This document shows, in pieces, positions 1-64,000 of a DNA stretch of 64,000 bases (positions within the stretch are counted from its first letter, which is position 1; each line of letters begins with the position of its first letter). This stretch comes from Methylibium petroleiphilum PM1 (lineage in GTDB: Bacteria; Pseudomonadota; Gammaproteobacteria; Burkholderiales; Burkholderiaceae_C): the NCBI RefSeq assembly GCF_000015725.1, contig NC_008825.1, positions 2,480,001 to 2,544,000 of the forward strand. Reading direction: 5' to 3'. Below the pieces are notes generated by a model. The model saw only the letters and a list, made by a program, of their open reading frames with translations. It was not told the DNA's origin and made no database searches. Position numbers and translations under genes: made by a program.

Positions 1-218
1 AGGGCCTGGGTCGTGCGCAGGATGTCCAGCGCACGGAACAGCGGCTCACCCGGGTGCGAAGACCAGCCCACCAGCACGTCGGGTCCCTGCCGCAGTGCCT
101 CCTGCACCAGCTTGTCGCATGGACAGGCACCAAGCACGTGAATGCCGGCCGCGCGCAGATCGGCTGCCAGCGGCGGCGCACCGTGATCGGGGTCGAGCAC
201 AAGGAGAACGGAAGTCAC
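1..218 (-). CDS. nasT: NasT-like response regulator, N-terminal part (cut by window edge)
   Basis: Read on the minus strand from a GTG at 218, the translation begins VTSVLLVLDPDHGAPPLAAD and continues as a receiver-type fold; the C-terminal part lies outside the window. A single-domain receiver with a divergent acidic pocket (LVLDPDHG) beside nitrate assimilation genes is typical of NasT/AmiR-type ANTAR regulators, which relieve transcription termination of nitrate/nitrite genes by binding leader RNA. The ANTAR domain would be in the missing part, so the family call rests on the receiver sequence and on the neighbouring narK-nirBD-nas genes. The gene is divergent from the narK-like gene. An AAAGG about 12 nt upstream supports the GTG start. 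A generic response regulator is the main alternative. Confidence 0.6.
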   Translation of the reverse strand, partial: MTSVLLVLDPDHGAPPLAADLRAAGIHVLGACPCDKLVQEALRQGPDVLVGWSSHPGEPLFRALDILRTTQA

Positions 219-553
219 GCGACGACGGGCCTTTTCAGAGGAGCGGACGCAGGGCGCGACCTGCGGGGGGCGCCAGTATGGAGCAGCCGGCGTGGCGCCG
301 GCCGCTCCCCCTGGCACGGATGCTGCTCCGCACAACGCGGGCGCAGCGACGCGCCCGGATCGGCGCTCCGCACGCCCGGTCCTGTGCACACCGACGTGCC
401 CAGCTTCGTGCCTTCGTCACTCGCCCCCGGGGGCCGAGCGACTGTTCTCCCTGGAGAAGCACCATGAGCTCGCCGTCGTCGGCCGCCATCATCGCGGCGC
501 CCCACCCCCCCTTCTCGCATCGCTGCCGCGCGTGAGCGCAGGCACGTCACGCC
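219..553. promoter_or_regulatory. Divergent intergenic region between nasT-like and narK-like genes
   Basis: This 335-bp gap separates two divergent genes and must hold both promoters. I see no convincing coding sequence; the open frames across it are GC-driven and resemble no family I recognise. If the left gene is NasT, an ANTAR-responsive double-hairpin terminator leader would be expected before the transporter, but I could not identify it with confidence by eye. Confidence 0.35.
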
Positions 554-1810
554 ATGGCTGATTTCAAGACCTTCGTGCGCTCGGGCCACTGGCCCACGCT
601 GCTCGCGTCCTTCCTCTACTTCGACTTCTGCTTCGCGATCTGGGTACTGAACGGCGCGATGGCGCCCTTCATCAGCGAAAGCTTCCAGCTCACCGCCGCG
701 CAGAAGGGCTTCATGGTGTCGGTGCCGATCCTGGCCGGCGCGCTGATGCGCTTCCCGCTGGGCGTGCTGTCGCAGTACATCGGCCGCAAGAACGCGGCGA
801 TGGTCGAGATGGGCCTGATCGTCGCCGCACTGGGATACGGCTACGGCTACGTCGACAGCTATGACGGCGTGCTCGCGATGGGGGTGCTGCTCGGCATCGC
901 CGGCGCGAGCTTCGGCGTTGCGCTGTCGCTGGGCTCGGGCTGGTTCCCGCCGCAGCACAAGGGGCTGGCGATGGGCATCGCCGGCGCCGGCAACTCGGGC
1001 ACGGTGCTCGCCGTGCTGTTCGCGCCGCCGCTGGCGGCCAAGTTCGGCTGGTCCACCGTCTACGGCCTGGCGGCCTGCACCATGCTGCTGCCGATGCTGG
1101 TGATGTGGTTCGCCGCCAAGGAGCCGCCGGACCGCGAGCACCAGACGCTGCGCGAGCACGTGGCCTGCCTGTTCGAGAAGGACGGCTGGGCCTTCAGCCT
1201 GATCTACATCATCACCTTCGGCGGCTTCATCGGCCTGGCGAGCTTCCTGCCGACCTACTTCTACGACCAGTTCCACGTCACCAAGATCGAGGCCGGCCAG
1301 TTGACGATGCTGGCCACGCTGATGGGCTCGGCGGTGCGCGTGCTGGGTGGCTACATCTCCGACCGCATCGGCGGCATCAACACGCTCAGCGGCGTGCTGA
1401 TGATCGTGATCGTGACGCTGGTGATGTGCGGCTTCGCGGGCGGCTCGGTCGCGGTCACCACGCTGCTCTTCATGCTGTGCTTCGCGGCGCTCGGCGCCGG
1501 CAACGGCGCGCTGTTCCAGCTGGTGCCGCTGCGCTGGCCGCTGACCACCGCGGTGGCTGGCTCGATGATCGGCGAGGTCGGCGCGCTCGGCGGCGGCTTC
1601 CTGCCCAATGCGATGGGGCAGTCCAAGCAACTGGCGGGCACCTACCTGTGGGGCTTCGTCGCCTTCGCGGTGCTGGCGCTCGTGATGCTGGTGATGCTGC
1701 GGCGCGTGCAGATCCGCTGGACCCGCACCTGGGCCGAGAAAGGCGGGCGCGCCCGCCCGATGACCGCGCCGACCGACTACGGTGCCGCCAGCCGGACCGC
1801 GCAGCGCTAG
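554..1810 (+). CDS. narK: NarK/NasA-type MFS nitrate/nitrite transporter
   Basis: The 418-residue protein has about twelve hydrophobic segments and belongs to the nitrate/nitrite porter branch of the major facilitator superfamily. Two glycine-rich nitrate signature stretches are visible: GAGNSGTVLAVLFAPP near residue 145 and GALGGGFLPNAMG near residue 345. An arginine follows a short helix at GALMRFPLG, as in NarK proteins where a conserved Arg binds the anion. It should import nitrate across the inner membrane for the nas/nir enzymes encoded downstream. The gene starts the plus-strand cluster but is separated from nirB by a convergent-facing kinase gene, so it may be a separate transcript. 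Confidence 0.9.
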   Translation: MADFKTFVRSGHWPTLLASFLYFDFCFAIWVLNGAMAPFISESFQLTAAQKGFMVSVPILAGALMRFPLGVLSQYIGRKNAAMVEMGLIVAALGYGYGYVDSYDGVLAMGVLLGIAGASFGVALSLGSGWFPPQHKGLAMGIAGAGNSGTVLAVLFAPPLAAKFGWSTVYGLAACTMLLPMLVMWFAAKEPPDREHQTLREHVACLFEKDGWAFSLIYIITFGGFIGLASFLPTYFYDQFHVTKIEAGQLTMLATLMGSAVRVLGGYISDRIGGINTLSGVLMIVIVTLVMCGFAGGSVAVTTLLFMLCFAALGAGNGALFQLVPLRWPLTTAVAGSMIGEVGALGGGFLPNAMGQSKQLAGTYLWGFVAFAVLALVMLVMLRRVQIRWTRTWAEKGGRARPMTAPTDYGAASRTAQR

Positions 1811-1864
1811 TCCCGGGGCAGCCGCATGACCCGCCTCCAGCCCGGTGCCGCCGCCTGCCCCGCT

Positions 1865-3586
1865 TCAGCGCGGCAGGAACAACAGCCACACCACGAGCAG
1901 CATGTTGAACAGCAGCGAGATCGCGAAGGCGATCTTCCACAGCGCGTTCGGGTCGCGGGCGACGAGCGGCGTCGCCGGCGGCGCGGCGAGCGGGCGCGAC
2001 GCGCCGCGCTCCAGCGCCAGCACGAACTCCTCGGCCGTCTCGAAGCGCTGCTGGCGCTCGCGCGCCACGGCCTTCAGCACCACGTGGTCCAGCCAGATCG
2101 GCAGCTCGGGCCGCAACCGCGAGGGCGCGATCGGGTCGCGCCGGTAGCGCGCGAGCTGGAACGGCTCGATCTCGCCGTACGGCAGCCGGCCACTCAGCCA
2201 GCGGTAGAGCGTGACGCCCAGCGCGTAGAGGTCGCTCGCCGCGTCGGCGCCGGCATGCCCTGCTTCCCACTGCTCGGGATTCATGTAGCTGGGCGTACCA
2301 GCATGCAGGCTGCGCACCGCTGGCGGCTCGCGACCGGAGATCGCCACGCCCAGGTCGAGCAGGCGCCACTGGCCGTCGTCGCCCAGGTGCAGGTTGGCCG
2401 GCTTGACGTCGCGATGCACCACGCGCTGACGGTGCAGCCGGCCCAGCGCGCGCGCCGCGGCCAGCGTGCCCTGCACGATCTCCTCCACGCTGAAGGCCTG
2501 CCCGGCCTCCAGCAGCTGCTCGAGCGTGCGGCCGCCGTGCCAGTCGAACACCGCATAGAAGGCGCTCGGGTCGCGCGGCTCGCGCACCCGCACGAAACCC
2601 TGCCCGTCGCGCTCGGTGACGGTGCGGCCCAGCCAGGCCTCATGGGCCAGCATCGCGCGCTCCTCGGGATCGCCGGCACGCGACTCGTGCAGCGTCTTGA
2701 TCGCCACCAGCTCGCGCGTCGCCGCATCGCGCGCCTGCACCAGCCGGTGCACGCCGGTGTTGGCCACCAGCGCGGTGATCACATAGCCGTCGAGCGTGTC
2801 GCCCACCTTGAGGCGCGGCGGTATCGGCAACTGGCGTCCCAGCAGCAGGGCGTCGTCCAGGCTGCCGGCATCGAGCCCGCGCACGCGGACGACCAGCGCC
2901 GTGGCGTTGTCTCGGCCCCCCGCCGCGAGCGCCGCCTCGACCAGTCGCTCGCTCGCCTGCTGCGCGGTCTCGGCGGCGCCGAGCAGCTCGCGCATCGCGG
3001 CGTGCTTGAGCACCTGGTGCACACCGTCGCTGCTGAGCAGCAGCGTGTCGCCGATCTGCAGCTCGCCCTGGTGGAAGTCGATGCGCAGGCTGTCGTCGAG
3101 TCCGATCGCACGCGTGAGCTGGCTGCGCAGGTCCGGGTGGTCGAAGGCGTGGTCGTGGGTGAGTTGCGTGCATTCGCCGCCGCGCAGCAGCCAGGCCCGC
3201 GTGTCACCGACGTGGGCCACGGTCCAGGTGTGCCCGCGCAGCACCACCGCGGTCAGCGTGGTCAGGCCCGACGCATCGCCGCTGCGGCGCCGGTTGTGGT
3301 CGACCAGCCAGGCGTTGTGAGCCCCCAGCAGGCGGTCGAGCGCGACGGTGGTCTCCCAGGTCGCGGGCACGGCGTGGAAATCGTTGACGAGCGAGATCAC
3401 CGCGGTCTGCGCCGCCACCAGGCCGTGGCCGCCGGCCGACACGCCGTCGGCGATGGCCGCGATCAGGCCGCGGCCGGCCTCGTGCGGCGCTGCCCGCAGC
3501 GCCGCGGCGAAGTCCTCGTTGCGCTCGCGCGGGCCCTTGTGGCTGGCATGCCCGATGTCGACGTCGAAGCTCATGAAAGGCCGCAA
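1865..3586 (-). CDS. PP2C phosphatase / Ser-Thr protein kinase fusion protein
   Basis: The 573-residue protein fuses a PP2C phosphatase (about residues 1-245: RERNED near the N-terminus, IADGVSAGGHG, VAHVGDTRAW, SSDGVHQVL, GRDNATALVV) to an eukaryotic-type kinase (about 275-530: AIKTLHE with the ATP-anchoring Lys, VHRDVKPANL catalytic loop, GTPSYMNPEQW activation segment). A single C-terminal membrane helix ends LLVVWLLFLPR. The kinase metal-binding motif is DLG instead of DFG and the glycine-rich loop is weak, so kinase activity may be reduced. Such fusions recur beside nirBD in Burkholderiales and probably tune nitrate or nitrite assimilation by reversible phosphorylation; the substrate is not known from sequence. 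It lies between narK and nirB on the opposite strand. Confidence 0.85.
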   Translation of the reverse strand: MRPFMSFDVDIGHASHKGPRERNEDFAAALRAAPHEAGRGLIAAIADGVSAGGHGLVAAQTAVISLVNDFHAVPATWETTVALDRLLGAHNAWLVDHNRRRSGDASGLTTLTAVVLRGHTWTVAHVGDTRAWLLRGGECTQLTHDHAFDHPDLRSQLTRAIGLDDSLRIDFHQGELQIGDTLLLSSDGVHQVLKHAAMRELLGAAETAQQASERLVEAALAAGGRDNATALVVRVRGLDAGSLDDALLLGRQLPIPPRLKVGDTLDGYVITALVANTGVHRLVQARDAATRELVAIKTLHESRAGDPEERAMLAHEAWLGRTVTERDGQGFVRVREPRDPSAFYAVFDWHGGRTLEQLLEAGQAFSVEEIVQGTLAAARALGRLHRQRVVHRDVKPANLHLGDDGQWRLLDLGVAISGREPPAVRSLHAGTPSYMNPEQWEAGHAGADAASDLYALGVTLYRWLSGRLPYGEIEPFQLARYRRDPIAPSRLRPELPIWLDHVVLKAVARERQQRFETAEEFVLALERGASRPLAAPPATPLVARDPNALWKIAFAISLLFNMLLVVWLLFLPR

Positions 3587-3714
3587 TCCAGGTTCCCCCC
3601 GCGCTGCAGTGCGCCGCGGCCGGGGCGCGCCGATTCTGCCGCCGAACGCCGCGCGCGCCGCCGCGCTGGCACCCCGATTGCTAAACCTCAGCTGTGGTCG
3701 AAGGAGATCTGCGC

Positions 3715-6174
3715 ATGAAGAAGATGAAACTCGTGATGGTGGGCAACGGCATGGCCGGCGTCCGCACCCTGGAAGAGCTGCTGAAGATCGCGCCCGATCT
3801 CTACGACATCACCGTGTTCGGCGCCGAGCCGCATCCCAACTACAACCGCATCCTGCTGAGCCCGGTGCTGGCGGGCGAGCAGACGGTCGACGAGATCATC
3901 CTCAACCCGCTCGACTGGTATGCCGAGCACGGCATCGCGCTGCACCTGGGCAAGAAGGTCACCGAGATCGACCGCGTGAAGCGCATCGTTCGCGCGTCCG
4001 ACGGCACCGAGGCCGAATACGACCGCCTGCTGATCGCCACCGGCTCCAACCCCTTCATCCTGCCGGTCCCGGGCAAGGACCTGGAGGGCGTGATCGCCTA
4101 CCGCGACATCGCCGACACCAACACCATGATCCAGACGGCCGAGAAGTACCGGCACGCCGTCGTGATCGGCGGCGGCCTGCTGGGGCTGGAGGCTGCCAAC
4201 GGCCTGATGCTGCGCGGCATGCAGGTGACCGTGGTGCACATCATGCCGTGGCTGATGGAACGCCAGCTCGACGACGTGGCGGGCAGACTGCTGCAGAAGT
4301 CGCTGGAGGACCGTGGCCTGAAGTTCCTAATCGGCGCGCAGACCGAGCAACTGATCGGCGACAAGGACGGCCGCGTGATGGCCGTGCGCTTCAAGGACGG
4401 CCAGGAGATTCCCGCCGACTTGGTGGTGATGGCCGCCGGCATCCGCCCCAACACCGAACTCGCCCTGAAGGCCGGCCTGCACTGCTTCAATGACGGCCGG
4501 GGCGGCATCGTCGTCACCGACACCCTGCAGACCGTGACCGACCCGCGCATCTACTCCGTGGGCGAATGCGCCGCGCACCGCGGCATCGCCTACGGGCTGG
4601 TGGCGCCGCTGTTCGAGCAGGGCAAGGTGTGCGCGACGCACCTGGCGCAGTTCGGCATCGGCCGCTACACCGGCAGCCTGACCAGCACCAAGCTCAAGGT
4701 CACCGGCATCGACCTGTTCTCGGCCGGCGAGTTCATGGGCGGCACCGACACCGAGGAGATCGTGATGAGCGATCCCTTCGGCGGCGTCTACAAGAAGCTG
4801 GTCATCAAGGACGACAAGCTGGTCGGTGCCTGCCTGTACGGCGACACGGTCGACGGCTCCTGGTATTTCAAGCTGCTGCGCGAGGGTCGCAGCGTCGCCG
4901 ACATCCGCGACAAGCTGATGTTCGGCGAATCCAACATCGGCGACACCGGTCACGAGGGCCACAGCAAGGCCGCCGCCATGGCCGACAGCGACGAGGTCTG
5001 CGGCTGCAACGGCGTCACCAAGGGCGCGATCTGCAAGGCCATCAAGGAAAAGGGACTGTTCACCCTCGAGGAGGTGAAGAAGCACACCAAGGCCAGCGCG
5101 AGCTGCGGCTCCTGCACCGGCCTGGTCGAGCAGCTGCTGATGTTCACCGCCGGCGGCGACTACTCGGCCGCCCCCACCAAGAAGGCGATGTGCGGCTGCA
5201 CCGACTACAGCCACGCCGAGGTGCGCGAGGCGATCCGCACCGTGCCGTCGGACGGCAGCAAGCTGCTCACGGTCGACGGCGTCTACAAGGCCCTGAACTG
5301 GCGCACCCCGAACGGCTGCTCGAGCTGCCGGCCGGCCGTCAACTACTACCTCATCAGCACCTGGCCGAAGGAGGCGCGCGACGATCCGCAGTCGCGCTTC
5401 ATCAACGAGCGCAGCCACGCCAACATCCAGAAGGACGGCACCTACTCGGTGATCCCGCGCATGTGGGGCGGCGAGACCACGGCCTCCGAGCTGCGCCGGC
5501 TCGCCGATGCCGTGGACAAGTACAAGATCCCGACCGTCAAGGTCACCGGCGGCCAGCGCATCGACCTGCTGGGCGTTAAGAAGGAAGACCTGCCCGCGGT
5601 CTGGAAGGACATCGGCATGCCCAGCGGCCATGCCTACGCGAAGGCGCTGCGCACCGTGAAGACCTGCGTTGGCAGCGAGTGGTGCCGCTTCGGCACCCAG
5701 GACAGCACGCAGATGGGCAAGGACCTGGAACGCGCGATGTGGCGCATGTATGCGCCGCACAAGGTGAAGTTCGCCGTGTCGGGCTGCCCGCGCAACTGTG
5801 CCGAGGCCGGCATCAAGGACGTCGGCATCATCGGCGTCGATTCCGGCTGGGAGATGTACGTGGCCGGCAACGGCGGCATCAAGACCGAGGTGGCGCACTT
5901 CTTCGTCAAGCTCAAGACGCCGGAGGAGGTGCTCGAGTACACCGGCGCCTTCTGCCAGCTCTACCGCGAGGAAGGCTGGTACCTCGAGCGCACGGTGCAC
6001 TACGTGAACCGGGTCGGGCTCGACTACGTGAAGAAGAAGATCCTCGACGACGCCGAGGGCCGCAAGGCGCTGTGGGAGCGGCTGCAGTTCGCGCTCGACG
6101 GCGAACCCGACCCGTGGTTCGAGTTCGACAAGGCCGAGGTCGACAAGCGCCAGTTCGACGCGCTGAACGCCTGA
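3715..6174 (+). CDS. nirB: Assimilatory NAD(P)H nitrite reductase, large subunit
   Basis: NirB reduces nitrite to ammonium with six electrons from NAD(P)H. Domains in order: FAD/NAD-binding oxidoreductase (VGNGMAGVRTLEELL at the N-terminus, second GGGLLGLEAANGL nucleotide site), a BFD-like [2Fe-2S] domain (CGCNGVTKGAICKAI ... CGSC), a second similar Cys cluster (CGCTDYSHAEV ... CSSC), then the sulfite/nitrite reductase fold with the siroheme-[4Fe-4S] ligands TCVGSEWCRFG and SGCPRNCAEAG. The start at 3715 is chosen because AAGGAG lies 8 nt upstream; an in-frame GTG at 3694 has no such site. It is 819 residues, normal for the family. nirD follows after about 18 nt and cobA further downstream supplies the siroheme precursor. 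Confidence 0.96.
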   Translation: MKKMKLVMVGNGMAGVRTLEELLKIAPDLYDITVFGAEPHPNYNRILLSPVLAGEQTVDEIILNPLDWYAEHGIALHLGKKVTEIDRVKRIVRASDGTEAEYDRLLIATGSNPFILPVPGKDLEGVIAYRDIADTNTMIQTAEKYRHAVVIGGGLLGLEAANGLMLRGMQVTVVHIMPWLMERQLDDVAGRLLQKSLEDRGLKFLIGAQTEQLIGDKDGRVMAVRFKDGQEIPADLVVMAAGIRPNTELALKAGLHCFNDGRGGIVVTDTLQTVTDPRIYSVGECAAHRGIAYGLVAPLFEQGKVCATHLAQFGIGRYTGSLTSTKLKVTGIDLFSAGEFMGGTDTEEIVMSDPFGGVYKKLVIKDDKLVGACLYGDTVDGSWYFKLLREGRSVADIRDKLMFGESNIGDTGHEGHSKAAAMADSDEVCGCNGVTKGAICKAIKEKGLFTLEEVKKHTKASASCGSCTGLVEQLLMFTAGGDYSAAPTKKAMCGCTDYSHAEVREAIRTVPSDGSKLLTVDGVYKALNWRTPNGCSSCRPAVNYYLISTWPKEARDDPQSRFINERSHANIQKDGTYSVIPRMWGGETTASELRRLADAVDKYKIPTVKVTGGQRIDLLGVKKEDLPAVWKDIGMPSGHAYAKALRTVKTCVGSEWCRFGTQDSTQMGKDLERAMWRMYAPHKVKFAVSGCPRNCAEAGIKDVGIIGVDSGWEMYVAGNGGIKTEVAHFFVKLKTPEEVLEYTGAFCQLYREEGWYLERTVHYVNRVGLDYVKKKILDDAEGRKALWERLQFALDGEPDPWFEFDKAEVDKRQFDALNA

Positions 6175-6192
6175 GGCCGAAGGAGACTGATG

Positions 6193-6573
6193 ATGAGTGA
6201 CTGGAAGACAATCTGCCGTGTCGAAGACATCCCGGTGCTGGGCGCGCGCCGCGTGCTGCGGGCCAACGCCGTGGCCGTGGCGGTGTTCCGCAACAGCGAG
6301 GACAAGGTGTTCGCGCTGCTCGACCGCTGCCCGCACAAGGGCGGCCCGCTGAGCCAGGGCATCGTGTTCGGCGAGAGCGTGGCCTGCCCGCTGCACAACT
6401 GGACCATCGGTCTGGCCGACGGCTGCGCCAAGGCGCCCGACGAGGGCTGCACGCCGACCTTTGCCTGCAAGGTCGAGGGCGGCGAGGTCTTCCTCGATGC
6501 CGCGGAACTGGCCGGCAAGGCACTCGACGCCGTCGCCCCGGTCGCGGGCCCCTGCAGCAAGGCGACGGCCTGA
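6193..6573 (+). CDS. nirD: Nitrite reductase small subunit (Rieske-like NirD)
   Basis: This 126-residue protein has the Rieske pattern CPHKGGPLSQG followed by CPLHNW, with both Cys-x-His pairs present, so it may bind a [2Fe-2S] cluster; several NirD proteins lack these ligands. It forms the small subunit of the cytoplasmic nitrite reductase with NirB. AGGAG lies 7 nt before the ATG at 6193; an ATG at 6190 is in frame and only 4 nt away, so the first Met is ambiguous. It follows nirB closely and precedes the nitrate reductase gene, consistent with one operon. Confidence 0.93.
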   Translation: MSDWKTICRVEDIPVLGARRVLRANAVAVAVFRNSEDKVFALLDRCPHKGGPLSQGIVFGESVACPLHNWTIGLADGCAKAPDEGCTPTFACKVEGGEVFLDAAELAGKALDAVAPVAGPCSKATA

Positions 6574-6605
6574 CGACGGCGACTGACGACCGCACACCCG
6601 ATTCC

Positions 6606-9395
6606 ATGCGCGAGACCCGATCGACCTGTCCTTACTGCGGCGTCGGCTGCGGCGTGATCATCGAGTCGCAGGGCGCGCAGATCACCGGCGTGCGCGGCGA
6701 TCCGGAGCACCCGGCGAACTTCGGCCGCCTGTGCACCAAGGGCAGCACGCTGCATCTCACCGCCTCGGCCGCCATCACGCAGCAGACGCGCCTGCTGCAG
6801 CCGCTGCGGCGCGCCGCGCGCGGCCAGGCTGCTCAGCCGGTGGGCTGGGACGCCGCGCTCGACGAGGCCGCCGAGCGCTTCGCGGCGGTGATCGCGCAGC
6901 ACGGGCCGGACGCAGTGGGCTTCTACCTGTCGGGCCAGTTGCTGACCGAGGATTACTACGTCTTCAACAAGATCGCCAAGGGCCTGATCGGCACCAACAA
7001 CGTCGACACCAACTCACGCCTGTGCATGAGCAGCGCGGTGGCCGGCTACAAGGCCACGCTCGGCGCCGACGCGCCGCCGGCCTGCTACGACGACCTGAAG
7101 CACGCCAGCACGATCTTCATCGCCGGCAGCAACACCGCCTGGGCCCACCCCATCCTGTTCCGCCGGCTCGAGGACGCGCGCGCCGCCAACCCGGCGATGA
7201 AGCTGATCGTCGCCGACCCGCGCCGCACCGAGACCGCCGAGGTCGCCGACCTGCACCTGCCGCTGCTGCCCGGCACCGACGTGGCACTGTTCCACGGCTT
7301 GCTGCATCTGCTGATGTGGGAGGGCCTGACCGACACCGCCTACATCGCCACCCACACCACCGGCTTCGAGGCGCTGCGCGACCGGGTGCGCGAGTTCACG
7401 CCCAAGCACGTGGCCCAGGTCTGCGGGCTCGACGAGTCCGCCATCGTGCAGGCGGCGCGCTGGTTCGGCCAGAACACGCCGACGCTGAGCCTGTACTGCC
7501 AGGGCCTGAACCAGAGCTCGAGCGGCACCGACAAGAACGCCGCGCTGATCAACCTGCACCTCGCCACCGGGCAGATCGGCAAACCCGGCGCCGGCCCGTT
7601 CTCGCTGACCGGCCAGCCCAATGCGATGGGCGGGCGCGAGGTCGGCGGCCTGGCCAACCTGCTGAGCGCACACCGCGACCTCGCCAACCCGCAGCACCGC
7701 GCCGAGGTCGCCGCGCTGTGGGGCGTGCCGGACGTGCCCGCCGCACCAGGCAAGAGTGCGGTGGAGATGTTCCAGGCCGCCGCCGACGGCGAGATCAAGG
7801 CGCTGTGGATCAGCTGCACCAACCCCGCGCAGTCGATGCCCGACCAGACGACGGTGCGCCGCGCCCTCGAACGCTGCGAGTTCGTCGTGTTGCAGGAAGC
7901 CTTCGCCACCACCGCCACCGCGGCCTATGCCGACCTGCTGCTGCCGGCCACGACCTGGGGCGAGAAGGACGGCACCGTCACCAACAGCGAACGCCGCATC
8001 AGCCGCGTGCGCCCGGCCGTTGCGGCGCCCGGCGAGGCCCGCCACGATTGGGCCGCCGCGGTCGACTTCGCACGCCGGCTCGAAGCGAAGCTGCCGCGCC
8101 GCGCCGCGAACGGCGGCTCGCTGTTCCCGTATGCCGGCCCCGAGTCGGTGTGGAACGAACACCGCGAGAGCACGCGCGGACGCGACCTCGACATCACCGG
8201 CCTCAGCTACGCCCGCCTCGACCAGGGCCCTCAGCTGTGGCCCTGCCCGCAAGGTCAGGCCGAAGGCCGCGCCCGGCTCTACGAGGACGGCGTGTTCGCC
8301 ACCCCCGACGGCCGAGCCCGCTTCGCGGCGATGGCCTATCGGCCGGTGGCGGAGCCGCGCGACGCGCGCTACCCGGTCTCGCTGACCACCGGCCGGCTGC
8401 GCGATCACTGGCACGGCATGAGCCGCACCGGCACGCTGGGCCGGCTGTTCGGCCACGTCGCGGAGCCCGGCGTCGAGATCCATCCGCGGGAGCTGGTGCG
8501 TCGCGGCTGGGAGGAAGGCGCGCTGGTGCACGTGACCTCGCGCCGCGGCTCGGTGATGCTGCCGGTGCGGGCCAGCGATTCGGTCGCGCCGGCGCAGGCC
8601 TTCGTGGCGATGCACTGGGGCGAGGAATTCGTCTCCGGCCTGTCGCCGTCGGGCGTGCGGCTGGCCGGCATCAACACGCTGATGCCCAGCGCCTACTGTC
8701 CGCAGTCGAAGCAGCCCGAGCTCAAGCACGCGGCGGTGAAGCTGCTGAAGGCCGAGATGCCCTGGCAACTGCTCGCCGCTGCCTGGCTGCCCGAGGACCA
8801 GGCCCTGCTGGCGCAGCAGCGGCTGCGCGACCTGATGCCCTCGTTCTCCTACGCGCACTGCGTGCCCTTCGGGCGCGAGCCGCATGCGCGCGGCGTGGTC
8901 GGCGTGCTGTTCCGGGCCGCCGCCGAGGAGCCGGCGGCCGACGAACTGATGGCGCAGATCGAGAGCCTGCTCGGCGTGGCGGGCCCGCAGGCGCTGCGCT
9001 ATGCCGACCCCAAGCGCGGCCAGCGTCGTGCGATGCGGCTGGTGGCCGGCGACGGCGGCAACGCGAGGCTCGACGCCTTCGTGCTCGGCGGCGACATCCG
9101 CGCAGAGGCCTGGATCAAGGCGCTGCTGACCGACGAACTGCCGGCGCAGGCCTACGGTCGCGCGCTGCTGCGGCCGGGCGCCGAGCCGCCGGGGGCGGTG
9201 GTGGCGCGCGGCAGGCAGGTGTGCTCGTGCTTCAACGTCACCGAGCCCGAGATCCTGGACGCCCTCACGCGCTGCAGCGGAACCCCGGAGGCTCGGCTCG
9301 ATCAACTGCAAGGCCTGCTGAAGTGCGGCACGAACTGCGGCTCCTGCATTCCGGCCCTGCGCACCCTCGTTCGCGGTTCGGTGCAGGCCGCCTGA
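6606..9395 (+). CDS. nasA: Assimilatory nitrate reductase, molybdopterin catalytic subunit
   Basis: The 929-residue cytoplasmic enzyme reduces nitrate to nitrite. It begins with the [4Fe-4S] motif CPYCGVGCG, continues through the bis-MGD molybdopterin oxidoreductase domain (SRLCMSSAVAGYK with the Cys expected to bind Mo, GQPNAMGGREVG, then the dinucleotide-binding C-terminal domain TTGRLRDHWHGMSRTG), and ends with a BFD-like [2Fe-2S] domain (VCSCFNVTEPEI ... CGTNCGSC). The BFD tail is typical of NasA/NasC-type reductases that take electrons from a flavoprotein or ferredoxin; no separate nasB partner is visible here. No signal peptide is present, which argues against a periplasmic Nap enzyme. 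It is 32 nt downstream of nirD and its nitrite feeds NirBD. Confidence 0.94.
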   Translation: MRETRSTCPYCGVGCGVIIESQGAQITGVRGDPEHPANFGRLCTKGSTLHLTASAAITQQTRLLQPLRRAARGQAAQPVGWDAALDEAAERFAAVIAQHGPDAVGFYLSGQLLTEDYYVFNKIAKGLIGTNNVDTNSRLCMSSAVAGYKATLGADAPPACYDDLKHASTIFIAGSNTAWAHPILFRRLEDARAANPAMKLIVADPRRTETAEVADLHLPLLPGTDVALFHGLLHLLMWEGLTDTAYIATHTTGFEALRDRVREFTPKHVAQVCGLDESAIVQAARWFGQNTPTLSLYCQGLNQSSSGTDKNAALINLHLATGQIGKPGAGPFSLTGQPNAMGGREVGGLANLLSAHRDLANPQHRAEVAALWGVPDVPAAPGKSAVEMFQAAADGEIKALWISCTNPAQSMPDQTTVRRALERCEFVVLQEAFATTATAAYADLLLPATTWGEKDGTVTNSERRISRVRPAVAAPGEARHDWAAAVDFARRLEAKLPRRAANGGSLFPYAGPESVWNEHRESTRGRDLDITGLSYARLDQGPQLWPCPQGQAEGRARLYEDGVFATPDGRARFAAMAYRPVAEPRDARYPVSLTTGRLRDHWHGMSRTGTLGRLFGHVAEPGVEIHPRELVRRGWEEGALVHVTSRRGSVMLPVRASDSVAPAQAFVAMHWGEEFVSGLSPSGVRLAGINTLMPSAYCPQSKQPELKHAAVKLLKAEMPWQLLAAAWLPEDQALLAQQRLRDLMPSFSYAHCVPFGREPHARGVVGVLFRAAAEEPAADELMAQIESLLGVAGPQALRYADPKRGQRRAMRLVAGDGGNARLDAFVLGGDIRAEAWIKALLTDELPAQAYGRALLRPGAEPPGAVVARGRQVCSCFNVTEPEILDALTRCSGTPEARLDQLQGLLKCGTNCGSCIPALRTLVRGSVQAA

Positions 9396-9512
9396 CGCAC
9401 ACCAGGGGAGTGCGCATTCGACGAGCGTGCGCTAGCCTCCGTTTGCAAGCCGTTGCACCTGCGACGGCACAGACGGCCGGCTTGGCCTGAGTCTTGCGGA
9501 ACACGGATCACG

Positions 9513-10469
9513 ATGGGCATCGCGCACTACCTCAAGGAAATCGGCCGCGGCAAGGAAGGCGCACGTTCGCTGACCGAGGCCCAGGCCCGCGACCTGATGA
9601 ACCAGGTTCTCGACCGCACGGTGAGCGAGGCCGAGCGCGGCGCGTTCGCGATCGCGATGCGCATCAAGGGCGAGAGCACCGAGGAGTTGGCTGGTTTCAC
9701 CGCCTGTGCGGCCGAGCGCAGCCTGGTGCTGGAGGCGGATGCCATGCCGGTGCTGCTGCCCTCCTACAACGGCGCACGCAAGCTGCCCAACCTCACGCCG
9801 CTGCTCGCGCTGCTGCTCGCGCAGGAGGGCGTGCCGGTGCTGGTGCACGGACCGCTGCACGATCCGGCGCGCGTCACCACCTACGAACTGTTCGAGAGCC
9901 TGGGGCTGCCGATCGCGCGCGACGCCGCCGGCGTGCACGATGCCTGGGCGCGCCATGAGCCGGTGTTCGTGCCCACCGCGGTGCTGTGCCCGGCGCTGGT
10001 GCCGCTGCTCGAACTGCGCTGGGTGCTGGGCCTGCGCAACCCGGCACACACCGTGGCCAAGCTGCTGACGCCGCGAGGCCGCGCCTGCCTGCGCGTCGTC
10101 AACTACACGCACCCTGAGTACGCGGCCGCGCACACGCGCTTCCTGCAGCACACCGGCGCACATGCCCTGCTGATGCGCGGCACGGAGGGCGAGCCGGTGG
10201 CCGACGCGCGCCGCCTGCCGAAGCTCGACATCTTCATCGCCGGCACGCCGCGGCCCGAACTCGGCCGTTCCGCGGTCGAGGGCGTGCTGGCCGAGCTGCC
10301 GCTGCTGCCGCGCAGCAGCGATGCCGCGACGACGGCGGTCTACATCCAGGCGGTGGTCAGCGGAGAGAAGCCGGTCCCCGGCCCGCTCGTCGAGCAGGTC
10401 GAGGTGCTGGTCCGCGCACACGCGGCCATGCGACAACACGAGGAAAGAACCCATGAGCGCTCGGCCTGA
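9513..10469 (+). CDS. ybiB: YbiB family protein (anthranilate phosphoribosyltransferase-like, DNA-binding)
   Basis: The 318-residue protein has the glycosyltransferase family 3 (TrpD-like) fold: a helical N-terminal part (SLTEAQARDLMNQVLDRTVS) and a phosphoribosyl-binding-like core (SYNGARKLPNLTPLLALLLA). The family includes E. coli YbiB, known to bind nucleic acid without TrpD activity. In many Burkholderiales a YbiB gene sits inside the nitrate cluster, as here between nasA and cobA, but its role there is not known. I chose the ATG at 9513 because homology starts there; a start at 9453 would add 20 residues of unlikely sequence. It overlaps cobA by 17 nt. Confidence 0.85.
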   Translation: MGIAHYLKEIGRGKEGARSLTEAQARDLMNQVLDRTVSEAERGAFAIAMRIKGESTEELAGFTACAAERSLVLEADAMPVLLPSYNGARKLPNLTPLLALLLAQEGVPVLVHGPLHDPARVTTYELFESLGLPIARDAAGVHDAWARHEPVFVPTAVLCPALVPLLELRWVLGLRNPAHTVAKLLTPRGRACLRVVNYTHPEYAAAHTRFLQHTGAHALLMRGTEGEPVADARRLPKLDIFIAGTPRPELGRSAVEGVLAELPLLPRSSDAATTAVYIQAVVSGEKPVPGPLVEQVEVLVRAHAAMRQHEERTHERSA

Positions 10470-11232
10470 ACCTCCGGTGCCGACGGTCTGGCTCGTCGGC
10501 GCCGGCCCCGGCGACCCGGAGCTGCTGACCTTGAAGGCGGTGCGCGCGATCCGCGCTGCCACGGTGCTGCTGGTCGACGACCTGGTCGGCGACGCGGTGC
10601 TGCGCTACGCGCGCCGCTCGGCGCGCATCGTCCACGTCGGCAAGCGCGGCGGCTGCCGCAGCACGCCGCAGGCCTTCATCGAACAGTTGATGCTGCGCGA
10701 GGCGCTGGCCGGCGAACGCGTGGTGCGGCTCAAGGGCGGCGACCCGTTCATCTTCGGGCGCGGCGGCGAGGAAGCCGCCTCGCTGCGCGCGCACGGCGTG
10801 CACGTCGAGGTGGTCAACGGCATCACCGCCGGCCTCGCCGCGGCCACCTCGATCGGCGCACCACTGACGCATCGCGACCATGCCCACGGTGTGATGCTCG
10901 TGACCGGCCACGCCAAGGACGAGTCCACCACGCTGGACTGGCGCGTACTCGGTGCGGCGGCCGCGCAGGGCCTCACGCTGGTGATCTACATGGGCGTGAG
11001 CCAGGCGGCCCGTCTGCAGGCGGGCCTGCTGGAAGCCCTGCCGGCCGGCACGCCGCTCGCCATCGTGCAGCACGCCAGCACCGCGCGGCAGCGCAGCGCG
11101 CTCACCACGCTCGGTGGCCTGCTGGACACGCTGGCGCGCGAAGGCCTCGGCAGCCCGGCCGTGCTGATCGTCGGCGACGTGCTGCGCGGGCTGGCACAGC
11201 TGTCACCCCCGGTTGCCACGCAGGCGGCCTGA
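10453..11232 (+). CDS. cobA: Uroporphyrinogen-III C-methyltransferase
   Basis: The 259-residue protein is a tetrapyrrole methylase of SUMT type. It opens with VWLVGAGPGDPELLTLKAVRA, which includes the GAGPGDPELLT SAM-binding signature, and carries VRLKGGDPFIFGRGGEE, the second hallmark of the family. It methylates uroporphyrinogen III at C2 and C7 to precorrin-2, the first step to siroheme, the cofactor of NirB. It lacks the CysG dehydrogenase/chelatase domain, so other enzymes finish siroheme. Its start overlaps the end of ybiB, indicating translational coupling, and it closes the nitrate cluster. Confidence 0.93.
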   Translation: MSARPEPPVPTVWLVGAGPGDPELLTLKAVRAIRAATVLLVDDLVGDAVLRYARRSARIVHVGKRGGCRSTPQAFIEQLMLREALAGERVVRLKGGDPFIFGRGGEEAASLRAHGVHVEVVNGITAGLAAATSIGAPLTHRDHAHGVMLVTGHAKDESTTLDWRVLGAAAAQGLTLVIYMGVSQAARLQAGLLEALPAGTPLAIVQHASTARQRSALTTLGGLLDTLAREGLGSPAVLIVGDVLRGLAQLSPPVATQAA

Positions 11233-11239
11233 GCGTCCG

Positions 11240-11896
11240 TCAACGATCGACCGGCGCCACCCGCAGCAGTTGCACGCCGGGCCGGTTGCCGACCAGCGTG
11301 ATCGCGTCGAAGGCCCGCCGTGCCGGCTCGTCGCCGAGGTCGAAACCGGTCTGCCGACGCCAGCCGCCGGTGATCTGCACCACGCGCTCGCGCACCGGCT
11401 GCAGCGACGTGCCCGGGCCGTGGACCTCGTCGATCACCCGCAGGAAACCGGCGAGCACGCTGGGTCCGTCGGCATGCTCGGCCCACACCACGCAGCGGCC
11501 ATCATCCGCGAGCGCCAGTTGCAGCAGGGCCTCGCGGTCGGGTGCGGCGTAGACCTGCCCGCTCGCCCCGCCGAGCAGGCTGCTGCGCTGCGCATCATCG
11601 GTCTGCAGCGGCGCCAGGCCGGCAGCCAGCGCCAGGTCGACCCGCGCACCGGCATCGCCGCCGGCGACGGCGCAGGTGCGACCGTAGAGCTCCACCGCTT
11701 CCTGCGCCAGGGTCCGCGCATCGACCACTGGTCCCTGCACCACCGCATCGGTGCGCGCCGAGCCCGGCGGCGCCACGAACTCCGGCCCGGCCGATTGCGC
11801 CGCGACCGACTGCAGCACGGCCACCAGCACCACGCCGATCCCGAGCCTCCGCCCCAGCCCGCCGCGCGGGCCCGCGCATCGCTGCAGCGGCTCCAT
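11240..11896 (-). CDS. Hypothetical exported protein downstream of alaS
   Basis: I do not recognise this 218-residue protein. It has a basic start and one hydrophobic stretch (LGIGVVLVAVLQSVAAQSA) with an AxA-type site, so it is probably secreted to the periplasm by Sec. The mature part contains two cysteines and no membrane segment. It begins 20 nt after the alaS stop on the same strand and is probably co-transcribed with alaS; its end abuts the end of cobA from the other strand. No clear ribosome binding site precedes the chosen ATG. Confidence 0.6.
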   Translation of the reverse strand: MEPLQRCAGPRGGLGRRLGIGVVLVAVLQSVAAQSAGPEFVAPPGSARTDAVVQGPVVDARTLAQEAVELYGRTCAVAGGDAGARVDLALAAGLAPLQTDDAQRSSLLGGASGQVYAAPDREALLQLALADDGRCVVWAEHADGPSVLAGFLRVIDEVHGPGTSLQPVRERVVQITGGWRRQTGFDLGDEPARRAFDAITLVGNRPGVQLLRVAPVDR

Positions 11897-11916
11897 GCGA
11901 TCCAGGCCCGTGCGGC

Positions 11917-14544
<2,628 letters not shown>

Positions 14545-14615
14545 GCGGGGGCTCGGTCGGGTCGGCGGGCGGTGCGCGGCGGCGGTCCGCGACGCGCGAA
14601 TGCTGGCGCAAGTGC

Positions 14616-14643
14616 TTGATTCAACAAACTTTTTCATTATAGG
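14616..14643. promoter_or_regulatory. Divergent promoter region of alaS and the gabD-like gene
   Basis: On the minus strand a TATAAT lies at 14636-14641, about 90 nt before alaS, with no clear -35 box. On the plus strand TTGATT (14616-14621) and TATAGG (14638-14643) are 16 nt apart, about 70 nt before the gabD-like start. The AT-rich patch stands out from its GC-rich surroundings. Both calls are by eye. Confidence 0.45.
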
Positions 14644-14714
14644 TTTGCAACCCTCATGGCCTGCGTGGAACAGGGTCGGCGCGTATCATCGAAAACCGGT
14701 TCCGGAGATACCGC

Positions 14715-16193
14715 ATGGACATGAAGAATTCGCCGCTGGCCACCCTGGCCGACCCCACCCTGCTGAAGACCGCCGCGCTGATCGATGGGGCATGGGTCGA
14801 CCGCGGCGAACACTTCGCCGTCACCGACCCTGCCACCGGTCAGGTTCTGGCGCAGGTGGCCAACCTGGGTGCTGCCGACGCCGAAGCCGCCCTCGCCGCC
14901 GCGGCGCGCGCCTGGCCGGCCTGGCGCGCCAAGACCGCCAAGGAACGCGCTTCGGTGCTGATGAAGTGGTACCAACTGCTGCTGCAGCACGCCGACGACC
15001 TGGCCCGCATCATGACCGCCGAGCAGGGCAAGCCGCTGGCCGAGGCCAAGGGCGAGGTGGGCTACGGCGCCAGCTTCATCGAGTGGTTCGCCGAGGAAGC
15101 CAAGCGCGTCTACGGCGAGACCGTCCCGACCACCGACAACAACAAGCGCTACCTGGTGCTGAAGCAGGCGATGGGCGTGTGCGCGGCCATCACGCCTTGG
15201 AACTTCCCGATCGCGATGATCACCCGCAAGGTCGCGCCGGCGCTGGCCGCCGGCTGCCCGGTGGTCATCAAGCCGGCCGAGCAGACGCCGCTGTCGGCGC
15301 TGGCCGTTGCCGAGCTGGCGCAGCGCGCCGGCATGCCGGCCGGCGTGCTGAACGTGCTGACGGCCGACGCGGAGCGCTCGATCCAGATCGGCAACGTGCT
15401 GTGCGCCAGCGACACCGTGCGCCACCTGAGCTTCACCGGCTCCACCGAGGTCGGCCGCATCCTGATGAAGCAGTGCGCGCCGACCATCAAGAAGCTGAGT
15501 CTGGAGCTCGGCGGCAACGCGCCCTTCATCGTGTTCGACGATGCCGACCTCGACAGCGCGGTCGAGGGCGCGATGATCAGCAAGTACCGCAACGCCGGCC
15601 AGACCTGCGTGTGCGCGAACCGGCTCTACGTGCAGGCCGGCGTCTACGACGCCTTCGTCGAGAAGCTGGCGGCGAAGGTGAAGGCCATCAAGGTCGGCAA
15701 CGGCTTCGAGGCCGGCGTGACCCAGGGGCCGCTGATCGATGAGGCGGCGCTGGCAAAGGTGGAATCCCACGTGGCCGACGCGCTGGCCAAGGGTGCGAAG
15801 CTGCTGACCGGCGGCCAGCGCATCGGCGAGCGCTTCTACTCGCCCACGGTGCTGGCCCAGGCCACGGGCGAGATGCTCTGCGCCCGCGAGGAGACCTTCG
15901 GCCCGGTGGCGCCGGTGTTCCGTTTCGAGACCGAGGCCGAGGTGGTGGCGCTAGCCAACGACACCGAGTTCGGCCTCGCCAGCTACTTCTACAGCCGCGA
16001 CGTGGGCCGCATCTTCCGCGTCGGCGAGGCGCTGGAGTACGGCATGGTCGGCATCAACACCGGCCTGATCTCGACCGCCGAGGTGCCGTTCGGCGGCGTC
16101 AAGCAGTCGGGCCTGGGCCGCGAGGGCTCGCACCACGGCATCGACGACTACGTGGAGATCAAGTACCTCTGCCTGGGCGACATCCAGAAATGA
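14715..16193 (+). CDS. gabD: NAD(P)-dependent succinate-semialdehyde dehydrogenase
   Basis: The 492-residue aldehyde dehydrogenase has the cofactor-site sequence TPWNFPIAMITRKVAPALAA, the catalytic Glu motif LELGGNAPFIV and the catalytic Cys in NAGQTCVCANR. The overall pattern, including SFTGSTEVGRILMKQ and FGGVKQSGLGREGSHHG, is that of the GabD branch that oxidises succinate semialdehyde to succinate at the end of the GABA shunt; glutarate semialdehyde is a possible alternative substrate. A TCCGGAGA site sits upstream of the ATG. No gabT is adjacent, so the physiological role cannot be fixed from context. Confidence 0.88.
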   Translation: MDMKNSPLATLADPTLLKTAALIDGAWVDRGEHFAVTDPATGQVLAQVANLGAADAEAALAAAARAWPAWRAKTAKERASVLMKWYQLLLQHADDLARIMTAEQGKPLAEAKGEVGYGASFIEWFAEEAKRVYGETVPTTDNNKRYLVLKQAMGVCAAITPWNFPIAMITRKVAPALAAGCPVVIKPAEQTPLSALAVAELAQRAGMPAGVLNVLTADAERSIQIGNVLCASDTVRHLSFTGSTEVGRILMKQCAPTIKKLSLELGGNAPFIVFDDADLDSAVEGAMISKYRNAGQTCVCANRLYVQAGVYDAFVEKLAAKVKAIKVGNGFEAGVTQGPLIDEAALAKVESHVADALAKGAKLLTGGQRIGERFYSPTVLAQATGEMLCAREETFGPVAPVFRFETEAEVVALANDTEFGLASYFYSRDVGRIFRVGEALEYGMVGINTGLISTAEVPFGGVKQSGLGREGSHHGIDDYVEIKYLCLGDIQK

Positions 16194-16216
16194 CCCCCTG
16201 CTGAGCCACGGACATC

Positions 16217-17119
16217 ATGGAACTGCGTCACTGGGTCCTCGTCGTCTTCCTCGCCTCGGCGCTGTTCATCCACTTCCGCGGCAAGGTGCGTTTCCCGCTG
16301 AAGCGGGCACTCGACTTCACCATCGTGCTGGCGCCGGTGAACGCGCTGATGTACCTGTTCTCGCGCGTGCCGGCCAAGGCCTACCTCGACCCGCAGCAGT
16401 TCCCGGAACTGGCGCCGCTGCAGGCGAACTGGCAGACCATCCGCGACGAGGCGCTGAAGCTCAACGACGAGGGCCAGATCCGTGCGGCCGCGAGCTACAA
16501 CGACATCGGCTTCAACTCCTTCTTCCGCACCGGCTGGAAGCGCTTCTACCTCACCTGGTACGGCAAGGAACTGAGCAGCGCCAACGCGCTGTGCCCGCAG
16601 ACGGTGGCGCTGCTGAAGAGCATCCCCAGCATCAAGGCAGCGATGTTCGCGTCGCTGCCACCGGGGGCCACGCTGGTGCGGCACCGCGATCCCTACGCCG
16701 GCTCGCTGCGCTACCACCTGGGACTGACCACGCCCAACGACCCCGGTTGCTTCATCGAGGTGGACGGCCAGCGCTACCACTGGAAGGACGGCGAGGTGGT
16801 GATGTTCGACGAGACCTTCATCCACCACGCCGCCAACGAGACCCAGCAGCAGCGCGTGGTGCTGTTCTGCGACGTGGAGCGCCCGTTGCACACGGCGCCG
16901 GTGCGCTGGTTCAACCGCATGTTCGCAACCCACGTGATGGCCGCCGCGTCGTCGCAGAACGAGACCGGCGACGAGCCGGTGGGCGCCATCAACCGCTTCT
17001 TCGCGGTCGCCTACCAGCTGCGCCTGAAGGCCAAGGCCCTGAAGGTCAGCCACCGGCAGGTCTACTACGCCGGCAAATGGCTTCTGATCGTCGGCCTGCT
17101 GTGGCTGCTGTTCTACTGA
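16217..17119 (+). CDS. lpxO: LpxO-like aspartyl/asparaginyl beta-hydroxylase family protein
   Basis: This 300-residue protein has an N-terminal hydrophobic segment (VLVVFLASALFIHF), an Fe(II)/2-oxoglutarate dioxygenase core with the metal ligands in LVRHRDPY and the distal His in ETFIHHAAN, and a C-terminal hydrophobic segment (WLLIVGLLWLLFY). Membrane anchors at both ends fit LpxO, which 2-hydroxylates a secondary acyl chain of lipid A at the inner membrane. It lies 23 nt downstream of the gabD-like gene and may share its transcript. A general aspartyl beta-hydroxylase cannot be excluded. Confidence 0.8.
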   Translation: MELRHWVLVVFLASALFIHFRGKVRFPLKRALDFTIVLAPVNALMYLFSRVPAKAYLDPQQFPELAPLQANWQTIRDEALKLNDEGQIRAAASYNDIGFNSFFRTGWKRFYLTWYGKELSSANALCPQTVALLKSIPSIKAAMFASLPPGATLVRHRDPYAGSLRYHLGLTTPNDPGCFIEVDGQRYHWKDGEVVMFDETFIHHAANETQQQRVVLFCDVERPLHTAPVRWFNRMFATHVMAAASSQNETGDEPVGAINRFFAVAYQLRLKAKALKVSHRQVYYAGKWLLIVGLLWLLFY

Positions 17120-18111
17120 GCGCCGCCTGATCCCGCCGGGCCCGGCGCGGGTCCGTCGTCCCCGAGCTCGTCGTTGGCCGCCTCGACCGGGCCGCGCTCG
17201 ACGTGGTTGGCGAAGCCGGCGCGGCCCAGCGGCGCGGCACCCTCCGCCGCGGCGCTGGCCTGGCGCCACAGGCTGCCGGCGTCCTTGCCGTGCTCGGGGT
17301 AGCGCGCGATGCCGGCGCGCGCGGCCACCGCGAGCTCGTGCGTGCCGATGCGCACCGGCCGCGTCAGGCTGCGCACCAGCTTGGCGGCCACGCGGTCGGC
17401 CGCGGTCGGCGTGTCGATCCACGCCAGCAGCACCGCGAAGGCGTCGGCCCCGACCGAGGCCACCACGTCGCTGGCGCGCAGCGCGGCGCGCAGCCGCACC
17501 GCCAGCTTGCGCCGCAGCGCACCCAGCTCGGCCGCCGACGCGAGCTGCGTCGCGGCCGTCGCCAGGCCTTCGAGGTGGATCACCACCAGGGCCATCGGTG
17601 CGGGTTCGCGCTCGCGCAGCGCCAGCAGGTGGTTCACGTGCTCCAACAGCTGCATCTGGTTGGGCAGGCCGGTGGCCAGGTCGGTGGCGTAGGCGCGGCG
17701 CGCCAGTCGGTCCAGGCGCTGGCGGACCACGGCCTGCTGCAGCGCCGGCAGCAGCCGCTCGGCCGAGGCCAGGTCGGCCGACGGCAGCAGCGCCTGCACG
17801 CCGCGCTCCAGCAGCGCCTGCGCCAGCGCGGCGCTCGGCCGTTCGGTGGCCACCAGCACGGCGGCGTCACCGGCATCGGCCTGCCACCACGGCGGCGCCA
17901 CGGCAGCGGCCAGCACCCGCAAGTCAGCCGCCGCCGGCAGGTTCAGCAGCAGCGCGTCGAAGGGCTCGGCGCGCAGCCGCTCGCGCGCCTCGCCCGGCGA
18001 GGCGCAGGCCTCGACCGTGCAGCGCCCCCAGCCCGCGACGGCCAGCGCCGCCGGCCCCGGCACCCCGGGCAGCGAACCGACCAGCAACACGCGGCGGCAG
18101 TCATCGGCCAT
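17113..18111 (-). CDS. Degenerate GGDEF domain protein with receiver-like N-terminus
   Basis: The protein of about 332 residues starts at the ATG at 18111 (MADDCRRVLLVGS). Residues 1-120 resemble a degenerate receiver or flavodoxin-like domain (DALLLNLPAA). The C-terminal half has the GGDEF fold (DLATGLPNQMQLLEHVN, then SVGADAFAVLLAW). The signature reads VGADAF instead of GGDEF, so diguanylate cyclase activity is unlikely and a c-di-GMP- or GTP-sensing role is more plausible. It is the last chromosomal gene before the ICE and overlaps the end of the lpxO-like gene from the opposite strand. Confidence 0.7.
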   Translation of the reverse strand: MADDCRRVLLVGSLPGVPGPAALAVAGWGRCTVEACASPGEARERLRAEPFDALLLNLPAAADLRVLAAAVAPPWWQADAGDAAVLVATERPSAALAQALLERGVQALLPSADLASAERLLPALQQAVVRQRLDRLARRAYATDLATGLPNQMQLLEHVNHLLALREREPAPMALVVIHLEGLATAATQLASAAELGALRRKLAVRLRAALRASDVVASVGADAFAVLLAWIDTPTAADRVAAKLVRSLTRPVRIGTHELAVAARAGIARYPEHGKDAGSLWRQASAAAEGAAPLGRAGFANHVERGPVEAANDELGDDGPAPGPAGSGGAQ

Positions 18112-18128
18112 CACCGGCTCCGGGCACG

Positions 18129-18153
18129 AAAAAGGCCACCAGGGTGGCCTCGG
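18129..18153 (-). terminator. Rho-independent terminator of the split tRNA-Gly
   Basis: Read on the minus strand there is a GGCCAC/GTGGCC stem with a short loop followed by five T. It lies just downstream of the tRNA 3' end at 18158-18175, so it is the natural terminator of the tRNA-Gly gene that the ICE has used as its insertion site. Confidence 0.7.
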
Positions 18154-18157
18154 AATG

Positions 18158-18175
18158 TGGAGCGGGTGAAGGGAA
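18158..18175 (-). other. ICE attachment site: 3' end of a tRNA-Gly gene
   Basis: The plus strand reads TGGAGCGGGTGAAGGGAA, the reverse complement of the last 18 nt of a bacterial tRNA-Gly with the GCGGGTG acceptor stem and CCA end. The rest of the tRNA is absent to the right, so this is not a functional gene. ICEs of the ICEclc/PAGI-2 class integrate into the 3' 18 bp of tRNA-Gly and leave such a copy at the end opposite the integrase. The chromosomal side carries the tRNA terminator and the element side carries ICE regulators. The interior end (18176-18407) holds no gene that I can see. Confidence 0.85.
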
Positions 18176-18407
18176 CAGCACCCGGTCGCTAACTCGTTTA
18201 TTACGAACGTCTTTTCCGATCCAAGCGTCACGGAATGGACTCGATTGTGGACTCAAGTCTTCGGCCTGGTCAACGCAGGCCGTTGTGGGTGATCCAAAGC
18301 GAGCCAAGCACATCCACCAACAGCCAGAGCATCGGATTTCATTCCGAAGTCTATCTGTCCACTGGCACATCACGCCACAGGCCGCAACGGACAGGTGAGC
18401 TGCGTCC

Positions 18408-19322
18408 TCAAAGGACTGGCTCATCATCGACCGGCGCGGCCCCGTCTTTCACCCGCTCGATGAACCGCCTCATGGGCTCCGAGGGTTCGCCCCGGCGGCG
18501 CAGCAGGTAGGTAGAGAGCATCGGTGGGGTGCCGGCCAGGGGACGAATGGAGATGTCCGGGCGCTGTAGCGTCTGCACCTGCGAGGCGATGGCGAAGCCG
18601 ATGCCGTAGCCGGCGCCGACCAGGGTCAACATCACGCCGAGGCTGGTCACTTCATCGACCAGCTTGAGCGGCGTGCCTGCGTCCTGCAGCAGCGCTTGAA
18701 TCTGATGGCGGCAGCCCGATCCCGATTCGGGATGGCACAGAACCAGCGGAAACTTCAAGGCTTCGGGCAGCGGCACCTGCACGTGTGCCAGCAAGGGATG
18801 GCGTGCGGGCACGATCACCGACAGCGGGTCGGTCCACACCGGCTCGGCGACGAGGCCATCATGCACCGCGTTTGACAACGCAAAGCCGATGTCCAGCAGA
18901 TCATCGTGCAGCATCTTGAGCTGCTGCGCGAACGGCAGCTCGAAGACGCGAATCTCCAGCTCGGGCTCCTCCTCACGGCTGCGTGCCAGCAGGGTGGCGA
19001 TGCGGGGCTGCGCCAGGCTGTCGCAGATGGCGATGCGCAGATGGCCCTGGTAGCCCTGTGCCGCCGCCTTGGCGCTCTTGACTGCCTGCTCCACGGTGGC
19101 CATCACGCGCCGGCATTCGCCGAGGAACACCTGGCCGGCCCAGGTCAGCCGCGTCAGGCGTGTGCTGCGGTCGAACAACTGCACGCCAAGCTGGCTTTCC
19201 AGGTCGCGCATCGCACGCGACACAGGCGACTGCTCGATGCCCAGACGCTCGGCTGCACGGGCCAGATGCAGTTCTTCCGCAACTGCGACGAAGTAACGCA
19301 GCAATCTGAAATCCAAGGCCAC
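18408..19322 (-). CDS. LysR-type regulator at the ICE end (TciR/BisR-like position)
   Basis: The 304-residue protein has an N-terminal winged helix (residues 1-60: RLLRYFVAVAEELHLARAAE, then EQSPVSRAMRDLE) and a periplasmic-binding-like effector domain. In ICEclc, LysR regulators at this end (TciR and BisR) start the cascade that makes a few cells transfer-competent; position suggests a similar role here, but I cannot say which one this corresponds to. It resembles the second LysR protein at 20227 (ELHxxRAAxRL, EQSPxSR), so the two may be paralogues. The effector domain gives no ligand clue. It faces the element end, with its 3' end near the att site. Confidence 0.8.
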   Translation of the reverse strand: MALDFRLLRYFVAVAEELHLARAAERLGIEQSPVSRAMRDLESQLGVQLFDRSTRLTRLTWAGQVFLGECRRVMATVEQAVKSAKAAAQGYQGHLRIAICDSLAQPRIATLLARSREEEPELEIRVFELPFAQQLKMLHDDLLDIGFALSNAVHDGLVAEPVWTDPLSVIVPARHPLLAHVQVPLPEALKFPLVLCHPESGSGCRHQIQALLQDAGTPLKLVDEVTSLGVMLTLVGAGYGIGFAIASQVQTLQRPDISIRPLAGTPPMLSTYLLRRRGEPSEPMRRFIERVKDGAAPVDDEPVL

Positions 19323-19708
19323 CTCCTGTTTGTCTTCTTCTGGTTCGGCCTCTCGGGCGCCAGCATCTACATCCGCATCCCGTCAGCACCTCCTTCGATT
19401 GCATCGCGTCGAAGCACTCATGCCTGTCGGGAGCCCGTCGCCGACACGCGCGGAGCTGGCCGGCGCACACAGCCGGACACTGAATGCTGATGGCCATGTT
19501 TGCTGCTGCCATGCCAGGGCGGGCGGCCAAGCAATATGACGCAGGCGTTCCTGCGAACCAGGGCCGCGAAGACGATGCTGCGTCCGCAAGGCTGGTAAAT
19601 CAGCCGGTGTGCCGAGCACCGCGCGCAGGCGCTCACGCGTGTCGGAGTTCGCGATCGGTGCAGCCGACGACGACACGCCGGCGTCAGGGCGGGCGTGCCG
19701 ATGCAGTT

Positions 19709-19988
19709 TCATGGGGGGGTCTTTCGGCTCACCCCGGTCGTGGCCTGGTCGGTCACGAAGCCCAGCTCCAACACCCCGGACTTCTGCGTAGCCGCCATCC
19801 CCTGGGCGACGCGCTCGTAGATCCACCAGGCGGTCGCCGCGGATGAAGTCCTCGGGCTGCGGTTGACGCGGCGCGGAGGCCTGCAGCCGCTGCGCGAGCT
19901 GCTCGTCGCCCATGCGTTCGTCGTTCCAGAACACGCTGCCGTGGGTAGTGACGGACAGGTTCGCCACGTCGGGCTTGATCGGCTTCAC
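19709..19988 (-). pseudogene. exbD: exbD remnant, 5'-truncated and frameshifted
   Basis: The minus-strand translation KPDVANLSVTTHGSVFWNDE followed by QPQPEDFIRGDR matches the periplasmic C-terminal half of ExbD, the TonB-ExbB-ExbD energiser. The transmembrane N-terminal half is missing. After RGDR the ExbD reading jumps frame: the continuation WIYERVAQGMAATQKSGV and LELGFVTDQATT is found one frame over and ends in a TGA at 19709-19711. A Fur-box-like sequence lies just upstream, consistent with a decayed iron-uptake gene. Confidence 0.75.
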
Positions 19989-20005
19989 TCCATTCAGACA
20001 CAGAT

Positions 20006-20024
20006 GTTAATGAGAATTATTATT
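20006..20024. promoter_or_regulatory. Fur-box-like site
   Basis: GTTAATGAGAATTATTATT matches the 19-bp Fur consensus GATAATGATAATCATTATC at 15 positions by my count. It lies just upstream of the exbD remnant on the minus strand. It also overlaps a weak plus-strand promoter-like pair (TTGATT at 20023, TGATAT at 20044, 15-nt spacer) that could serve the LysR gene at 20227. Confidence 0.5.
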
Positions 20025-20208
20025 GATTGTCCGTGGTTTTGTGTGATATGGCAACACCGATGGAATAACCCGGCCTTGCCTGGACACTCGCCGCCTCGCC
20101 GGCGACTGAAGGCCGGATGGCGGCAACTGGAAAGCCTCTGTGACCGGCATCGCCACCGGGAAGCACTCATGCGGTTCCCTACGGCCAGAGGAATGGACTC
20201 CACTTTCT

Positions 20209-20220
20209 GGGGGGGGGGGG
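20209..20220 (+). repeat. 12-base poly-G tract at the ribosome binding site of a LysR gene
   Basis: Twelve consecutive G residues end 6 nt before the ATG at 20227, just where the Shine-Dalgarno sequence should be. Homopolymer tracts of this length slip during replication, so the spacing or strength of the ribosome binding site could vary between cells. The count could also be inflated or reduced by sequencing error. Confidence 0.7.
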
Positions 20221-20226
20221 AAGTAC

Positions 20227-21138
20227 ATGAACTTACGCCATCTTCGCTGTTTCATCGCCGTGGCCGAGGAGTTGCACTTCGGCCGGGCGGCGCGAAGGCT
20301 GCATGTGGAGCAGTCACCCCTGTCGCGAACGATCCGCCAACTGGAGGCGGACTTGGGCGTGACGCTGCTGGAGCGCACGCCGCGCGGGGTGCGCCTGACC
20401 CCGGCCGGGCAGGTGTTCCTGGAGGAGGCCCGGCGCGTGCTGCTGACCCTTGAGCAAGCCCAGACCAAGGCGCGGGCGGTGGCGGCGGGACACCGGGGCA
20501 CCCTGCGCATCGCCCTGGCCGGCGGCGTCGGGCGGACCCGGCTGTCGGCGCTGCTCGCGCTGTGCCGGGAGGAGGCGCCGGAAGTGGGCATCCGGCTGTT
20601 CGAGGCGCCGCTGTCGCAGGTGGTGGGCGGGCTGGGCAACGACCTGTACGACGCGGCCTTTGCCATGGCCGGCGAGATAGATGCCGGGGTGGTCGCCATG
20701 CCGGTGTGGCAAGACCCGCTGGTGGTGGCCATACCCGCGCGGCACCCCTTGCTGGCGCACAAGCGGGTGCCGCTGGAAGAGGTGGTGGGCTACCCGCTGG
20801 TGCTGTGCCACCCGCAGGTGTGTGCGGAGTGCAGCCGGCAATGCGAGCGCCTGCTGCGCCTGGTGGAGACACCGTCGGTCGTGGCCGAGTACGTGACGAC
20901 CCACTCGCTGATGCTGGCCCTGGTGGCGGCCGGCTATGGCGTGGGATTTTCCACCGCGGCGCACGTGGTGGCACGCCGGCAGGCGGACGTAATCGTCCGG
21001 CCGCTGGATGAAGACTCGGCGGCGCTGACGACCTACCTGCTACATCCCGAGGGCGCGATGTCGGAGCCGCTGCGCCACTTCATCGACCGTGCGCAGCGTG
21101 TCGGCCATATGCCGTTGGATACGCAACGGCTCGCATGA
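20227..21138 (+). CDS. LysR-type regulator upstream of alpA (BisR-like position)
   Basis: The 303-residue protein has an N-terminal LysR helix-turn-helix (MNLRHLRCFIAVAEELHFGR, then VEQSPLSRTIRQLEADLG) and an effector-binding domain with an unusual Cys cluster HPQVCAECSRQCERLL near residue 200. In ICEclc, BisR, a LysR protein encoded on the alpA side, activates the alpA promoter; this gene has the right place and family, so an equivalent role is likely but inferred. The start at 20227 gives the standard LysR N-terminus; an upstream GTG at 20140 is in frame through the 12-G tract, so slippage would matter only if that start were used. Confidence 0.8.
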   Translation: MNLRHLRCFIAVAEELHFGRAARRLHVEQSPLSRTIRQLEADLGVTLLERTPRGVRLTPAGQVFLEEARRVLLTLEQAQTKARAVAAGHRGTLRIALAGGVGRTRLSALLALCREEAPEVGIRLFEAPLSQVVGGLGNDLYDAAFAMAGEIDAGVVAMPVWQDPLVVAIPARHPLLAHKRVPLEEVVGYPLVLCHPQVCAECSRQCERLLRLVETPSVVAEYVTTHSLMLALVAAGYGVGFSTAAHVVARRQADVIVRPLDEDSAALTTYLLHPEGAMSEPLRHFIDRAQRVGHMPLDTQRLA

Positions 21139-21669
21139 GGCTGCTTCAGGCGAGTTGGCCGATTCCATTTTGGTCAAAGCGCCAGACCCGTTATGTCATA
21201 GCGGGATTCCATTGACGCGGTGCACCGGCGCGCCGCACTCAGGCGTTGCTCGCGGTTGCGGTTGGCATCCTGCAATGAAATTCGCATGCCTATCGTGGCG
21301 CGTCACAGCGAAGACGCGCGGCGCAACAGTGCTTGCCGTATGCGCATCGGCTCTGGCGTGTTGAGCTGATCGCGCTTTACTGGGCCTTTTCCCCTGCAAA
21401 GACTTTGGCCTGGTTATCCGGGTCAGGCATGGTGCCCGCGAATGACGCTGGTGACAGCATGTTTCGCGGCTTGCGAATTGTGAGTGATGGCGCCATGCGC
21501 GGCAAGACGCACATCTCGCAACGAAACCGGCGGCATCGTCGATGCCACGGTCTTCGCCGCTTCGCCACTTGCTCGTTTCGCCCGGAGATTCCTGGACAGC
21601 CACGCACGCCGCCTGTACGGCGGGTGCGCGTGCTTGGACTCGGTGCGATGACGAATGGAGGCGCGCGAT
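21139..21669. other. 531-bp intergenic region between the LysR gene and the hypothetical gene
   Basis: I see no credible coding sequence here. The base composition is visibly less GC-biased than in the flanking genes. The gap must hold the promoter of the downstream hypothetical gene, but no clear -35/-10 pair stands out. TGGAGG at about 21654 is the ribosome binding site of the gene at 21670. Confidence 0.4.
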
Positions 21670-22431
21670 ATGCCGAAGTCGAGCAGCCTGGCCGATGGTG
21701 CCAAGACCTACTACCGCCCGATCGAGGCGGCAATCCGCTGGAGCGGATTGCTGCGCTTCGAGCGGCGCATCCTGGCGACCTTGGGACAGCGGCCTCTACC
21801 GGAGGCAACGGAGTTTCCGCGCTGGCCGATGCTGCGGTTGAACGCCGAAAGAATCTTCGATGCGCTGGCTCACGGCGAGATGCCGTATGGCAAGGAGGGC
21901 TTGGTGCGGGACACGCAGGGCCTGGCGATGGACGACCCGTCGCTGACGGTGCGGCACGTCGACCTGAAATCCTGGATGGCGCACCACTACCCCGGCGAGA
22001 GACCGGCGTTTCTGTTCGATGAGATCGAGCGTGCGCTTCACCCAGCGATCAGCCTGGACACAGTGGGCGCATTGCTGGCCGAGCGGGAAGCGATCAAGGC
22101 GCGGCTGGCGGAACACTTGGGCGTGCACGAGACGCTGCGCACCGAGCACGAGGCGCTGCTAAAAATGCACGCCGCCTGCGCGGCCGACGCGGAGCGTGCG
22201 AGCACGCCGGGGCCGCGCAGTGAATCGACCTACCTGAACATCGTTGGCGGGTTACTGACGCTACTGCTGGGCAAGTCGCCCAGCGGCATGCCGTATTCCA
22301 GCTTCCTGACGCAGGAAGCCATCATCAGCGCGATGGTGGCGCACCACGGCAACGCGATGGGCATCACCGAGCGCACCCTGCAGGCCAAGTTCGCACTGGC
22401 TCGGCGCAATCTGCAGAGCACAACTTCCTGA
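21670..22431 (+). CDS. Hypothetical ICE backbone protein upstream of alpA
   Basis: I do not recognise a domain in this 253-residue protein. It is mostly helical and soluble, with no signal peptide. A coiled-coil-like central part (AEREAIKARLAEHLGVHETL, then RTEHEALLKMHA) precedes a conserved-looking C-terminal part (STYLNIVGGLLTLLLGKSPS, then ITERTLQAKFALARRNL). The C-terminal part could be a nucleic-acid-binding or oligomerisation module; this is a guess from helix content only. GGAGG lies about 8 nt before the ATG. It sits directly before the alpA operators. Confidence 0.6.
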   Translation: MPKSSSLADGAKTYYRPIEAAIRWSGLLRFERRILATLGQRPLPEATEFPRWPMLRLNAERIFDALAHGEMPYGKEGLVRDTQGLAMDDPSLTVRHVDLKSWMAHHYPGERPAFLFDEIERALHPAISLDTVGALLAEREAIKARLAEHLGVHETLRTEHEALLKMHAACAADAERASTPGPRSESTYLNIVGGLLTLLLGKSPSGMPYSSFLTQEAIISAMVAHHGNAMGITERTLQAKFALARRNLQSTTS

Positions 22432-22441
22432 GCGATGCCAG

Positions 22442-22476
22442 ACCGTATCTGCGGTCGCGGAAACCGCATTTGCGGT
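22442..22476. promoter_or_regulatory. Tandem operator-like repeats upstream of alpA
   Basis: Two copies of ACCGYATYTGCGGT occur: ACCGTATCTGCGGT (22442-22455) and ACCGCATTTGCGGT (22463-22476). The second is a perfect inverted repeat. Their centres are 21 bp apart, two helical turns, so two protein units could bind the same DNA face. They lie about 75-100 bp before the alpA start, where the BisR-type LysR activator would be expected to act. Confidence 0.6.
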
Positions 22477-22549
22477 GTCTTTCTTCAACGCGGCGTTCTT
22501 AATTCGAGTCACGCCAATCAGCGCCACTGAGCGTTAAGGAGTGACCCTC

Positions 22550-22768
22550 ATGTCTTCGCAGACCACCGCCACGGCGGCACCGACCGAGCACCGCATCCTG
22601 CGCCGCGCCGAGGTCGAAGCCAAGACCGGCTTCAAGCGCGCGCACATCTACAGCCTGATGAAGGAAGGCAAGTTCCCCAAGGCGCTGCGCCTGGGCGTGC
22701 GCGCGGTGGGCTGGGACTCGGTGGAGATCGAACAGTGGATCGCCGAGCGCCTCAAAGAACGCGCCTGA
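22550..22768 (+). CDS. alpA: AlpA-family transcriptional regulator
   Basis: The 72-residue protein is an AlpA/excisionase-type winged helix: RRAEVEAKTGFKRAHIYSLM is the helix-turn-helix and LRLGVRAVGWDSVEIEQWI the wing and following helix. In ICEclc the alpA promoter heads the operon alpA-parA-shi-parB-bisC, whose last products turn on the transfer genes. AAGGAG lies 8 nt before the ATG at 22550; an in-frame GTG at 22541 overlaps that site and is rejected. The parA gene follows after 40 nt. Confidence 0.88.
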   Translation: MSSQTTATAAPTEHRILRRAEVEAKTGFKRAHIYSLMKEGKFPKALRLGVRAVGWDSVEIEQWIAERLKERA

Positions 22769-22808
22769 CGCTTCTTCTCGGTTCATGCCATTCGACGAGG
22801 AGAAGCCC

Positions 22809-23675
22809 ATGCAGGTGGTGTCCATCATTTCGACCAAGGGCGGCGTGGGCAAGACCACGACTGCGGCCAACCTGGGCGGCTTCATCGCCGATGCCGGGCT
22901 GCGCGTGCTGCTGCTGGACCTGGACGTGCAGCCCACGCTGTCGAGCTACTTCACGCTGGACGTGCGCGCGCCCGGCGGCATCTACGAGATGCTGGCCTTC
23001 AACGAGCGGCGCATCGAGCAACTGGTGTCGCGCACCGCGATCGCGGGCCTGGACCTGGTGCTCTCGAACGACGACCGCGGCGAACTGAACACGCTGCTGC
23101 TGCACGCTCCGGACGGGCGTCTGCGACTGCGGCATTTGCTTCCCACTTTCCGCACGCACTACGACCTGTTGTTGATCGATACGCAGGGCGCGCGCAGCGT
23201 GCTGCTGGAGATGGCAGTGCTGGCGTCCGACCTGGCGCTGTCGCCGGTAACACCGGAAATCCTTGCGGCGCGCGAGCTGCGGCGCGGCACGCTGCAACTG
23301 ATTGAGGACATCGCGCCGTATCGGCACCTGGGCATCGAGCCGCCACCGCTGCGCCTGCTCATCAACCGTGTGCATCCGGTGTCGTCGAACGCGCGGATGG
23401 TCCAGCAGGCGCTGCGACAGGTGTTCCAGGAACAGTCCGGTGTGCAGGTGCTGGACACCGACGTGCCGGCCATCGAAGCCTATCCACGCGCTGCGACACG
23501 AGGATTGCCGGTGCATCGGGTGGAGTACCGGCAGCCGGCTGGGCGAACGGCGCCCGCGGCACTGGAGACCATGCGTACGCTGGCCGGCGAGCTGTTCCCC
23601 GCGTGGCGGGAGCGCTTTTCGCTGGTCACCGGCCGGCCCGATGGGGGAGGGGCCGCCCATGGCGAGCGCGCGTGA
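22809..23675 (+). CDS. parA: ParA-family ATPase
   Basis: The 288-residue P-loop ATPase has the deviant Walker A KGGVGKTTTAANLGGF, the Walker A' LLLDLDVQPTLSSYF and the Walker B-like LLLIDTQGARS. It is of the partition ParA/Soj type and probably helps keep the excised, replicating element in dividing cells together with the ParB-like protein. GAGGAG lies before the ATG at 22809. It overlaps the following HicA-like gene by 17 nt, consistent with an operon. Confidence 0.92.
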   Translation: MQVVSIISTKGGVGKTTTAANLGGFIADAGLRVLLLDLDVQPTLSSYFTLDVRAPGGIYEMLAFNERRIEQLVSRTAIAGLDLVLSNDDRGELNTLLLHAPDGRLRLRHLLPTFRTHYDLLLIDTQGARSVLLEMAVLASDLALSPVTPEILAARELRRGTLQLIEDIAPYRHLGIEPPPLRLLINRVHPVSSNARMVQQALRQVFQEQSGVQVLDTDVPAIEAYPRAATRGLPVHRVEYRQPAGRTAPAALETMRTLAGELFPAWRERFSLVTGRPDGGGAAHGERA

Positions 23676-23895
23676 ACTGGCACGCGGCCGTGAGCGGCTG
23701 CGTGCGCTGATCGAGTTCGCGCAGGGCGAAGGCTGGCGCGTGGTGCGCACATCCGGCGGGCACCTGAAATTCACGAAACCAGGTTGCACGTCGATCTACA
23801 CCAGCTCGACTGCGAGCGACCATCGTGCCGACCGCAATGCCCGCGCGCAGCTTCGCCGCGCTGACCGGCAGGCGCAGGAGATCGGCCATGGCTGA
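23659..23895 (+). CDS. shi: Small HicA-like protein between parA and parB (shi-like)
   Basis: The 78-residue protein has a HicA-like double-stranded-RNA-binding fold core: LIEFAQGEGWRVVRTSGGHL then KFTKPG, with the His that is catalytic in HicA toxins. No HicB antitoxin is adjacent. In ICEclc a small gene called shi sits between parA and parB; position and size match. It overlaps parA by 17 nt and parB by 8 nt, so it is translated from the same mRNA. Whether it is an RNase is unknown. Confidence 0.75.
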   Translation: MASARELARGRERLRALIEFAQGEGWRVVRTSGGHLKFTKPGCTSIYTSSTASDHRADRNARAQLRRADRQAQEIGHG

Positions 23896-25546
23896 GCTGA
23901 CGCCCCAGGACATGGCTGCCAAGTTGTTGACCACCGGCTTCGAGCGCAGCGGCCCTTCGGCCGCGGCCTTGAGCGACCCCATCGCCGATACGCCGATGGT
24001 GGTGACGCTGGACCAGTTGCGGCCCTACGACCACGACCCGCGCGTGACGCGCAACCCGGCCTATGCGGAGATCAAGGCGTCCATCCGCGAACGCGGGTTG
24101 GACGCGCCCCCTGCGATCACACGCAGGCCGGGCGAGGCGCACTACATCATTCGCAACGGCGGCAACACGCGGCTGGCGATCCTGCGCGAGTTGTGGAGCG
24201 AGACCAAGGAGGAGCGCTTTTTTCGCATTGCGTGCCTGTTCCGCCCGTGGCCGGCGCGCGGCGAAATCGTGGCGCTGACCGGGCATCTGGCCGAGAACGA
24301 GCTGCGCGGCGGGCTGACCTTCATCGAGCGGGCCTTGGGCGTCGAGAAGGCGCGCGAGTTCTACGAGCAGGAAAGCGGCCAGGCGCTGTCGCAGAGCGAA
24401 CTCGCGCGGCGGCTGACTGCCGACGGCTATCCGGTGCCGCAGTCACACATCAGCCGCATGAACGATGCGGTGCGCTATCTGCTGCCGGCGATCCCGACGC
24501 TGCTGTACGGCGGATTGGGCCGGCATCAGGTGGACCGGCTCGCGGTGCTGCGCAAGGCGTGCGAGCGCACCTGGGAGCGGCGTGCGCTGGGCCGCACCGT
24601 GACCGTGGACTTCGCCACCTTGTTCCACGACGTGCTGACGCAGTTCGACACACAGCCGGACGACTTCTCGCCGCAGCGGGTGCAGGACGAGCTGGTGGGC
24701 CAGATGGCCGAGCTGCTGGAGGCGGACTACGACACGCTGGCGCTGGAGATCAACGACAGCGAAAGCCGCCAGCGTGCGCTGACCAGCGAACCGGCGGCGC
24801 CGACGCCACCGGCAGCGCCTTCCGTGCCTTCTGCTCCTCCCCCGCCGGTCTCCGCGCCTCAGCAGCCACCCGCCTCGTCTGTGCCGCGCGACACCACGCC
24901 AGCCGCGCCTCCGGCGCCAGCAGCAACACCGCCTGCACCGCCCGAAGCGCCGGAGGAGCAGCACGGGCAGCGCGACGAGCGCCTGCAAGGGCACATCGTG
25001 ACGCCGGCGCCGACCACCGAGCGCCTGCAGTCCATCCAACGGATGGTCGCGGACCAGCTCGGCGACAAGCTGCCCGACTTCGAGGCCGATGCGCTGCGTG
25101 CGATCCCCGTGCAGGCGGGCGGGCTCTATCCCATCTCGGACGTCTGGTACATCGAGCCGAGCTTGGACGTGCCGGATCGCCTGCGCGTGCACATCGCGCA
25201 ATTCGCGCGCGAGATCGCCGGGGACGCAGCGGTAGCCGACCACATCGAGGCCAGCGACGGCGGCATCGGCTTCGTCTGCGTGGCGCCGGCCGTGGGCCAG
25301 GCGAAGGCGCTGCCGGTGTTCGCGCGGGCAGTGCTGACCCTGCTGCATGCGCTGAGTGCAGCGCCGCCCGCCGCGAACGGATTGGACCGCGCGCGGCTGG
25401 CCGACGAGCTGGCGGCGCTGCTCCATGGCCATGGCGGCTCGGCCACACGCCTGAGCGATGCTGCGCTGGTGAAGCTGTTCCGTCTGCTGCGCCTGGCGCG
25501 CCGGCTGCTGGATCTGGAAGCCGGTGACCCGGGCCACGAGTCCTGA
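23888..25546 (+). CDS. parB: ParB-family protein of the ICE (BisD-like)
   Basis: The 552-residue protein has an N-terminal ParB/Srx nuclease-like domain (about residues 35-140: LRPYDHDPRVTRNPAYAEIK, IIRNGGNTRLAIL), a central helix-turn-helix region (LSQSELARRLTADGYPVPQS), a long Pro/Ala-rich linker (about 320-385) and a C-terminal domain. In ICEclc the corresponding ParB-like protein is BisD, which forms with BisC the activator that sustains expression of transfer genes and feeds back on its own promoter. It may also act with ParA in partition. The start at 23888 follows AGGAG and gives the conserved N-terminus. Confidence 0.88.
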   Translation: MAELTPQDMAAKLLTTGFERSGPSAAALSDPIADTPMVVTLDQLRPYDHDPRVTRNPAYAEIKASIRERGLDAPPAITRRPGEAHYIIRNGGNTRLAILRELWSETKEERFFRIACLFRPWPARGEIVALTGHLAENELRGGLTFIERALGVEKAREFYEQESGQALSQSELARRLTADGYPVPQSHISRMNDAVRYLLPAIPTLLYGGLGRHQVDRLAVLRKACERTWERRALGRTVTVDFATLFHDVLTQFDTQPDDFSPQRVQDELVGQMAELLEADYDTLALEINDSESRQRALTSEPAAPTPPAAPSVPSAPPPPVSAPQQPPASSVPRDTTPAAPPAPAATPPAPPEAPEEQHGQRDERLQGHIVTPAPTTERLQSIQRMVADQLGDKLPDFEADALRAIPVQAGGLYPISDVWYIEPSLDVPDRLRVHIAQFAREIAGDAAVADHIEASDGGIGFVCVAPAVGQAKALPVFARAVLTLLHALSAAPPAANGLDRARLADELAALLHGHGGSATRLSDAALVKLFRLLRLARRLLDLEAGDPGHES

Positions 25547-25563
25547 GCGCGCAGGAGGCTCCC

Positions 25564-26124
25564 ATGTCGGCACCGCACCCGCTCAACCAGGCCGTCATCG
25601 CCCAGGCGCTGCATGACCTGCGCAACGGCCAGTTGCGCCGCTGCAAGGCCATGGGCTTCGGCGAGGAGGAGCTGGATGCGCTGAAGCACCCCGAACTCGT
25701 GAGCATGCTGGTGAATGCCACGGTGTCGTGGTGTTCGGTGTCGGTGAACCGGGAGGTATTGAAGCGGCTTCTGAGCCAGGTGCACGACGTGGAGCGGGAG
25801 ATCGCCACGGTGGACCGCATGCTGCGCCTGGGGGCGAGCACGGAGATGGTTAGCAAGTTCTACGGCCTCACGCATCAGGAAGTGGCGCTGCGCCGTGACA
25901 TCCTCGGGCTACCCAAGCGCAAGGGCCGGCATCCGGTACTCGACGAGGCGCAGGACGTGGCCTTGTGGGAGCGCTGGAAGGCCGGCGTCACCGAGCGCCA
26001 TATCGCCCTGACCGACGACATGGCGATGCTGGCGCTGACCATGGACCTGGCCGAGGCCATGACCCTGCCCATGTCGGTGATCTGGTCGGCGATACGGAAC
26101 TGGATCGACCAGGGGCTGGTGTAG
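25564..26124 (+). CDS. bisC: DUF2857 protein (BisC-like activator subunit)
   Basis: The 186-residue protein is of the DUF2857 family found only in this class of ICE. It is all-helical in appearance, with LRRCKAMGFGEEELDALKHP near residue 25 and GASTEMVSKFYGLTHQEVAL near 90, the latter resembling a helix-turn-helix. In ICEclc this position is bisC, an FlhC-like subunit acting with BisD. FlhC zinc-binding cysteines are not evident here. It starts 17 nt after parB with GCAGGAGG before the ATG, and 2 nt separate it from the STY4528-type gene. Confidence 0.8.
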   Translation: MSAPHPLNQAVIAQALHDLRNGQLRRCKAMGFGEEELDALKHPELVSMLVNATVSWCSVSVNREVLKRLLSQVHDVEREIATVDRMLRLGASTEMVSKFYGLTHQEVALRRDILGLPKRKGRHPVLDEAQDVALWERWKAGVTERHIALTDDMAMLALTMDLAEAMTLPMSVIWSAIRNWIDQGLV

Positions 26125-26126
26125 CC

Positions 26127-27329
26127 ATGACCACGGGCAGCGCACCACGGCGCGATGGCCCGGTTGCGCTGTCGGCGTTGTTCGACGAGGCGCTGCGGCA
26201 CCTTGAGCCGAAGGAACCGGCGCAGGGCACGGCGCCGAGCCAGGACTGCTTTCTCTACAGCGGCAACCGGCACGAGAGCGTCCCGCGCGCGCTGTTCCTC
26301 GACCGGCGCCTGACGCCGCTGGAGCGCAATGCCTGGCAGGTGTTCCGCCTGCAGCTCAACGACGACGGCGTGACCGCCTTTCCTACCTACGACCAGCTCC
26401 GCCCCTATCTGGCGTCCATGCCCTGTGCGTCGCAAGCCTCGCACGAGACCGTGGCGCGCGCCTTGACGCTGCTGCGGCTGACACGCTGGCTCAGCCTGGT
26501 GCGGCGGCGGCGCGATCCCAGGACCGGCCGTATCCAAGGCAACCTCTACGTGCTGCACGACGAACCGCTGTCGCCCTTCGAGGCGATGCAGCTCGATGCC
26601 GACTACCTCGGCCTGGTCAGTCAGGCGCTGACCCATGCCGCCAAGGCGGTACAGATGGTGGGCATGAACACGCTCAAGGAGATTGCCGAAGACCCGCTGC
26701 TCAGCGGCCGCACGCTGCCGACCCGCCTGCAGGTGCTCGCGCAGCGCATGGCGCGGCATGGCTGGACGACGCCAGGTTATCCACAGGAGGGTGCCGGCCA
26801 CGAATCCGAAGAGGGCCAGGAAGCCCTTCTTCGGAATGCTGCGCGCCCGTCTTCGGAATCCGAAGCAGGGCCGAAACCCGCGCCGGACGGCTCTCTTCGG
26901 ATTCCGAAGGAGGACCGTACAGTACGTAATGATCGTATAAATGAAGTACGTACAGTACCGCGCGCGAGGGCCTTGCAGAACCTGCGACTGCCCGAGCGTT
27001 TCCTGCGCTTGAAGGATGAGCAGCAGGCAGGCGCGTTGGTGGCCCTGCAGCAGGTGGACGAAGCGCAGCGGCAGGCCGTGCTCGACGAGTGGGCGGCACG
27101 CTGTGGCGGCAGTACGGTGCGCAATCCCGCCGGCTACTTGTTCGGCATCATCCAGAAGGCGATCCGCGGGGAGTTCAAGGCGTGGGCGGGCAACGACGCA
27201 GCAGCGCCGCCCGCGCCGCGAGCTGCGGGGCCGGCGCCATCGTCGTCGCCTTCGGCTTCCCGCCCAGCCGACCCCGAGGTGGCGCGCGCCTACCTCGCAC
27301 GGCTGCGTTCAGCCTTGCGCGATCCCTGA
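26127..27329 (+). CDS. STY4528-family ICE replication protein
   Basis: The 400-residue protein has an N-terminal domain (about residues 40-200: FLDRRLTPLERNAWQVFRLQ, TYDQLRPYLAS, HETVARALTLLRLTRWLSLV) that looks like a replication-initiator winged helix, a Ser/Glu/Pro-rich linker (about 220-275) and a C-terminal domain ending in a short basic tail (RAYLARLRSALRDP). STY4528-type proteins are annotated as pathogenicity-island replication proteins. The DNA encoding the linker carries a DnaA box, iteron-like repeats and an AT-rich island, an arrangement like lambda gene O. It closes the alpA operon, and a palindrome overlaps the region just after its stop. Confidence 0.78.
   Translation: MTTGSAPRRDGPVALSALFDEALRHLEPKEPAQGTAPSQDCFLYSGNRHESVPRALFLDRRLTPLERNAWQVFRLQLNDDGVTAFPTYDQLRPYLASMPCASQASHETVARALTLLRLTRWLSLVRRRRDPRTGRIQGNLYVLHDEPLSPFEAMQLDADYLGLVSQALTHAAKAVQMVGMNTLKEIAEDPLLSGRTLPTRLQVLAQRMARHGWTTPGYPQEGAGHESEEGQEALLRNAARPSSESEAGPKPAPDGSLRIPKEDRTVRNDRINEVRTVPRARALQNLRLPERFLRLKDEQQAGALVALQQVDEAQRQAVLDEWAARCGGSTVRNPAGYLFGIIQKAIRGEFKAWAGNDAAAPPAPRAAGPAPSSSPSASRPADPEVARAYLARLRSALRDP
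26777..26958. other. Candidate replication origin inside the STY4528-type gene
   Basis: The segment holds, in order, a perfect DnaA box TTATCCACA (26777-26785), the nonamer family ATTCCGAAG/CTTCGGAAT in six copies (26802-26811 with one mismatch, 26829-26837, a 15-bp palindrome CTTCGGAATCCGAAG at 26851-26865 holding two, and CTTCGGATTCCGAAG at 26895-26909 holding two), then an inverted repeat GTACAGTACGTA (26917-26928) / TACGTACAGTAC (26947-26958) around an AT-rich 18-nt island. This layout is that of an iteron-type origin. Function is inferred. Confidence 0.55.
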
Positions 27330-27330
27330 G

Positions 27331-27347
27331 CTATCCCCAGGGGATAG
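27331..27347. repeat. 17-bp palindrome CTATCCCCAGGGGATAG, copy 1
   Basis: This perfect palindrome lies 1 nt after the STY4528 stop codon and about 70 bp upstream of the -10 box of the toxin-antitoxin genes. Identical copies occur at 28391-28407 and 30310-30326, each preceded by GAG. It has no T-run and is more likely a protein-binding site than a terminator. Confidence 0.75.
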
Positions 27348-27385
27348 ACGGAACAGGTCGCCTTCCAGCTGGGGGAGCAGACCGC

Positions 27386-27415
27386 TTGGAACTGTGCTCA
27401 AACTGTGCGTATAAT
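27386..27415 (+). promoter_or_regulatory. Promoter of the Xre-RES toxin-antitoxin operon
   Basis: TTGGAA (27386-27391) and a perfect TATAAT (27410-27415) are 18 nt apart and 35 nt before the antitoxin ATG. A direct repeat AACTGTGC (27390-27397 and 27401-27408) lies in the spacer, a good place for autoregulatory antitoxin binding. Confidence 0.7.
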
Positions 27416-27449
27416 GTGCTCGTGATTCCTTGCCTTTGGGAGCAACGTC

Positions 27450-27821
27450 ATGGCCTCTACCGCTTTCGCGGATGTGCTCGAATCGGTGCGTGAAGCCGGC
27501 ACGTCCCGCTTTTCCGCCACGAACGTCGCCGATGCCCTGGGCCTGCAGTACCAGGACTTGGCCACGCTGGCTGGGGTGCACCGCAACACCCTGCGCACCC
27601 ACCCCGAATCCCCGCGGCTCCAGGCCGCGCTGCGTGACCTGATGCGGGTGCTGTCGGCCGCCACGGCGGTGCAGCCGGATACCGCGCGTGCGTTCTTCAT
27701 GGTCAAGAACGAACCCATTCCGGCGTTCCACCACAAGACCCTGCTGCAGTTGGTGCAGGAAGGACGCACCGACGATGCGATCGACTACCTGGAGTCGATC
27801 AGTGCAGGGTTCACCGGATGA
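27450..27821 (+). CDS. Xre/MbcA/ParS-type antitoxin
   Basis: The 123-residue protein has an N-terminal helix-turn-helix (ATNVADALGLQYQDLATLAG) and a C-terminal DUF2384/MbcA-like region (FFMVKNEPIPAFHHKTLLQL then VQEGRTDDAIDYLESI), the usual antitoxin for RES toxins. It is expected to bind and inactivate the RES toxin and to repress its own promoter through the N-terminal domain. It overlaps the toxin gene by 4 nt (ATGA), as in most toxin-antitoxin pairs. It stabilises the element after loss, by family analogy. Confidence 0.85.
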   Translation: MASTAFADVLESVREAGTSRFSATNVADALGLQYQDLATLAGVHRNTLRTHPESPRLQAALRDLMRVLSAATAVQPDTARAFFMVKNEPIPAFHHKTLLQLVQEGRTDDAIDYLESISAGFTG

Positions 27822-28345
27822 TCCTCCTCGACCTGCCGCCCGGCACCACGCTGTTTCGTGCGCACACGCCGCAGTGGGCCAGCCGGCCCACCAGCGGCGC
27901 CGGTGCGGCGGCCAAGGGCGGTCGCTTCAACCGGGAGGGCGTCGAGGCGCTGTATCTGTCGCTGGAGGAAGTGACCGCGTTACGCGAGTACCAGCAGACC
28001 TCGCCCTTCCTGCCGCCCTGCACGATGTGCTCGTACACCGCGAACTTGCGCGGACTGGTCGATCTGCGGCAGCTCCACCGCGGCGAGCCCTGGGACGAGC
28101 TGTGGCACGACTGGCGCGAGGACTGGCGCCATCTGAAATTCGAACTTCACATCGAGCCGCCCACCTGGGTGCTGGGCGACATGGTGCTGGCCCAGGGCCA
28201 TACCGGAATCCTGTTCCCCAGCCAGGCGAACGATGGCGGCACCAATATCGTGGTGTTCGTGGATCGGCTCAGGGATGGCAATTCGGTCGAGGTCAATGAT
28301 CCCGACGGGCGACTGCCCCGCGACCAATCCAGTTGGACGCGCTGA
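27818..28345 (+). CDS. RES-domain toxin
   Basis: The 175-residue protein shows the RES family residues: Arg in TLFRAHTPQW, GGRFNREGVEALYLSLEE with Tyr and Glu, and Ser in PSQANDGGTNIVVF. RES toxins consume NAD+ (NAD phosphorylase or hydrolase activity) and stop growth. It pairs with the Xre-type antitoxin whose stop overlaps its start. The pair lies within the ICE backbone between the replication gene and the PFL_4669-family gene, so it probably acts as an addiction module for the element. Confidence 0.88.
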   Translation: MILLDLPPGTTLFRAHTPQWASRPTSGAGAAAKGGRFNREGVEALYLSLEEVTALREYQQTSPFLPPCTMCSYTANLRGLVDLRQLHRGEPWDELWHDWREDWRHLKFELHIEPPTWVLGDMVLAQGHTGILFPSQANDGGTNIVVFVDRLRDGNSVEVNDPDGRLPRDQSSWTR

Positions 28346-28390
28346 CTCCACAGCGCGGATTCGCACTCCACCCTTCGGCCCGCCGCCGAG

Positions 28391-28407
28391 CTATCCCCAG
28401 GGGATAG
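28391..28407. repeat. 17-bp palindrome CTATCCCCAGGGGATAG, copy 2
   Basis: Identical to the copy at 27331 and placed between the RES toxin and the PFL_4669-family gene, about 120 bp before its ATG. The downstream sequence again contains CCTTCC about 12-15 nt after the palindrome. Confidence 0.75.
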
Positions 28408-28528
28408 CCGGCACACACAGCCTTCCGCGCAGAACAAACCGGGCGCGCATGGGCTGCGGTTTGTTGACTGACAGCCTTCCGGCCGATGCCGATGCTGGCG
28501 ACTCGCCAATTCACCGCGAGTCGCTCCC

Positions 28529-29317
28529 ATGGCCAACGAACGCACAGAACCCCTGCAACTGAATCTCGGATCGCTGCGCAGCGCGATGTCGCTGACACTG
28601 CACACACACCACGCTTCGCGCATCTGGCACGGCCGCGCGCCGACCGAAGGACGCGCCGGCATCATCGGACTCAACGGCTTCATCAGTGCGATGAACAAGA
28701 TGAAGCGCGGCGCCGAGCAGGACGACCCGTACTCGGATTGGTGGATGTTGCGGATCGAGGACAAGCTCGCCGACACCAAGACCCGTCTGCAGACCCTGCG
28801 CGAACAGGTGGACCAGGCGTTGGCCGACGTGCCAGCGGCGCTGTCGCTGGGCGAGAACATGAACGTGCAGCCGGTGAAGCTGCCGCTGTTCGTGAACGCC
28901 CAGCTCGGCTTCATGGCGGTGTACCTGCTGGCCGACTACGACGACTTGGCGCGCAAACTCATCCTGGCGCACCACACGGCGCTGATCGACCGCAGCACCT
29001 TGGAGCGCTGGCTCAATGATGGTGCGCACGCGCTGCGCAGCCTGTTCTCGCTGGCCCAGCAGTACCGCTACTCGGGCACGACGCGCGACGACTTCGCGGC
29101 AAAGAACGCGGCGGCGCGAGCGGCGCTGGAGAAGTTCGGCGAGTTGCCGCAGGACGTGCTGGAAGGCACGCGCCGCTCGCGCTTCGCGCCACCGATCGCG
29201 CGGCGGACGACCAAGCCCGGCGCGCCGCCTGCAGCGCCCGCCATCGAGCCCGATGCGCCGGCTCACACGGATGGCGCAGCCGATGGTGCGGCGGGCGATG
29301 AGGGTGCGGGCGCATGA
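28529..29317 (+). CDS. PFL_4669-family ICE protein (TIGR03761)
   Basis: The 262-residue soluble protein belongs to the family of conserved ICE proteins named after Pseudomonas PFL_4669. Visible pieces are a conserved N-terminal half (SLTLHTHHASRIWHGRAPTE), a helical middle (DPYSDWWMLRIEDKLADTKT) and a disordered Pro/Ala-rich tail. Its function is unknown; it always travels with the DUF3158, ssb and topB genes, which suggests a part in DNA processing of the excised element. Its stop overlaps the start of the next gene (ATGA), so the three genes to ssb form one translation unit. Confidence 0.8.
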   Translation: MANERTEPLQLNLGSLRSAMSLTLHTHHASRIWHGRAPTEGRAGIIGLNGFISAMNKMKRGAEQDDPYSDWWMLRIEDKLADTKTRLQTLREQVDQALADVPAALSLGENMNVQPVKLPLFVNAQLGFMAVYLLADYDDLARKLILAHHTALIDRSTLERWLNDGAHALRSLFSLAQQYRYSGTTRDDFAAKNAAARAALEKFGELPQDVLEGTRRSRFAPPIARRTTKPGAPPAAPAIEPDAPAHTDGAADGAAGDEGAGA

Positions 29318-29862
29318 CAGCATCGATCCCCATCAGCCACTCCACGCGCTTCGTGGCGCTGGAACAGGCGGACTTCCAGCGGCTGGAACACGCAGGCTAC
29401 CTAAAAGGCCTTTTACAGCCTTTTAAGGGTAAGGGGAGTCTGGAGACCTGGGCCAGCCAGTGCGCAGCGCTGCGCGACGACGTGATTGGCCTGGCGCAGC
29501 GGCGCGTGCTGCCCCAGGCGCGCGCCTACCCCTTCAGCCTGCTCCACGTGCAACTGGCCCAGCAGGCCACTGGCGCAGGGACGACCTTCCTGCGCTGGCG
29601 CAACCTCGACCGTTCCTCCATGGGCGTGGCGTTGTGGGAGGCCCTGCTGGCCAACCCCGCGACGCCGGCCTCGCTGATCGACGAGCTGTACGCGATCGAA
29701 CTGCAGCGCATCGTGCTGAACATGCAGATCAGCCTGACCCACAGCATCGCTCGCCAAGCCCTGGAATGCGCCAACAAGGCCGCGCAGGCCGAAGCGGCTT
29801 ACCTGCGGCGCGTCCACGGGCATACCGCGTCCGTTCCACCCACCACCAAGGAGTCACCATGA
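29314..29862 (+). CDS. DUF3158 ICE protein (InrR-like position)
   Basis: The 182-residue protein is of DUF3158 type. It starts MTASIPISHSTRFVALEQAD and has two amphipathic helical regions and no membrane segment. In ICEclc the gene directly upstream of ssb is inrR, needed for full integrase expression and known for bistable expression; this gene has that place, so it is a likely homologue, but my assignment is by position and size. It overlaps both neighbours by 4 nt. Confidence 0.7.
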   Translation: MTASIPISHSTRFVALEQADFQRLEHAGYLKGLLQPFKGKGSLETWASQCAALRDDVIGLAQRRVLPQARAYPFSLLHVQLAQQATGAGTTFLRWRNLDRSSMGVALWEALLANPATPASLIDELYAIELQRIVLNMQISLTHSIARQALECANKAAQAEAAYLRRVHGHTASVPPTTKESP

Positions 29863-30242
29863 GCACGCACTTCGTCGGCGAGGGCAACATCGGTTCTGCG
29901 CCGGACTACCGCGAATTTCCGAACGGCAACGACGAGCCACGCCGGCTGCTTCGCCTGAACGTCTACTTCGACAACCCGATCCCGAAGAAGGACGGCGAGT
30001 ACGAAGATCGCGGCGGCTTCTGGGCGCCCGTGGAGCTGTGGCACCGCGACGCCGAGCACTGGAAGACGCTGTACCAGAAAGGCATGCGGGTGCTGGTCGA
30101 GGGCCGCACCGTTCGCGACGAATGGGAGGACGCCGACGAGAACGAGCGCGTCACGTTCAAGGTCGAGGCCCGGCGCGTGGGCATCCTGCCGTACCGCATC
30201 GAGTCGGTGGCGCTCAGCGCCAAGCCCGCCGGCGGGCAGTAA
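29859..30242 (+). CDS. ssb: Single-stranded DNA-binding protein of the ICE
   Basis: The 127-residue protein has an OB-fold pattern (RLLRLNVYFDNPI, FWAPVELWHRDAEHW, RVLVEGRTVRDEW) but lacks the acidic C-terminal tip of housekeeping SSB. It probably coats element single strands during replication or transfer. AAGGAG precedes the ATG at 29859, which overlaps the DUF3158 stop. In ICEclc ssb expression is limited to transfer-competent cells; similar control is likely here. Confidence 0.85.
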   Translation: MSTHFVGEGNIGSAPDYREFPNGNDEPRRLLRLNVYFDNPIPKKDGEYEDRGGFWAPVELWHRDAEHWKTLYQKGMRVLVEGRTVRDEWEDADENERVTFKVEARRVGILPYRIESVALSAKPAGGQ

Positions 30243-30309
30243 TTCGCCCATCGCCGTTCCCCCGAGGGCGGCTGTAGCAACCGTCATACGCCCGCGATGC
30301 ACCAGCGAG

Positions 30310-30326
30310 CTATCCCCAGGGGATAG
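30310..30326. repeat. 17-bp palindrome CTATCCCCAGGGGATAG, copy 3
   Basis: Identical core to the copies at 27331 and 28391. Here the symmetry extends by three more bases on each side (GAG ... CTC). It lies between ssb and topB, about 210 bp before the topB start, in the 294-bp gap 30243-30536, which otherwise shows no gene. Confidence 0.75.
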
Positions 30327-30536
30327 CTCCAAGGTCGTCCTCGGAGTTCCAGCCGCCCTCCCGAAACGACGCTCTTGCTGTGCCAGCTCCTGCGGTCTAT
30401 GCGCACCGCTGCAGCAACGGACCGCCTGCCGATCACAAAGCGGTGTCTGCATCAATCGGCTTCCTTGCTGCCGGCATCTCCTGGCCCCGCCAAGCTGACG
30501 CCCATCCGATGAACCGCACATTTCCGAGGAGGCTTC

Positions 30537-32552
30537 ATGCGCGTGTTCCTGTGCGAGAAGCCGTCCCAGGGCAAGGACATCGCCCGTGTGCTGGGTGCCG
30601 GTCAACGCGGCAACGGCTGCTACAGCGGCGCGGGTGTCGTCGTGACCTGGTGCATCGGTCATTTGGTGGAGGCGGTTCCGCCCGAAGGCTACGGCGAGCA
30701 ATACAAGCGCTGGGCCATCGAACAACTGCCTATTCTTCCTGAGCGTTGGCGTGTCGAGCCCAAGGCGGCGACCGCAGCGCAATTCAAGGTCGTGCAGCAG
30801 CTCGTCGCCAAGGCGGGCGAGCTGGTGATCGCGACTGACGCCGACCGCGAGGGCGAGATGATCGCCCGCGAGATCATCGACCTATGCGGCTACCGCGGGC
30901 CGATTCAGCGCCTGTGGCTGTCGGCGCTCAACGATGCGTCGATCCGCAAAGCGCTGGGTGCGCTCAAGCCGTCCGACGAGACGCTGCCGCTGTATTTCTC
31001 CGCACTCGCCCGATCGCGCGCCGACTGGCTGATTGGGATGAACCTGAGCCGCTTGTTCACACTGCTGGGGCGCCAGGCCGGCTATACCGGCGTGCTGTCG
31101 GTGGGGCGCGTGCAGACGCCGACGCTGAAGTTGGTCGTGGACCGCGATCGCGAGATCGCGCGATTCGTCTGCGTACCGTTCTGGGCCATCGAGGTTGCGC
31201 TTTCGCATGCAGGCCAGTCCTTCGTCGCAAGCTGGACGCCGCCGCAAGGCAGCGCCGACGACGCCGACCGCTGCTTGCAGCAGCCGGTGGCGCAGCAGGC
31301 AGCGGAATTCCTGCGCGCGGCCGGCACCGCCCAGGTGCTGTCGGTGGAGACCGAGCGCGTGCGCGAAGGGCCGCCGCTGCCGTTCGACCTGGGCACGCTG
31401 CAGGAGGTGTGCTCCAAGCAGTTGGGCCTCGACGTGCAGGAGACGCTGGACATTGCCCAGGCGCTGTACGAGACGCACAAGGCGACAACGTATCCGCGCT
31501 CGGATTCGGGCTACCTGCCCGAGAGCATGCTGGCCGAGGTGCCGACGGTACTCAACAGCCTGGTCAAGACCGACCCCAGCTTGCGGCCGCTGATCGAGCG
31601 CCTGGATCGCCAACAGCGTTCGCGTGCATGGAACGACGGCAAGGTGTCGGCTCACCACGGCATCATCCCGACGCTGGAGCCCGCCAACCTGTCGGCCATG
31701 AACGAGAAGGAACTGGCCGTCTACCGGCTGATCCGCGCTCATTACCTCGCGCAGTTCCTCCCACACCATGAGTTCGACCGGACGGTGGCGCAGTTCTCGT
31801 GCGGCAGTCAGTCGCTGGCGGCCGTGGGCAAGCAGATCGCCGTCATCGGCTGGCGTGAGGTGCTGGCGACGCCGGGGCCGGACGATGCCGATGGCGAGGA
31901 TGCGCAGCGCAGCCAGGTGCTGCCCGCCCTGCATGCGGGCCTGTCCTGCCCGGTCGGAAAGGTGGATCTCAAGGCGCTGAAGACGCTGCCGCCCAAACCC
32001 TACACGCAGGGCGAGCTGATCAAGGCCATGAAGACCGTCGCCAAGCTCGTGACCGACCCGCGCCTGAAGCAGAAGCTGCGAGATACCACCGGCATCGGCA
32101 CCGAGGCGACACGCGCCAACATCATCAACGGTCTGATCGGTCGCGGCTACCTGGTCAAGAAAGGCCGCGCCGTCCGCGCTTCCGACGCGGCATTCACGCT
32201 CATCGACGCGGTGCCCTCAGCCATCGCCGACCCCGGCACCACGGCGGTGTGGGAGCAGGCGCTCGACATGATCGAGGCCGGCCAGATGACGCTGGACACC
32301 TTCATCGAGAAGCAGTCCGTGTGGGTCGGCCAGCTCGTGCAGCAGTACCGCGGCGCAACGCTCTCGCTCAAGCTGCCGCCGGCGCCGGCCTGCCCGCAGT
32401 GCGCCGCACCGATGCAGCAGCGCACGGGCAAGAGCGGCGCGTTCTGGTCCTGCTCGCGCTACCCGGACTGCAAGGGCACGTTGCCGATCGAGTCCCCGAC
32501 GGGCCGGCGCAGCGCACCGCGCAAGCGGCGCGCTGCCTCCAAGGCGTCCTGA
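30537..32552 (+). CDS. topB: DNA topoisomerase III of the ICE
   Basis: The 671-residue type IA topoisomerase begins with a Toprim domain (FLCEKPSQGKDIARVLGA; acidic triad region ATDADREGEM), has the active-site Tyr in TTYPRSDSGYLPES, and ends with a zinc-ribbon (CPQCAAPMQQRTGKSGAFWS, then CSRYPDC). It decatenates or relaxes element DNA during replication and transfer. GAGGAGG precedes the ATG. It is longer at its C-terminus than E. coli TopB because of the zinc-ribbon, as usual for ICE-encoded forms. Confidence 0.94.
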   Translation: MRVFLCEKPSQGKDIARVLGAGQRGNGCYSGAGVVVTWCIGHLVEAVPPEGYGEQYKRWAIEQLPILPERWRVEPKAATAAQFKVVQQLVAKAGELVIATDADREGEMIAREIIDLCGYRGPIQRLWLSALNDASIRKALGALKPSDETLPLYFSALARSRADWLIGMNLSRLFTLLGRQAGYTGVLSVGRVQTPTLKLVVDRDREIARFVCVPFWAIEVALSHAGQSFVASWTPPQGSADDADRCLQQPVAQQAAEFLRAAGTAQVLSVETERVREGPPLPFDLGTLQEVCSKQLGLDVQETLDIAQALYETHKATTYPRSDSGYLPESMLAEVPTVLNSLVKTDPSLRPLIERLDRQQRSRAWNDGKVSAHHGIIPTLEPANLSAMNEKELAVYRLIRAHYLAQFLPHHEFDRTVAQFSCGSQSLAAVGKQIAVIGWREVLATPGPDDADGEDAQRSQVLPALHAGLSCPVGKVDLKALKTLPPKPYTQGELIKAMKTVAKLVTDPRLKQKLRDTTGIGTEATRANIINGLIGRGYLVKKGRAVRASDAAFTLIDAVPSAIADPGTTAVWEQALDMIEAGQMTLDTFIEKQSVWVGQLVQQYRGATLSLKLPPAPACPQCAAPMQQRTGKSGAFWSCSRYPDCKGTLPIESPTGRRSAPRKRRAASKAS

Positions 32553-33071
32553 TCCTCGCTTCCCCCTGCCGCGCCGGCCACTTCACTGGCGGCGAGGCAA
32601 ACGTCCCGCACCGCGCGGGACTCCAAAGCGCGCGTCTCCTTCTGCAACGGTGTGCGCGCCCCGTCTGCCCGCCATCGGGCGACGGGGCGAGAAGGTCATT
32701 GCTCCACGAATCGCTCCCGCCGCCATTCCCTTGATCGGTGTGCGTTGCCTCGGTCACGAGGGGCTTCCTGACGCCTTGCCGCCGCGCGAGCCGTGAGGAG
32801 GCCCCTTGGGCCGAGGGTATTCCGTGCCGGTGCCCGCCGGCGAAACATCGGGCTCCCTTTGTGTGTGGATGCACGCCAGAGGTTTCCGGCCCCAGCCACG
32901 AAACGGGCCGGGTGCGATTGCTGACGCAGCGAACGGCTTTGACGACGGCCTGCGCTGACGCAGCCCACAGGTGGTTTTCCTTCCTCTCCAGCCGAAGGCC
33001 CGCGTGGCCTTCGGCGATTAGTCATTTCACTGATGCACCTCTGTGTCCCGGGATGTCCTTGCGAGGGCACA
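32553..33071. other. 519-bp non-coding stretch after topB, left junction of the arsenic block
   Basis: I see no credible gene. A GTCCCGC/GCGGGAC hairpin lies at 32603-32621 without a T-run. The 11-mer GCTGACGCAGC occurs twice in direct orientation (32920-32930, 32954-32964). The stop of the ArsC-ArsN fusion is at the right border, so the cargo junction is somewhere here. Confidence 0.4.
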
Positions 33072-33902
33072 TCACAGTGACATTCGACGTCCAAGCAGCA
33101 CGGCGCTCGAAGGACAAAGGCTTGCGGCCTGCCGTGTGGCAAGGATGGCCGCCGGTGCGGCGCTGCGCTCGATTGGCTTGAAGCCCGCGCGCTCGAAGAA
33201 CGGCGCCGCCGTCGTGGTCAGTAGCCAGGCGTCGCGCCCGCCCTCGTCGAAGGCACGGCGCAGCAGCAGTGCGAACATTCCGCCGCCGATGCCGCGATGG
33301 CGTGCGTGTGGCAGCACCACCAGGGAGCGCACGAGCACGTCTCGGCCCAGGCGCTCGAAGCCGCCGTAGCCCACGCGCTCGCCGGACACCGTGGCATAGG
33401 CGAAGAAGCTGCGCCCTGGTTCGGCCAGGTCGTCCGTGGGAAGCACGGCCTCTTGCAAAGCCAGGGCGAGGTCCGGGTCGCTGCCGGCGATCGGCGTATC
33501 CACCAGCAGCGGCGTGCCATCCTCCTTGCGGTTCTCGCCCGCCGGTCGTTGCGGCAGCAGGTCGATCACCGTGTCCGAGGGGCGGCACAGGCGCACGCCC
33601 GAGCGCGACACCACGATGGGCCGATTGATGAGGATCGGGTACGCCAGCATCTGATCGATCAACTGGTCGTCGCTCCAATGCGCGGCATCCAGGCCCAGTT
33701 CCTTGTAGGGCGTGCCCTTGATGCGCAACACATCCCGCACGCCCATGCCCATCCGCGCGATCAGCGCCTTCAAGGTCTCGCGGTCGGGCGGCGTTTTCAG
33801 GTACTCGATGACCGTGGGCTCGATGCCGCTGGCGCGGATCAGCGCCAGCGTGTTGCGCGACGTGCCGCAGTCCGGGTTGTGGTAGATCGTGACGGTACTC
33901 AT
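33072..33902 (-). CDS. arsC: ArsC-ArsN fusion: glutaredoxin-type arsenate reductase with GNAT acetyltransferase
   Basis: The 276-residue protein joins two resistance domains. Residues 1-140 are a glutaredoxin-dependent arsenate reductase (TIYHNPDCGTSRNTLALIRA with the catalytic Cys, then RPIVVSRSGVRLCRPSDTVI). Residues about 150-260 are a GNAT acetyltransferase of ArsN type (RSLVVLPHARHRGIGGGMFA acetyl-CoA loop, FFERAGFKPIERS). ArsC reduces arsenate to arsenite; ArsN proteins acetylate glutamate-analogue arsenicals such as arsinothricin. The start at 33902 overlaps the acr3 stop by 4 nt. It is the last gene of the arsR operon. The C-terminal 12 residues or so look replaced by element sequence near the junction. 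Confidence 0.85.
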   Translation of the reverse strand: MSTVTIYHNPDCGTSRNTLALIRASGIEPTVIEYLKTPPDRETLKALIARMGMGVRDVLRIKGTPYKELGLDAAHWSDDQLIDQMLAYPILINRPIVVSRSGVRLCRPSDTVIDLLPQRPAGENRKEDGTPLLVDTPIAGSDPDLALALQEAVLPTDDLAEPGRSFFAYATVSGERVGYGGFERLGRDVLVRSLVVLPHARHRGIGGGMFALLLRRAFDEGGRDAWLLTTTAAPFFERAGFKPIERSAAPAAILATRQAASLCPSSAVLLGRRMSL

Positions 33903-34990
33903 GCCGGATGCCTCGCTGCGTTGCGCGGGGCCTGTTCGTACCAGGCGCGGGAACGGTTGACCACGCGCACCACCAGCAGCATCACCGGCACTTCGATCAG
34001 CACGCCGACCACGGTGGCGAGGGCCGCGCCGGAATGGAAGCCGAACAGGCTGATGGCCGCTGCCACTGCCAGCTCGAAAAAGTTGCTGGCACCGATCAAC
34101 GCCGAGGGACACGCGATGTTGTGCTTCTCGCCGACCCTGCGGTTGAGCCAGTAGGCGAGGCCGGAATTGAAGAACACCTGGATCAGAATGGGCACGGCGA
34201 GCATGGCGATCACCAGCGGCTGTCGCAGGATGGCCTGGCCCTGGAAGGCGAATAGCAACACCAGCGTCAGCAGCAGCGCTGCGATTGAGAGCGGGCCGAG
34301 GCGCTCCAGCGCGCGGTCGAACGCGGCCTGTCCACGACGCAGCAGCGAGCGGCGCCACACCTGCGCGAGGACGACGGGGATGATGATGTAGAGCACCACT
34401 GAGGTCAGCAGCGTGTCCCACGGCACGGTGATCGCCGACAGGCCCAGCAGCAGCCCGACGATGGGCGCGAAGGCGAACACCATGATGGTGTCGTTCAGCG
34501 CCACCTGCGACAGAGTGAATACCGGGTCGCCGCCGGTCAGTCGGCTCCACACGAACACCATCGCTGTGCACGGCGCGGCGGCCAGCAGGATCAGGCCGGC
34601 GACGTAGCTGTCGAGCTGGTCGGCCGGCAGCCAGTCGGCGAAGACGTGGCGGATGAACAGCCAGGCCAGCAGTGCCATCGAGAACGGCTTGACCGCCCAG
34701 TTGACGAACAGCGTCACGCCGATGCCACGCCAGTGCTGGCGAACCTGGCCGAGCGCGCCGAAATCCACCTTGAGCAGCATCGGGATCACCATGACCCATA
34801 TGAGCAGGCCGACCGGCAGGTTGACCTGGGCCACTTCCATGCGGCCGACGGCCTGGAACGCGCCAGGCGCGAGCTGGCCCAGGGCGATGCCGGCGACGAT
34901 GCACAGCAGCACCCACACCGTCAGGTAGCGCTCGAAGATGCTCATCGAGAACGATGGCGTGGCGGCGACGGCTTCTGTCTGTACGGTCAT
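33899..34990 (-). CDS. acr3: ACR3-type arsenite efflux permease
   Basis: The 363-residue membrane protein has ten hydrophobic segments and ACR3 hallmarks: LAAAPCTAMVFVWSRLTGGD with the conserved Cys that binds As(III), and PSALIGASNFFELAVAAAIS with the conserved Glu. It expels arsenite from the cytoplasm driven by the proton motive force. It lies 9 nt after the thioredoxin-type arsC and overlaps the ArsC-ArsN fusion gene. Confidence 0.93.
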   Translation of the reverse strand: MTVQTEAVAATPSFSMSIFERYLTVWVLLCIVAGIALGQLAPGAFQAVGRMEVAQVNLPVGLLIWVMVIPMLLKVDFGALGQVRQHWRGIGVTLFVNWAVKPFSMALLAWLFIRHVFADWLPADQLDSYVAGLILLAAAPCTAMVFVWSRLTGGDPVFTLSQVALNDTIMVFAFAPIVGLLLGLSAITVPWDTLLTSVVLYIIIPVVLAQVWRRSLLRRGQAAFDRALERLGPLSIAALLLTLVLLFAFQGQAILRQPLVIAMLAVPILIQVFFNSGLAYWLNRRVGEKHNIACPSALIGASNFFELAVAAAISLFGFHSGAALATVVGVLIEVPVMLLVVRVVNRSRAWYEQAPRNAARHPA

Positions 34991-34999
34991 CGTGCTACC

Positions 35000-35497
35000 T
35001 CACTGCTTGCCGATGACGCGCAGCTCATGCTGCAGCGACATGGCATCGAGCCGTTGGAGCGGCAGCGACAGGAACAGCTCGATGCGACGCTTGAGCGTCA
35101 ACGCGGCGTCCATGAACGCCTTGCGCTGCTGTTCCTCGCTGCCTTCGACGGCGGCCGGATCGGGCACGCCCCAATGGGCCGACACCGGCTTGCCCGGCCA
35201 TACGGGACACACCTCGCCAGCGGCGTTGTCGCAGACGGTGAAGATGAAATCGAACACCGGCGCACCGGGCGCCACGAATTCGTCCCAGCTCTTGCTGCGG
35301 TAGCCGGTCGTTGGCAGGCGCAGGCGCTCCAGCGTGGCGAGCGCCAGCGGATGCACCTCGCCCTTGGGATGGCTGCCCGCGGAGTAGGCGCGGAAGCGCC
35401 CTTGGCCCAGCGAATTCAGGATGCCCTCGGCGAGGATCGACCGGGCCGAATTGCCCGTGCAGATGAACAGCGCGTTGTAGGTGGTTTCAGTCGTCAT
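35000..35497 (-). CDS. arsC: Thioredoxin-type arsenate reductase (low-molecular-weight phosphatase family)
   Basis: The 165-residue protein opens with the phosphatase-like P-loop FICTGNSARSILAEG containing the nucleophilic Cys, and has two further cysteines at FTVCDNAAGEVCPVWPG suited for the relay to thioredoxin. It reduces arsenate to arsenite for Acr3. The operon therefore carries two unrelated arsenate reductases, this one and the glutaredoxin-type domain in the fusion protein at 33072. Confidence 0.93.
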   Translation of the reverse strand: MTTETTYNALFICTGNSARSILAEGILNSLGQGRFRAYSAGSHPKGEVHPLALATLERLRLPTTGYRSKSWDEFVAPGAPVFDFIFTVCDNAAGEVCPVWPGKPVSAHWGVPDPAAVEGSEEQQRKAFMDAALTLKRRIELFLSLPLQRLDAMSLQHELRVIGKQ

Positions 35498-35509
35498 CGA
35501 TGCCTCGCG

Positions 35510-35974
35510 TCAGCAGCAAGAAGCAGCCCGTTTCGCGGCGGCGCGACTGTCACTCGGCGCGCAGCAAGCTGGAGCTGTGCTCGGCGCGGGCTGCGGCGCT
35601 TCGTTGAACACGGGGATGTTGCCCAGCGTGTGGAAATGCTCCCAGGCCACGCCCTGCGGGTCGGTGACCCAGTGCTTCTCACTGCGTGCATAGCAGCAGG
35701 TCGTGGTGCCTTCGTCGAGCAGCGCCATGTCGGCAGCCTGCGCGCGGGCCTTCAAGGCGGTGAGTTCGTCGGCGTCATCGGTCTGGATGCCCAGGTGGTC
35801 GATGCCCGGCTTGCTGCCGCGCGTGGAGATGGCGAAGTTGACCGGCGGGTCTTCGAGCATCCACTTCGCGTAGTCGGCCTCGATGCGAGCCGGCTGCGCG
35901 GCGAACAGTTGGGAATAGAAGCCGATGCTGCGATTCAGGTCATCGACGTGCAGGTGGACGTGGAAGCGTTTCAT
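35510..35974 (-). CDS. arsI: ArsI/CadI-family VOC metalloenzyme
   Basis: The 154-residue glyoxalase/VOC-fold protein begins MKRFHVHLHVDDLNRSIGFY, with metal-ligand His residues, GIDHLGIQTDD, and a vicinal Cys pair in EGTTTCCYARSEKHWV that fits trivalent arsenical binding. A Cys-rich tail (APACCAPSDS, ending SCC) follows. ArsI proteins are C-As lyases that demethylate methylarsenite; CadI is a close relative induced by cadmium. It sits second in the operon after arsR. Confidence 0.88.
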   Translation of the reverse strand: MKRFHVHLHVDDLNRSIGFYSQLFAAQPARIEADYAKWMLEDPPVNFAISTRGSKPGIDHLGIQTDDADELTALKARAQAADMALLDEGTTTCCYARSEKHWVTDPQGVAWEHFHTLGNIPVFNEAPQPAPSTAPACCAPSDSRAAAKRAASCC

Positions 35975-35985
35975 GGAGGTTCCTT

Positions 35986-36315
35986 TCAGCAGGAGGCGCA
36001 GGCACGGGTGGATTCATTGGCCTCGCACACGCCACCTTGGCAGCAGTGCTCGGTCAGGTAGCCGAGCAGCCCGTTCATGTGGGCGAAGTCGGCGCGGTAG
36101 ATCAGGTTGCGGCCCTGTTGCTCGATGGTGACGAGGCCGGCATGGGCCAGCTCCTTCAGATGGAAGGACAGGGTGTTGCGGGCCACGTCGAGCTGGTCGG
36201 CCAGGACGCTGGGCGTGAGCCCTTCGGGGCCGGCGACGACCAGGGCGCGGAACACGCGCAGCCGCTGGGTGTGGGCCAGGGCGCTCAGGGCGGAAACGGC
36301 TTGGGTCTCGTTCAT
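35986..36315 (-). CDS. arsR: ArsR-family arsenic-responsive repressor
   Basis: The 109-residue winged-helix repressor shows the ArsR fold (ALAHTQRLRVFRALVVAGPE, LDVARNTLSFHLKELAHAGL, wing VTIEQQGRNLIYRA). Metal-binding cysteines are C-terminal (HCCQGGVCE, ending CASC), not the classical ELCVCDL in helix 3, so it belongs to the type whose As(III) site evolved in the C-terminal part. It heads the ars operon. The promoter and operator lie immediately before its ATG, so its mRNA may be almost leaderless. Confidence 0.92.
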   Translation of the reverse strand: MNETQAVSALSALAHTQRLRVFRALVVAGPEGLTPSVLADQLDVARNTLSFHLKELAHAGLVTIEQQGRNLIYRADFAHMNGLLGYLTEHCCQGGVCEANESTRACASC

Positions 36316-36317
36316 AG

Positions 36318-36352
36318 TTCAATAATACAACATCGATTGAATAATTGTGCAA
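36318..36352 (-). promoter_or_regulatory. ars operon promoter with ArsR operator
   Basis: On the minus strand TTGCAC (36352-36347) and TGTATT (36329-36324) are 17 nt apart. The inverted repeat TTCAAT-N12-ATTGAA (36318-36341) covers the -10 region, a suitable ArsR site. The -10 box is only about 8 nt from the arsR ATG at 36315, so the transcript would start at or next to the start codon. Confidence 0.7.
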
Positions 36353-36462
36353 GCACATCGCAATAGAGGACCGGGCGCGCCCGACCCCAATCGGGGACGC
36401 CACTGCGCCCGATTGCTGCGTGACGCGGCTATCTGATAGTCCGAAGCTCACCCTCATGCGTT

Positions 36463-36584
36463 GCTGACCGTCGTCAGCGGCATGCCCTGGCAGTCTCGGT
36501 CTTCAAGACTGCAACGCGGTTCGCCGCGTTGACCGATCCAGTCCGCTTCGCATCGCCCACCGCGGACGCTCGCCGGCCTGGCGA
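36463..36584 (+). ncRNA. Structured RNA element, copy A (candidate radC-type motif)
   Basis: Five consecutive helices can be drawn: GCTGAC/GTCAGC (36463-36478), GCAGTC/GACTGC (36490-36512), AACGCGG-TTCG-CCGCGTT (36513-36530), GTCCGC/GCGGAC (36541-36567) and TCGCC/GGCGA (36570-36584). The same architecture recurs at 50303-50428 with compensatory changes. It lies upstream of the small ICE genes starting at 36665. The radC RNA motif, known from leaders of genes on ICEs, is the first family to compare; I could not run the comparison. The rest of the 36316-36664 gap shows no gene. Confidence 0.65.
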
Positions 36585-36609
36585 CGATGCACTTTTCTCA
36601 ACCACCCGA

Positions 36610-36644
36610 GGGGAACCCCATCCCCTGTGGGATGCGTGCTCCCC
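36610..36644 (+). repeat. Nested leader hairpin before the gene at 36665
   Basis: An inner stem CATCCC-CTGT-GGGATG (36619-36634) is enclosed by GGGG (36610-36613) and CCCC (36641-36644). AAGGAG and the start codon follow about 10-20 nt later. Similar nested GC hairpins precede most genes of this backbone block. Confidence 0.5.
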
Positions 36645-36664
36645 GACCCACCAAGGAGCACGGC

Positions 36665-36901
36665 ATGTCTGAACCTTCCGCATCTTCCTCTGCAACCGCA
36701 GTGCGCAGTGGTGCGCTGGCGCTGGCCTGGACCGGCAAGCGTTTGCCGCTACAGGTGCTGCGCAGCGCGGCCGGCCAGTACATCGGCACGCAAGACGACG
36801 AAGGCCCGGTATCGCGGGAGTCCGTCGAGTATTTCCCCACCCACCTCGCAGCACAGCGCGCCCTGGATACCCATGCCTGGACGCAGCGCGCTCAGCCCTG
36901 A
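36665..36901 (+). CDS. Small hypothetical ICE protein
   Basis: I do not recognise this 78-residue protein (LALAWTGKRLPLQVLRSAAG ... YFPTHLAAQRALDTHAW). It is soluble, with no motif that suggests a function. AAGGAG lies 6 nt before the ATG at 36665; the open frame reaches back to 36587 but that part covers the leader hairpin. It is the first gene after RNA copy A and the hairpin. Confidence 0.6.
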   Translation: MSEPSASSSATAVRSGALALAWTGKRLPLQVLRSAAGQYIGTQDDEGPVSRESVEYFPTHLAAQRALDTHAWTQRAQP

Positions 36902-36927
36902 TTCCCCACCCTTCAAGGAGTCCTCTC

Positions 36928-37320
36928 ATGAATCTGTCTTTGCCCGAAGACGTGCTCGATCAGATGGCGCTGGAACAGGCGCACTTCGACGCTGCACCGC
37001 AGGCCTTCTTCGAGGCCTGGAAGCGCGGCGCGCAGATCGCCGGCCACGAGTGGTTCGGCGACGGCACACGCGAAGGTCTGCAGCGTGCCACCACCAAGTG
37101 GGATCTGCGGCCCAACATGCTGATGCTCAACGACGCCCTGGGCGTGCTGAGCAGCGGTCAACGCATGTTCCTGTCCGCGATGGTGAGCTTCTACAACGCC
37201 CGCGAGGGTGGCGCGATGCTCAAGCGTTGCGGCTTCGAGGGGCTGTCCGACTTCGGCGGCCTCGATCTGGAACGGCGCCAGGTCATCGCTGACCTCACGC
37301 TGCACTACAACGGCTGGTGA
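36928..37320 (+). CDS. Hypothetical ICE protein, 130 residues
   Basis: No domain is recognised. The protein is soluble and helical (FEAWKRGAQIAGHEWFGDGT, LNDALGVLSSGQRMFLSAMV, FGGLDLERRQVIADLTLHYN). AAGGAG precedes the ATG by 9 nt and the gene follows 26 nt after the 78-residue protein. Similar small proteins are common in the stretch between topB and the helicase of this ICE class. Confidence 0.65.
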   Translation: MNLSLPEDVLDQMALEQAHFDAAPQAFFEAWKRGAQIAGHEWFGDGTREGLQRATTKWDLRPNMLMLNDALGVLSSGQRMFLSAMVSFYNAREGGAMLKRCGFEGLSDFGGLDLERRQVIADLTLHYNGW

Positions 37321-37360
37321 GCCGCGCCTGGCAACCCACCGTCCTTTCATCCCACCCCAC

Positions 37361-37396
37361 GAGGGACATGCGTCCCCGTTCGGGGCCATGTCCCTC
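37361..37396 (+). repeat. Nested leader hairpin after the 130-residue gene
   Basis: A 10-bp outer stem GAGGGACATG/CATGTCCCTC encloses CCCC-GTTC-GGGG. The pairing is perfect. It lies just before a GCAGGAG site and the 8-codon frame at 37418. Confidence 0.6.
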
Positions 37397-37417
37397 CTTC
37401 TTTTCGCAGGAGCGGCC

Positions 37418-37444
37418 ATGTCCCGAATCAGCATCTTCCACTGA
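37418..37444 (+). CDS. Eight-codon open frame with a good ribosome binding site
   Basis: ATG at 37418 encodes MSRISIFH and stops. GCAGGAG lies about 6 nt upstream and a perfect nested hairpin precedes it, exactly as before the real genes of this block. It may be the start of a gene lost by deletion, or a leader peptide. Evidence is only the start signal. Confidence 0.3.
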   Translation: MSRISIFH

Positions 37445-37521
37445 CCCGCACCGCCCGCCACCAGGGCGGCCCGATGCCGCGGCCGGCTGACCGGCTGCCA
37501 CTTCATCCACCTACTGGGGTT

Positions 37522-37541
37522 CAATCCCCGGCAGGGGATTG
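37522..37541 (+). repeat. Leader hairpin before the gene at 37571
   Basis: Perfect inverted repeat CAATCCCC-GGCA-GGGGATTG, 30 nt before the ATG, with GGAGG in between. Confidence 0.55.
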
Positions 37542-37570
37542 CCTCGGCCATCCTCTGCTGGAGGAATCCC

Positions 37571-38287
37571 ATGTCCCATTCCAACAATCCCTTCGTCCGC
37601 GGCTACGATGGCCTGTCCGTGCAGCGGCTGCTGGCGATTTCCTACGACGACGACTGCCCGCTGAGCTATCTGCCGCTGCACGTCTCGCAGTCGCACCTGC
37701 CGGACAGCCAGGTCGAGCGCCATGCCTGCGTCTTCTGCGACGACTTCGCGCTGATCACCGAGGGCCAGATCGTGCCGCCCGAGCTGGACGCGCAGTGCCC
37801 CAGCCACGGCATCGCCCGAAACCTCGTCTACGCCGTCATGGCCGAAGAAGCCGGCCAGCCGCTGCACGTCGGCGATACCTACTCCGAGGAAGCCGCGCGC
37901 GAGGTGGTACGCCGCCTGCGCTTCGAGACCGGCTTCTTCAGCCGTGCCTGGGAAATCAGTTCGGCGCACATCACCGAGGAGGCCGGTCGCTTCCTCGCCG
38001 AACTGGCGGACATCGCCACGCCGAGCGGCTTTCTGTTCGTCGCCTTCCGCATTCCCTACAGCCCGGCGGTCGGCGTGAAGCTGATCGCCACCTCCTGGAC
38101 GGATGCGAACCTGCAGCATGTCGAGGGCATCACGGCCGAAGAGCTGCGGCAGGAGCACCGGGCCAAGGGCGTGCCGGAATCCTTCGTGGAAGTGTTGCAC
38201 CTGGCTGCGCTCGCTGACGTTCGCATGTTGGTGTTCGATGCCGACGCGCCCGTGCTGGACGGGCTGACGCTCTACGACGACGAGTAA
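37571..38287 (+). CDS. Hypothetical ICE protein, 238 residues
   Basis: I cannot assign a function. The protein is soluble and acidic. It starts MSHSNNPFVRGYDGLSVQRL, has three cysteines in the first 80 residues (ACVFCDDFAL and LDAQCPSHG) that might bind metal, and a helical second half (EEAAREVVRRLRFETGFFSR; ITAEELRQEHRAKGVPESFV). GGAGG precedes the ATG. A strong terminator follows its stop, so it ends the transcript that begins near RNA copy A. Confidence 0.65.
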   Translation: MSHSNNPFVRGYDGLSVQRLLAISYDDDCPLSYLPLHVSQSHLPDSQVERHACVFCDDFALITEGQIVPPELDAQCPSHGIARNLVYAVMAEEAGQPLHVGDTYSEEAAREVVRRLRFETGFFSRAWEISSAHITEEAGRFLAELADIATPSGFLFVAFRIPYSPAVGVKLIATSWTDANLQHVEGITAEELRQEHRAKGVPESFVEVLHLAALADVRMLVFDADAPVLDGLTLYDDE

Positions 38288-38302
38288 CCCGCAACCCATT
38301 CG

Positions 38303-38329
38303 AGCCCCCACGTCGGGGCTCTTCTTTTT
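38303..38329 (+). terminator. Rho-independent terminator
   Basis: AGCCCC(C)/(C)GGGGCT stem followed by CTTCTTTTT, 16 nt after the stop of the gene ending at 38287. Confidence 0.85.
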
Positions 38330-38427
38330 CATCGAACGCGGTGGCGCCCGCCGTTTTCGGAGGACAGTTGCCCGAGATGTCCGACGTCCATGGCGCTTCC
38401 CTGATACCCAGGCCAATCCATGACCCA

Positions 38428-38544
38428 TCAGCAATGCAGGGCGGCGATCAGCGGACAGGAAACATTGCCTTGATGCGCATGGCACTCACCAACCAGCGTG
38501 GATAAGGCTGCCTCGATCCGGCTCAGGTCGGACAGCTTGGCGCG
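38428..38544 (-). pseudogene. C-terminal remnant of a MerR-type mercury regulator
   Basis: The minus strand reads CRAKLSDLSRIEAALSTLVG followed by ECHAHQGNVSCPLIAAL and a stop, which matches the C-terminal dimerisation helix and Hg-binding loop of MerR, including the spaced cysteines. The N-terminal DNA-binding half is absent; upstream sequence in this frame belongs to another gene fragment. It marks a broken junction at the left border of the metal block. Confidence 0.65.
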
Positions 38545-38715
38545 ACACTGGGCTTTCACATCGACCCGAAGCCTTTCGAGGGCAAGGTCATCGCCACCAC
38601 CGACGAGGCCATCGTCGTCAAGACGGGACGAGCCGAGTTCGCGGTGCTCGATCGCACGCTCGTGACCGAAGTGCCCGACGAAGGCGCCAAGGTGCAGGTC
38701 GAACCCTATTTCAGA
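38545..38715 (+). pseudogene. Fragment resembling a KfrB-type domain
   Basis: The plus strand reads LGFHIDPKPFEGKVIATTDE, then AIVVKTGRAEFAVLDRTL and VPDEGAKVQVEPYF, similar to the small KfrB-like domain found at the end of plasmid and ICE DNA-processing proteins. It has no start and runs into unrelated sequence on both sides: a MerR remnant on the left and the 3' end of the PbrR-type gene on the right. The family name is tentative. Confidence 0.45.
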
Positions 38716-39169
38716 TGCCGCTTCGGCGTAGCGCACCAAGGTCATGGGTGGCATCCGATCCTGCGCACGCCTCGCCCGTGTGCCGCAGCGCTCCGAGGAT
38801 GGTGCACGTCCCGCGCTCGCCGCCGGCGCATTGGGCGATCACCCGATCCAGTTCGCCAGCCATGCGGGTCAACGCCTGAATCCGCTGATGGATGTCGGCC
38901 AGGTGCGCGCGGGCCAGTACGTCGACATCGCCACACGAGAGGCTCGGATCGTCATTCAGCCGCAGCAGGCTGCGGATCTCCTCCAAGCTGAACCCCAGTT
39001 CGCGACCGCGGCTGATGAACCGCAGCCGCTCGACATCGGCCGGCGTGAACGCGCGGTAGCCGCTTCCGGTCCGTGTCGGTCGTGGCATCAGCCCGACACG
39101 CTCGTAATAGCGGATGGTTTCTAGGTGGCAACCGCTGGCGGCGGCGGCTTCACTGATTTTCATTCGCAT
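38711..39169 (-). CDS. MerR-family heavy-metal regulator (PbrR/CadR/ZntR type)
   Basis: The 152-residue regulator has the MerR helix-turn-helix (MKISEAAAASGCHLETIRYY, GLMPRPTRTGSGYRAFTPAD) and the metal pattern of divalent-metal sensors: Cys in PSLSCGDVDVLARAHLADI and Cys in AGGERGTCTILGAL, with another in AQCAGG. These fit PbrR, CadR or ZntR. The last 20 residues run into foreign sequence at the junction, so the C-terminal tail is altered. It is divergent from the metal operon, and a promoter with a 19-bp spacer lies between. ATG codons at 39169 and 39163 are both possible. Confidence 0.85.
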   Translation of the reverse strand: MRMKISEAAAASGCHLETIRYYERVGLMPRPTRTGSGYRAFTPADVERLRFISRGRELGFSLEEIRSLLRLNDDPSLSCGDVDVLARAHLADIHQRIQALTRMAGELDRVIAQCAGGERGTCTILGALRHTGEACAGSDATHDLGALRRSGI

Positions 39170-39174
39170 TCCAC

Positions 39175-39205
39175 TTGACCCTGTAGTGGCTACGGACTTT
39201 ACGCT
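39175..39205 (+). promoter_or_regulatory. MerR-type promoter of the metal operon
   Basis: TTGACC (39175-39180) and TACGCT (39200-39205) are separated by 19 bp, the over-long spacing typical of MerR-activated promoters. The dyad CTGTAG-TGG-CTACGG (39181-39195) fills the spacer, as expected for the regulator at 38711. Confidence 0.8.
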
Positions 39206-39255
39206 GTGTATGTCCTCGCTGCCACCCCGGCGGCGACCCTGCTGCGTTCACGTCC

Positions 39256-41217
39256 ATGCCCCTACTGTTTGCCTGGCATCGTTTGAACCTTTTTATCCTT
39301 CTGGTCGGCTGGGCCGCATTACTGCCGGCTCATGCCGATTTGCCCCAGGCCAACCCGCGCCAGACCTGGCAGATGCTCGACTACATCGCGGTGGACTACG
39401 CCGGCGCGGTCCAGGGCGGCCGCGTCGTGGCCCCGGGCGAGTACGCCGAGATGCAGGAGTTCGCCGGCGCGGTGCGCACGCAACTGGCGGCATTGCCCGC
39501 CACGCCCAAGCAACCCGCGCTACTGGCCCAGGCCGAGCGGCTGGTTGCCGCCGTTGCCGCCAAAGCCGAACCCGCGCAGGTCGCCACGCTCGCACGCGGA
39601 CTGGCCGATGACCTGCTGGCCAGCTACCCCATCGGCGCGGTGCCCGCTTCGCCGCCGGAACCGGCGCGAGCCGCGGCGCTCTATGCCCAGCAGTGTGCCG
39701 CCTGCCACGGTCCGACGGGTCACGGCGATGGCCCCGCCGCAGCCGGGCTGGATCCGCCGCCGATCGCCTTTGCCGACGCTGGCCGCGCCGACCAGCGCAC
39801 GCCGCTGGCCCTGTACGAAGTGATATCGCAGGGTGTGCCGGGCACCAGCATGGCGAGCTTCGCCGGCCTGCCCGAGAACGATCGCTGGGCGCTGGCGTTC
39901 TACGTGGGCAGCCTGGCCTATTCGCCGCAGGCCCGTGCGGACGGCGAGGCCTTGTGGCGCCAGAACGGGGAGCTGCGTGGACGCATCCCCTCGCTGGAAG
40001 CGCTGACCCGTACCCGCGAAGCCGACCTCGCCGCGGCGCTGCCTGCCGCGCAGGCCCACGCCATCGTCGCCTACCTCCGATCCCGTCCGCAGGCGGTGAC
40101 CGAACCGGTGGCGGGGGCCGGTCCGTTCGCGTTGGCCCGCCAGCGGCTGGCCGAGAGCGAGCGTGCCTATATCGCGGGTGACGCGACGCAGGCCACGACA
40201 CTGGCGCTGTCGGCCTATCTGGACGGGGTGGAGCCGGTCGAGCCGACGCTGGCCGCACGCGATGTCGAGCTGCTGCGCGAAATCGAAACCACCCTGGCCC
40301 GCTACCGCACCCAGTTGGGCCGCCGCACGGCGCCGGCGGACCTTGCCACGCAGAAGGCGCAGATCAACGCGCTGTTCGATCGCGCCGAAGCGGTGCTGGC
40401 CGACACGCACCTGGACACCACCACGGCGTTCCTCGGCAGCTTCACGATCCTAGTTCGGGAAGGGCTGGAGGCGCTGCTGATTGTCATCGGCATGATCGCG
40501 TTCCTGCGCAAGGCCGAACGCCGCGAAGTGCTGCCCTACGTCCATGCCGGCTGGGTCGGCGCCTTGCTGGCCGGTGCGGCGACCTGGGCGGTGGCCACCT
40601 ATCTGGTCGACATCAGCGGCGCCAATCGCGAGGTGACCGAAGGCGTGTCGGCGCTGTTCGCCGCCGCCGTACTGCTCAGCGTGGGCATCTGGATGCATCA
40701 GAAGAGCCTGGCCGGCCGCTGGCAGCAATACCTGCACGCGAAGCTGTCGGCCGCATTGACGCGGCGTTCGGCGATGTTCCTGTTCGTGCTGGCCTTCGTC
40801 GCGGTGTACCGCGAGGTGTTCGAGACGATCCTGTTCTACATCGCGATGTGGAGCGAGCAAGCCTCCGGCGCCATCGTCGCGGGCCTGCTGGTCGGCAGTG
40901 TGGTCCTCGCCGCGGTGGCGTACTGGATGCTGCGCGTGAGCAGGCGCCTGCCGATCGGCCAATTCTTCTCGATCAGCTCGATCCTGATCGCCGTACTGGC
41001 GGTGGTCCTGGTCGGCAAGGGCGTGGCCGCGCTGCAGGAAGCAGGTTGGGTGCCGCAGGCGCTGATCGCGGGACCGCGGGTCGAGTGGCTTGGCGTCTAT
41101 CCGTCCTGGCAGTCGCTGCTCGCGCAGCTGGCGGTGGCGACGGCGGCCGTGGTCGGCTTTCTGTTCAACGCTCGTGCCGTGCCGGCGTCCGCACGCACGC
41201 GACCGTCGAATTCGTGA
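39256..41217 (+). CDS. Cytochrome c-FTR1 fusion permease (Fe/Pb uptake type)
   Basis: The 653-residue protein has a signal peptide (FILLVGWAALLPAHA), a periplasmic cytochrome c domain with heme motif CAACHG near residue 157, a helical linker, and a C-terminal FTR1 permease with about seven membrane helices. The two REXXE iron motifs are present: REGLEALLIVIG and REVFETILFYIAM. FTR1 permeases import oxidised iron; PbrT, a relative with this architecture, is linked to lead. As first gene of an operon under a PbrR-like regulator, metal resistance or metal-controlled uptake is likely; the metal is not fixed by sequence. Confidence 0.85.
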   Translation: MPLLFAWHRLNLFILLVGWAALLPAHADLPQANPRQTWQMLDYIAVDYAGAVQGGRVVAPGEYAEMQEFAGAVRTQLAALPATPKQPALLAQAERLVAAVAAKAEPAQVATLARGLADDLLASYPIGAVPASPPEPARAAALYAQQCAACHGPTGHGDGPAAAGLDPPPIAFADAGRADQRTPLALYEVISQGVPGTSMASFAGLPENDRWALAFYVGSLAYSPQARADGEALWRQNGELRGRIPSLEALTRTREADLAAALPAAQAHAIVAYLRSRPQAVTEPVAGAGPFALARQRLAESERAYIAGDATQATTLALSAYLDGVEPVEPTLAARDVELLREIETTLARYRTQLGRRTAPADLATQKAQINALFDRAEAVLADTHLDTTTAFLGSFTILVREGLEALLIVIGMIAFLRKAERREVLPYVHAGWVGALLAGAATWAVATYLVDISGANREVTEGVSALFAAAVLLSVGIWMHQKSLAGRWQQYLHAKLSAALTRRSAMFLFVLAFVAVYREVFETILFYIAMWSEQASGAIVAGLLVGSVVLAAVAYWMLRVSRRLPIGQFFSISSILIAVLAVVLVGKGVAALQEAGWVPQALIAGPRVEWLGVYPSWQSLLAQLAVATAAVVGFLFNARAVPASARTRPSNS

Positions 41218-41227
41218 AGGGCCTGCC

Positions 41228-41311
41228 ATGAGTGGATGCCAATGCGGTCACACCGCCCTAACGCTGATCCCGATGCCAACGAAGGAGAGCTCATGCACCT
41301 CGCCACGCTGA
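41228..41311 (+). CDS. Possible small Cys/His peptide or gene remnant
   Basis: A 27-codon frame starts MSGCQCGHTALTLIPM, 10 nt after the FTR1 stop, preceded by a GAAGG-like site. Its start resembles that of the CDF transporter at 42492 (MSDCGCHHEA). It overlaps the start of the hydroxylase gene. It could be a short metal-binding peptide or a remnant; support is weak. Confidence 0.25.
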   Translation: MSGCQCGHTALTLIPMPTKESSCTSPR

Positions 41312-42495
41312 TCCGCTATGGCAGCTATCCGTTCGTCATGGTGTTGGCCGCTCTGGTAGCTGGCGCCGTCGCGATAGCAATGTTGCCACCATGGCCGACG
41401 CTGCCGCTGATGGCGGCCACCGGCATTGCCGCCGTGGCTTGGCTCGAACGCGTGCAACCGTATGAAGCCGCATGGCGGCGCGATCATGGTGATCTGCGCG
41501 CCGACGTATTTCACGGCGTCGCCAACTTTGCCCTGCTCGCGGGCACCGCGCTGGCGTTGCATGCACTGCGCGATCGCGTGCCCGTTACGTCGGTCTGGCC
41601 GACGAACTGGAATGGCTGGCTGCAGCTGCTGCTGGCCGGGGCCATCATCGATGCCGGGTTGTACGCCATGCACCGGCTCAGCCATTGCTATGCGTGGACT
41701 TGGCGCCTGCACGCCATCCATCACAGCGCCGAACGCCTGTATTGGCTCAATGGCGAACGGCGCCATCCGCTGAGCGCGCTGCTGATGGCTGGTCCCGGCC
41801 TGGTGGTGAGCGTAGGGCTTGGCGCACCCGCGTACGTGCTCAGCGCGTGGCTGGGGTTGCTCAGCGTGCAGCTGGCCTTCCAGCACGCCAATCTCGATTA
41901 CCGCGTGGGTCCGCTGCGGCGCTGGCTGGGCGTGGCCGAAGTGCATCGCTGGCACCACAAGCGCGAATACGAGGACGCGCAGGTGAACTTCGGCGAGTTC
42001 TTCATGGTGTGGGACCGGCTGTTCGGCACGTTCCTCGACCGCCCCGACACCCTGCGCGCCGGCGATGTGGGGCTGCGCGAGGAGGTCATGCCCACGGACT
42101 ATCTGGGGCAGTTGGCGTGGCCATTCCTGGCGCACGCATCCGATGGTGAGCGCGCCGCTGCGGTGGCGACCGTCTTTGCCGCGTCCCTGTCCGATGGTTA
42201 CGCCGCGCTGGACGCCGGCGATCTGCAGGCGGCATATGCGACCTTCGAGCGCGCACACGTATTGGGTCAGACCCGCACCATGCGCCACGTGTGCACACAC
42301 ATTGCCTTCTGGCGCTGGGCGCGCCGCGCGGGTGACTGGCGCGAAGCGCTCGGCCAGCTACTCCGCATTCCGGCCGCGCTGTTGTTTACCTGGGTGTGGA
42401 TGCCGCGCGGCAACACCGGCGGTGCCCGCGTCGGCGCGTTGCGCTCGCTACCGATTCCCGATGACCTACGCCCCTACCTGGAACCTTCCCGATGA
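41293..42495 (+). CDS. Fatty acid hydroxylase superfamily protein fused to DUF3703
   Basis: The 400-residue protein has several membrane helices and the eight-histidine di-iron pattern of the sterol desaturase/fatty acid hydroxylase superfamily: HRLSH, HAIHH and HRWHH. The last 120 residues (GYAALDAGDLQAAYATFERA, THIAFWRWARRAGDWREALG) match DUF3703, a helical domain often encoded beside metal-efflux genes. The fusion suggests a membrane or lipid modification linked to metal stress, which is inference. AAGGAGAG precedes the ATG at 41293; longer starts are less likely. Its stop overlaps the CDF gene start. Confidence 0.8.
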   Translation: MHLATLIRYGSYPFVMVLAALVAGAVAIAMLPPWPTLPLMAATGIAAVAWLERVQPYEAAWRRDHGDLRADVFHGVANFALLAGTALALHALRDRVPVTSVWPTNWNGWLQLLLAGAIIDAGLYAMHRLSHCYAWTWRLHAIHHSAERLYWLNGERRHPLSALLMAGPGLVVSVGLGAPAYVLSAWLGLLSVQLAFQHANLDYRVGPLRRWLGVAEVHRWHHKREYEDAQVNFGEFFMVWDRLFGTFLDRPDTLRAGDVGLREEVMPTDYLGQLAWPFLAHASDGERAAAVATVFAASLSDGYAALDAGDLQAAYATFERAHVLGQTRTMRHVCTHIAFWRWARRAGDWREALGQLLRIPAALLFTWVWMPRGNTGGARVGALRSLPIPDDLRPYLEPSR

Positions 42496-43094
42496 GCGAT
42501 TGCGGCTGCCACCACGAAGCTAAAAATGCACAGGAGCGAAAGATCCTGCGGATCGCCTTAGTGCTCAATGCCGCCATGGCGGTGGTCGGCGGCGTCGCCG
42601 GCTGGATCGCCGAGTCCACGGGCCTGCTCGCCGATGCGTTGGACATGCTGTCGGATGCGACCGCCTATGCGATCGGTCTGATCGCGATCGGGCGCACGGC
42701 GCGTTTCAAGGCCAACGCGGCGCTGCTCAGCGGCAGCGTGCTGTTGCTGCTCGGCCTGGGCGTGCTGGTCGAAGTGGGACGCCGCGTGCTCTACGGCGCC
42801 GAGCCCTTGAGCGGCTGGATGATGGGGACCGCGCTGGTGTCGCTGGCGGTGAACTTCACCGTGCTGCGCATGCTCGCGCCGCTGAAGTCAGGTGAGGTGC
42901 ACCTGCGCGCCACCTGGTTGTTCACGCGCGCCGATGTGGTGGCCAACCTCGGCGTCATTCTGGCGGGCGCCTTGGTGTGGTGGCTGGCCTCGCCGTATCC
43001 GGACTTCGTCATCGGCACCCTGATCGGGTTGTACGTGATCAAGGAGGCCGTGGAGATCCTCGGCGACGCGCGTCGGGCCCGCGTCAGCTCATGA
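42492..43094 (+). CDS. Short cation diffusion facilitator family transporter
   Basis: The 200-residue protein contains six hydrophobic segments of the CDF fold. The metal-site motifs are STGLLADALDMLSDATAY in helix 2 and FTRADVVANLGVILAGALVW in helix 5. It has an N-terminal Cys/His patch (CGCHH) and lacks the usual C-terminal cytoplasmic metal-sensing domain, so it is shorter than CzcD or FieF (about 300 residues). It should exchange a divalent cation for protons across the inner membrane. Overlap with the preceding gene (ATGA) indicates coupling. Confidence 0.82.
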   Translation: MSDCGCHHEAKNAQERKILRIALVLNAAMAVVGGVAGWIAESTGLLADALDMLSDATAYAIGLIAIGRTARFKANAALLSGSVLLLLGLGVLVEVGRRVLYGAEPLSGWMMGTALVSLAVNFTVLRMLAPLKSGEVHLRATWLFTRADVVANLGVILAGALVWWLASPYPDFVIGTLIGLYVIKEAVEILGDARRARVSS

Positions 43095-43168
43095 GGCGAG
43101 ACTTCTACGCGCGGTCACGGCGCCAGTGGCTACAGAAATTTGCTGGCCTCATTCCTCGGGAGCACTGC

Positions 43169-44430
43169 ATGCGGTTCCTATTCGCGGCCGCGTGGCTGCT
43201 GTCCAGCGCGGTGATCGCGCCGGCCAACGCCACCGAGCGAATGACCTTGGACGAGGCGATTGCGCGTGTTGCCGCAACGCACCCTGACCTGCGCTGGGTC
43301 GACGCCCGCGCCAAGGTGCTTGAGGCCGAACGTGAGCGGTCGGCGCAACGCCCGCCCTGGGTGCTTGGCGCCGAGATCGAGAATGCGTTCGGCACCGGCG
43401 AAACCCGCGGCATGGACGGCGCCGAGTTGACGCTGAGCCTGGCCTCCGTCCTGGAGCGCGGCGGCAAGCTCGATGCGCGGCGCGCCTTGGCGCAGAGCCG
43501 CATCGACGCCCTGGCCGTGCAACGCGAGACGCGCCGCCTGGACCTGCTGGCGGAGACGGCACGGCGTTACCTGGCCGTGGTGGCCGCGGATCGTACCCGC
43601 AGCCTCGCCGCGCGGGATGTCGAGCAGCGCCAGCGCACCGTGGCCGCCGCACGCCACCGCCTGCAGGCCGGTGCGTCGCCCGAATCGGTGCTGTTGACCG
43701 CGCAAGCGGCACTCGCCCGGGCCGAACTCGCCCGCGACCGCGCCGCGCAACAGTTCGCGGCCGCACGGCAGCACCTGGCCGCGCTGTGGGGCGAACGCGC
43801 TCCCGCGTTCGAGGCGCTGGCCGGCGATCCGCTGGCGCTGCCGGCCATCGCGCCGGTCGAGGCTCTGGTGAGCGAGCTGGAGCGCACGCCGGAGCTGGCC
43901 CAGTTCGCCGACGAACGACGCGTCGGCGAGGCGCGCCTGCGGTTGGCGCAGTCCGCCGCGGCACGCGATCTGGACTGGCAGGTCGGCATCCGCCGCCTGC
44001 AGGACAGCGGCGAAACCGCCTTGGTCGCCGGCGTTTCGCTGCCGTTGGGCAGCCGCGCACGTGCCGAGCCGGAGATCCGCGCGGCACAGGCCGAACTGGA
44101 GGCGCTGTCGATCGAACGCGAAGCCAAGGGGCTGTCGTTGTACTCGACGCTGGTGGAGGCCCACGGCCGCTACACCGTGGCGCAAGCCGAAGTCGTCCGC
44201 CTGCAGCGCGACGTGTTGCCTAGGCTTGCACGCGCCGAACAGGCGGCCGAGCGCGCTTACCGCGCCGGCGCCATCAGTTACCTCGAATGGGCGCAACTGC
44301 AGTCCGAGCAGACCGCCGCCCGGCAACAGCAGCTCGACGTTGCGCTCGATGCGCAACGCGCCCTCATTGAAATCCAGCGACTGACCGGTCAGCCCTTCGT
44401 GCAGCCGGCCGGTGTTTCCGGAGTAACCCC

Positions 44431-44434
<4 letters not shown>
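43169..44434 (+). CDS. czcC: Outer membrane efflux protein of the metal RND pump (CzcC/CusC type)
   Basis: The 421-residue protein has a signal peptide (FLFAAAWLLSSAVIAPANA) and the long coiled-coil helices of the TolC family (RETRRLDLLAETARRYLAVV; AQAALARAELARDRAAQQFA). It forms the outer membrane channel for the pump encoded next. The start at 43169 follows CGGGAG; the open frame extends much further upstream into the CDF gene in another frame and is not used. The stop overlaps the start of the adaptor gene. Confidence 0.9.
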
Positions 44435-48565
<4,131 letters not shown>

Positions 48566-48604
48566 GCCGCCGAGCACGGCCACACATTCTGGGAGGATAG
48601 TGCC

Positions 48605-49198
48605 ATGGGGACATCGCCGTCCGATCAGTCTCGCGTCAGCGCACTCACAGGAGGGGCGGTTGATCTGGCTCGCCAGCGGCGCGCCTTGTTCAAGGTGGCG
48701 GGGCTGGCCGTGCTGACCTGTGGCATCGGCTTGGCCGCGGGATTCCTCTTGCTTCCGCGGTTCATCGCATTTCCTGAAGCGCTGAGCGACCGACTGGTCT
48801 TCTGGGCTCGCCTGCAGGTGTTTCTCCTGGTGTGGGTGGCGCTGGGCGTGGGGGGCGTGTCGCGCGGCCGGCGCCAGTCGGCGCAGGACATCCGCGGCTC
48901 GGCGTTCGGTCCGCCCAGCCCGCGTCTGGCGATCCGGATCGCGTTCCTGCAGAACACCCTGGAGCAGGCCGTGCTCGCCAGCGGCGCCTACCTGGCGCTG
49001 GTCACGCTGCTCACGGGGCCAGCGCTTTCGCTTCTCGTCAGTGCAGTGATTCTGTTTGGAATCGGCCGGGCGGCATTTTTCCTGGGGTACGCGAAGGGAG
49101 CGCCGGGGCGAGGCTTCGGTTTCGTGCTGACGGTGCTCCCGACCCTGTTGGGTTATGGATTGGCCATCGCCCTCATGGCCCGTGCGGGGCTAGGGTAG
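48605..49198 (+). CDS. MAPEG-like integral membrane protein
   Basis: The 197-residue protein has four hydrophobic segments and the MAPEG-type pattern QNTLEQAVLAS and GRAAFFLGYAKGAPGRGFGF. MAPEG proteins are glutathione-dependent transferases or peroxidases of membranes. GGGAGGAT lies before the ATG. It follows czcA by 39 nt and is probably the operon's next gene; a link of glutathione chemistry to metal stress is plausible but not shown. Confidence 0.7.
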   Translation: MGTSPSDQSRVSALTGGAVDLARQRRALFKVAGLAVLTCGIGLAAGFLLLPRFIAFPEALSDRLVFWARLQVFLLVWVALGVGGVSRGRRQSAQDIRGSAFGPPSPRLAIRIAFLQNTLEQAVLASGAYLALVTLLTGPALSLLVSAVILFGIGRAAFFLGYAKGAPGRGFGFVLTVLPTLLGYGLAIALMARAGLG

Positions 49199-49320
49199 CC
49201 AGGCGGGCTTTGTCGTGCACGGATACAAGTACCGGACCAAGGCATTCCATTGACCCAGATCAATCCACCTGCCGGGAAAGGAGCTACTTTTGTAGCGCGT
49301 CCCAATCCGGAGAGCCGATC

Positions 49321-49884
49321 ATGGGCAAGTTGACCAGCAAGCCGATCTCCTTGGCGCTTGGCGCCACCTATGTGCTCGCGGGCATGAACACGTACGCGGG
49401 CGGATTCCAGATGACCGACCTTCCGGCGGGCTACATGTTGGCCGCCGCGCAGGGCACTCAGGCGACGCAGCCCGCCCAAGCTACCGACCGTCGCCGCTAT
49501 GAGGGGCACTGCGGCGGCGTGCATGGCGAAGGCATGTGCGGAGCGCGCGCCTTCGACATGATGGAAGGCAACAAGGACGGCAGCCTGACCCGGGACGAGT
49601 ACGTCAACTGGCACGACAAGAACTGGTCCGATGGCTCCTGCGGTGCCTGCATGGGCATGCCGGCAGGACGCGGTCACGACGACATGTGCGGGCCGCAGGG
49701 ATACGACATGATGGATACGGACAAGAACGGCAAGCTCACCAAAGACGAGTTTGTGAGCTGGCACGACAAGAACTGGTCCGATGGCATGTGTGGCGCCTAC
49801 ATGAAGATGCCGCACGGCCGCTGTGGTGAAGGCATGTGCGGGGGAACCGATGAGATATGGGGGGCCGGCGTTATGCACGCATGA
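49321..49884 (+). CDS. Exported Cys-rich protein with two EF-hand repeat units
   Basis: The 187-residue protein has an N-terminal hydrophobic leader (ISLALGATYVLAGMNTYAGG) and two tandem units of about 50 residues. Each unit holds an EF-hand loop (EGNKDGSLTRDE; DTDKNGKLTKDE), the identical stretch WHDKNWSDG, and spaced Cys/Met/His (CGACMGMPAGR; CGAYMKMPHGR). A third unit begins (CGGTDEIWG) and is cut short. It is likely periplasmic and could bind Ca and soft metals such as Cu or Pb. It is the last gene of the metal block. I know no named family for it. Confidence 0.7.
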   Translation: MGKLTSKPISLALGATYVLAGMNTYAGGFQMTDLPAGYMLAAAQGTQATQPAQATDRRRYEGHCGGVHGEGMCGARAFDMMEGNKDGSLTRDEYVNWHDKNWSDGSCGACMGMPAGRGHDDMCGPQGYDMMDTDKNGKLTKDEFVSWHDKNWSDGMCGAYMKMPHGRCGEGMCGGTDEIWGAGVMHA

Positions 49885-50302
49885 GGAGGGGCCATCGGCG
49901 CGCGATGAGTTGTTGCCCCGGCCTCCCTTCGACGAGGAGACTCTATCGCCTGCGCTGGCAGGCGCAACCGACTTCTGACATTTCGTGCGCTCACCTTCTG
50001 AGAATGACATCAGGTCTGCGGTGACGATCGGGGAAGAATGAACCTCGATGCGACAACTCCATCTCCCTGACTGCCCACTCTGGTAGCACCTGACCAGTGG
50101 CTTGCCATCAAGCCGCTACTGGCCAAGCGGGAGAACGACAGGTCGCTCAGGCGGGGACGATCATGCAAAGATTCAAAAATCAGTGAGTCGCCCCACGCGT
50201 TACCGCGCATCGTCACCGAGGCCACACCAATGCGGACAGCCGCGAGTGCCGATTGCCGCTCGCCTGCGCACCGTCCTGGCGCCACGCTTCCGGCCATGTT
50301 CC
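49885..50302. other. Non-coding stretch after the metal block
   Basis: About 420 bp without a gene that I can support. It contains a perfect 7-bp hairpin CGCCTGC-GCTG-GCAGGCG at 49947-49964 without a T-run. The right junction of the metal block with the ICE backbone lies here, before RNA copy B. Confidence 0.4.
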
Positions 50303-50428
50303 GCTGACGTCCGTCAGCGACATGCCCAGGCAGCCACGATCTTCAAGGCTGCGACGCGGTTCCGACCGCGTTGATCACTCCAGTTCGCACCGGCATCCAA
50401 GCGCGAACGGCCATCGGTTCTCGATGGC
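50303..50428 (+). ncRNA. Structured RNA element, copy B (candidate radC-type motif)
   Basis: The helices correspond to those of copy A: GCTGAC/GTCAGC (50303-50318), GCAGCC/GGCTGC (50330-50352), ACGCGGT-TCCG-ACCGCGT (50354-50371), GTTCGC/GCGAAC (50383-50408) and GCCATCG/CGATGGC (50410-50428). Compared with copy A a T-A pair became C-G in helix 2 and C-G pairs became T-A in helix 4. The linker between helices 1 and 2 is 11 nt in both. It lies 100 nt upstream of the DUF3577 gene. Confidence 0.65.
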
Positions 50429-50527
50429 GATGCCTCCAAGCTGTTCCATCAACCCACGCGGGGGTTCCACACCTTCCCCGCCTTGGGTCGGGTGTGTCTC
50501 CGCCTCATTGTTCCCAGGAGATTCACC

Positions 50528-51079
50528 ATGACCACTTCCACCGAAAAATCCTACTTCGATCTGCACATCACCGGCCTCGGGTATCTCAATCGCATCCGCG
50601 AAGTGAAGCCCAAGAAAGGCGATGCGTTCCTGGCCTGCGACATCGCGGCTCTGAACGGTCCCAGCGATGACGTCTCGTATGTGCGTTTCGACACGCGCGT
50701 ATCGGGTTCGGAAGCGCAGCACCTGGTGCGCCGCTGCATTCAGGCGGTCGACGCCGAGAAGAAGGTGATGATCGGCTTCCGCTTGGGCGACCTGTGGACC
50801 GACACCTTCACCTACTCCAAGGGCAAGCGTGCCGGCGAACAGGGGGTGAGCCTCAAGGCCCGCCTGCTGTTCGTCAGTTGGATCAAGGTCGACGGCAAGC
50901 TCGTCTACAAGGCCGAACCCAAGCCGACCGAGACCGACGAGCGCGACCCGGAAGTCCCTGTGACGTCCGACGCGCCCGCCGCGCAGCAAGCCTCGGCACC
51001 GGAGCCTTCCAGGCCCGTCGCCGATGCTGCCGACGACGCTGCCGATGCCCCCGCATTGGCCGTTGCCGAGTCGTTCTGA
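50528..51079 (+). CDS. DUF3577 (STY4534-family) ICE protein
   Basis: The 183-residue protein opens STEKSYFDLHITGLGYLNRI and has an OB-like beta-rich core (GDAFLACDIAALNG, YVRFDTRVSG) and a disordered Ala/Pro/Asp-rich tail. It belongs to the STY4534/DUF3577 family of ICE and pathogenicity-island backbones; an SSB-like single-strand DNA-binding role is possible from the core pattern but unproven. CAGGAG lies before the ATG at 50528. RNA copy B and a leader hairpin precede it. Confidence 0.75.
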   Translation: MTTSTEKSYFDLHITGLGYLNRIREVKPKKGDAFLACDIAALNGPSDDVSYVRFDTRVSGSEAQHLVRRCIQAVDAEKKVMIGFRLGDLWTDTFTYSKGKRAGEQGVSLKARLLFVSWIKVDGKLVYKAEPKPTETDERDPEVPVTSDAPAAQQASAPEPSRPVADAADDAADAPALAVAESF

Positions 51080-51084
51080 TCCGC

Positions 51085-51106
51085 AAGGCCCCATCCCCGG
51101 GGCCTT
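51085..51106 (+). repeat. Leader hairpin before the DUF3275 gene
   Basis: AAGGCCCC-ATCCCC-GGGGCCTT, an 8-bp perfect stem, 6 nt after the DUF3577 stop and 29 nt before the next ATG. A weak pyrimidine tract follows, so partial termination is possible. Confidence 0.6.
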
Positions 51107-51134
51107 GTCTTCTCTTCGTCCGCAGGAGACCTTC

Positions 51135-51746
51135 ATGATCACCATTCCCGGCCAACTGGCCATCAAGACCATCCACGGCAGGAACGGCGACTTCAACGTC
51201 GGCCGCCTGGCGACCTCGATCGGCGAGTTCGTCGTGAAGAACGCCGAACTCGATCAGTACCGCGAGGGCAAGTACGACGGTGATTTCGTCATCGTCGAGA
51301 TTCGTCCCTCCACGTACAACTCCAACGGCCGCATGGTCATCGAGATCCGCGCCCATCTGGGCGGGATGACGCTGTCCAACATCGACGCCCTGAGCCGCGA
51401 CGAAGCCCGCCGGCTGAGTCCGCAGGAAGTCGATCCGATCGACGAGGAGGCGCAGGCGCCCGTGCCGGCAACGCCCCCGGCCAAGCCGAAGGCGAAGCCG
51501 CGCAGTCCGCGCGATCCCCTGGTCGATACCACGCCGTTCGGCAGCGAACCGGCTCCCGTGTCCGCTGCGGCCTCGGCCGAGGCAGACGACGCGGCGCTGT
51601 TCGGTGCCTTGTGGCCCCTGGGCGAGACCGTGAAGCTCGATGCGACCGTGGATCGTCGTGTGCTGCGCCAGCAGCGCGACCGTCTCGACAAGCTGGGCTA
51701 CGAGTTCGCTCCGTTATCCCAGGACTGGCACCTCCAAGCTGCCTGA
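51135..51746 (+). CDS. DUF3275 ICE protein
   Basis: The 203-residue protein begins MITIPGQLAIKTIHGRNGDF and matches the DUF3275 pattern: a beta-rich N-terminal domain (VGRLATSIGEFVVKNAELDQ, FVIVEIRPSTYNSNGRMVIE), a Pro/Lys linker, and a helical C-terminal part (LDATVDRRVLRQQRDRLDKL). Function unknown; the family is confined to ICEs of this type. CAGGAGA precedes the ATG. Confidence 0.78.
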   Translation: MITIPGQLAIKTIHGRNGDFNVGRLATSIGEFVVKNAELDQYREGKYDGDFVIVEIRPSTYNSNGRMVIEIRAHLGGMTLSNIDALSRDEARRLSPQEVDPIDEEAQAPVPATPPAKPKAKPRSPRDPLVDTTPFGSEPAPVSAAASAEADDAALFGALWPLGETVKLDATVDRRVLRQQRDRLDKLGYEFAPLSQDWHLQAA

Positions 51747-51781
51747 TCCATCCGCCGCCTTGCGCGGCATACCGCCACCCG

Positions 51782-51813
51782 CCGGGGCTCTCCCCCGACG
51801 GGGAGGGCTCCGG
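51782..51813 (+). repeat. Leader hairpin before the gene at 51836
   Basis: Inner stem CTCCCC-CGAC-GGGGAG (51790-51805) enclosed by CCGG ... CCGG, 23 nt before the ATG, with AAGGAG in between. Confidence 0.55.
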
Positions 51814-51835
51814 CCTTTTCTTCAAGGAGACCCTC

Positions 51836-52201
51836 ATGGGCTGGACCTTCGTTCGTCAGACGCGCGATCAGATGATCCGCGAGCTGCTCGCTCCGCAGGC
51901 GTCCGAACGCGCTTGCTGCGAAGTCATCGACCACACGCTGGACGGCGACGTTCTGTGGACCGTGGTTCGCGTCACCGCCAGGCAGGCGGGCGTCATGGGC
52001 CTCGCGGCCGGTGAGTCCGTCTGCTACATCGGCTGCCATCTGCTGGAAAGCTCGGGCGGCGATTGGGGCTACAAGTCCCTCGATGAGTCCGTGCATCCGT
52101 ACTACTACTCGTGCCCGCTGCGCTATCTCGACATGGCGCCGGTGCAAAGCTCCGAGTGGCGCGAGCGGGTTCACCGCTTCCACGCGGGGCGCGCTGTCTA
52201 G
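51836..52201 (+). CDS. Hypothetical ICE protein, 121 residues
   Basis: The protein begins MGWTFVRQTRDQMIRELLAP and contains VLWTVVRVTARQAGVMG and YIGCHLLESSGGDWGYKSLD. It is soluble, with no catalytic motif that I recognise; I recall similar short proteins in this ICE region being assigned to a domain of unknown function. AAGGAG lies 8 nt before the ATG. The gene is flanked by leader hairpins on both sides. Confidence 0.65.
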   Translation: MGWTFVRQTRDQMIRELLAPQASERACCEVIDHTLDGDVLWTVVRVTARQAGVMGLAAGESVCYIGCHLLESSGGDWGYKSLDESVHPYYYSCPLRYLDMAPVQSSEWRERVHRFHAGRAV

Positions 52202-52226
52202 CGGCACGCATCTTCCTTCACCCAAC

Positions 52227-52245
52227 CGGGGCGAGCACGGCCCCG
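52227..52245 (+). repeat. Leader hairpin before the gene at 52286
   Basis: CGGGGC/GCCCCG stem (52227-52232, 52240-52245) 40 nt before the next ATG. Confidence 0.45.
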
Positions 52246-52285
52246 CGGGCTGTGGTTGCTCCTTCATTTCCAAGAGGACATCACC

Positions 52286-52936
52286 ATGCCTGCACCTTCT
52301 TCCGCGAAACCGCTGTACCGCATCGACGAATGCCCCGACCTTATGGCCGACGGTTGCGTCGGTGACGAGCAGGGCAATCTCGTCTTTCTCTCGATCTGGG
52401 CGCGCGACACCGCCGTTCAGGAGTTCCTCGCCCGCCTGACCCTCGGCCGGGATGAACAGGGACTGGATCAGTTCCACGTCATCACCGAGCAGGGCGCTTC
52501 CATCCCGGTCTTCGTCGGCAACGTCGAGAACCTGGAAAAGCGCATCACCCGCGCCTATCGGCGAACGCTGTTCGGTTCGCTGACGAATGTGTGGCTGTTC
52601 GATCGTCGCAGCGTGAAGCCAGACAAGGCCAACGCCAGCGCGCTGGCGCTTCTGCCCAGGGATTCCGCTCACCGGCTCGACCGGCTGTGGACGCTGGTGC
52701 AGGACACCTGCCCGCTGCCACTGCTCGGCCACTGGCGCGACACCGTGCTGGAGCTGTTGCAGACACGACGGATGCTGACCGGTCTTCCCTTGGCCCTCGG
52801 GCCGCTGGAAGGCCATCGGCTGGCCCTCGATGTCCCGGCGCTGACGAAGGCGTTGGGCGAGCTGATCCGCAACGGCACCCTCGGCGCTACGCAGTACGAA
52901 CTGGCCGCGAACGCACCGCTTCGGCGTGTGGCGTGA
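52286..52936 (+). CDS. Hypothetical ICE protein, 216 residues
   Basis: I do not recognise a domain. The protein is soluble, with a mixed alpha/beta first half (YRIDECPDLMADGCVGDEQG, NLVFLSIWARDTAVQEFLAR) and a leucine-rich helical second half (LLGHWRDTVLELLQTRRML, LTKALGELIRNGTLGATQYE). AGAGGA precedes the ATG at 52286. It lies between the 121-residue protein and the DUF6094 gene, an order usual for this ICE class. Confidence 0.65.
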   Translation: MPAPSSAKPLYRIDECPDLMADGCVGDEQGNLVFLSIWARDTAVQEFLARLTLGRDEQGLDQFHVITEQGASIPVFVGNVENLEKRITRAYRRTLFGSLTNVWLFDRRSVKPDKANASALALLPRDSAHRLDRLWTLVQDTCPLPLLGHWRDTVLELLQTRRMLTGLPLALGPLEGHRLALDVPALTKALGELIRNGTLGATQYELAANAPLRRVA

Positions 52937-52946
52937 GCCATCCCCA

Positions 52947-52971
52947 CGGGCATGCGCGCCGCGCGTGCCCG
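52947..52971 (+). repeat. Leader hairpin before the DUF6094 gene
   Basis: Outer CGGGCA/TGCCCG and inner GCGC-GCC-GCGC form one long stem with single unpaired bases, 31 nt before the ATG at 53002. Confidence 0.55.
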
Positions 52972-53001
52972 CCTTCCCTCATCCATCACCAGGAGAAATC
53001 C

Positions 53002-54111
53002 ATGGCACTCATGTTTCCGCGCCTGGCGCGCAATTTCATTCGTAACGGCTACTTCCCCACCGACGAGCCGACGCTGGAGCGGGCCTTGTCCGCGCTGGCG
53101 CCGTCTCTCGGCGCCATGTCCATCCTCGATCCCTGCGCCGGCGAAGGCGTGGCGATCGCCGAAGCCGCCCACGCCCTCGGGCGCGAGCAGGTCCAGGCCT
53201 TCGCCGTCGAGTACGACGCCGAGCGTGCCCGCCACGCACGGAAACTGGTCGATCGCTGCATCCACGGTGACCTGATGGACACGCTGATCTCGCGCCAGTC
53301 CTTCGGGCTGCTGTGGCTGAACCCGCCATATGGCGACCTGAGCAAGGACGTGAACGGCAACATCGGCTATCAGGGCCAGGGCCGTGCGCGGCTGGAAAAG
53401 CTGTTCTATCAGCGTGCGCTGCCGCTGTTGCAGTACGGCGGCGTGTTGATCTTCATCGTGCCGTCCTACGTGCTCGACGCCGAGCTGGTCGGATGGCTGA
53501 CGCGCCACTTCGCCGACCTGCGTATCTACCGTGCGGTGGAGACGCAGTTCAAGCAGGTGGTGATCTTCGGTCGCAGGATTCGTCAACGCGACCAGGCATC
53601 GGAGTCGGTCAAGGCCGTGCGCGGTCTGCTGCTGCAGATCGGACAGGGTGACGCTGAAGCTGAGGAACTGCCGCTCGAATGGCCGTTCCTGCCGTACACC
53701 GTCCCTGCCAGCCCGGCCGAGCCGGAGCACTTCTATCGCGTGACGATGGAGCCCGAGCAGTTCGCCGATGAAGTCGGCCGGCTGCAAGGACTCTGGCCGG
53801 AGCTCGATATGCACCTGGGCGCCGCGCAGCAATCGCTGCGTCCGCCCGCGCGGGCCTTGTCGCACTGGCATCTCGCCCTGGCTCTGGCCGCAGGCGCGAT
53901 CTCCGGCGTAGTGAAGTCCAAGAGCGGGCGCGTGCTCGTCGTCAAAGGTGATACCCACAAGGAGAAGACCCTCCAGACGGAATACACCGAACGCGACGAC
54001 GGCTCCGTGGCCGAGACGCGCATCCTCACCGACAAGTTCGTGCCGGTCATTCGTGCATGGGACTTGACGCTGGGCTCGCCCACGTGTGGCGAAGTGTTGA
54101 CCATCCGCTGA
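53002..54111 (+). CDS. DUF6094 class I SAM-dependent methyltransferase-like protein
   Basis: The 369-residue protein has the SAM-binding motif I LDPCAGEGVAIAEAAHALG near residue 43 and the amino-methyltransferase motif LLWLNPPYGDLSKD (NPPY) near residue 103, typical of N6-adenine or RNA/protein amino methyltransferases. A C-terminal part (VRAWD-like IRAWDLTLG) is not recognised. It may methylate element DNA or an associated RNA; no restriction partner is near. CAGGAGA precedes the ATG. It lies directly upstream of a small gene and the helicase. Confidence 0.78.
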   Translation: MALMFPRLARNFIRNGYFPTDEPTLERALSALAPSLGAMSILDPCAGEGVAIAEAAHALGREQVQAFAVEYDAERARHARKLVDRCIHGDLMDTLISRQSFGLLWLNPPYGDLSKDVNGNIGYQGQGRARLEKLFYQRALPLLQYGGVLIFIVPSYVLDAELVGWLTRHFADLRIYRAVETQFKQVVIFGRRIRQRDQASESVKAVRGLLLQIGQGDAEAEELPLEWPFLPYTVPASPAEPEHFYRVTMEPEQFADEVGRLQGLWPELDMHLGAAQQSLRPPARALSHWHLALALAAGAISGVVKSKSGRVLVVKGDTHKEKTLQTEYTERDDGSVAETRILTDKFVPVIRAWDLTLGSPTCGEVLTIR

Positions 54112-54154
54112 TCGCTGTTCCCTGACGGTTCGCCGTCGCTTTCATCCACCCACC

Positions 54155-54190
54155 GGGGTCATGTCGCCCCGATGGGGGTGCCGTGGCCCC
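54155..54190 (+). repeat. Nested leader hairpin before the gene at 54214
   Basis: Outer GGGGTCA/TGGCCCC (one G-T pair) encloses CCCC-GAT-GGGG. AGAAGGAG and the ATG follow within 24 nt. Confidence 0.6.
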
Positions 54191-54213
54191 TTCTTCCAGA
54201 AGGAGAAACCACC

Positions 54214-54519
54214 ATGGCACTCGCAGTCCTCAACCTCACGTCACAAGCACGCTTTTCGCCCGGGCAGGTGGTCATGACCGCCGGCGTCGACGAGCTGGTC
54301 CGACAGGGCCGGCTCAACCCCACGCCGTACCTGCGCCGCCATCTTCATGGCGAATGGGGCGACCTGAGCGACAGCGATCGGCGGCAGAACGACGCCGCGC
54401 TGAAGTCCGGCGAGGATCGTCTGTTCTCGTCCTACCAGGTCACGCGCGACCTGAAGCTCTGGATCATCACCGAATGGGATCGCAGCGTCACCACACTGCT
54501 GCTGCCCAGCGAATACTGA
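54214..54519 (+). CDS. Small hypothetical ICE protein, 101 residues
   Basis: The protein (LTSQARFSPGQVVMTAGVDE, LSDSDRRQNDAALKSGEDRL, LKLWIITEWDRSVTTLLLPS) resembles the many small plasmid- and phage-encoded proteins of this pattern, in which the ASPGQV-like stretch and WGDLS motif recur. Function unknown. AAGGAG lies before the ATG at 54214. Confidence 0.65.
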   Translation: MALAVLNLTSQARFSPGQVVMTAGVDELVRQGRLNPTPYLRRHLHGEWGDLSDSDRRQNDAALKSGEDRLFSSYQVTRDLKLWIITEWDRSVTTLLLPSEY

Positions 54520-54561
54520 TCCGCATCCAGCGGTCTCGCGCCGCTTCGTTCTTCCCACCCA

Positions 54562-54599
54562 GGGGCATGTCACCGCCCCGTGGGGGAGGTGCATGCCCC
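54562..54599 (+). repeat. Nested leader hairpin before the helicase gene
   Basis: Perfect 8-bp outer stem GGGGCATG/CATGCCCC encloses CCCC-GT-GGGG. TTGGAG and the helicase ATG follow within 20 nt. Confidence 0.6.
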
Positions 54600-54618
54600 A
54601 TTGCCTTGGAGCATCACC

Positions 54619-56892
54619 ATGTCCCTCGATCTTGAAACTGTTCCCGAAACCGCCGTGCAGGGCGACCTGCTCGAAGCGGCCGCTTCACCCCTCACGCTCA
54701 GCCTGCAGGACTTCGTATCGGAGTTCGGCGACGAGCTGCTCGATTCGCTCAACCGCGCCAATCCTCCGGTCTACACCGGCCAGGTGCGGGTGCATCGGCA
54801 ACTGATCCTCGCCGCGCTCAAGCGCAAGCTGTTCCCGGCGCAAGCCGATGTGGTCCATGCCGTCACCGAGCTACTGGTCGACCGCGGCGAACGCGCCGCG
54901 ATCGTCAATGGCGAGATGGGCTGCGGCAAGACGACGGTGGGTATTGCCACCGCCGCCGTGCTCAACGCCGAAGGCTACCGCCGTACCCTGGTGCTCTCGC
55001 CACCCCACCTGGTCTACAAGTGGCGGCGCGAAATCCAGGAGACGGTGGCCGGTGCCAAGGTCTGGGTGCTCAATGGCCCGGACACACTGGTCAAGCTGCT
55101 GAAACTGCGTGAGCAGTTGGGCGTGCCGGCCCATGGCCAGGAGTTTTTCGTCCTGGGCCGCGTGCGGATGCGGATGGGGTTCCACTGGAAACCTGTCTTC
55201 GTTCAGCGGTGCACGCTTCACGGCGACGTGGGGGCCTGCCCGGATTGCGGGCATGTCATCACCGACCTCGACGGCGAGCCGATCAACCCGGTCGAGCTGG
55301 AAGCCGAGGAGTCCCGCCGCAAGTGCAGCCACTGCCGTGCACCGCTGTGGTCGTTGATCCGTCCCAGAGGCCTGTCCGCCAGCGACCAGTCCTCGACCGT
55401 GCTCAAGGCACTGAAGCGTATTCCGACCATCGGGGAAGTCACCGCGCAGAAGCTGATGCAAAAGTTCGGTGACGCCTTCCTCGCGTCGATGCTCGGGGAC
55501 AACATCCACGAGTTCATCAACCTGATGGATGGCAACGGCGAGCTGGTCTTCTCGGACCGGCAAGCCCATCGGATGGAACGTGCGATGGCCAACATGGAGT
55601 TCGGCTTCGGCGAGGGCGGCTACCAGCCGTCCGAGTTCATCAAGAGGCAGCTTCCCCAAGGCACGTTCGACCTGCTCATCGCCGACGAGGCACACGAGTA
55701 CAAGAATGGCGGCTCCGCACAGGGCCAGGCCATGGGGGTGTTGGCGGCCAAGGCGCGCAAGACGCTGCTGCTCACCGGCACGCTGATGGGCGGCTACGGC
55801 GACGACCTGTTCCACCTGCTGTTCCGCGCCCTGCCGGGGCGGATGATCGAAGACGGCTACCGGCCGACGAAGAGCGGCAGCATGACCTCGGCCGCGATGG
55901 CGTTCATGCGCGATCACGGTGTCTTGAAGGACATCTACTCCGAGAGCACTGGCACGGCGCACAAGACGGCCAAGGGCACCAAGGTATCGGTGCGCACGGT
56001 CAAGGCGCCGGGCTTCGGTCCGAAGGGCGTACTGCGTTGCGTCCTGCCGTTCACGGTCTTCCTCAAGTTGAAGGACATCGGTGGCAACGTGCTGCCGCCC
56101 TACGACGAGGAGTTCCGCGAAGTCGCGATGGACACGGCGCAGGCCGCGGCCTACCGCGATCTGGCGGGTCGGCTGACCCAGGAGCTGAAGCAGGCCCTGG
56201 CGAAGCGCGACACGACGCTGCTCGGTGTCGTCCTCAACGTGCTGCTGGCCTGGCCGGACTGCTGCTTCCGGTCGGAAACGGTGGTGCATCCGCGCACGCG
56301 CAACACCCTGGCCTTCGTACCGGCTCAGTTCAACGAGCTGGAGGTGATGCCCAAGGAACGCGAGCTGATCGAGATCTGCAAGCAGGAGAAGGCAGAAGGT
56401 CGCAAGACCCTGGTCTATTCGGTCTATACCGGCACGCGCGACACCACGTCGCGTTTGAAGGTGCTGCTGGAGCAGGAAGGCTTCAAGGTGGCGGTACTGC
56501 GCGCGAGCGTGGATGCCTCCCGCCGCGAGGACTGGATCGCCGAGCAGTTGGACCGTGGCATCGACGTGCTCATCACCAATCCCGAGCTGGTGAAAACCGG
56601 CCTGGACCTGCTGGAGTTCCCGACCATCGTGTTCCTCCAGTCCGGCTACAACGTGTATTCGCTGCAGCAGGCCGCCCGGCGCTCATGGCGCATCGGCCAG
56701 AAGCAGCCGGTGCGCGTGATCTACCTGGGCTACGCCAACTCCTCGCAGATGACCTGCCTGGGGTTGATGGCCAAGAAGATCATGGTGTCGCAGAGCACAT
56801 CGGGCGACGTGCCCGAATCCGGACTCGATGTCCTGAACCAGGACGGCGACTCGGTGGAGGTGGCACTGGCCCGGCAGTTGGTCGCGGTCTGA
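54619..56892 (+). CDS. SNF2/DEAD-like helicase of the ICE
   Basis: The 757-residue protein has a Walker A site (VNGEMGCGKTTVGIATAA), a DEAH-box (LLIADEAHEYKNGGSAQ), motif III (TLLLTGTLMGGYGDD) and C-terminal helicase motifs (LQSGYNVYSLQQAARRSWRI, close to the SNF2 QAxxRxxRIGQ box). A zinc-finger-like insert (CPDCGHVI ... CSHCRAPLW) and a helix-hairpin-helix-like piece (RIPTIGEVTAQKLMQKFGD) lie between motifs Ia and II. It is a DNA translocase of unknown role, conserved in this ICE class. The ATG at 54619 follows TTGGAG. A terminator ends the transcript. Confidence 0.87.
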   Translation: MSLDLETVPETAVQGDLLEAAASPLTLSLQDFVSEFGDELLDSLNRANPPVYTGQVRVHRQLILAALKRKLFPAQADVVHAVTELLVDRGERAAIVNGEMGCGKTTVGIATAAVLNAEGYRRTLVLSPPHLVYKWRREIQETVAGAKVWVLNGPDTLVKLLKLREQLGVPAHGQEFFVLGRVRMRMGFHWKPVFVQRCTLHGDVGACPDCGHVITDLDGEPINPVELEAEESRRKCSHCRAPLWSLIRPRGLSASDQSSTVLKALKRIPTIGEVTAQKLMQKFGDAFLASMLGDNIHEFINLMDGNGELVFSDRQAHRMERAMANMEFGFGEGGYQPSEFIKRQLPQGTFDLLIADEAHEYKNGGSAQGQAMGVLAAKARKTLLLTGTLMGGYGDDLFHLLFRALPGRMIEDGYRPTKSGSMTSAAMAFMRDHGVLKDIYSESTGTAHKTAKGTKVSVRTVKAPGFGPKGVLRCVLPFTVFLKLKDIGGNVLPPYDEEFREVAMDTAQAAAYRDLAGRLTQELKQALAKRDTTLLGVVLNVLLAWPDCCFRSETVVHPRTRNTLAFVPAQFNELEVMPKERELIEICKQEKAEGRKTLVYSVYTGTRDTTSRLKVLLEQEGFKVAVLRASVDASRREDWIAEQLDRGIDVLITNPELVKTGLDLLEFPTIVFLQSGYNVYSLQQAARRSWRIGQKQPVRVIYLGYANSSQMTCLGLMAKKIMVSQSTSGDVPESGLDVLNQDGDSVEVALARQLVAV

Positions 56893-56903
56893 CCTGTTTA
56901 CGT

Positions 56904-56938
56904 GAGCCGACTCCCCGTAAGGGCTGTCGGCTCTTTTT
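56904..56938 (+). terminator. Rho-independent terminator after the helicase gene
   Basis: Perfect stem GAGCCGAC/GTCGGCTC (56904-56911, 56926-56933) followed by five T. It closes the backbone transcript before the CBASS cargo. Confidence 0.85.
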
Positions 56939-57087
56939 CTGGCCGCTTGCCGATGTGCGAGCCAAGCTGGTCAATCAAGTAGGGGGGACGCCGACGGGCT
57001 CCGGACGACCGCTTGGGCCGGGCCACCGCCGGGCTTGCTTACTCTGATAATTCCTACGAATGGCTATCCAGTTTGATGGGCATATGA

Positions 57088-57813
57088 CTATTTCATGAGC
57101 CACTGCCCATAAGCTTCCACATCGATCATGGGAACTGTCCCACTGAACTGAAGTCGGGAAATCAACTTGAACAGAAAGGCCGTCGCTGGTTTGTTCTCGT
57201 TGATGTAGCTGTACTCGCCCGTAGCATGGTCGAGAAAAAAGTGGCCGTGAGCAGCTACGCACCCGATGTCCAGTCGCCCGTCCTCTAAGTCGGCGGTCAG
57301 AGCTCGGTCGAAGGATTTCCCCAGTGCAGGGCTCCATTCACTCTCAAAGGTAAGCAATCCGCCCAAAATGGGAATGAGAGGCTTGGGAGGGTAAGTCCCT
57401 CCCGCATGAGGAATTGGCAAGCTGGTCCGATGCAAGCTGCGGACGCTAGCAACCTTTTGCTGTGCATAAGCCACCAGATTGGCGTCTGCCGTCTGCTTGG
57501 CCTCGAATACGGCATATACGCTCTCGGCTGGGATGATGGTCTCATTCTCGTAAGTGAAGATGAAGGGCGAGTACTGCCGATCGAAGATCACCACATCGAT
57601 CTGCTGGCTGAAGTTCCCGAGACTGTCCACCACATGCGCCTTGGCGGCCTGATAACGCTTCGGCAAGTACGTATCCAGCATGCTGATCCAGACGTTTTCA
57701 CTTGCATCGCCTTTCGTTCCTGGATGGCCAAATGTCTTGCGGACAGTAGAAAGGCGCTGCTGGATGTCTTCATGCAAAGAGGAAAGAAGCTGGGAGAGCG
57801 ACCACTGAGACAT
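57088..57813 (-). CDS. nucC: NucC, CBASS effector endonuclease
   Basis: The 241-residue protein matches NucC, the restriction-like endonuclease activated by cyclic tri-adenylate that degrades double-stranded DNA and kills the infected cell. The PD-(D/E)XK residues fall at D73 (QQIDVVIFDRQ), E104 and K106 (YAVFEAKQT), the same positions as in characterised E. coli NucC. Other landmarks are DTYLPKRYQA and LHRTSLPIPHAGGTYP. It begins directly after the cap6 stop (TAA then ATG) and is the last gene of the CBASS operon. Base composition is visibly less GC-rich than the ICE backbone. Confidence 0.94.
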   Translation of the reverse strand: MSQWSLSQLLSSLHEDIQQRLSTVRKTFGHPGTKGDASENVWISMLDTYLPKRYQAAKAHVVDSLGNFSQQIDVVIFDRQYSPFIFTYENETIIPAESVYAVFEAKQTADANLVAYAQQKVASVRSLHRTSLPIPHAGGTYPPKPLIPILGGLLTFESEWSPALGKSFDRALTADLEDGRLDIGCVAAHGHFFLDHATGEYSYINENKPATAFLFKLISRLQFSGTVPMIDVEAYGQWLMK

Positions 57814-58761
57814 TTAACACCCCCTTGCCGTGGAGTCTTTGAACGGCGGAGTCGGCGCCATCGCGCGGGCCAGTTCGATGGCACGGGATGGCTTTATGGG
57901 CCCCTGAGGGTAGGCGTCCAGCACGATCGCGGGTAGCAGGCGCTGCGTGAGGTCCGAGTAGGTAAAGCCGTAAGGGCGTTTGGCCTGCTCGCCCGTGGCC
58001 GCCACCAGGGATTGCAGATCGGCCTTGCCAAAGCCAGCGTCGCCCAGGCGCCGGTGAAGGACCTCAAGTCGCTGAGCTTCGTCAGGTCGCTCGAATACGA
58101 GGATGTCGGCCGCGCGTCGGCGCACGGCCGGGTCCAACGCGTTGAGGCGGTTAGTGCACATCAGCACAGCGGCCGGCAGGTGGCCGTTGGCCAGCCGGTC
58201 GATCCCGCGGATGAACGCATTCACGCCCGCGCGATCTTCATGATGCATCTGATCGGCTTCTCGGGATTGCGCGAGCGCATCGGCCTCATCAACCAGCAGT
58301 ATCACGCCTCCGCGTGATCGACTGCCCCTGGAGGACTTGACCTTGCTTGCTTCATGGAAGGCGTGGTCGAACGCCGCCGAGACGAGTTGGGTCATCTCGC
58401 CGACACGGCCTTGCCCCCGAGAAGACAGGCTGAGCGGTAGCAGTGTGATGTCGATCCCTTCTTGCCGCGCCACCATGTCACCGATCGTTTCGGCGAGTTC
58501 GGTCTTTCCGGAGCCCACATCGCCGGAGAGCACTACCAATGGGGGCCGGCGCAGCACGGCGTCGAGCAATCCTGTCGAATGAGCGTGGTGCTGGTCGAGC
58601 CATTCCTTGAGACCTGCGGGGTTGATGAGAACAGCGAGAACGTTACTCAGACGACGGATCTTGTCGTCCATTCCGACCAGCTTGGCCAGACGGCTCTGGG
58701 CGTCGGCATCTGGCAAAGTGATGGGGCGTTCGAACAGCCCCGGCGTGCTGGTAGTGGTCAT
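57814..58761 (-). CDS. cap6: Cap6, TRIP13-like AAA+ ATPase of type III CBASS
   Basis: The 315-residue AAA+ protein has Walker A LSGDVGSGKTELAETIG, Walker B GGVILLVDEADALAQ, sensor 1 LMCTNRLNALDPAVRRR and a C-terminal lid. In type III CBASS this TRIP13 homologue disassembles the HORMA-CdnC complex and so prevents or ends signalling in uninfected cells. Its ATG overlaps the cap7 stop by 1 nt (TGATG) and its own stop abuts the nucC start. Confidence 0.92.
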   Translation of the reverse strand: MTTTSTPGLFERPITLPDADAQSRLAKLVGMDDKIRRLSNVLAVLINPAGLKEWLDQHHAHSTGLLDAVLRRPPLVVLSGDVGSGKTELAETIGDMVARQEGIDITLLPLSLSSRGQGRVGEMTQLVSAAFDHAFHEASKVKSSRGSRSRGGVILLVDEADALAQSREADQMHHEDRAGVNAFIRGIDRLANGHLPAAVLMCTNRLNALDPAVRRRAADILVFERPDEAQRLEVLHRRLGDAGFGKADLQSLVAATGEQAKRPYGFTYSDLTQRLLPAIVLDAYPQGPIKPSRAIELARAMAPTPPFKDSTARGC

Positions 58762-59276
58762 CAGTAGCTCCTGACACTGGCGCGGCCCAAGGCGCGGCCG
58801 CCGGATGAATACGTCTTGTCGTCGGCGAAGTAGCCTCCGCTGACCGATGGCTCGGGCGCTCCCGTGCGTTGGACGGGCAACTGCTGCTTGATGGCTTCGC
58901 GCTGCGCCAGCGTGAGTGCATCCCAGGCAGAGCTGTAGGTGAGATAGCTGTAGAACGACGCTCCTGCCACGTTGGTGCCGGGGCGAACGCGGCCCGGATC
59001 GTCATCCATGCCGTCTCCAGCCAGTTCACGGGCCGTGTAGCGCAGGGTCGGCTCGATCCATTCGCCATCGCGCTTGAAGCCATAGGTCACCGTGTCGAGA
59101 TAGCCTTGACGCAAGAGCTCCGTGATCTCGCCTTCGAGTCGCTCGATGAAAGCATCGTCGGGGGCATGGTAGAAGCGCTGCATTCGCTTCAGGTCGGCTG
59201 CCACTTTCGCCGCCAGGTGCCTGGCATGCGTCAAGGTGAACGCCTTGGTCTCGGTGGTGGTGTAGGCGTAACTCAT
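58761..59276 (-). CDS. cap7: Cap7, bacterial HORMA-domain protein of CBASS
   Basis: The 171-residue protein has the bacterial HORMA pattern: TKAFTLTHARHLAAKVAADL at the N-terminus, TVTYGFKRDGEWIEPTLRYT in the middle and the safety-belt end TYSSGGRALGRASVRSY. HORMA proteins sense a phage-derived peptide or protein, bind CdnC and switch on its cyclase activity; Cap6 reverses this. The start at 59276 lies 5 nt after the cdnC stop. Only one HORMA gene is present, as in the E. coli MS115-1 type of system. Confidence 0.88.
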   Translation of the reverse strand: MSYAYTTTETKAFTLTHARHLAAKVAADLKRMQRFYHAPDDAFIERLEGEITELLRQGYLDTVTYGFKRDGEWIEPTLRYTARELAGDGMDDDPGRVRPGTNVAGASFYSYLTYSSAWDALTLAQREAIKQQLPVQRTGAPEPSVSGGYFADDKTYSSGGRALGRASVRSY

Positions 59277-59281
59277 GGTGT

Positions 59282-60247
59282 TCACCCTTGGAAAGAGGAG
59301 CCGAAGACCTTCTGCCAGTAGTGCACGGTTAACTCCTTGGTAGGTGCCTTCAGTGCGGCGTCGATGGCGTCGCCAGCGTCCAGCGCCGCGTCTACGATCG
59401 CGGCGGCATTCTGGGCGGTGTACAGCCGCGCAACGTTGTTGGACGCATTGATCGGGTCGATGATCTGCACACGGTCCGCGCTGGGTGCCACCGTCGAGGC
59501 CTGGTAGTAGTCCTCGAACACGATGCGCTCGCTCAGGTTGCTCTCTGCGACGTATGTGAAGAAGGACTGCAGCGCTTCGGGGTAGTCCGAAAGATCGGTG
59601 CCGTTGTCTGTCAGCTTGGCCAGGATCATTTCGATCATGAACGACTTGAAGCGGAATCCGTCGTGTTCCTGCTTCATGCGACGTGCCCAGTACTTGATCA
59701 GCCGCACCACCTGCGCGAAGTGCGTGGGCTGCGCTTGCTTGCGCTTGCGGGCGCACTCCAGGTGTAGCGGAATGCTGGTTTCCAAGAACGAGCCGTCGTC
59801 CTGGCTGATGAGGTTGCCGCGCCAGTCGGGTAGGCCGGCGTACAGTACGGGTACGACATCCACGTTCAATCCGGTTCCGCGGAAGTTCACCGTGACCGAG
59901 TAGGTCTGGGGCTGCACCTGTTCGGGGCTGAAGTTGGGAAACGCCTTGCGCAGCTTCTCGGCAAGGTAGTTCAGCAGGGCCTGGAGGTCGTGAGGCGCAT
60001 CGGAGCCGCTGATATAGACGGCCACGTCGATGTCGTTCAGCGAGCGCAGTGCCGTGCCCTTCGCCAAGCTGCCGGACAGCAGCATTTTCTTCAGCGCGAA
60101 GTCCGGATGCTCCGCGAGGTAGCCCTCCAGCTTTTCGCGCAGTCGGCGCGCCTGTGCCCGGAACTCATCGGCCTTTTCCTTGGGCAGGTTGACGCGTTCC
60201 TCGGCAAAGCGGACGAGGTCGCGGTGATCGACGTGAGCTCTGGACAT
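59282..60247 (-). CDS. cdnC: CdnC, CBASS cyclic oligonucleotide synthase
   Basis: The 321-residue nucleotidyltransferase has the polymerase-beta-like motif LLSGSLAKGTALRSLNDIDV with Asp at 72 and 74, and the third acid at D130 (GTGLNVDVVPVLYAG). A C-terminal helical domain follows (KYWARRMKQEHDGF, FKSFMIEMILAKL). This is the CdnC clade that makes cyclic tri-AMP for NucC when held active by HORMA and DNA. AAGGAG lies 9 nt before the ATG at 60247. It is the first gene of the minus-strand operon and is divergent from capH-capP. Confidence 0.93.
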   Translation of the reverse strand: MSRAHVDHRDLVRFAEERVNLPKEKADEFRAQARRLREKLEGYLAEHPDFALKKMLLSGSLAKGTALRSLNDIDVAVYISGSDAPHDLQALLNYLAEKLRKAFPNFSPEQVQPQTYSVTVNFRGTGLNVDVVPVLYAGLPDWRGNLISQDDGSFLETSIPLHLECARKRKQAQPTHFAQVVRLIKYWARRMKQEHDGFRFKSFMIEMILAKLTDNGTDLSDYPEALQSFFTYVAESNLSERIVFEDYYQASTVAPSADRVQIIDPINASNNVARLYTAQNAAAIVDAALDAGDAIDAALKAPTKELTVHYWQKVFGSSFQG

Positions 60248-60320
60248 GTGGACATGCTCCTTCGGTGATTGGGCCGGGCTGTCCGATCAGTCCTTGTGAT
60301 CGCGCTCAGAGCGCCGGCAG

Positions 60321-60338
60321 AAAAAGTTCGGCATCGTG
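60321..60338 (+). promoter_or_regulatory. CapH operator-like box 1
   Basis: AAAAAGTTCGGCATCGTG, 16 of 18 bases identical to the box at 60380-60397 and in the same orientation. It lies downstream of the CBASS -10 box, where a bound repressor would block transcription. Confidence 0.6.
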
Positions 60339-60349
60339 AACTTGTCGTG

Positions 60350-60377
60350 ATGTTACACCCGTTTCCTCGGTTGTCAA
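60350..60377 (-). promoter_or_regulatory. CBASS operon promoter
   Basis: On the minus strand TTGACA (60377-60372) and TAACAT (60355-60350) are 16 nt apart, about 105 nt before the cdnC ATG. It is bracketed by the two CapH-like boxes. Confidence 0.65.
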
Positions 60378-60379
60378 AC

Positions 60380-60397
60380 AAAAAGTTCGGTACCGTG
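60380..60397 (+). promoter_or_regulatory. CapH operator-like box 2
   Basis: AAAAAGTTCGGTACCGTG abuts the upstream edge of the CBASS promoter and lies 42 nt before the capH ATG, so it could control both divergent transcripts. Confidence 0.6.
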
Positions 60398-60438
60398 GTA
60401 TTCTCAGAGTTCGTAGGAACTAGACAGGAGACGTGACC

Positions 60439-60762
60439 ATGGCGACCCGTCTCGGGGAAAAGCTGCGCGAGCTGCGAAAGGAGCGCAAGCTAACCCTTGA
60501 AAAGCTGGCCGACGCCGCCGGCTTGAGCAAAAGCTATCTTTGGGAACTTGAGAATCGCGAGTCCCAGCGGCCATCAGCAGAAAAGCTCACCGCGCTGGCG
60601 GACGCGCTGGGTGTGGCGGCCTCGTACTTCATAGAGGAAGACGTGCGCGCACCAGAAGAGCGGCATTTGGACGAGGCGTTTTTTCGCGGCTACCAGAAGC
60701 TGGAGCCTGAGGCGAAGGAACAACTTCGCAAGATCCTCGATACCTTCAAGAAGACCCCATGA
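60439..60762 (+). CDS. capH: CapH, XRE-family repressor of CBASS
   Basis: The 107-residue protein has an N-terminal helix-turn-helix (LGEKLRELRKERKLTLEKLA, LSKSYLWELENRESQRPSAE) and a short helical C-terminal part for oligomerisation. Next to a CapP-type peptidase and divergent from CBASS it fits CapH, which represses the operon until cleaved by CapP after DNA damage. AGGAG lies 8 nt before the ATG at 60439. Its stop overlaps the capP start by 4 nt. Confidence 0.88.
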   Translation: MATRLGEKLRELRKERKLTLEKLADAAGLSKSYLWELENRESQRPSAEKLTALADALGVAASYFIEEDVRAPEERHLDEAFFRGYQKLEPEAKEQLRKILDTFKKTP

Positions 60763-61628
60763 CGGACGGCGGCTGGACGCCCCAGCGTGCTGCGAATCGC
60801 CTCGTGAAGGTGGTCGAAGCTGTCAGCATGGCGCACGGCATTGATCGGTTTCCGGTGGACGTGCCTCAGTTGGCGCTTGAGTCCGCTCGCATATTCAACT
60901 GGTCAGATCCCATCACAAAGGTCCAAGCTGCGGCGATCAAAGGTTTTGACGGAGCATTGTTTCCCGGGGATGGCCGCAAGGAGTGGCTGCTCCTCTACAA
61001 CAACGCGGTGACATCTCCGGGACGTGTGCGCTTCACGCAAGCGCACGAACTTGGGCACTACATTCTGCACCGGATGCAAAGGGAGTCCTTCCAGTGCAGT
61101 GATGCCGACATGCTGAACTGGTCCCAGGACGATCGCGACATCGAGGCTCAGGCGGATCTGTTTGCTTCGTACCTGCTGATGCCGCTGGACGACTACCGCA
61201 AGCAGGTCACCACGAACGTCGACATGGACATCCTCGGCGCATGCGCGGAGCGCTACGGTGTGTCGCTGACGGCGGCGATCTTGAAGTGGTTGCAGTACAC
61301 CGATGAGAAGGCCGTTCTAGTGATGTCCAACGATGGCTTCATCAATTGGGCTTGGTCGAGCGAACCCGCGGCCCGAGCTGGCGCGTTCTTCCGCACCCGT
61401 GGCAACGTCATTCCTCTGCCAGAACACTCCCTCGCGGCAAATCAGGAAGTGCTGCATGATCGACAAGGCACCAAGATTTCCGCGGCCGTTTGGTTCCCAC
61501 ACGCCGATCCGAGTATTCCGCTGCGTGAGATGAAGATACACGCAGCACAGTACGACGCTACGCTGAGCCTTTTGTGCTTACCGCGATCAGCCGAAGCTTG
61601 GCCGCCACGTGACCGTGACGAAGAGTAG
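60759..61628 (+). CDS. capP: CapP, ImmA/IrrE-type metallopeptidase that activates CBASS
   Basis: The 289-residue protein has the zinc-protease motif HELGH (His96, Glu97, His100) in RFTQAHELGHYILHR, and a downstream acidic segment DIEAQADLFASYLLMP that supplies the third ligand. The C-terminal part is a regulatory domain. CapP proteins are stimulated by single-stranded DNA and cleave CapH, raising CBASS expression. It is co-translated with capH (ATGA overlap). The pair lies between CBASS and the conjugation genes. Confidence 0.88.
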   Translation: MTDGGWTPQRAANRLVKVVEAVSMAHGIDRFPVDVPQLALESARIFNWSDPITKVQAAAIKGFDGALFPGDGRKEWLLLYNNAVTSPGRVRFTQAHELGHYILHRMQRESFQCSDADMLNWSQDDRDIEAQADLFASYLLMPLDDYRKQVTTNVDMDILGACAERYGVSLTAAILKWLQYTDEKAVLVMSNDGFINWAWSSEPAARAGAFFRTRGNVIPLPEHSLAANQEVLHDRQGTKISAAVWFPHADPSIPLREMKIHAAQYDATLSLLCLPRSAEAWPPRDRDEE

Positions 61629-61640
61629 CTGATTGCTAGA

Positions 61641-61673
61641 AAGAAGGTGGTCGAGCGCTAGCTCCCTTTCTTT
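61641..61673 (+). terminator. Possible terminator after capP
   Basis: GAGC-GCTA-GCTC inner stem with an imperfect outer AAGAAGG/CCTTTCTT stem and a pyrimidine tail ending CTTT. It separates the cargo from the conjugation operon. Confidence 0.45.
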
Positions 61674-61729
61674 GCTGCGCGTTCGGTTTCATGCGCCGAA
61701 GGTATCGGCTCCGCTACAGGAGCCGAGCG

Positions 61730-62311
61730 ATGCATCGATTTCCATCTTTTCTATCCATTGCCCGCCGGCTAGGCACTACTGGCCTTCTATTGATCTTCGC
61801 AGCATTGCCAGCCGGCTGCACCACCATTACGCCACCCCAGGTCGAAGTGCCGGCACGGAACTCCGGGAGCGTTGCTGAAGCATCTCCGCCGGCACTGATT
61901 CCGGTCGTCCGCTACGGCCGCTACACATTGGTCGAACTGATGCCGGAGCCTGCCCAGCGCGATCTGCTGCAGCAGACCTTGGAAGTCTCCATCCCGCCCA
62001 CGCTCAATGCGAACGTGGGCGACGCCATGCGGCATGTCCTGCTGCGCTCGGGCTACCGGCTCTGCGATGCGGGCGAGGCCGCATCGCTCTACGCGCTGCC
62101 GCTGCCTGCCGCACACCTGCGCCTGGGTCCGCTGATGCTGCGCGATGCCTTGCTGACCCTTGCCGGCCCCGCCTGGGAGCTGTCGGTCGATGACTCGACC
62201 CGCCAGGTCTGCTTCAGCCGGCGCGGTGCCTCCACCTCCCTTTCCGCCAACCCGCCCGGCACCGCCACGCCCGTGCCGGACGCCGACCGGCCCGAGGAAC
62301 TGCAGCCATGA
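61730..62311 (+). CDS. pilL: PilL-like N-terminal domain lipoprotein of the ICE conjugation system
   Basis: The 193-residue protein has a signal peptide with lipobox (LIFAALPAGCTT) and the PFGI-1-type PilL pattern (IPVVRYGRYTLVELMPEPAQ, LNANVGDAMRHVLLRSGYRL). It is the first gene of the conjugative transfer block in this ICE class and probably sits in the outer membrane or periplasm as part of the mating apparatus. The ATG at 61730 follows CAGGAG; upstream ATG at 61691 lacks a good site. It overlaps the next gene by 4 nt. Confidence 0.85.
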   Translation: MHRFPSFLSIARRLGTTGLLLIFAALPAGCTTITPPQVEVPARNSGSVAEASPPALIPVVRYGRYTLVELMPEPAQRDLLQQTLEVSIPPTLNANVGDAMRHVLLRSGYRLCDAGEAASLYALPLPAAHLRLGPLMLRDALLTLAGPAWELSVDDSTRQVCFSRRGASTSLSANPPGTATPVPDADRPEELQP

Positions 62312-62955
62312 CCTTTCCCCAAGCGCCATCCGAGCGCGATTCCCGCACGCGCTGGCTCAGGATCGCCGCGGCCTTCTGGCTGCTGCTCATCAGTGCCGTG
62401 GCACTCATCAACAGCGTCGGCCTGTCTCGGCTCGCAGAACAGACCCAGAGCAGCGCACAGGATGCGCAGGTCAATGCGCTGGGCCTGCGCGTGGCCGATC
62501 TCGAACAACAGGCCGATGCGGACAAGCGCCGGCCGGCGCCGATCAGCCAGGCCGAATTCGCCAACGCGCGGCAGGCGCTGGACGAACGGATGACGCGCCT
62601 CGAAGAGGCCGATGAGGCGAGGGCCTTGGCCGTCGACCTGCAGACGCTGCTGGCGCGCGTGAACGCAATCGAAACCCGCCTTGAGAAAACCCGGCAGGTG
62701 GCATCCGCCGCTCGCCCGCGCACTCCGGTTGCGACGAAGCCCAAGGTGCCGGAGCCGCCGTTCCGTGTGCTCGGCGTGGAGCTGCGGGGAGGCGAGCGCT
62801 TTCTGTCGATCACCTCTACCGCCGCGGCCTCGCTCGCGGGCGCCCGGCTGCTGCGCGAGGGCGATGCCGAGGGCGGCTGGCAACTGCAGTCCATCGAGGC
62901 GCAGGCGGGCGTGTTCCAGGTGAACGGCCAGACGCAGCGCGTTGCGGTGCCGTAG
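62308..62955 (+). CDS. Membrane-anchored coiled-coil protein of the conjugation block
   Basis: The 215-residue protein has one N-terminal membrane helix (IAAAFWLLLISAVALINSVG), a long coiled coil (about residues 45-125: ARQALDERMTRLEEADEARA) and a small C-terminal beta-rich domain (PPFRVLGVELRGGERFLSIT). The topology resembles inner-membrane alignment proteins of pilus systems such as PilP or GspC; the assignment to a named family is not secure. It is co-translated with pilL and conserved in ICEs of this kind. Confidence 0.65.
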   Translation: MTFPQAPSERDSRTRWLRIAAAFWLLLISAVALINSVGLSRLAEQTQSSAQDAQVNALGLRVADLEQQADADKRRPAPISQAEFANARQALDERMTRLEEADEARALAVDLQTLLARVNAIETRLEKTRQVASAARPRTPVATKPKVPEPPFRVLGVELRGGERFLSITSTAAASLAGARLLREGDAEGGWQLQSIEAQAGVFQVNGQTQRVAVP

Positions 62956-62963
62956 GAGGTGTC

Positions 62964-63041
62964 ATGACCCCCACGCTCACTTCGTTCGCTGCCCCCCGAG
63001 GGGGCTTCAGCCTCCTTGAGGCGGCTCGGCGGAGGCTGACC
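62964..63041. repeat. GC-rich dispersed repeat element
   Basis: The segment CACTTCGTTCGCTGCCCCCC followed by GAGGGGGC and then GGCGGCTC-type sequence contains GCCCCC/GGGGGC and GCCTCC/GGAGGC-like inverted repeats. This type of unit recurs between genes in many Burkholderiales chromosomes. It lies before the true start of the next gene, whose open frame runs back through it. Confidence 0.55.
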
Positions 63042-63761
63042 ATGAACCTGCGGTCGTTGCTCGCTGCCGTCGTCCTGTTCGCCACCTTCGGCGCATCCGC
63101 CCAGCCGGCCCCGGTGACGAACTCGCGCATGGTGCCCGCCCAGGTGCAGCCGGGCGCTGATGCCGCGCTCGACGAGAGACAGGCGCGGGAGTGGGGGCTT
63201 CGCTCCGAGGAGTGGGCACGTTACCGGCAACTGATGCAGGGGCCGCTCGGGGTCTATTCGCCCCAGCTCGATCCGCTCACGGCGCTGGGCATCGAGGCAC
63301 GTAGCGAGGAGGAGCGCAGGCGCTACGCGGAGTTGCAGGTGCAGGCCGAGGCCCAGCGCGTCGGCAAGACGCTGGCCTACCAGCGCGCCTACGACGCGGC
63401 GTGGCAGCGCCTGTTTCCCGGCCAGCCGCGCGTGAGCCTGCCCGGCGCCAAGGCGCAGGGTGCCGGCAACACCGGCTCCGGGCGCCTGGCGGTCTTCGTC
63501 AAGGCCGACTGCGCACCGTGCGCGCAGCGCGTGCAGCAGTTGCAAGCGGCCGGCACAGCCTTCGACCTCTACATGGTCGGCAGCCGTCAGGACGACGCGC
63601 GCATCCGGCAGTGGGCCACCCGGGCGGGCATCGACCCGGCCAGGGTGCGCGCCCGCACCATCACGCTCAACCACGATGCGGGGCGCTGGCTGTCGCTCGG
63701 CCTGCCCGGCGAGCTGCCGGCCGTGGTGCGCGAGGTGAACGGTCAATGGCAGCGGCAGTAG
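63042..63761 (+). CDS. TIGR03759-family ICE protein
   Basis: The 239-residue protein has a signal peptide (LLAAVVLFATFGASAQPAPV) and the TIGR03759 pattern: ALDERQAREWGLRSEEWARY, QGPLGVYSPQLDPLTALGIE, and a thioredoxin-like C-terminal part (AVFVKADCAPCAQRVQQLQA with a CxxC). It is periplasmic and may handle disulfides or hold components of the mating channel. I start it at 63042 because GGAGG lies upstream and the signal peptide then is terminal; the start at 62964 would add residues encoded by a repeat. It overlaps the transglycosylase gene. Confidence 0.85.
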   Translation: MNLRSLLAAVVLFATFGASAQPAPVTNSRMVPAQVQPGADAALDERQAREWGLRSEEWARYRQLMQGPLGVYSPQLDPLTALGIEARSEEERRRYAELQVQAEAQRVGKTLAYQRAYDAAWQRLFPGQPRVSLPGAKAQGAGNTGSGRLAVFVKADCAPCAQRVQQLQAAGTAFDLYMVGSRQDDARIRQWATRAGIDPARVRARTITLNHDAGRWLSLGLPGELPAVVREVNGQWQRQ

Positions 63762-64000
63762 GTACGCCGGGCCGGGAGCGTCGGCCGTCCCGCGTCGCCA
63801 TCCGCTGCGCCAGCGCCGCGCTGCTGCTCGCCACCGGCGGCTGGGCGTTGGCCGCCCTGGCGCGGGAAGTGCCGCCGCCGGCCTATCAAATGGCGGCGCA
63901 TCGTGCAGACGTGCCGGCGGCGGTGCTGTACGCGGTGGCCTTGCAGGAGAGCGGCGCCATGCTGCGCGGGCGCCTGATCCCCTGGCCGTGGACGCTCAAC
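63746..64000 (+). CDS. Lytic transglycosylase (SLT domain) of the ICE, cut by window edge
   Basis: Only the first 85 residues are present. A hydrophobic leader (CASAALLLATGGWALAALA) is followed by PPPAYQMAAHRADVPAAVLY and AVALQESG, where the Glu is the catalytic residue of SLT/MltC-type transglycosylases. It would open peptidoglycan for the mating apparatus. Its start overlaps the TIGR03759 gene by 16 nt, the usual order in this ICE class. Confidence 0.85.
   Translation, partial: MAAAVGTPGRERRPSRVAIRCASAALLLATGGWALAALAREVPPPAYQMAAHRADVPAAVLYAVALQESGAMLRGRLIPWPWTLN

Follow-up and report, generated by a model that had tools for sequence, protein, structure and literature searches.

Organization of the locus

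The window analyzed in this work, a 64-kb stretch of the Methylibium petroleiphilum PM1 genome, carries a gene of the STY4528 family that encodes a predicted replication initiator (Table 1). The protein scores 406.9 bits against the NF040582 profile (STY4528_fam; labeled at NCBI as pathogenicity island replication protein), above the curated cut-off of 130 bits, and its start matches the annotated start of a relative (L136) in the alignment. A gap of 2 bp separates this start from the end of a bisC homologue, for which we take the name from PMC7423338, and genes for a ParB-domain protein and a ParA-family protein lie further upstream. The ICEclc operon is given in the text of PMC7423338 as parA-shi-bisD-bisC-orf96323; the operon of the window corresponds to it, orf96323 being STY4528 by gene order. 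The order ParA-ParB-initiator is present in the window and in the regions of 14 of 19 relatives, and the neighbors of STY4528 across relatives are ParB, BisC, SSB and TopB, often with ParA and DnaB as well. Downstream of STY4528 the window presents a RES/Xre-like toxin-antitoxin pair, PFL_4669/AcaB, DUF3158 and TopB. The toxin-antitoxin pair occupies 27450-28345, between STY4528 and PFL_4669, where L136 has a RelE/ParE-type toxin gene. Elsewhere on the plus strand of the window the radC RNA motif (Rfam RF01754) occurs twice, at 36445-36590 and 50285-50433 (117 and 131 bits).

Table 1 Features of the STY4528 locus and of the element embedded in it, in window positions
Feature	Position	Strand	Basis or remark
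ParA-family gene	22785-23675	+	Family profile matches
ParB-domain gene (bisD homologue)	23825-25546	+	TIGR03764, E 4.5e-120
bisC homologue (DUF2857), operon gene upstream of STY4528	25564-26124	+	PF11198, E 2.5e-64
STY4528-family gene, 400 aa, predicted replication initiator	26127-27329	+	NF040582, E 1.1e-121
N-terminal domain, aa 42-193, helices and beta hairpin, putative iteron binder	26250-26705	+	AlphaFold2
Embedded origin-like element; constraint over codons 217-278, predicted disordered linker	26775-26960	+	Synonymous constraint, pLDDT
Exact DnaA box TTATCCACA	26777-26785	+	Sequence match
Single nonamer AATCCGAAG, right half of iteron	26803-26811	+	Centre 54 bp before that of first palindrome
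Single nonamer ATTCCGAAG, left half-site	26829-26837	-	Centre 22 bp before that of first palindrome
Palindromic iteron CTTCGGAATCCGAAG, 15 bp	26851-26865	.	Nonamers 26851-26859 (-) and 26857-26865 (+)
Palindromic iteron CTTCGGATTCCGAAG, 15 bp	26895-26909	.	Nonamers 26895-26903 (-) and 26901-26909 (+)
Left arm of 12-bp inverted repeat GTACAGTACGTA	26917-26928	+	Inverted-repeat scan
AT-rich island, 18 nt, candidate DNA-unwinding element	26929-26946	.	13/18 A+T
Right arm of 12-bp inverted repeat TACGTACAGTAC	26947-26958	+	Inverted-repeat scan
C-terminal domain, aa 283-355, motif NPxGYLxxxxxxAxxGEF	26973-27191	+	Model; RepC motif match

An origin-like element inside the predicted initiator gene

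A first-pass annotation of this DNA had described a DnaA box inside the STY4528 replication gene, together with six nonamers, a pair of 15-bp palindromes and an AT-rich island within 12-bp inverted repeats. All of these are present where it had placed them, and the profile match bears out the identity of the gene; our analysis refines the boundaries, as strong synonymous constraint spans about 26775-26960. The exact DnaA box TTATCCACA occurs once in the 64-kb window, against 0.03 expected copies. The nonamers (consensus AWTCCGAAG) are three copies of ATTCCGAAG and three of AATCCGAAG, with two standing alone and four paired in the two palindromes, and the single copies follow the spacing pattern of the palindromes, with centres 32, 22 and 44 bp apart. 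When up to two mismatches are allowed, the palindrome CTTCGGAWTCCGAAG has two matches in the 64-kb window, which are the two palindromes of the element (0.07 expected); the exact palindrome has two copies in the genome of 4,643,639 bases, both at this site. The arms of the inverted repeat are 92% complementary and are separated by 18 nt, and the AT-richest 36 nt of the window gene begin within the left arm and cover the island. Against 300 codon shuffles that keep the protein, the window linker is enriched in repeated 9-mers (p 0.003), short palindromes (p 0.027) and inverted repeats with an AT spacer (p 0.017).

The element lies between two predicted domains of the protein. Two AlphaFold2 models were obtained, the first poor (mean pLDDT 45) and the second better (61). 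The N-terminal domain, with ten-residue mean pLDDT of 52-89, is predicted to be winged-helix-like, by inspection of the model. The linker (residues 194-281) has pLDDT<50 over most of its length, and the C-terminal region (residues 281-350) is modeled as helical, with ten-residue means of 66-82. A fold search of the PDB returned no match at E<=0.001, and the Foldseek viral library gave one match at this threshold, a phage HTH protein (E 8.2e-4) of low TM-score. A profile-based sequence search of the PDB produced two weak matches, the best of them a ribosomal protein (E 0.012), and both were rejected as implausible.

Selection at the DNA level among near relatives

Near relatives were collected by a search with six patterns, one of them in the linker; 78 of the 80 loci used also have a pattern outside the linker. 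Among these best 80 of 231 relatives (77-97% identity), all six CTTCGGA nonamer cores are kept in 71, and the remaining nine have five cores, the sixth being altered at one or two bases. The DnaA box is exact in 79 of the 80, and the relative positions of the box and the cores are identical in all 80. Two further relatives (L106 and L107) have a DnaA box with one mismatch. In L071 (Pseudomonas bharatica CSV86; gene at 3001) the STY4528 frame stops after 296 codons, and the segment upstream of that stop holds all six cores and the DnaA box.

For the same best 80 of 231 relatives, the amino-acid-corrected codon entropy over codons 217-278 is 0.428 of expectation, and the lowest ratio among 216 other, non-overlapping segments of equal length is 0.884. 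The most invariant bases largely match the DnaA box, the nonamers and the GTAC repeats. The encoded linker is itself variable: its amino-acid entropy (0.39 for codons 217-278, compared with 0.11 for codons 42-193 and 0.23 for codons 283-355) exceeds that of 176 of the 216 segments, and the entropy of the two tails is higher still (0.60 for codons 1-41 and 0.90 for codons 356-400). The proposal that the DNA rather than the protein is under selection here is upheld, with a synonymous ratio of 0.43 despite a linker entropy of 0.39, as is the expectation that repeats and DnaA box persist in relatives while the linker protein varies, which it does more than both folded domains. Selection at this site acts at the DNA level inside a coding sequence.

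Recurrence of the layout in divergent family members

At E<=0.001, and with the PM1 genome itself included, the STY4528 family is present in 22 of 398 genomes of a phylum sample and in 29 of 369 genomes of a class sample, with 11 and 16, respectively, above the curated cut-off; it is present also in 33 plasmid records. The P. veronii plasmid NZ_CP039632.3 (W07) carries two STY4528 genes about 150 kb apart. From 65 loci (L082-L146), 15 without a tblastn match to the window protein and 9 with partial or duplicate matches were omitted, and the 41 that remained, with the window and six near relatives, made up 48 genes, or 36 after dereplication at <85% identity. Outside the linker, 30 of these 36 share 22-46% identity with the window protein.

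Repeated 9-mers in the linker exceed the protein-keeping null in 29 of the 36 genes (p<0.01, 300 shuffles), compared with 1 of 71 control segments from the same genes (p<=0.01, 100 shuffles; 5 of 71 are listed at p<0.05). Linker palindromes reach p<0.05 in 21 of the 36, and the inverted repeat with AT spacer does so in 25. The linker repeats miss p<0.01 in seven genes (L088, L091, L111, L112, L115, L134 and L146); the linker DNA of L091, when read directly, is without the layout. L121 is an open reading frame of 259 residues, with a linker that is hard to place. The AT-richest 36 nt of the gene lie in the linker for 31 of the 36, always in its 3' half, against 9.4 expected for the whole linker.

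The iterons are clade-specific, mostly palindromic and located 5' of the AT-rich island, and their usual number is three to five per linker (by eye, 48 genes). The ICEclc type is CTTCGGAWTCCGAAG; pKLC102 and Enterobacterales have AGTTCGGAWTCCGAACT and near variants, ICEHin1056 has AGTTCCAAAATGGAACT, and L109, L116 and L117 have ACTTCAAAATCTGAAGT, AGTTCAAAATTTGAACT and TGTGCAAATATTGCACA. The linkers of L122 and L123 present a second palindrome type beside the iterons, for example TGGCCACACTGTGGCCA. The island 3' of the iterons is usually found within inverted repeats of GTAC or GTAGTAG type. A protein tree calculated without the linker for 34 genes (L091 and L121 left out; L108 and L118 are long branches) divides 13 genes of GTAGTAG type from 21 others, 17 of GTAC type and 4 unclassified (96/99); the type of island agrees with the protein tree. 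Eight of the 36 members have the exact DnaA box, which is therefore a clade feature. The architecture first claimed for the window recurs in divergent members with altered iteron sequences.

Spacing and reading frames were examined in 15 genes with TTCGG-core iterons. The distances between iteron centres are 32-22-44 bp in the window clade and L086, 44-54-44 in L085 and L139 (likewise in L141, with one extra half-site), 33-21-45-44 in L082, and 45-44 in L084, L143 and L146, while L083 and L138 have additional half-sites at 10-12 bp. Half-sites were also matched away from the arrays (for example in L086, L137, L139, L143 and L146), and these strays were excluded from the iteron counts; in the window and in L137 a CCGAA lies 11 bp beyond the first palindrome. 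Most of the centre distances approximate a multiple of 11 bp, about a whole number of DNA turns. The spacings in L108, L116 and L089 are also near such multiples; the pattern is absent in L109 and L117 (36 and 24 bp) and poor in L087 (63 bp). Because of their spacing, the TTCGG-core iterons occupy more than one reading frame in each gene (two or three), with three in L085, L138, L139 and L141 and two in the window; the iterons of L108 and L109 are all in one frame. It is striking that a single gene of this type can maintain one DNA motif in as many as three reading frames.

Function of the site

What we observe is the anatomy of the site, selection on its DNA, the return of the layout in other family members, a palindrome found nowhere else in the genome, and the ParB-BisC-STY4528 setting. 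From these we infer that the site is very probably a vegetative replication origin (oriV) located within the gene for the initiator that acts on it. As in iteron-type theta origins, multiple short repeats lie near a predicted initiator, with an adjacent region that is AT-rich in composition and a DnaA box. Dimers of STY4528 would use the N-terminal winged-helix-like domain to bind the palindromic iterons, and would be aligned on one face of the DNA. This complex would open the 3' AT-rich island within its inverted repeat, and the C-terminal domain may help to load the replicative helicase. About half of the scored relatives would use a DnaB encoded by the element itself; in the ICEclc-type clade the helicase may be the DnaB of the host, with the DnaA box added.

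The distribution of dnaB was examined with two queries in the retrieved stretches of DNA, the window clade being counted once. A dnaB gene lies near parB in 11 of 21 scored relatives (10 by search of the retrieved DNA, L145 by annotation), and the surroundings of the window gene (15000-34000) yielded none. Three of the 10 relatives without dnaB have the exact DnaA box, compared with 0 of the 11 with their own (Fisher p 0.09), a comparison in which ParA is missing in three of the ten (L112, L115 and L134) and L141 and L116-L119 are among the unscored. That the DnaA box is seen only where no dnaB was found is thus suggestive only.

Among alternatives, it is improbable that the palindromes are a partition centromere (parS-like) bound by BisD, the ParB-domain protein of the operon, with no origin at the site. 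Centromeres are commonly built of palindromes clustered close to par genes, and in the regions of the window and 19 relatives a ParB-domain gene lies upstream of STY4528 in 20 of 20 and ParA is present in 15 of 20. However, a centromere predicts neither the DnaA box nor an AT-rich island beyond the iterons on their 3' side (31 of 36 genes), and it gives no reason for the array to lie in the STY4528 linker over other positions in the operon. We see very little chance that the site serves as an operator for BisDC, for STY4528 itself or for another transcriptional regulator. BisDC, described in PMC7423338 as the master activator of ICEclc, is encoded next door, but the palindrome is confined to the site (in the 64-kb window and, for exact matches, in the genome) and is therefore no multi-promoter operator; no sigma-70-like match lies within the site, and the 27-bp promoter motif of ICEclc is described in PMC9286271 as having no other significant match on that element. 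It is likewise highly improbable that the element works as RNA, with mRNA hairpins that control translation or decay: the site transcript folds much more strongly than shuffles (z -8.1), as inverted repeats do whatever their purpose, but spacings that mostly approach multiples of 11 bp, the single half-sites and the DnaA box point to double-stranded DNA, and no Rfam family is present at the site at gathering score.

Published data on ICEclc count against the reading of the STY4528 site as an origin. According to the account in PMC6561031, loss of traI or oriT1 lowered the copy number of ICEclc in transfer-competent cells. Copy number no longer distinguished these cells from the others when oriT1 was missing, and still did so without traI (P 0.0195). 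These data point mainly to replication by TraI/oriT1, and therefore an oriV there would be a second or host-specific route; the authors allow additional replication mechanisms (PMC6561031).

Plasmids that carry STY4528 bear on the same question. In the PLSDB tables, pKLC102 (first 100 of 103.5 kb) and the whole S. zhaodongensis plasmid are without another annotated initiator, and a Pantoea plasmid with an STY4528 gene has a second one; the absence of a second initiator is weak evidence because the PLSDB gene tables are incomplete. According to PMC7685784, pKLC102 can be present at up to 30 circular copies per chromosome and is postulated to have an oriV. Just downstream of its STY4528 gene, pKLC102 has about 15 copies of a G+C-rich 57-bp repeat (L139:5370-6235), and this array is an alternative candidate for the origin. 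In five STY4528 plasmids GC skew was uninformative, as the cumulative minimum lies near the gene (1.3 kb) in one of the five and the ranges are noise-like.

An origin embedded in STY4528 would explain how these elements are copied after leaving the chromosome. Metabolic, metal-resistance and other cargo genes travel between beta- and gammaproteobacteria on such elements. Some of the elements are known to replicate after excision, yet their Rep protein and oriV had been unclear. Our analysis names one gene and one 186-bp segment as the candidate Rep and oriV, with the same layout in most of the divergent relatives examined. In the literature searched, subscription papers (including the original one on pKLC102) aside, we found no report of an origin inside the STY4528 coding sequence, and a paper that names STY4528 simply lists it. 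The text of PMC2258188 presents a putative oriV with iteron-like repeats in ICEHin1056, said to resemble those of pKLC102, SPI-7 and PAPI. The ICEclc-related ICEnahCSV86 of Pseudomonas bharatica is said in PMC9298801 to have no predicted origin; the L071 gene, from the host strain, has the site and may lie on ICEnahCSV86 or on another of the three islands of that strain.

Comparison with known systems

PFGI-1 resembles the STY4528 site by description. Its putative oriV, published in 2009, is described in PMC2647930 as having, in an AT-rich half, four 23-bp palindromes that hold TTCGGAATCCGAA and share the core of those in the window. It lies upstream of PFL_4669, after which the gene next to STY4528 in many relatives, on its downstream side, is named. 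In the literature searched, TTCGGAATCCGAA was found in PMC2647930 alone. That account adds a G+C-rich half with 46-bp repeats, states that PFGI-1 encodes no Rep protein and, unlike what we see at the STY4528 site, does not describe the repeats as inside an initiator gene.

In RA3 (IncU), oriV lies at the 3' end of the initiator gene repB according to PMC9455977, compared with the central linker in STY4528. The repABC plasmids have ParA, ParB and the initiator in an operon, as here, and their oriV is described in PMC3155836 as lying in an AT-rich part of the initiator gene; the putative oriV of STY4528 is likewise AT-rich. The oriV in repC of p42d is given there as without iterons or DnaA boxes, and of 17 RepC genes one was positive in our repeat test. 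The C-terminal motif of STY4528 aligns with the RepC C-terminus over 23 columns (probability 91, score 43), for which controls scored at most 16 in 20 shuffles and 13 when reversed. The N-terminal domain gave no match to RepC (probability 5), and two-domain homology was not found. A full-length match to RepC (hhalign, 353 columns, probability 80) came from a set with apparently wrong open reading frames for L149 and L163 and a short one for L157; without these three it shrinks to the 23-column motif, and the wider claim was dropped. We put forward only tentatively, as a possibility that we rather doubt, that the ICEclc/pKLC102/SPI-7/ICEHin1056 superfamily is a replicon family of its own, with a ParA-ParB-BisC-Rep operon and the origin within rep. 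It would be distantly related to alphaproteobacterial repABC through the C-terminal domain of the initiator, its iterons would have been re-coded clade by clade together with the initiator, and elements without DnaB would have gained the DnaA box to borrow that of the host.

The first-pass annotation had likened the site to lambda gene O, and as anatomy this comparison holds. Four annotated 18-bp iterons lie within the coding sequence of the lambda initiator, as in STY4528, and are followed by an AT-rich stretch that we read in its sequence, as at the STY4528 site; gene O is positive in the same repeat test (p 0.003). The lambda iterons lie in the linker of O. Searches against PHROG families gave weak O-like matches for L112 (E 8.7e-5 and 0.15) and L139 (0.031) and none for the window protein. 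The iteron sequences and their spacing differ between the two systems and, unlike lambda, STY4528 sits on an integrative conjugative element with its own ParA/ParB. What the STY4528 site has in common with lambda O-type origins is repeats within the initiator coding sequence that are selected as DNA. The site in STY4528 is most likely an embedded origin, and would be a new family of this known design.
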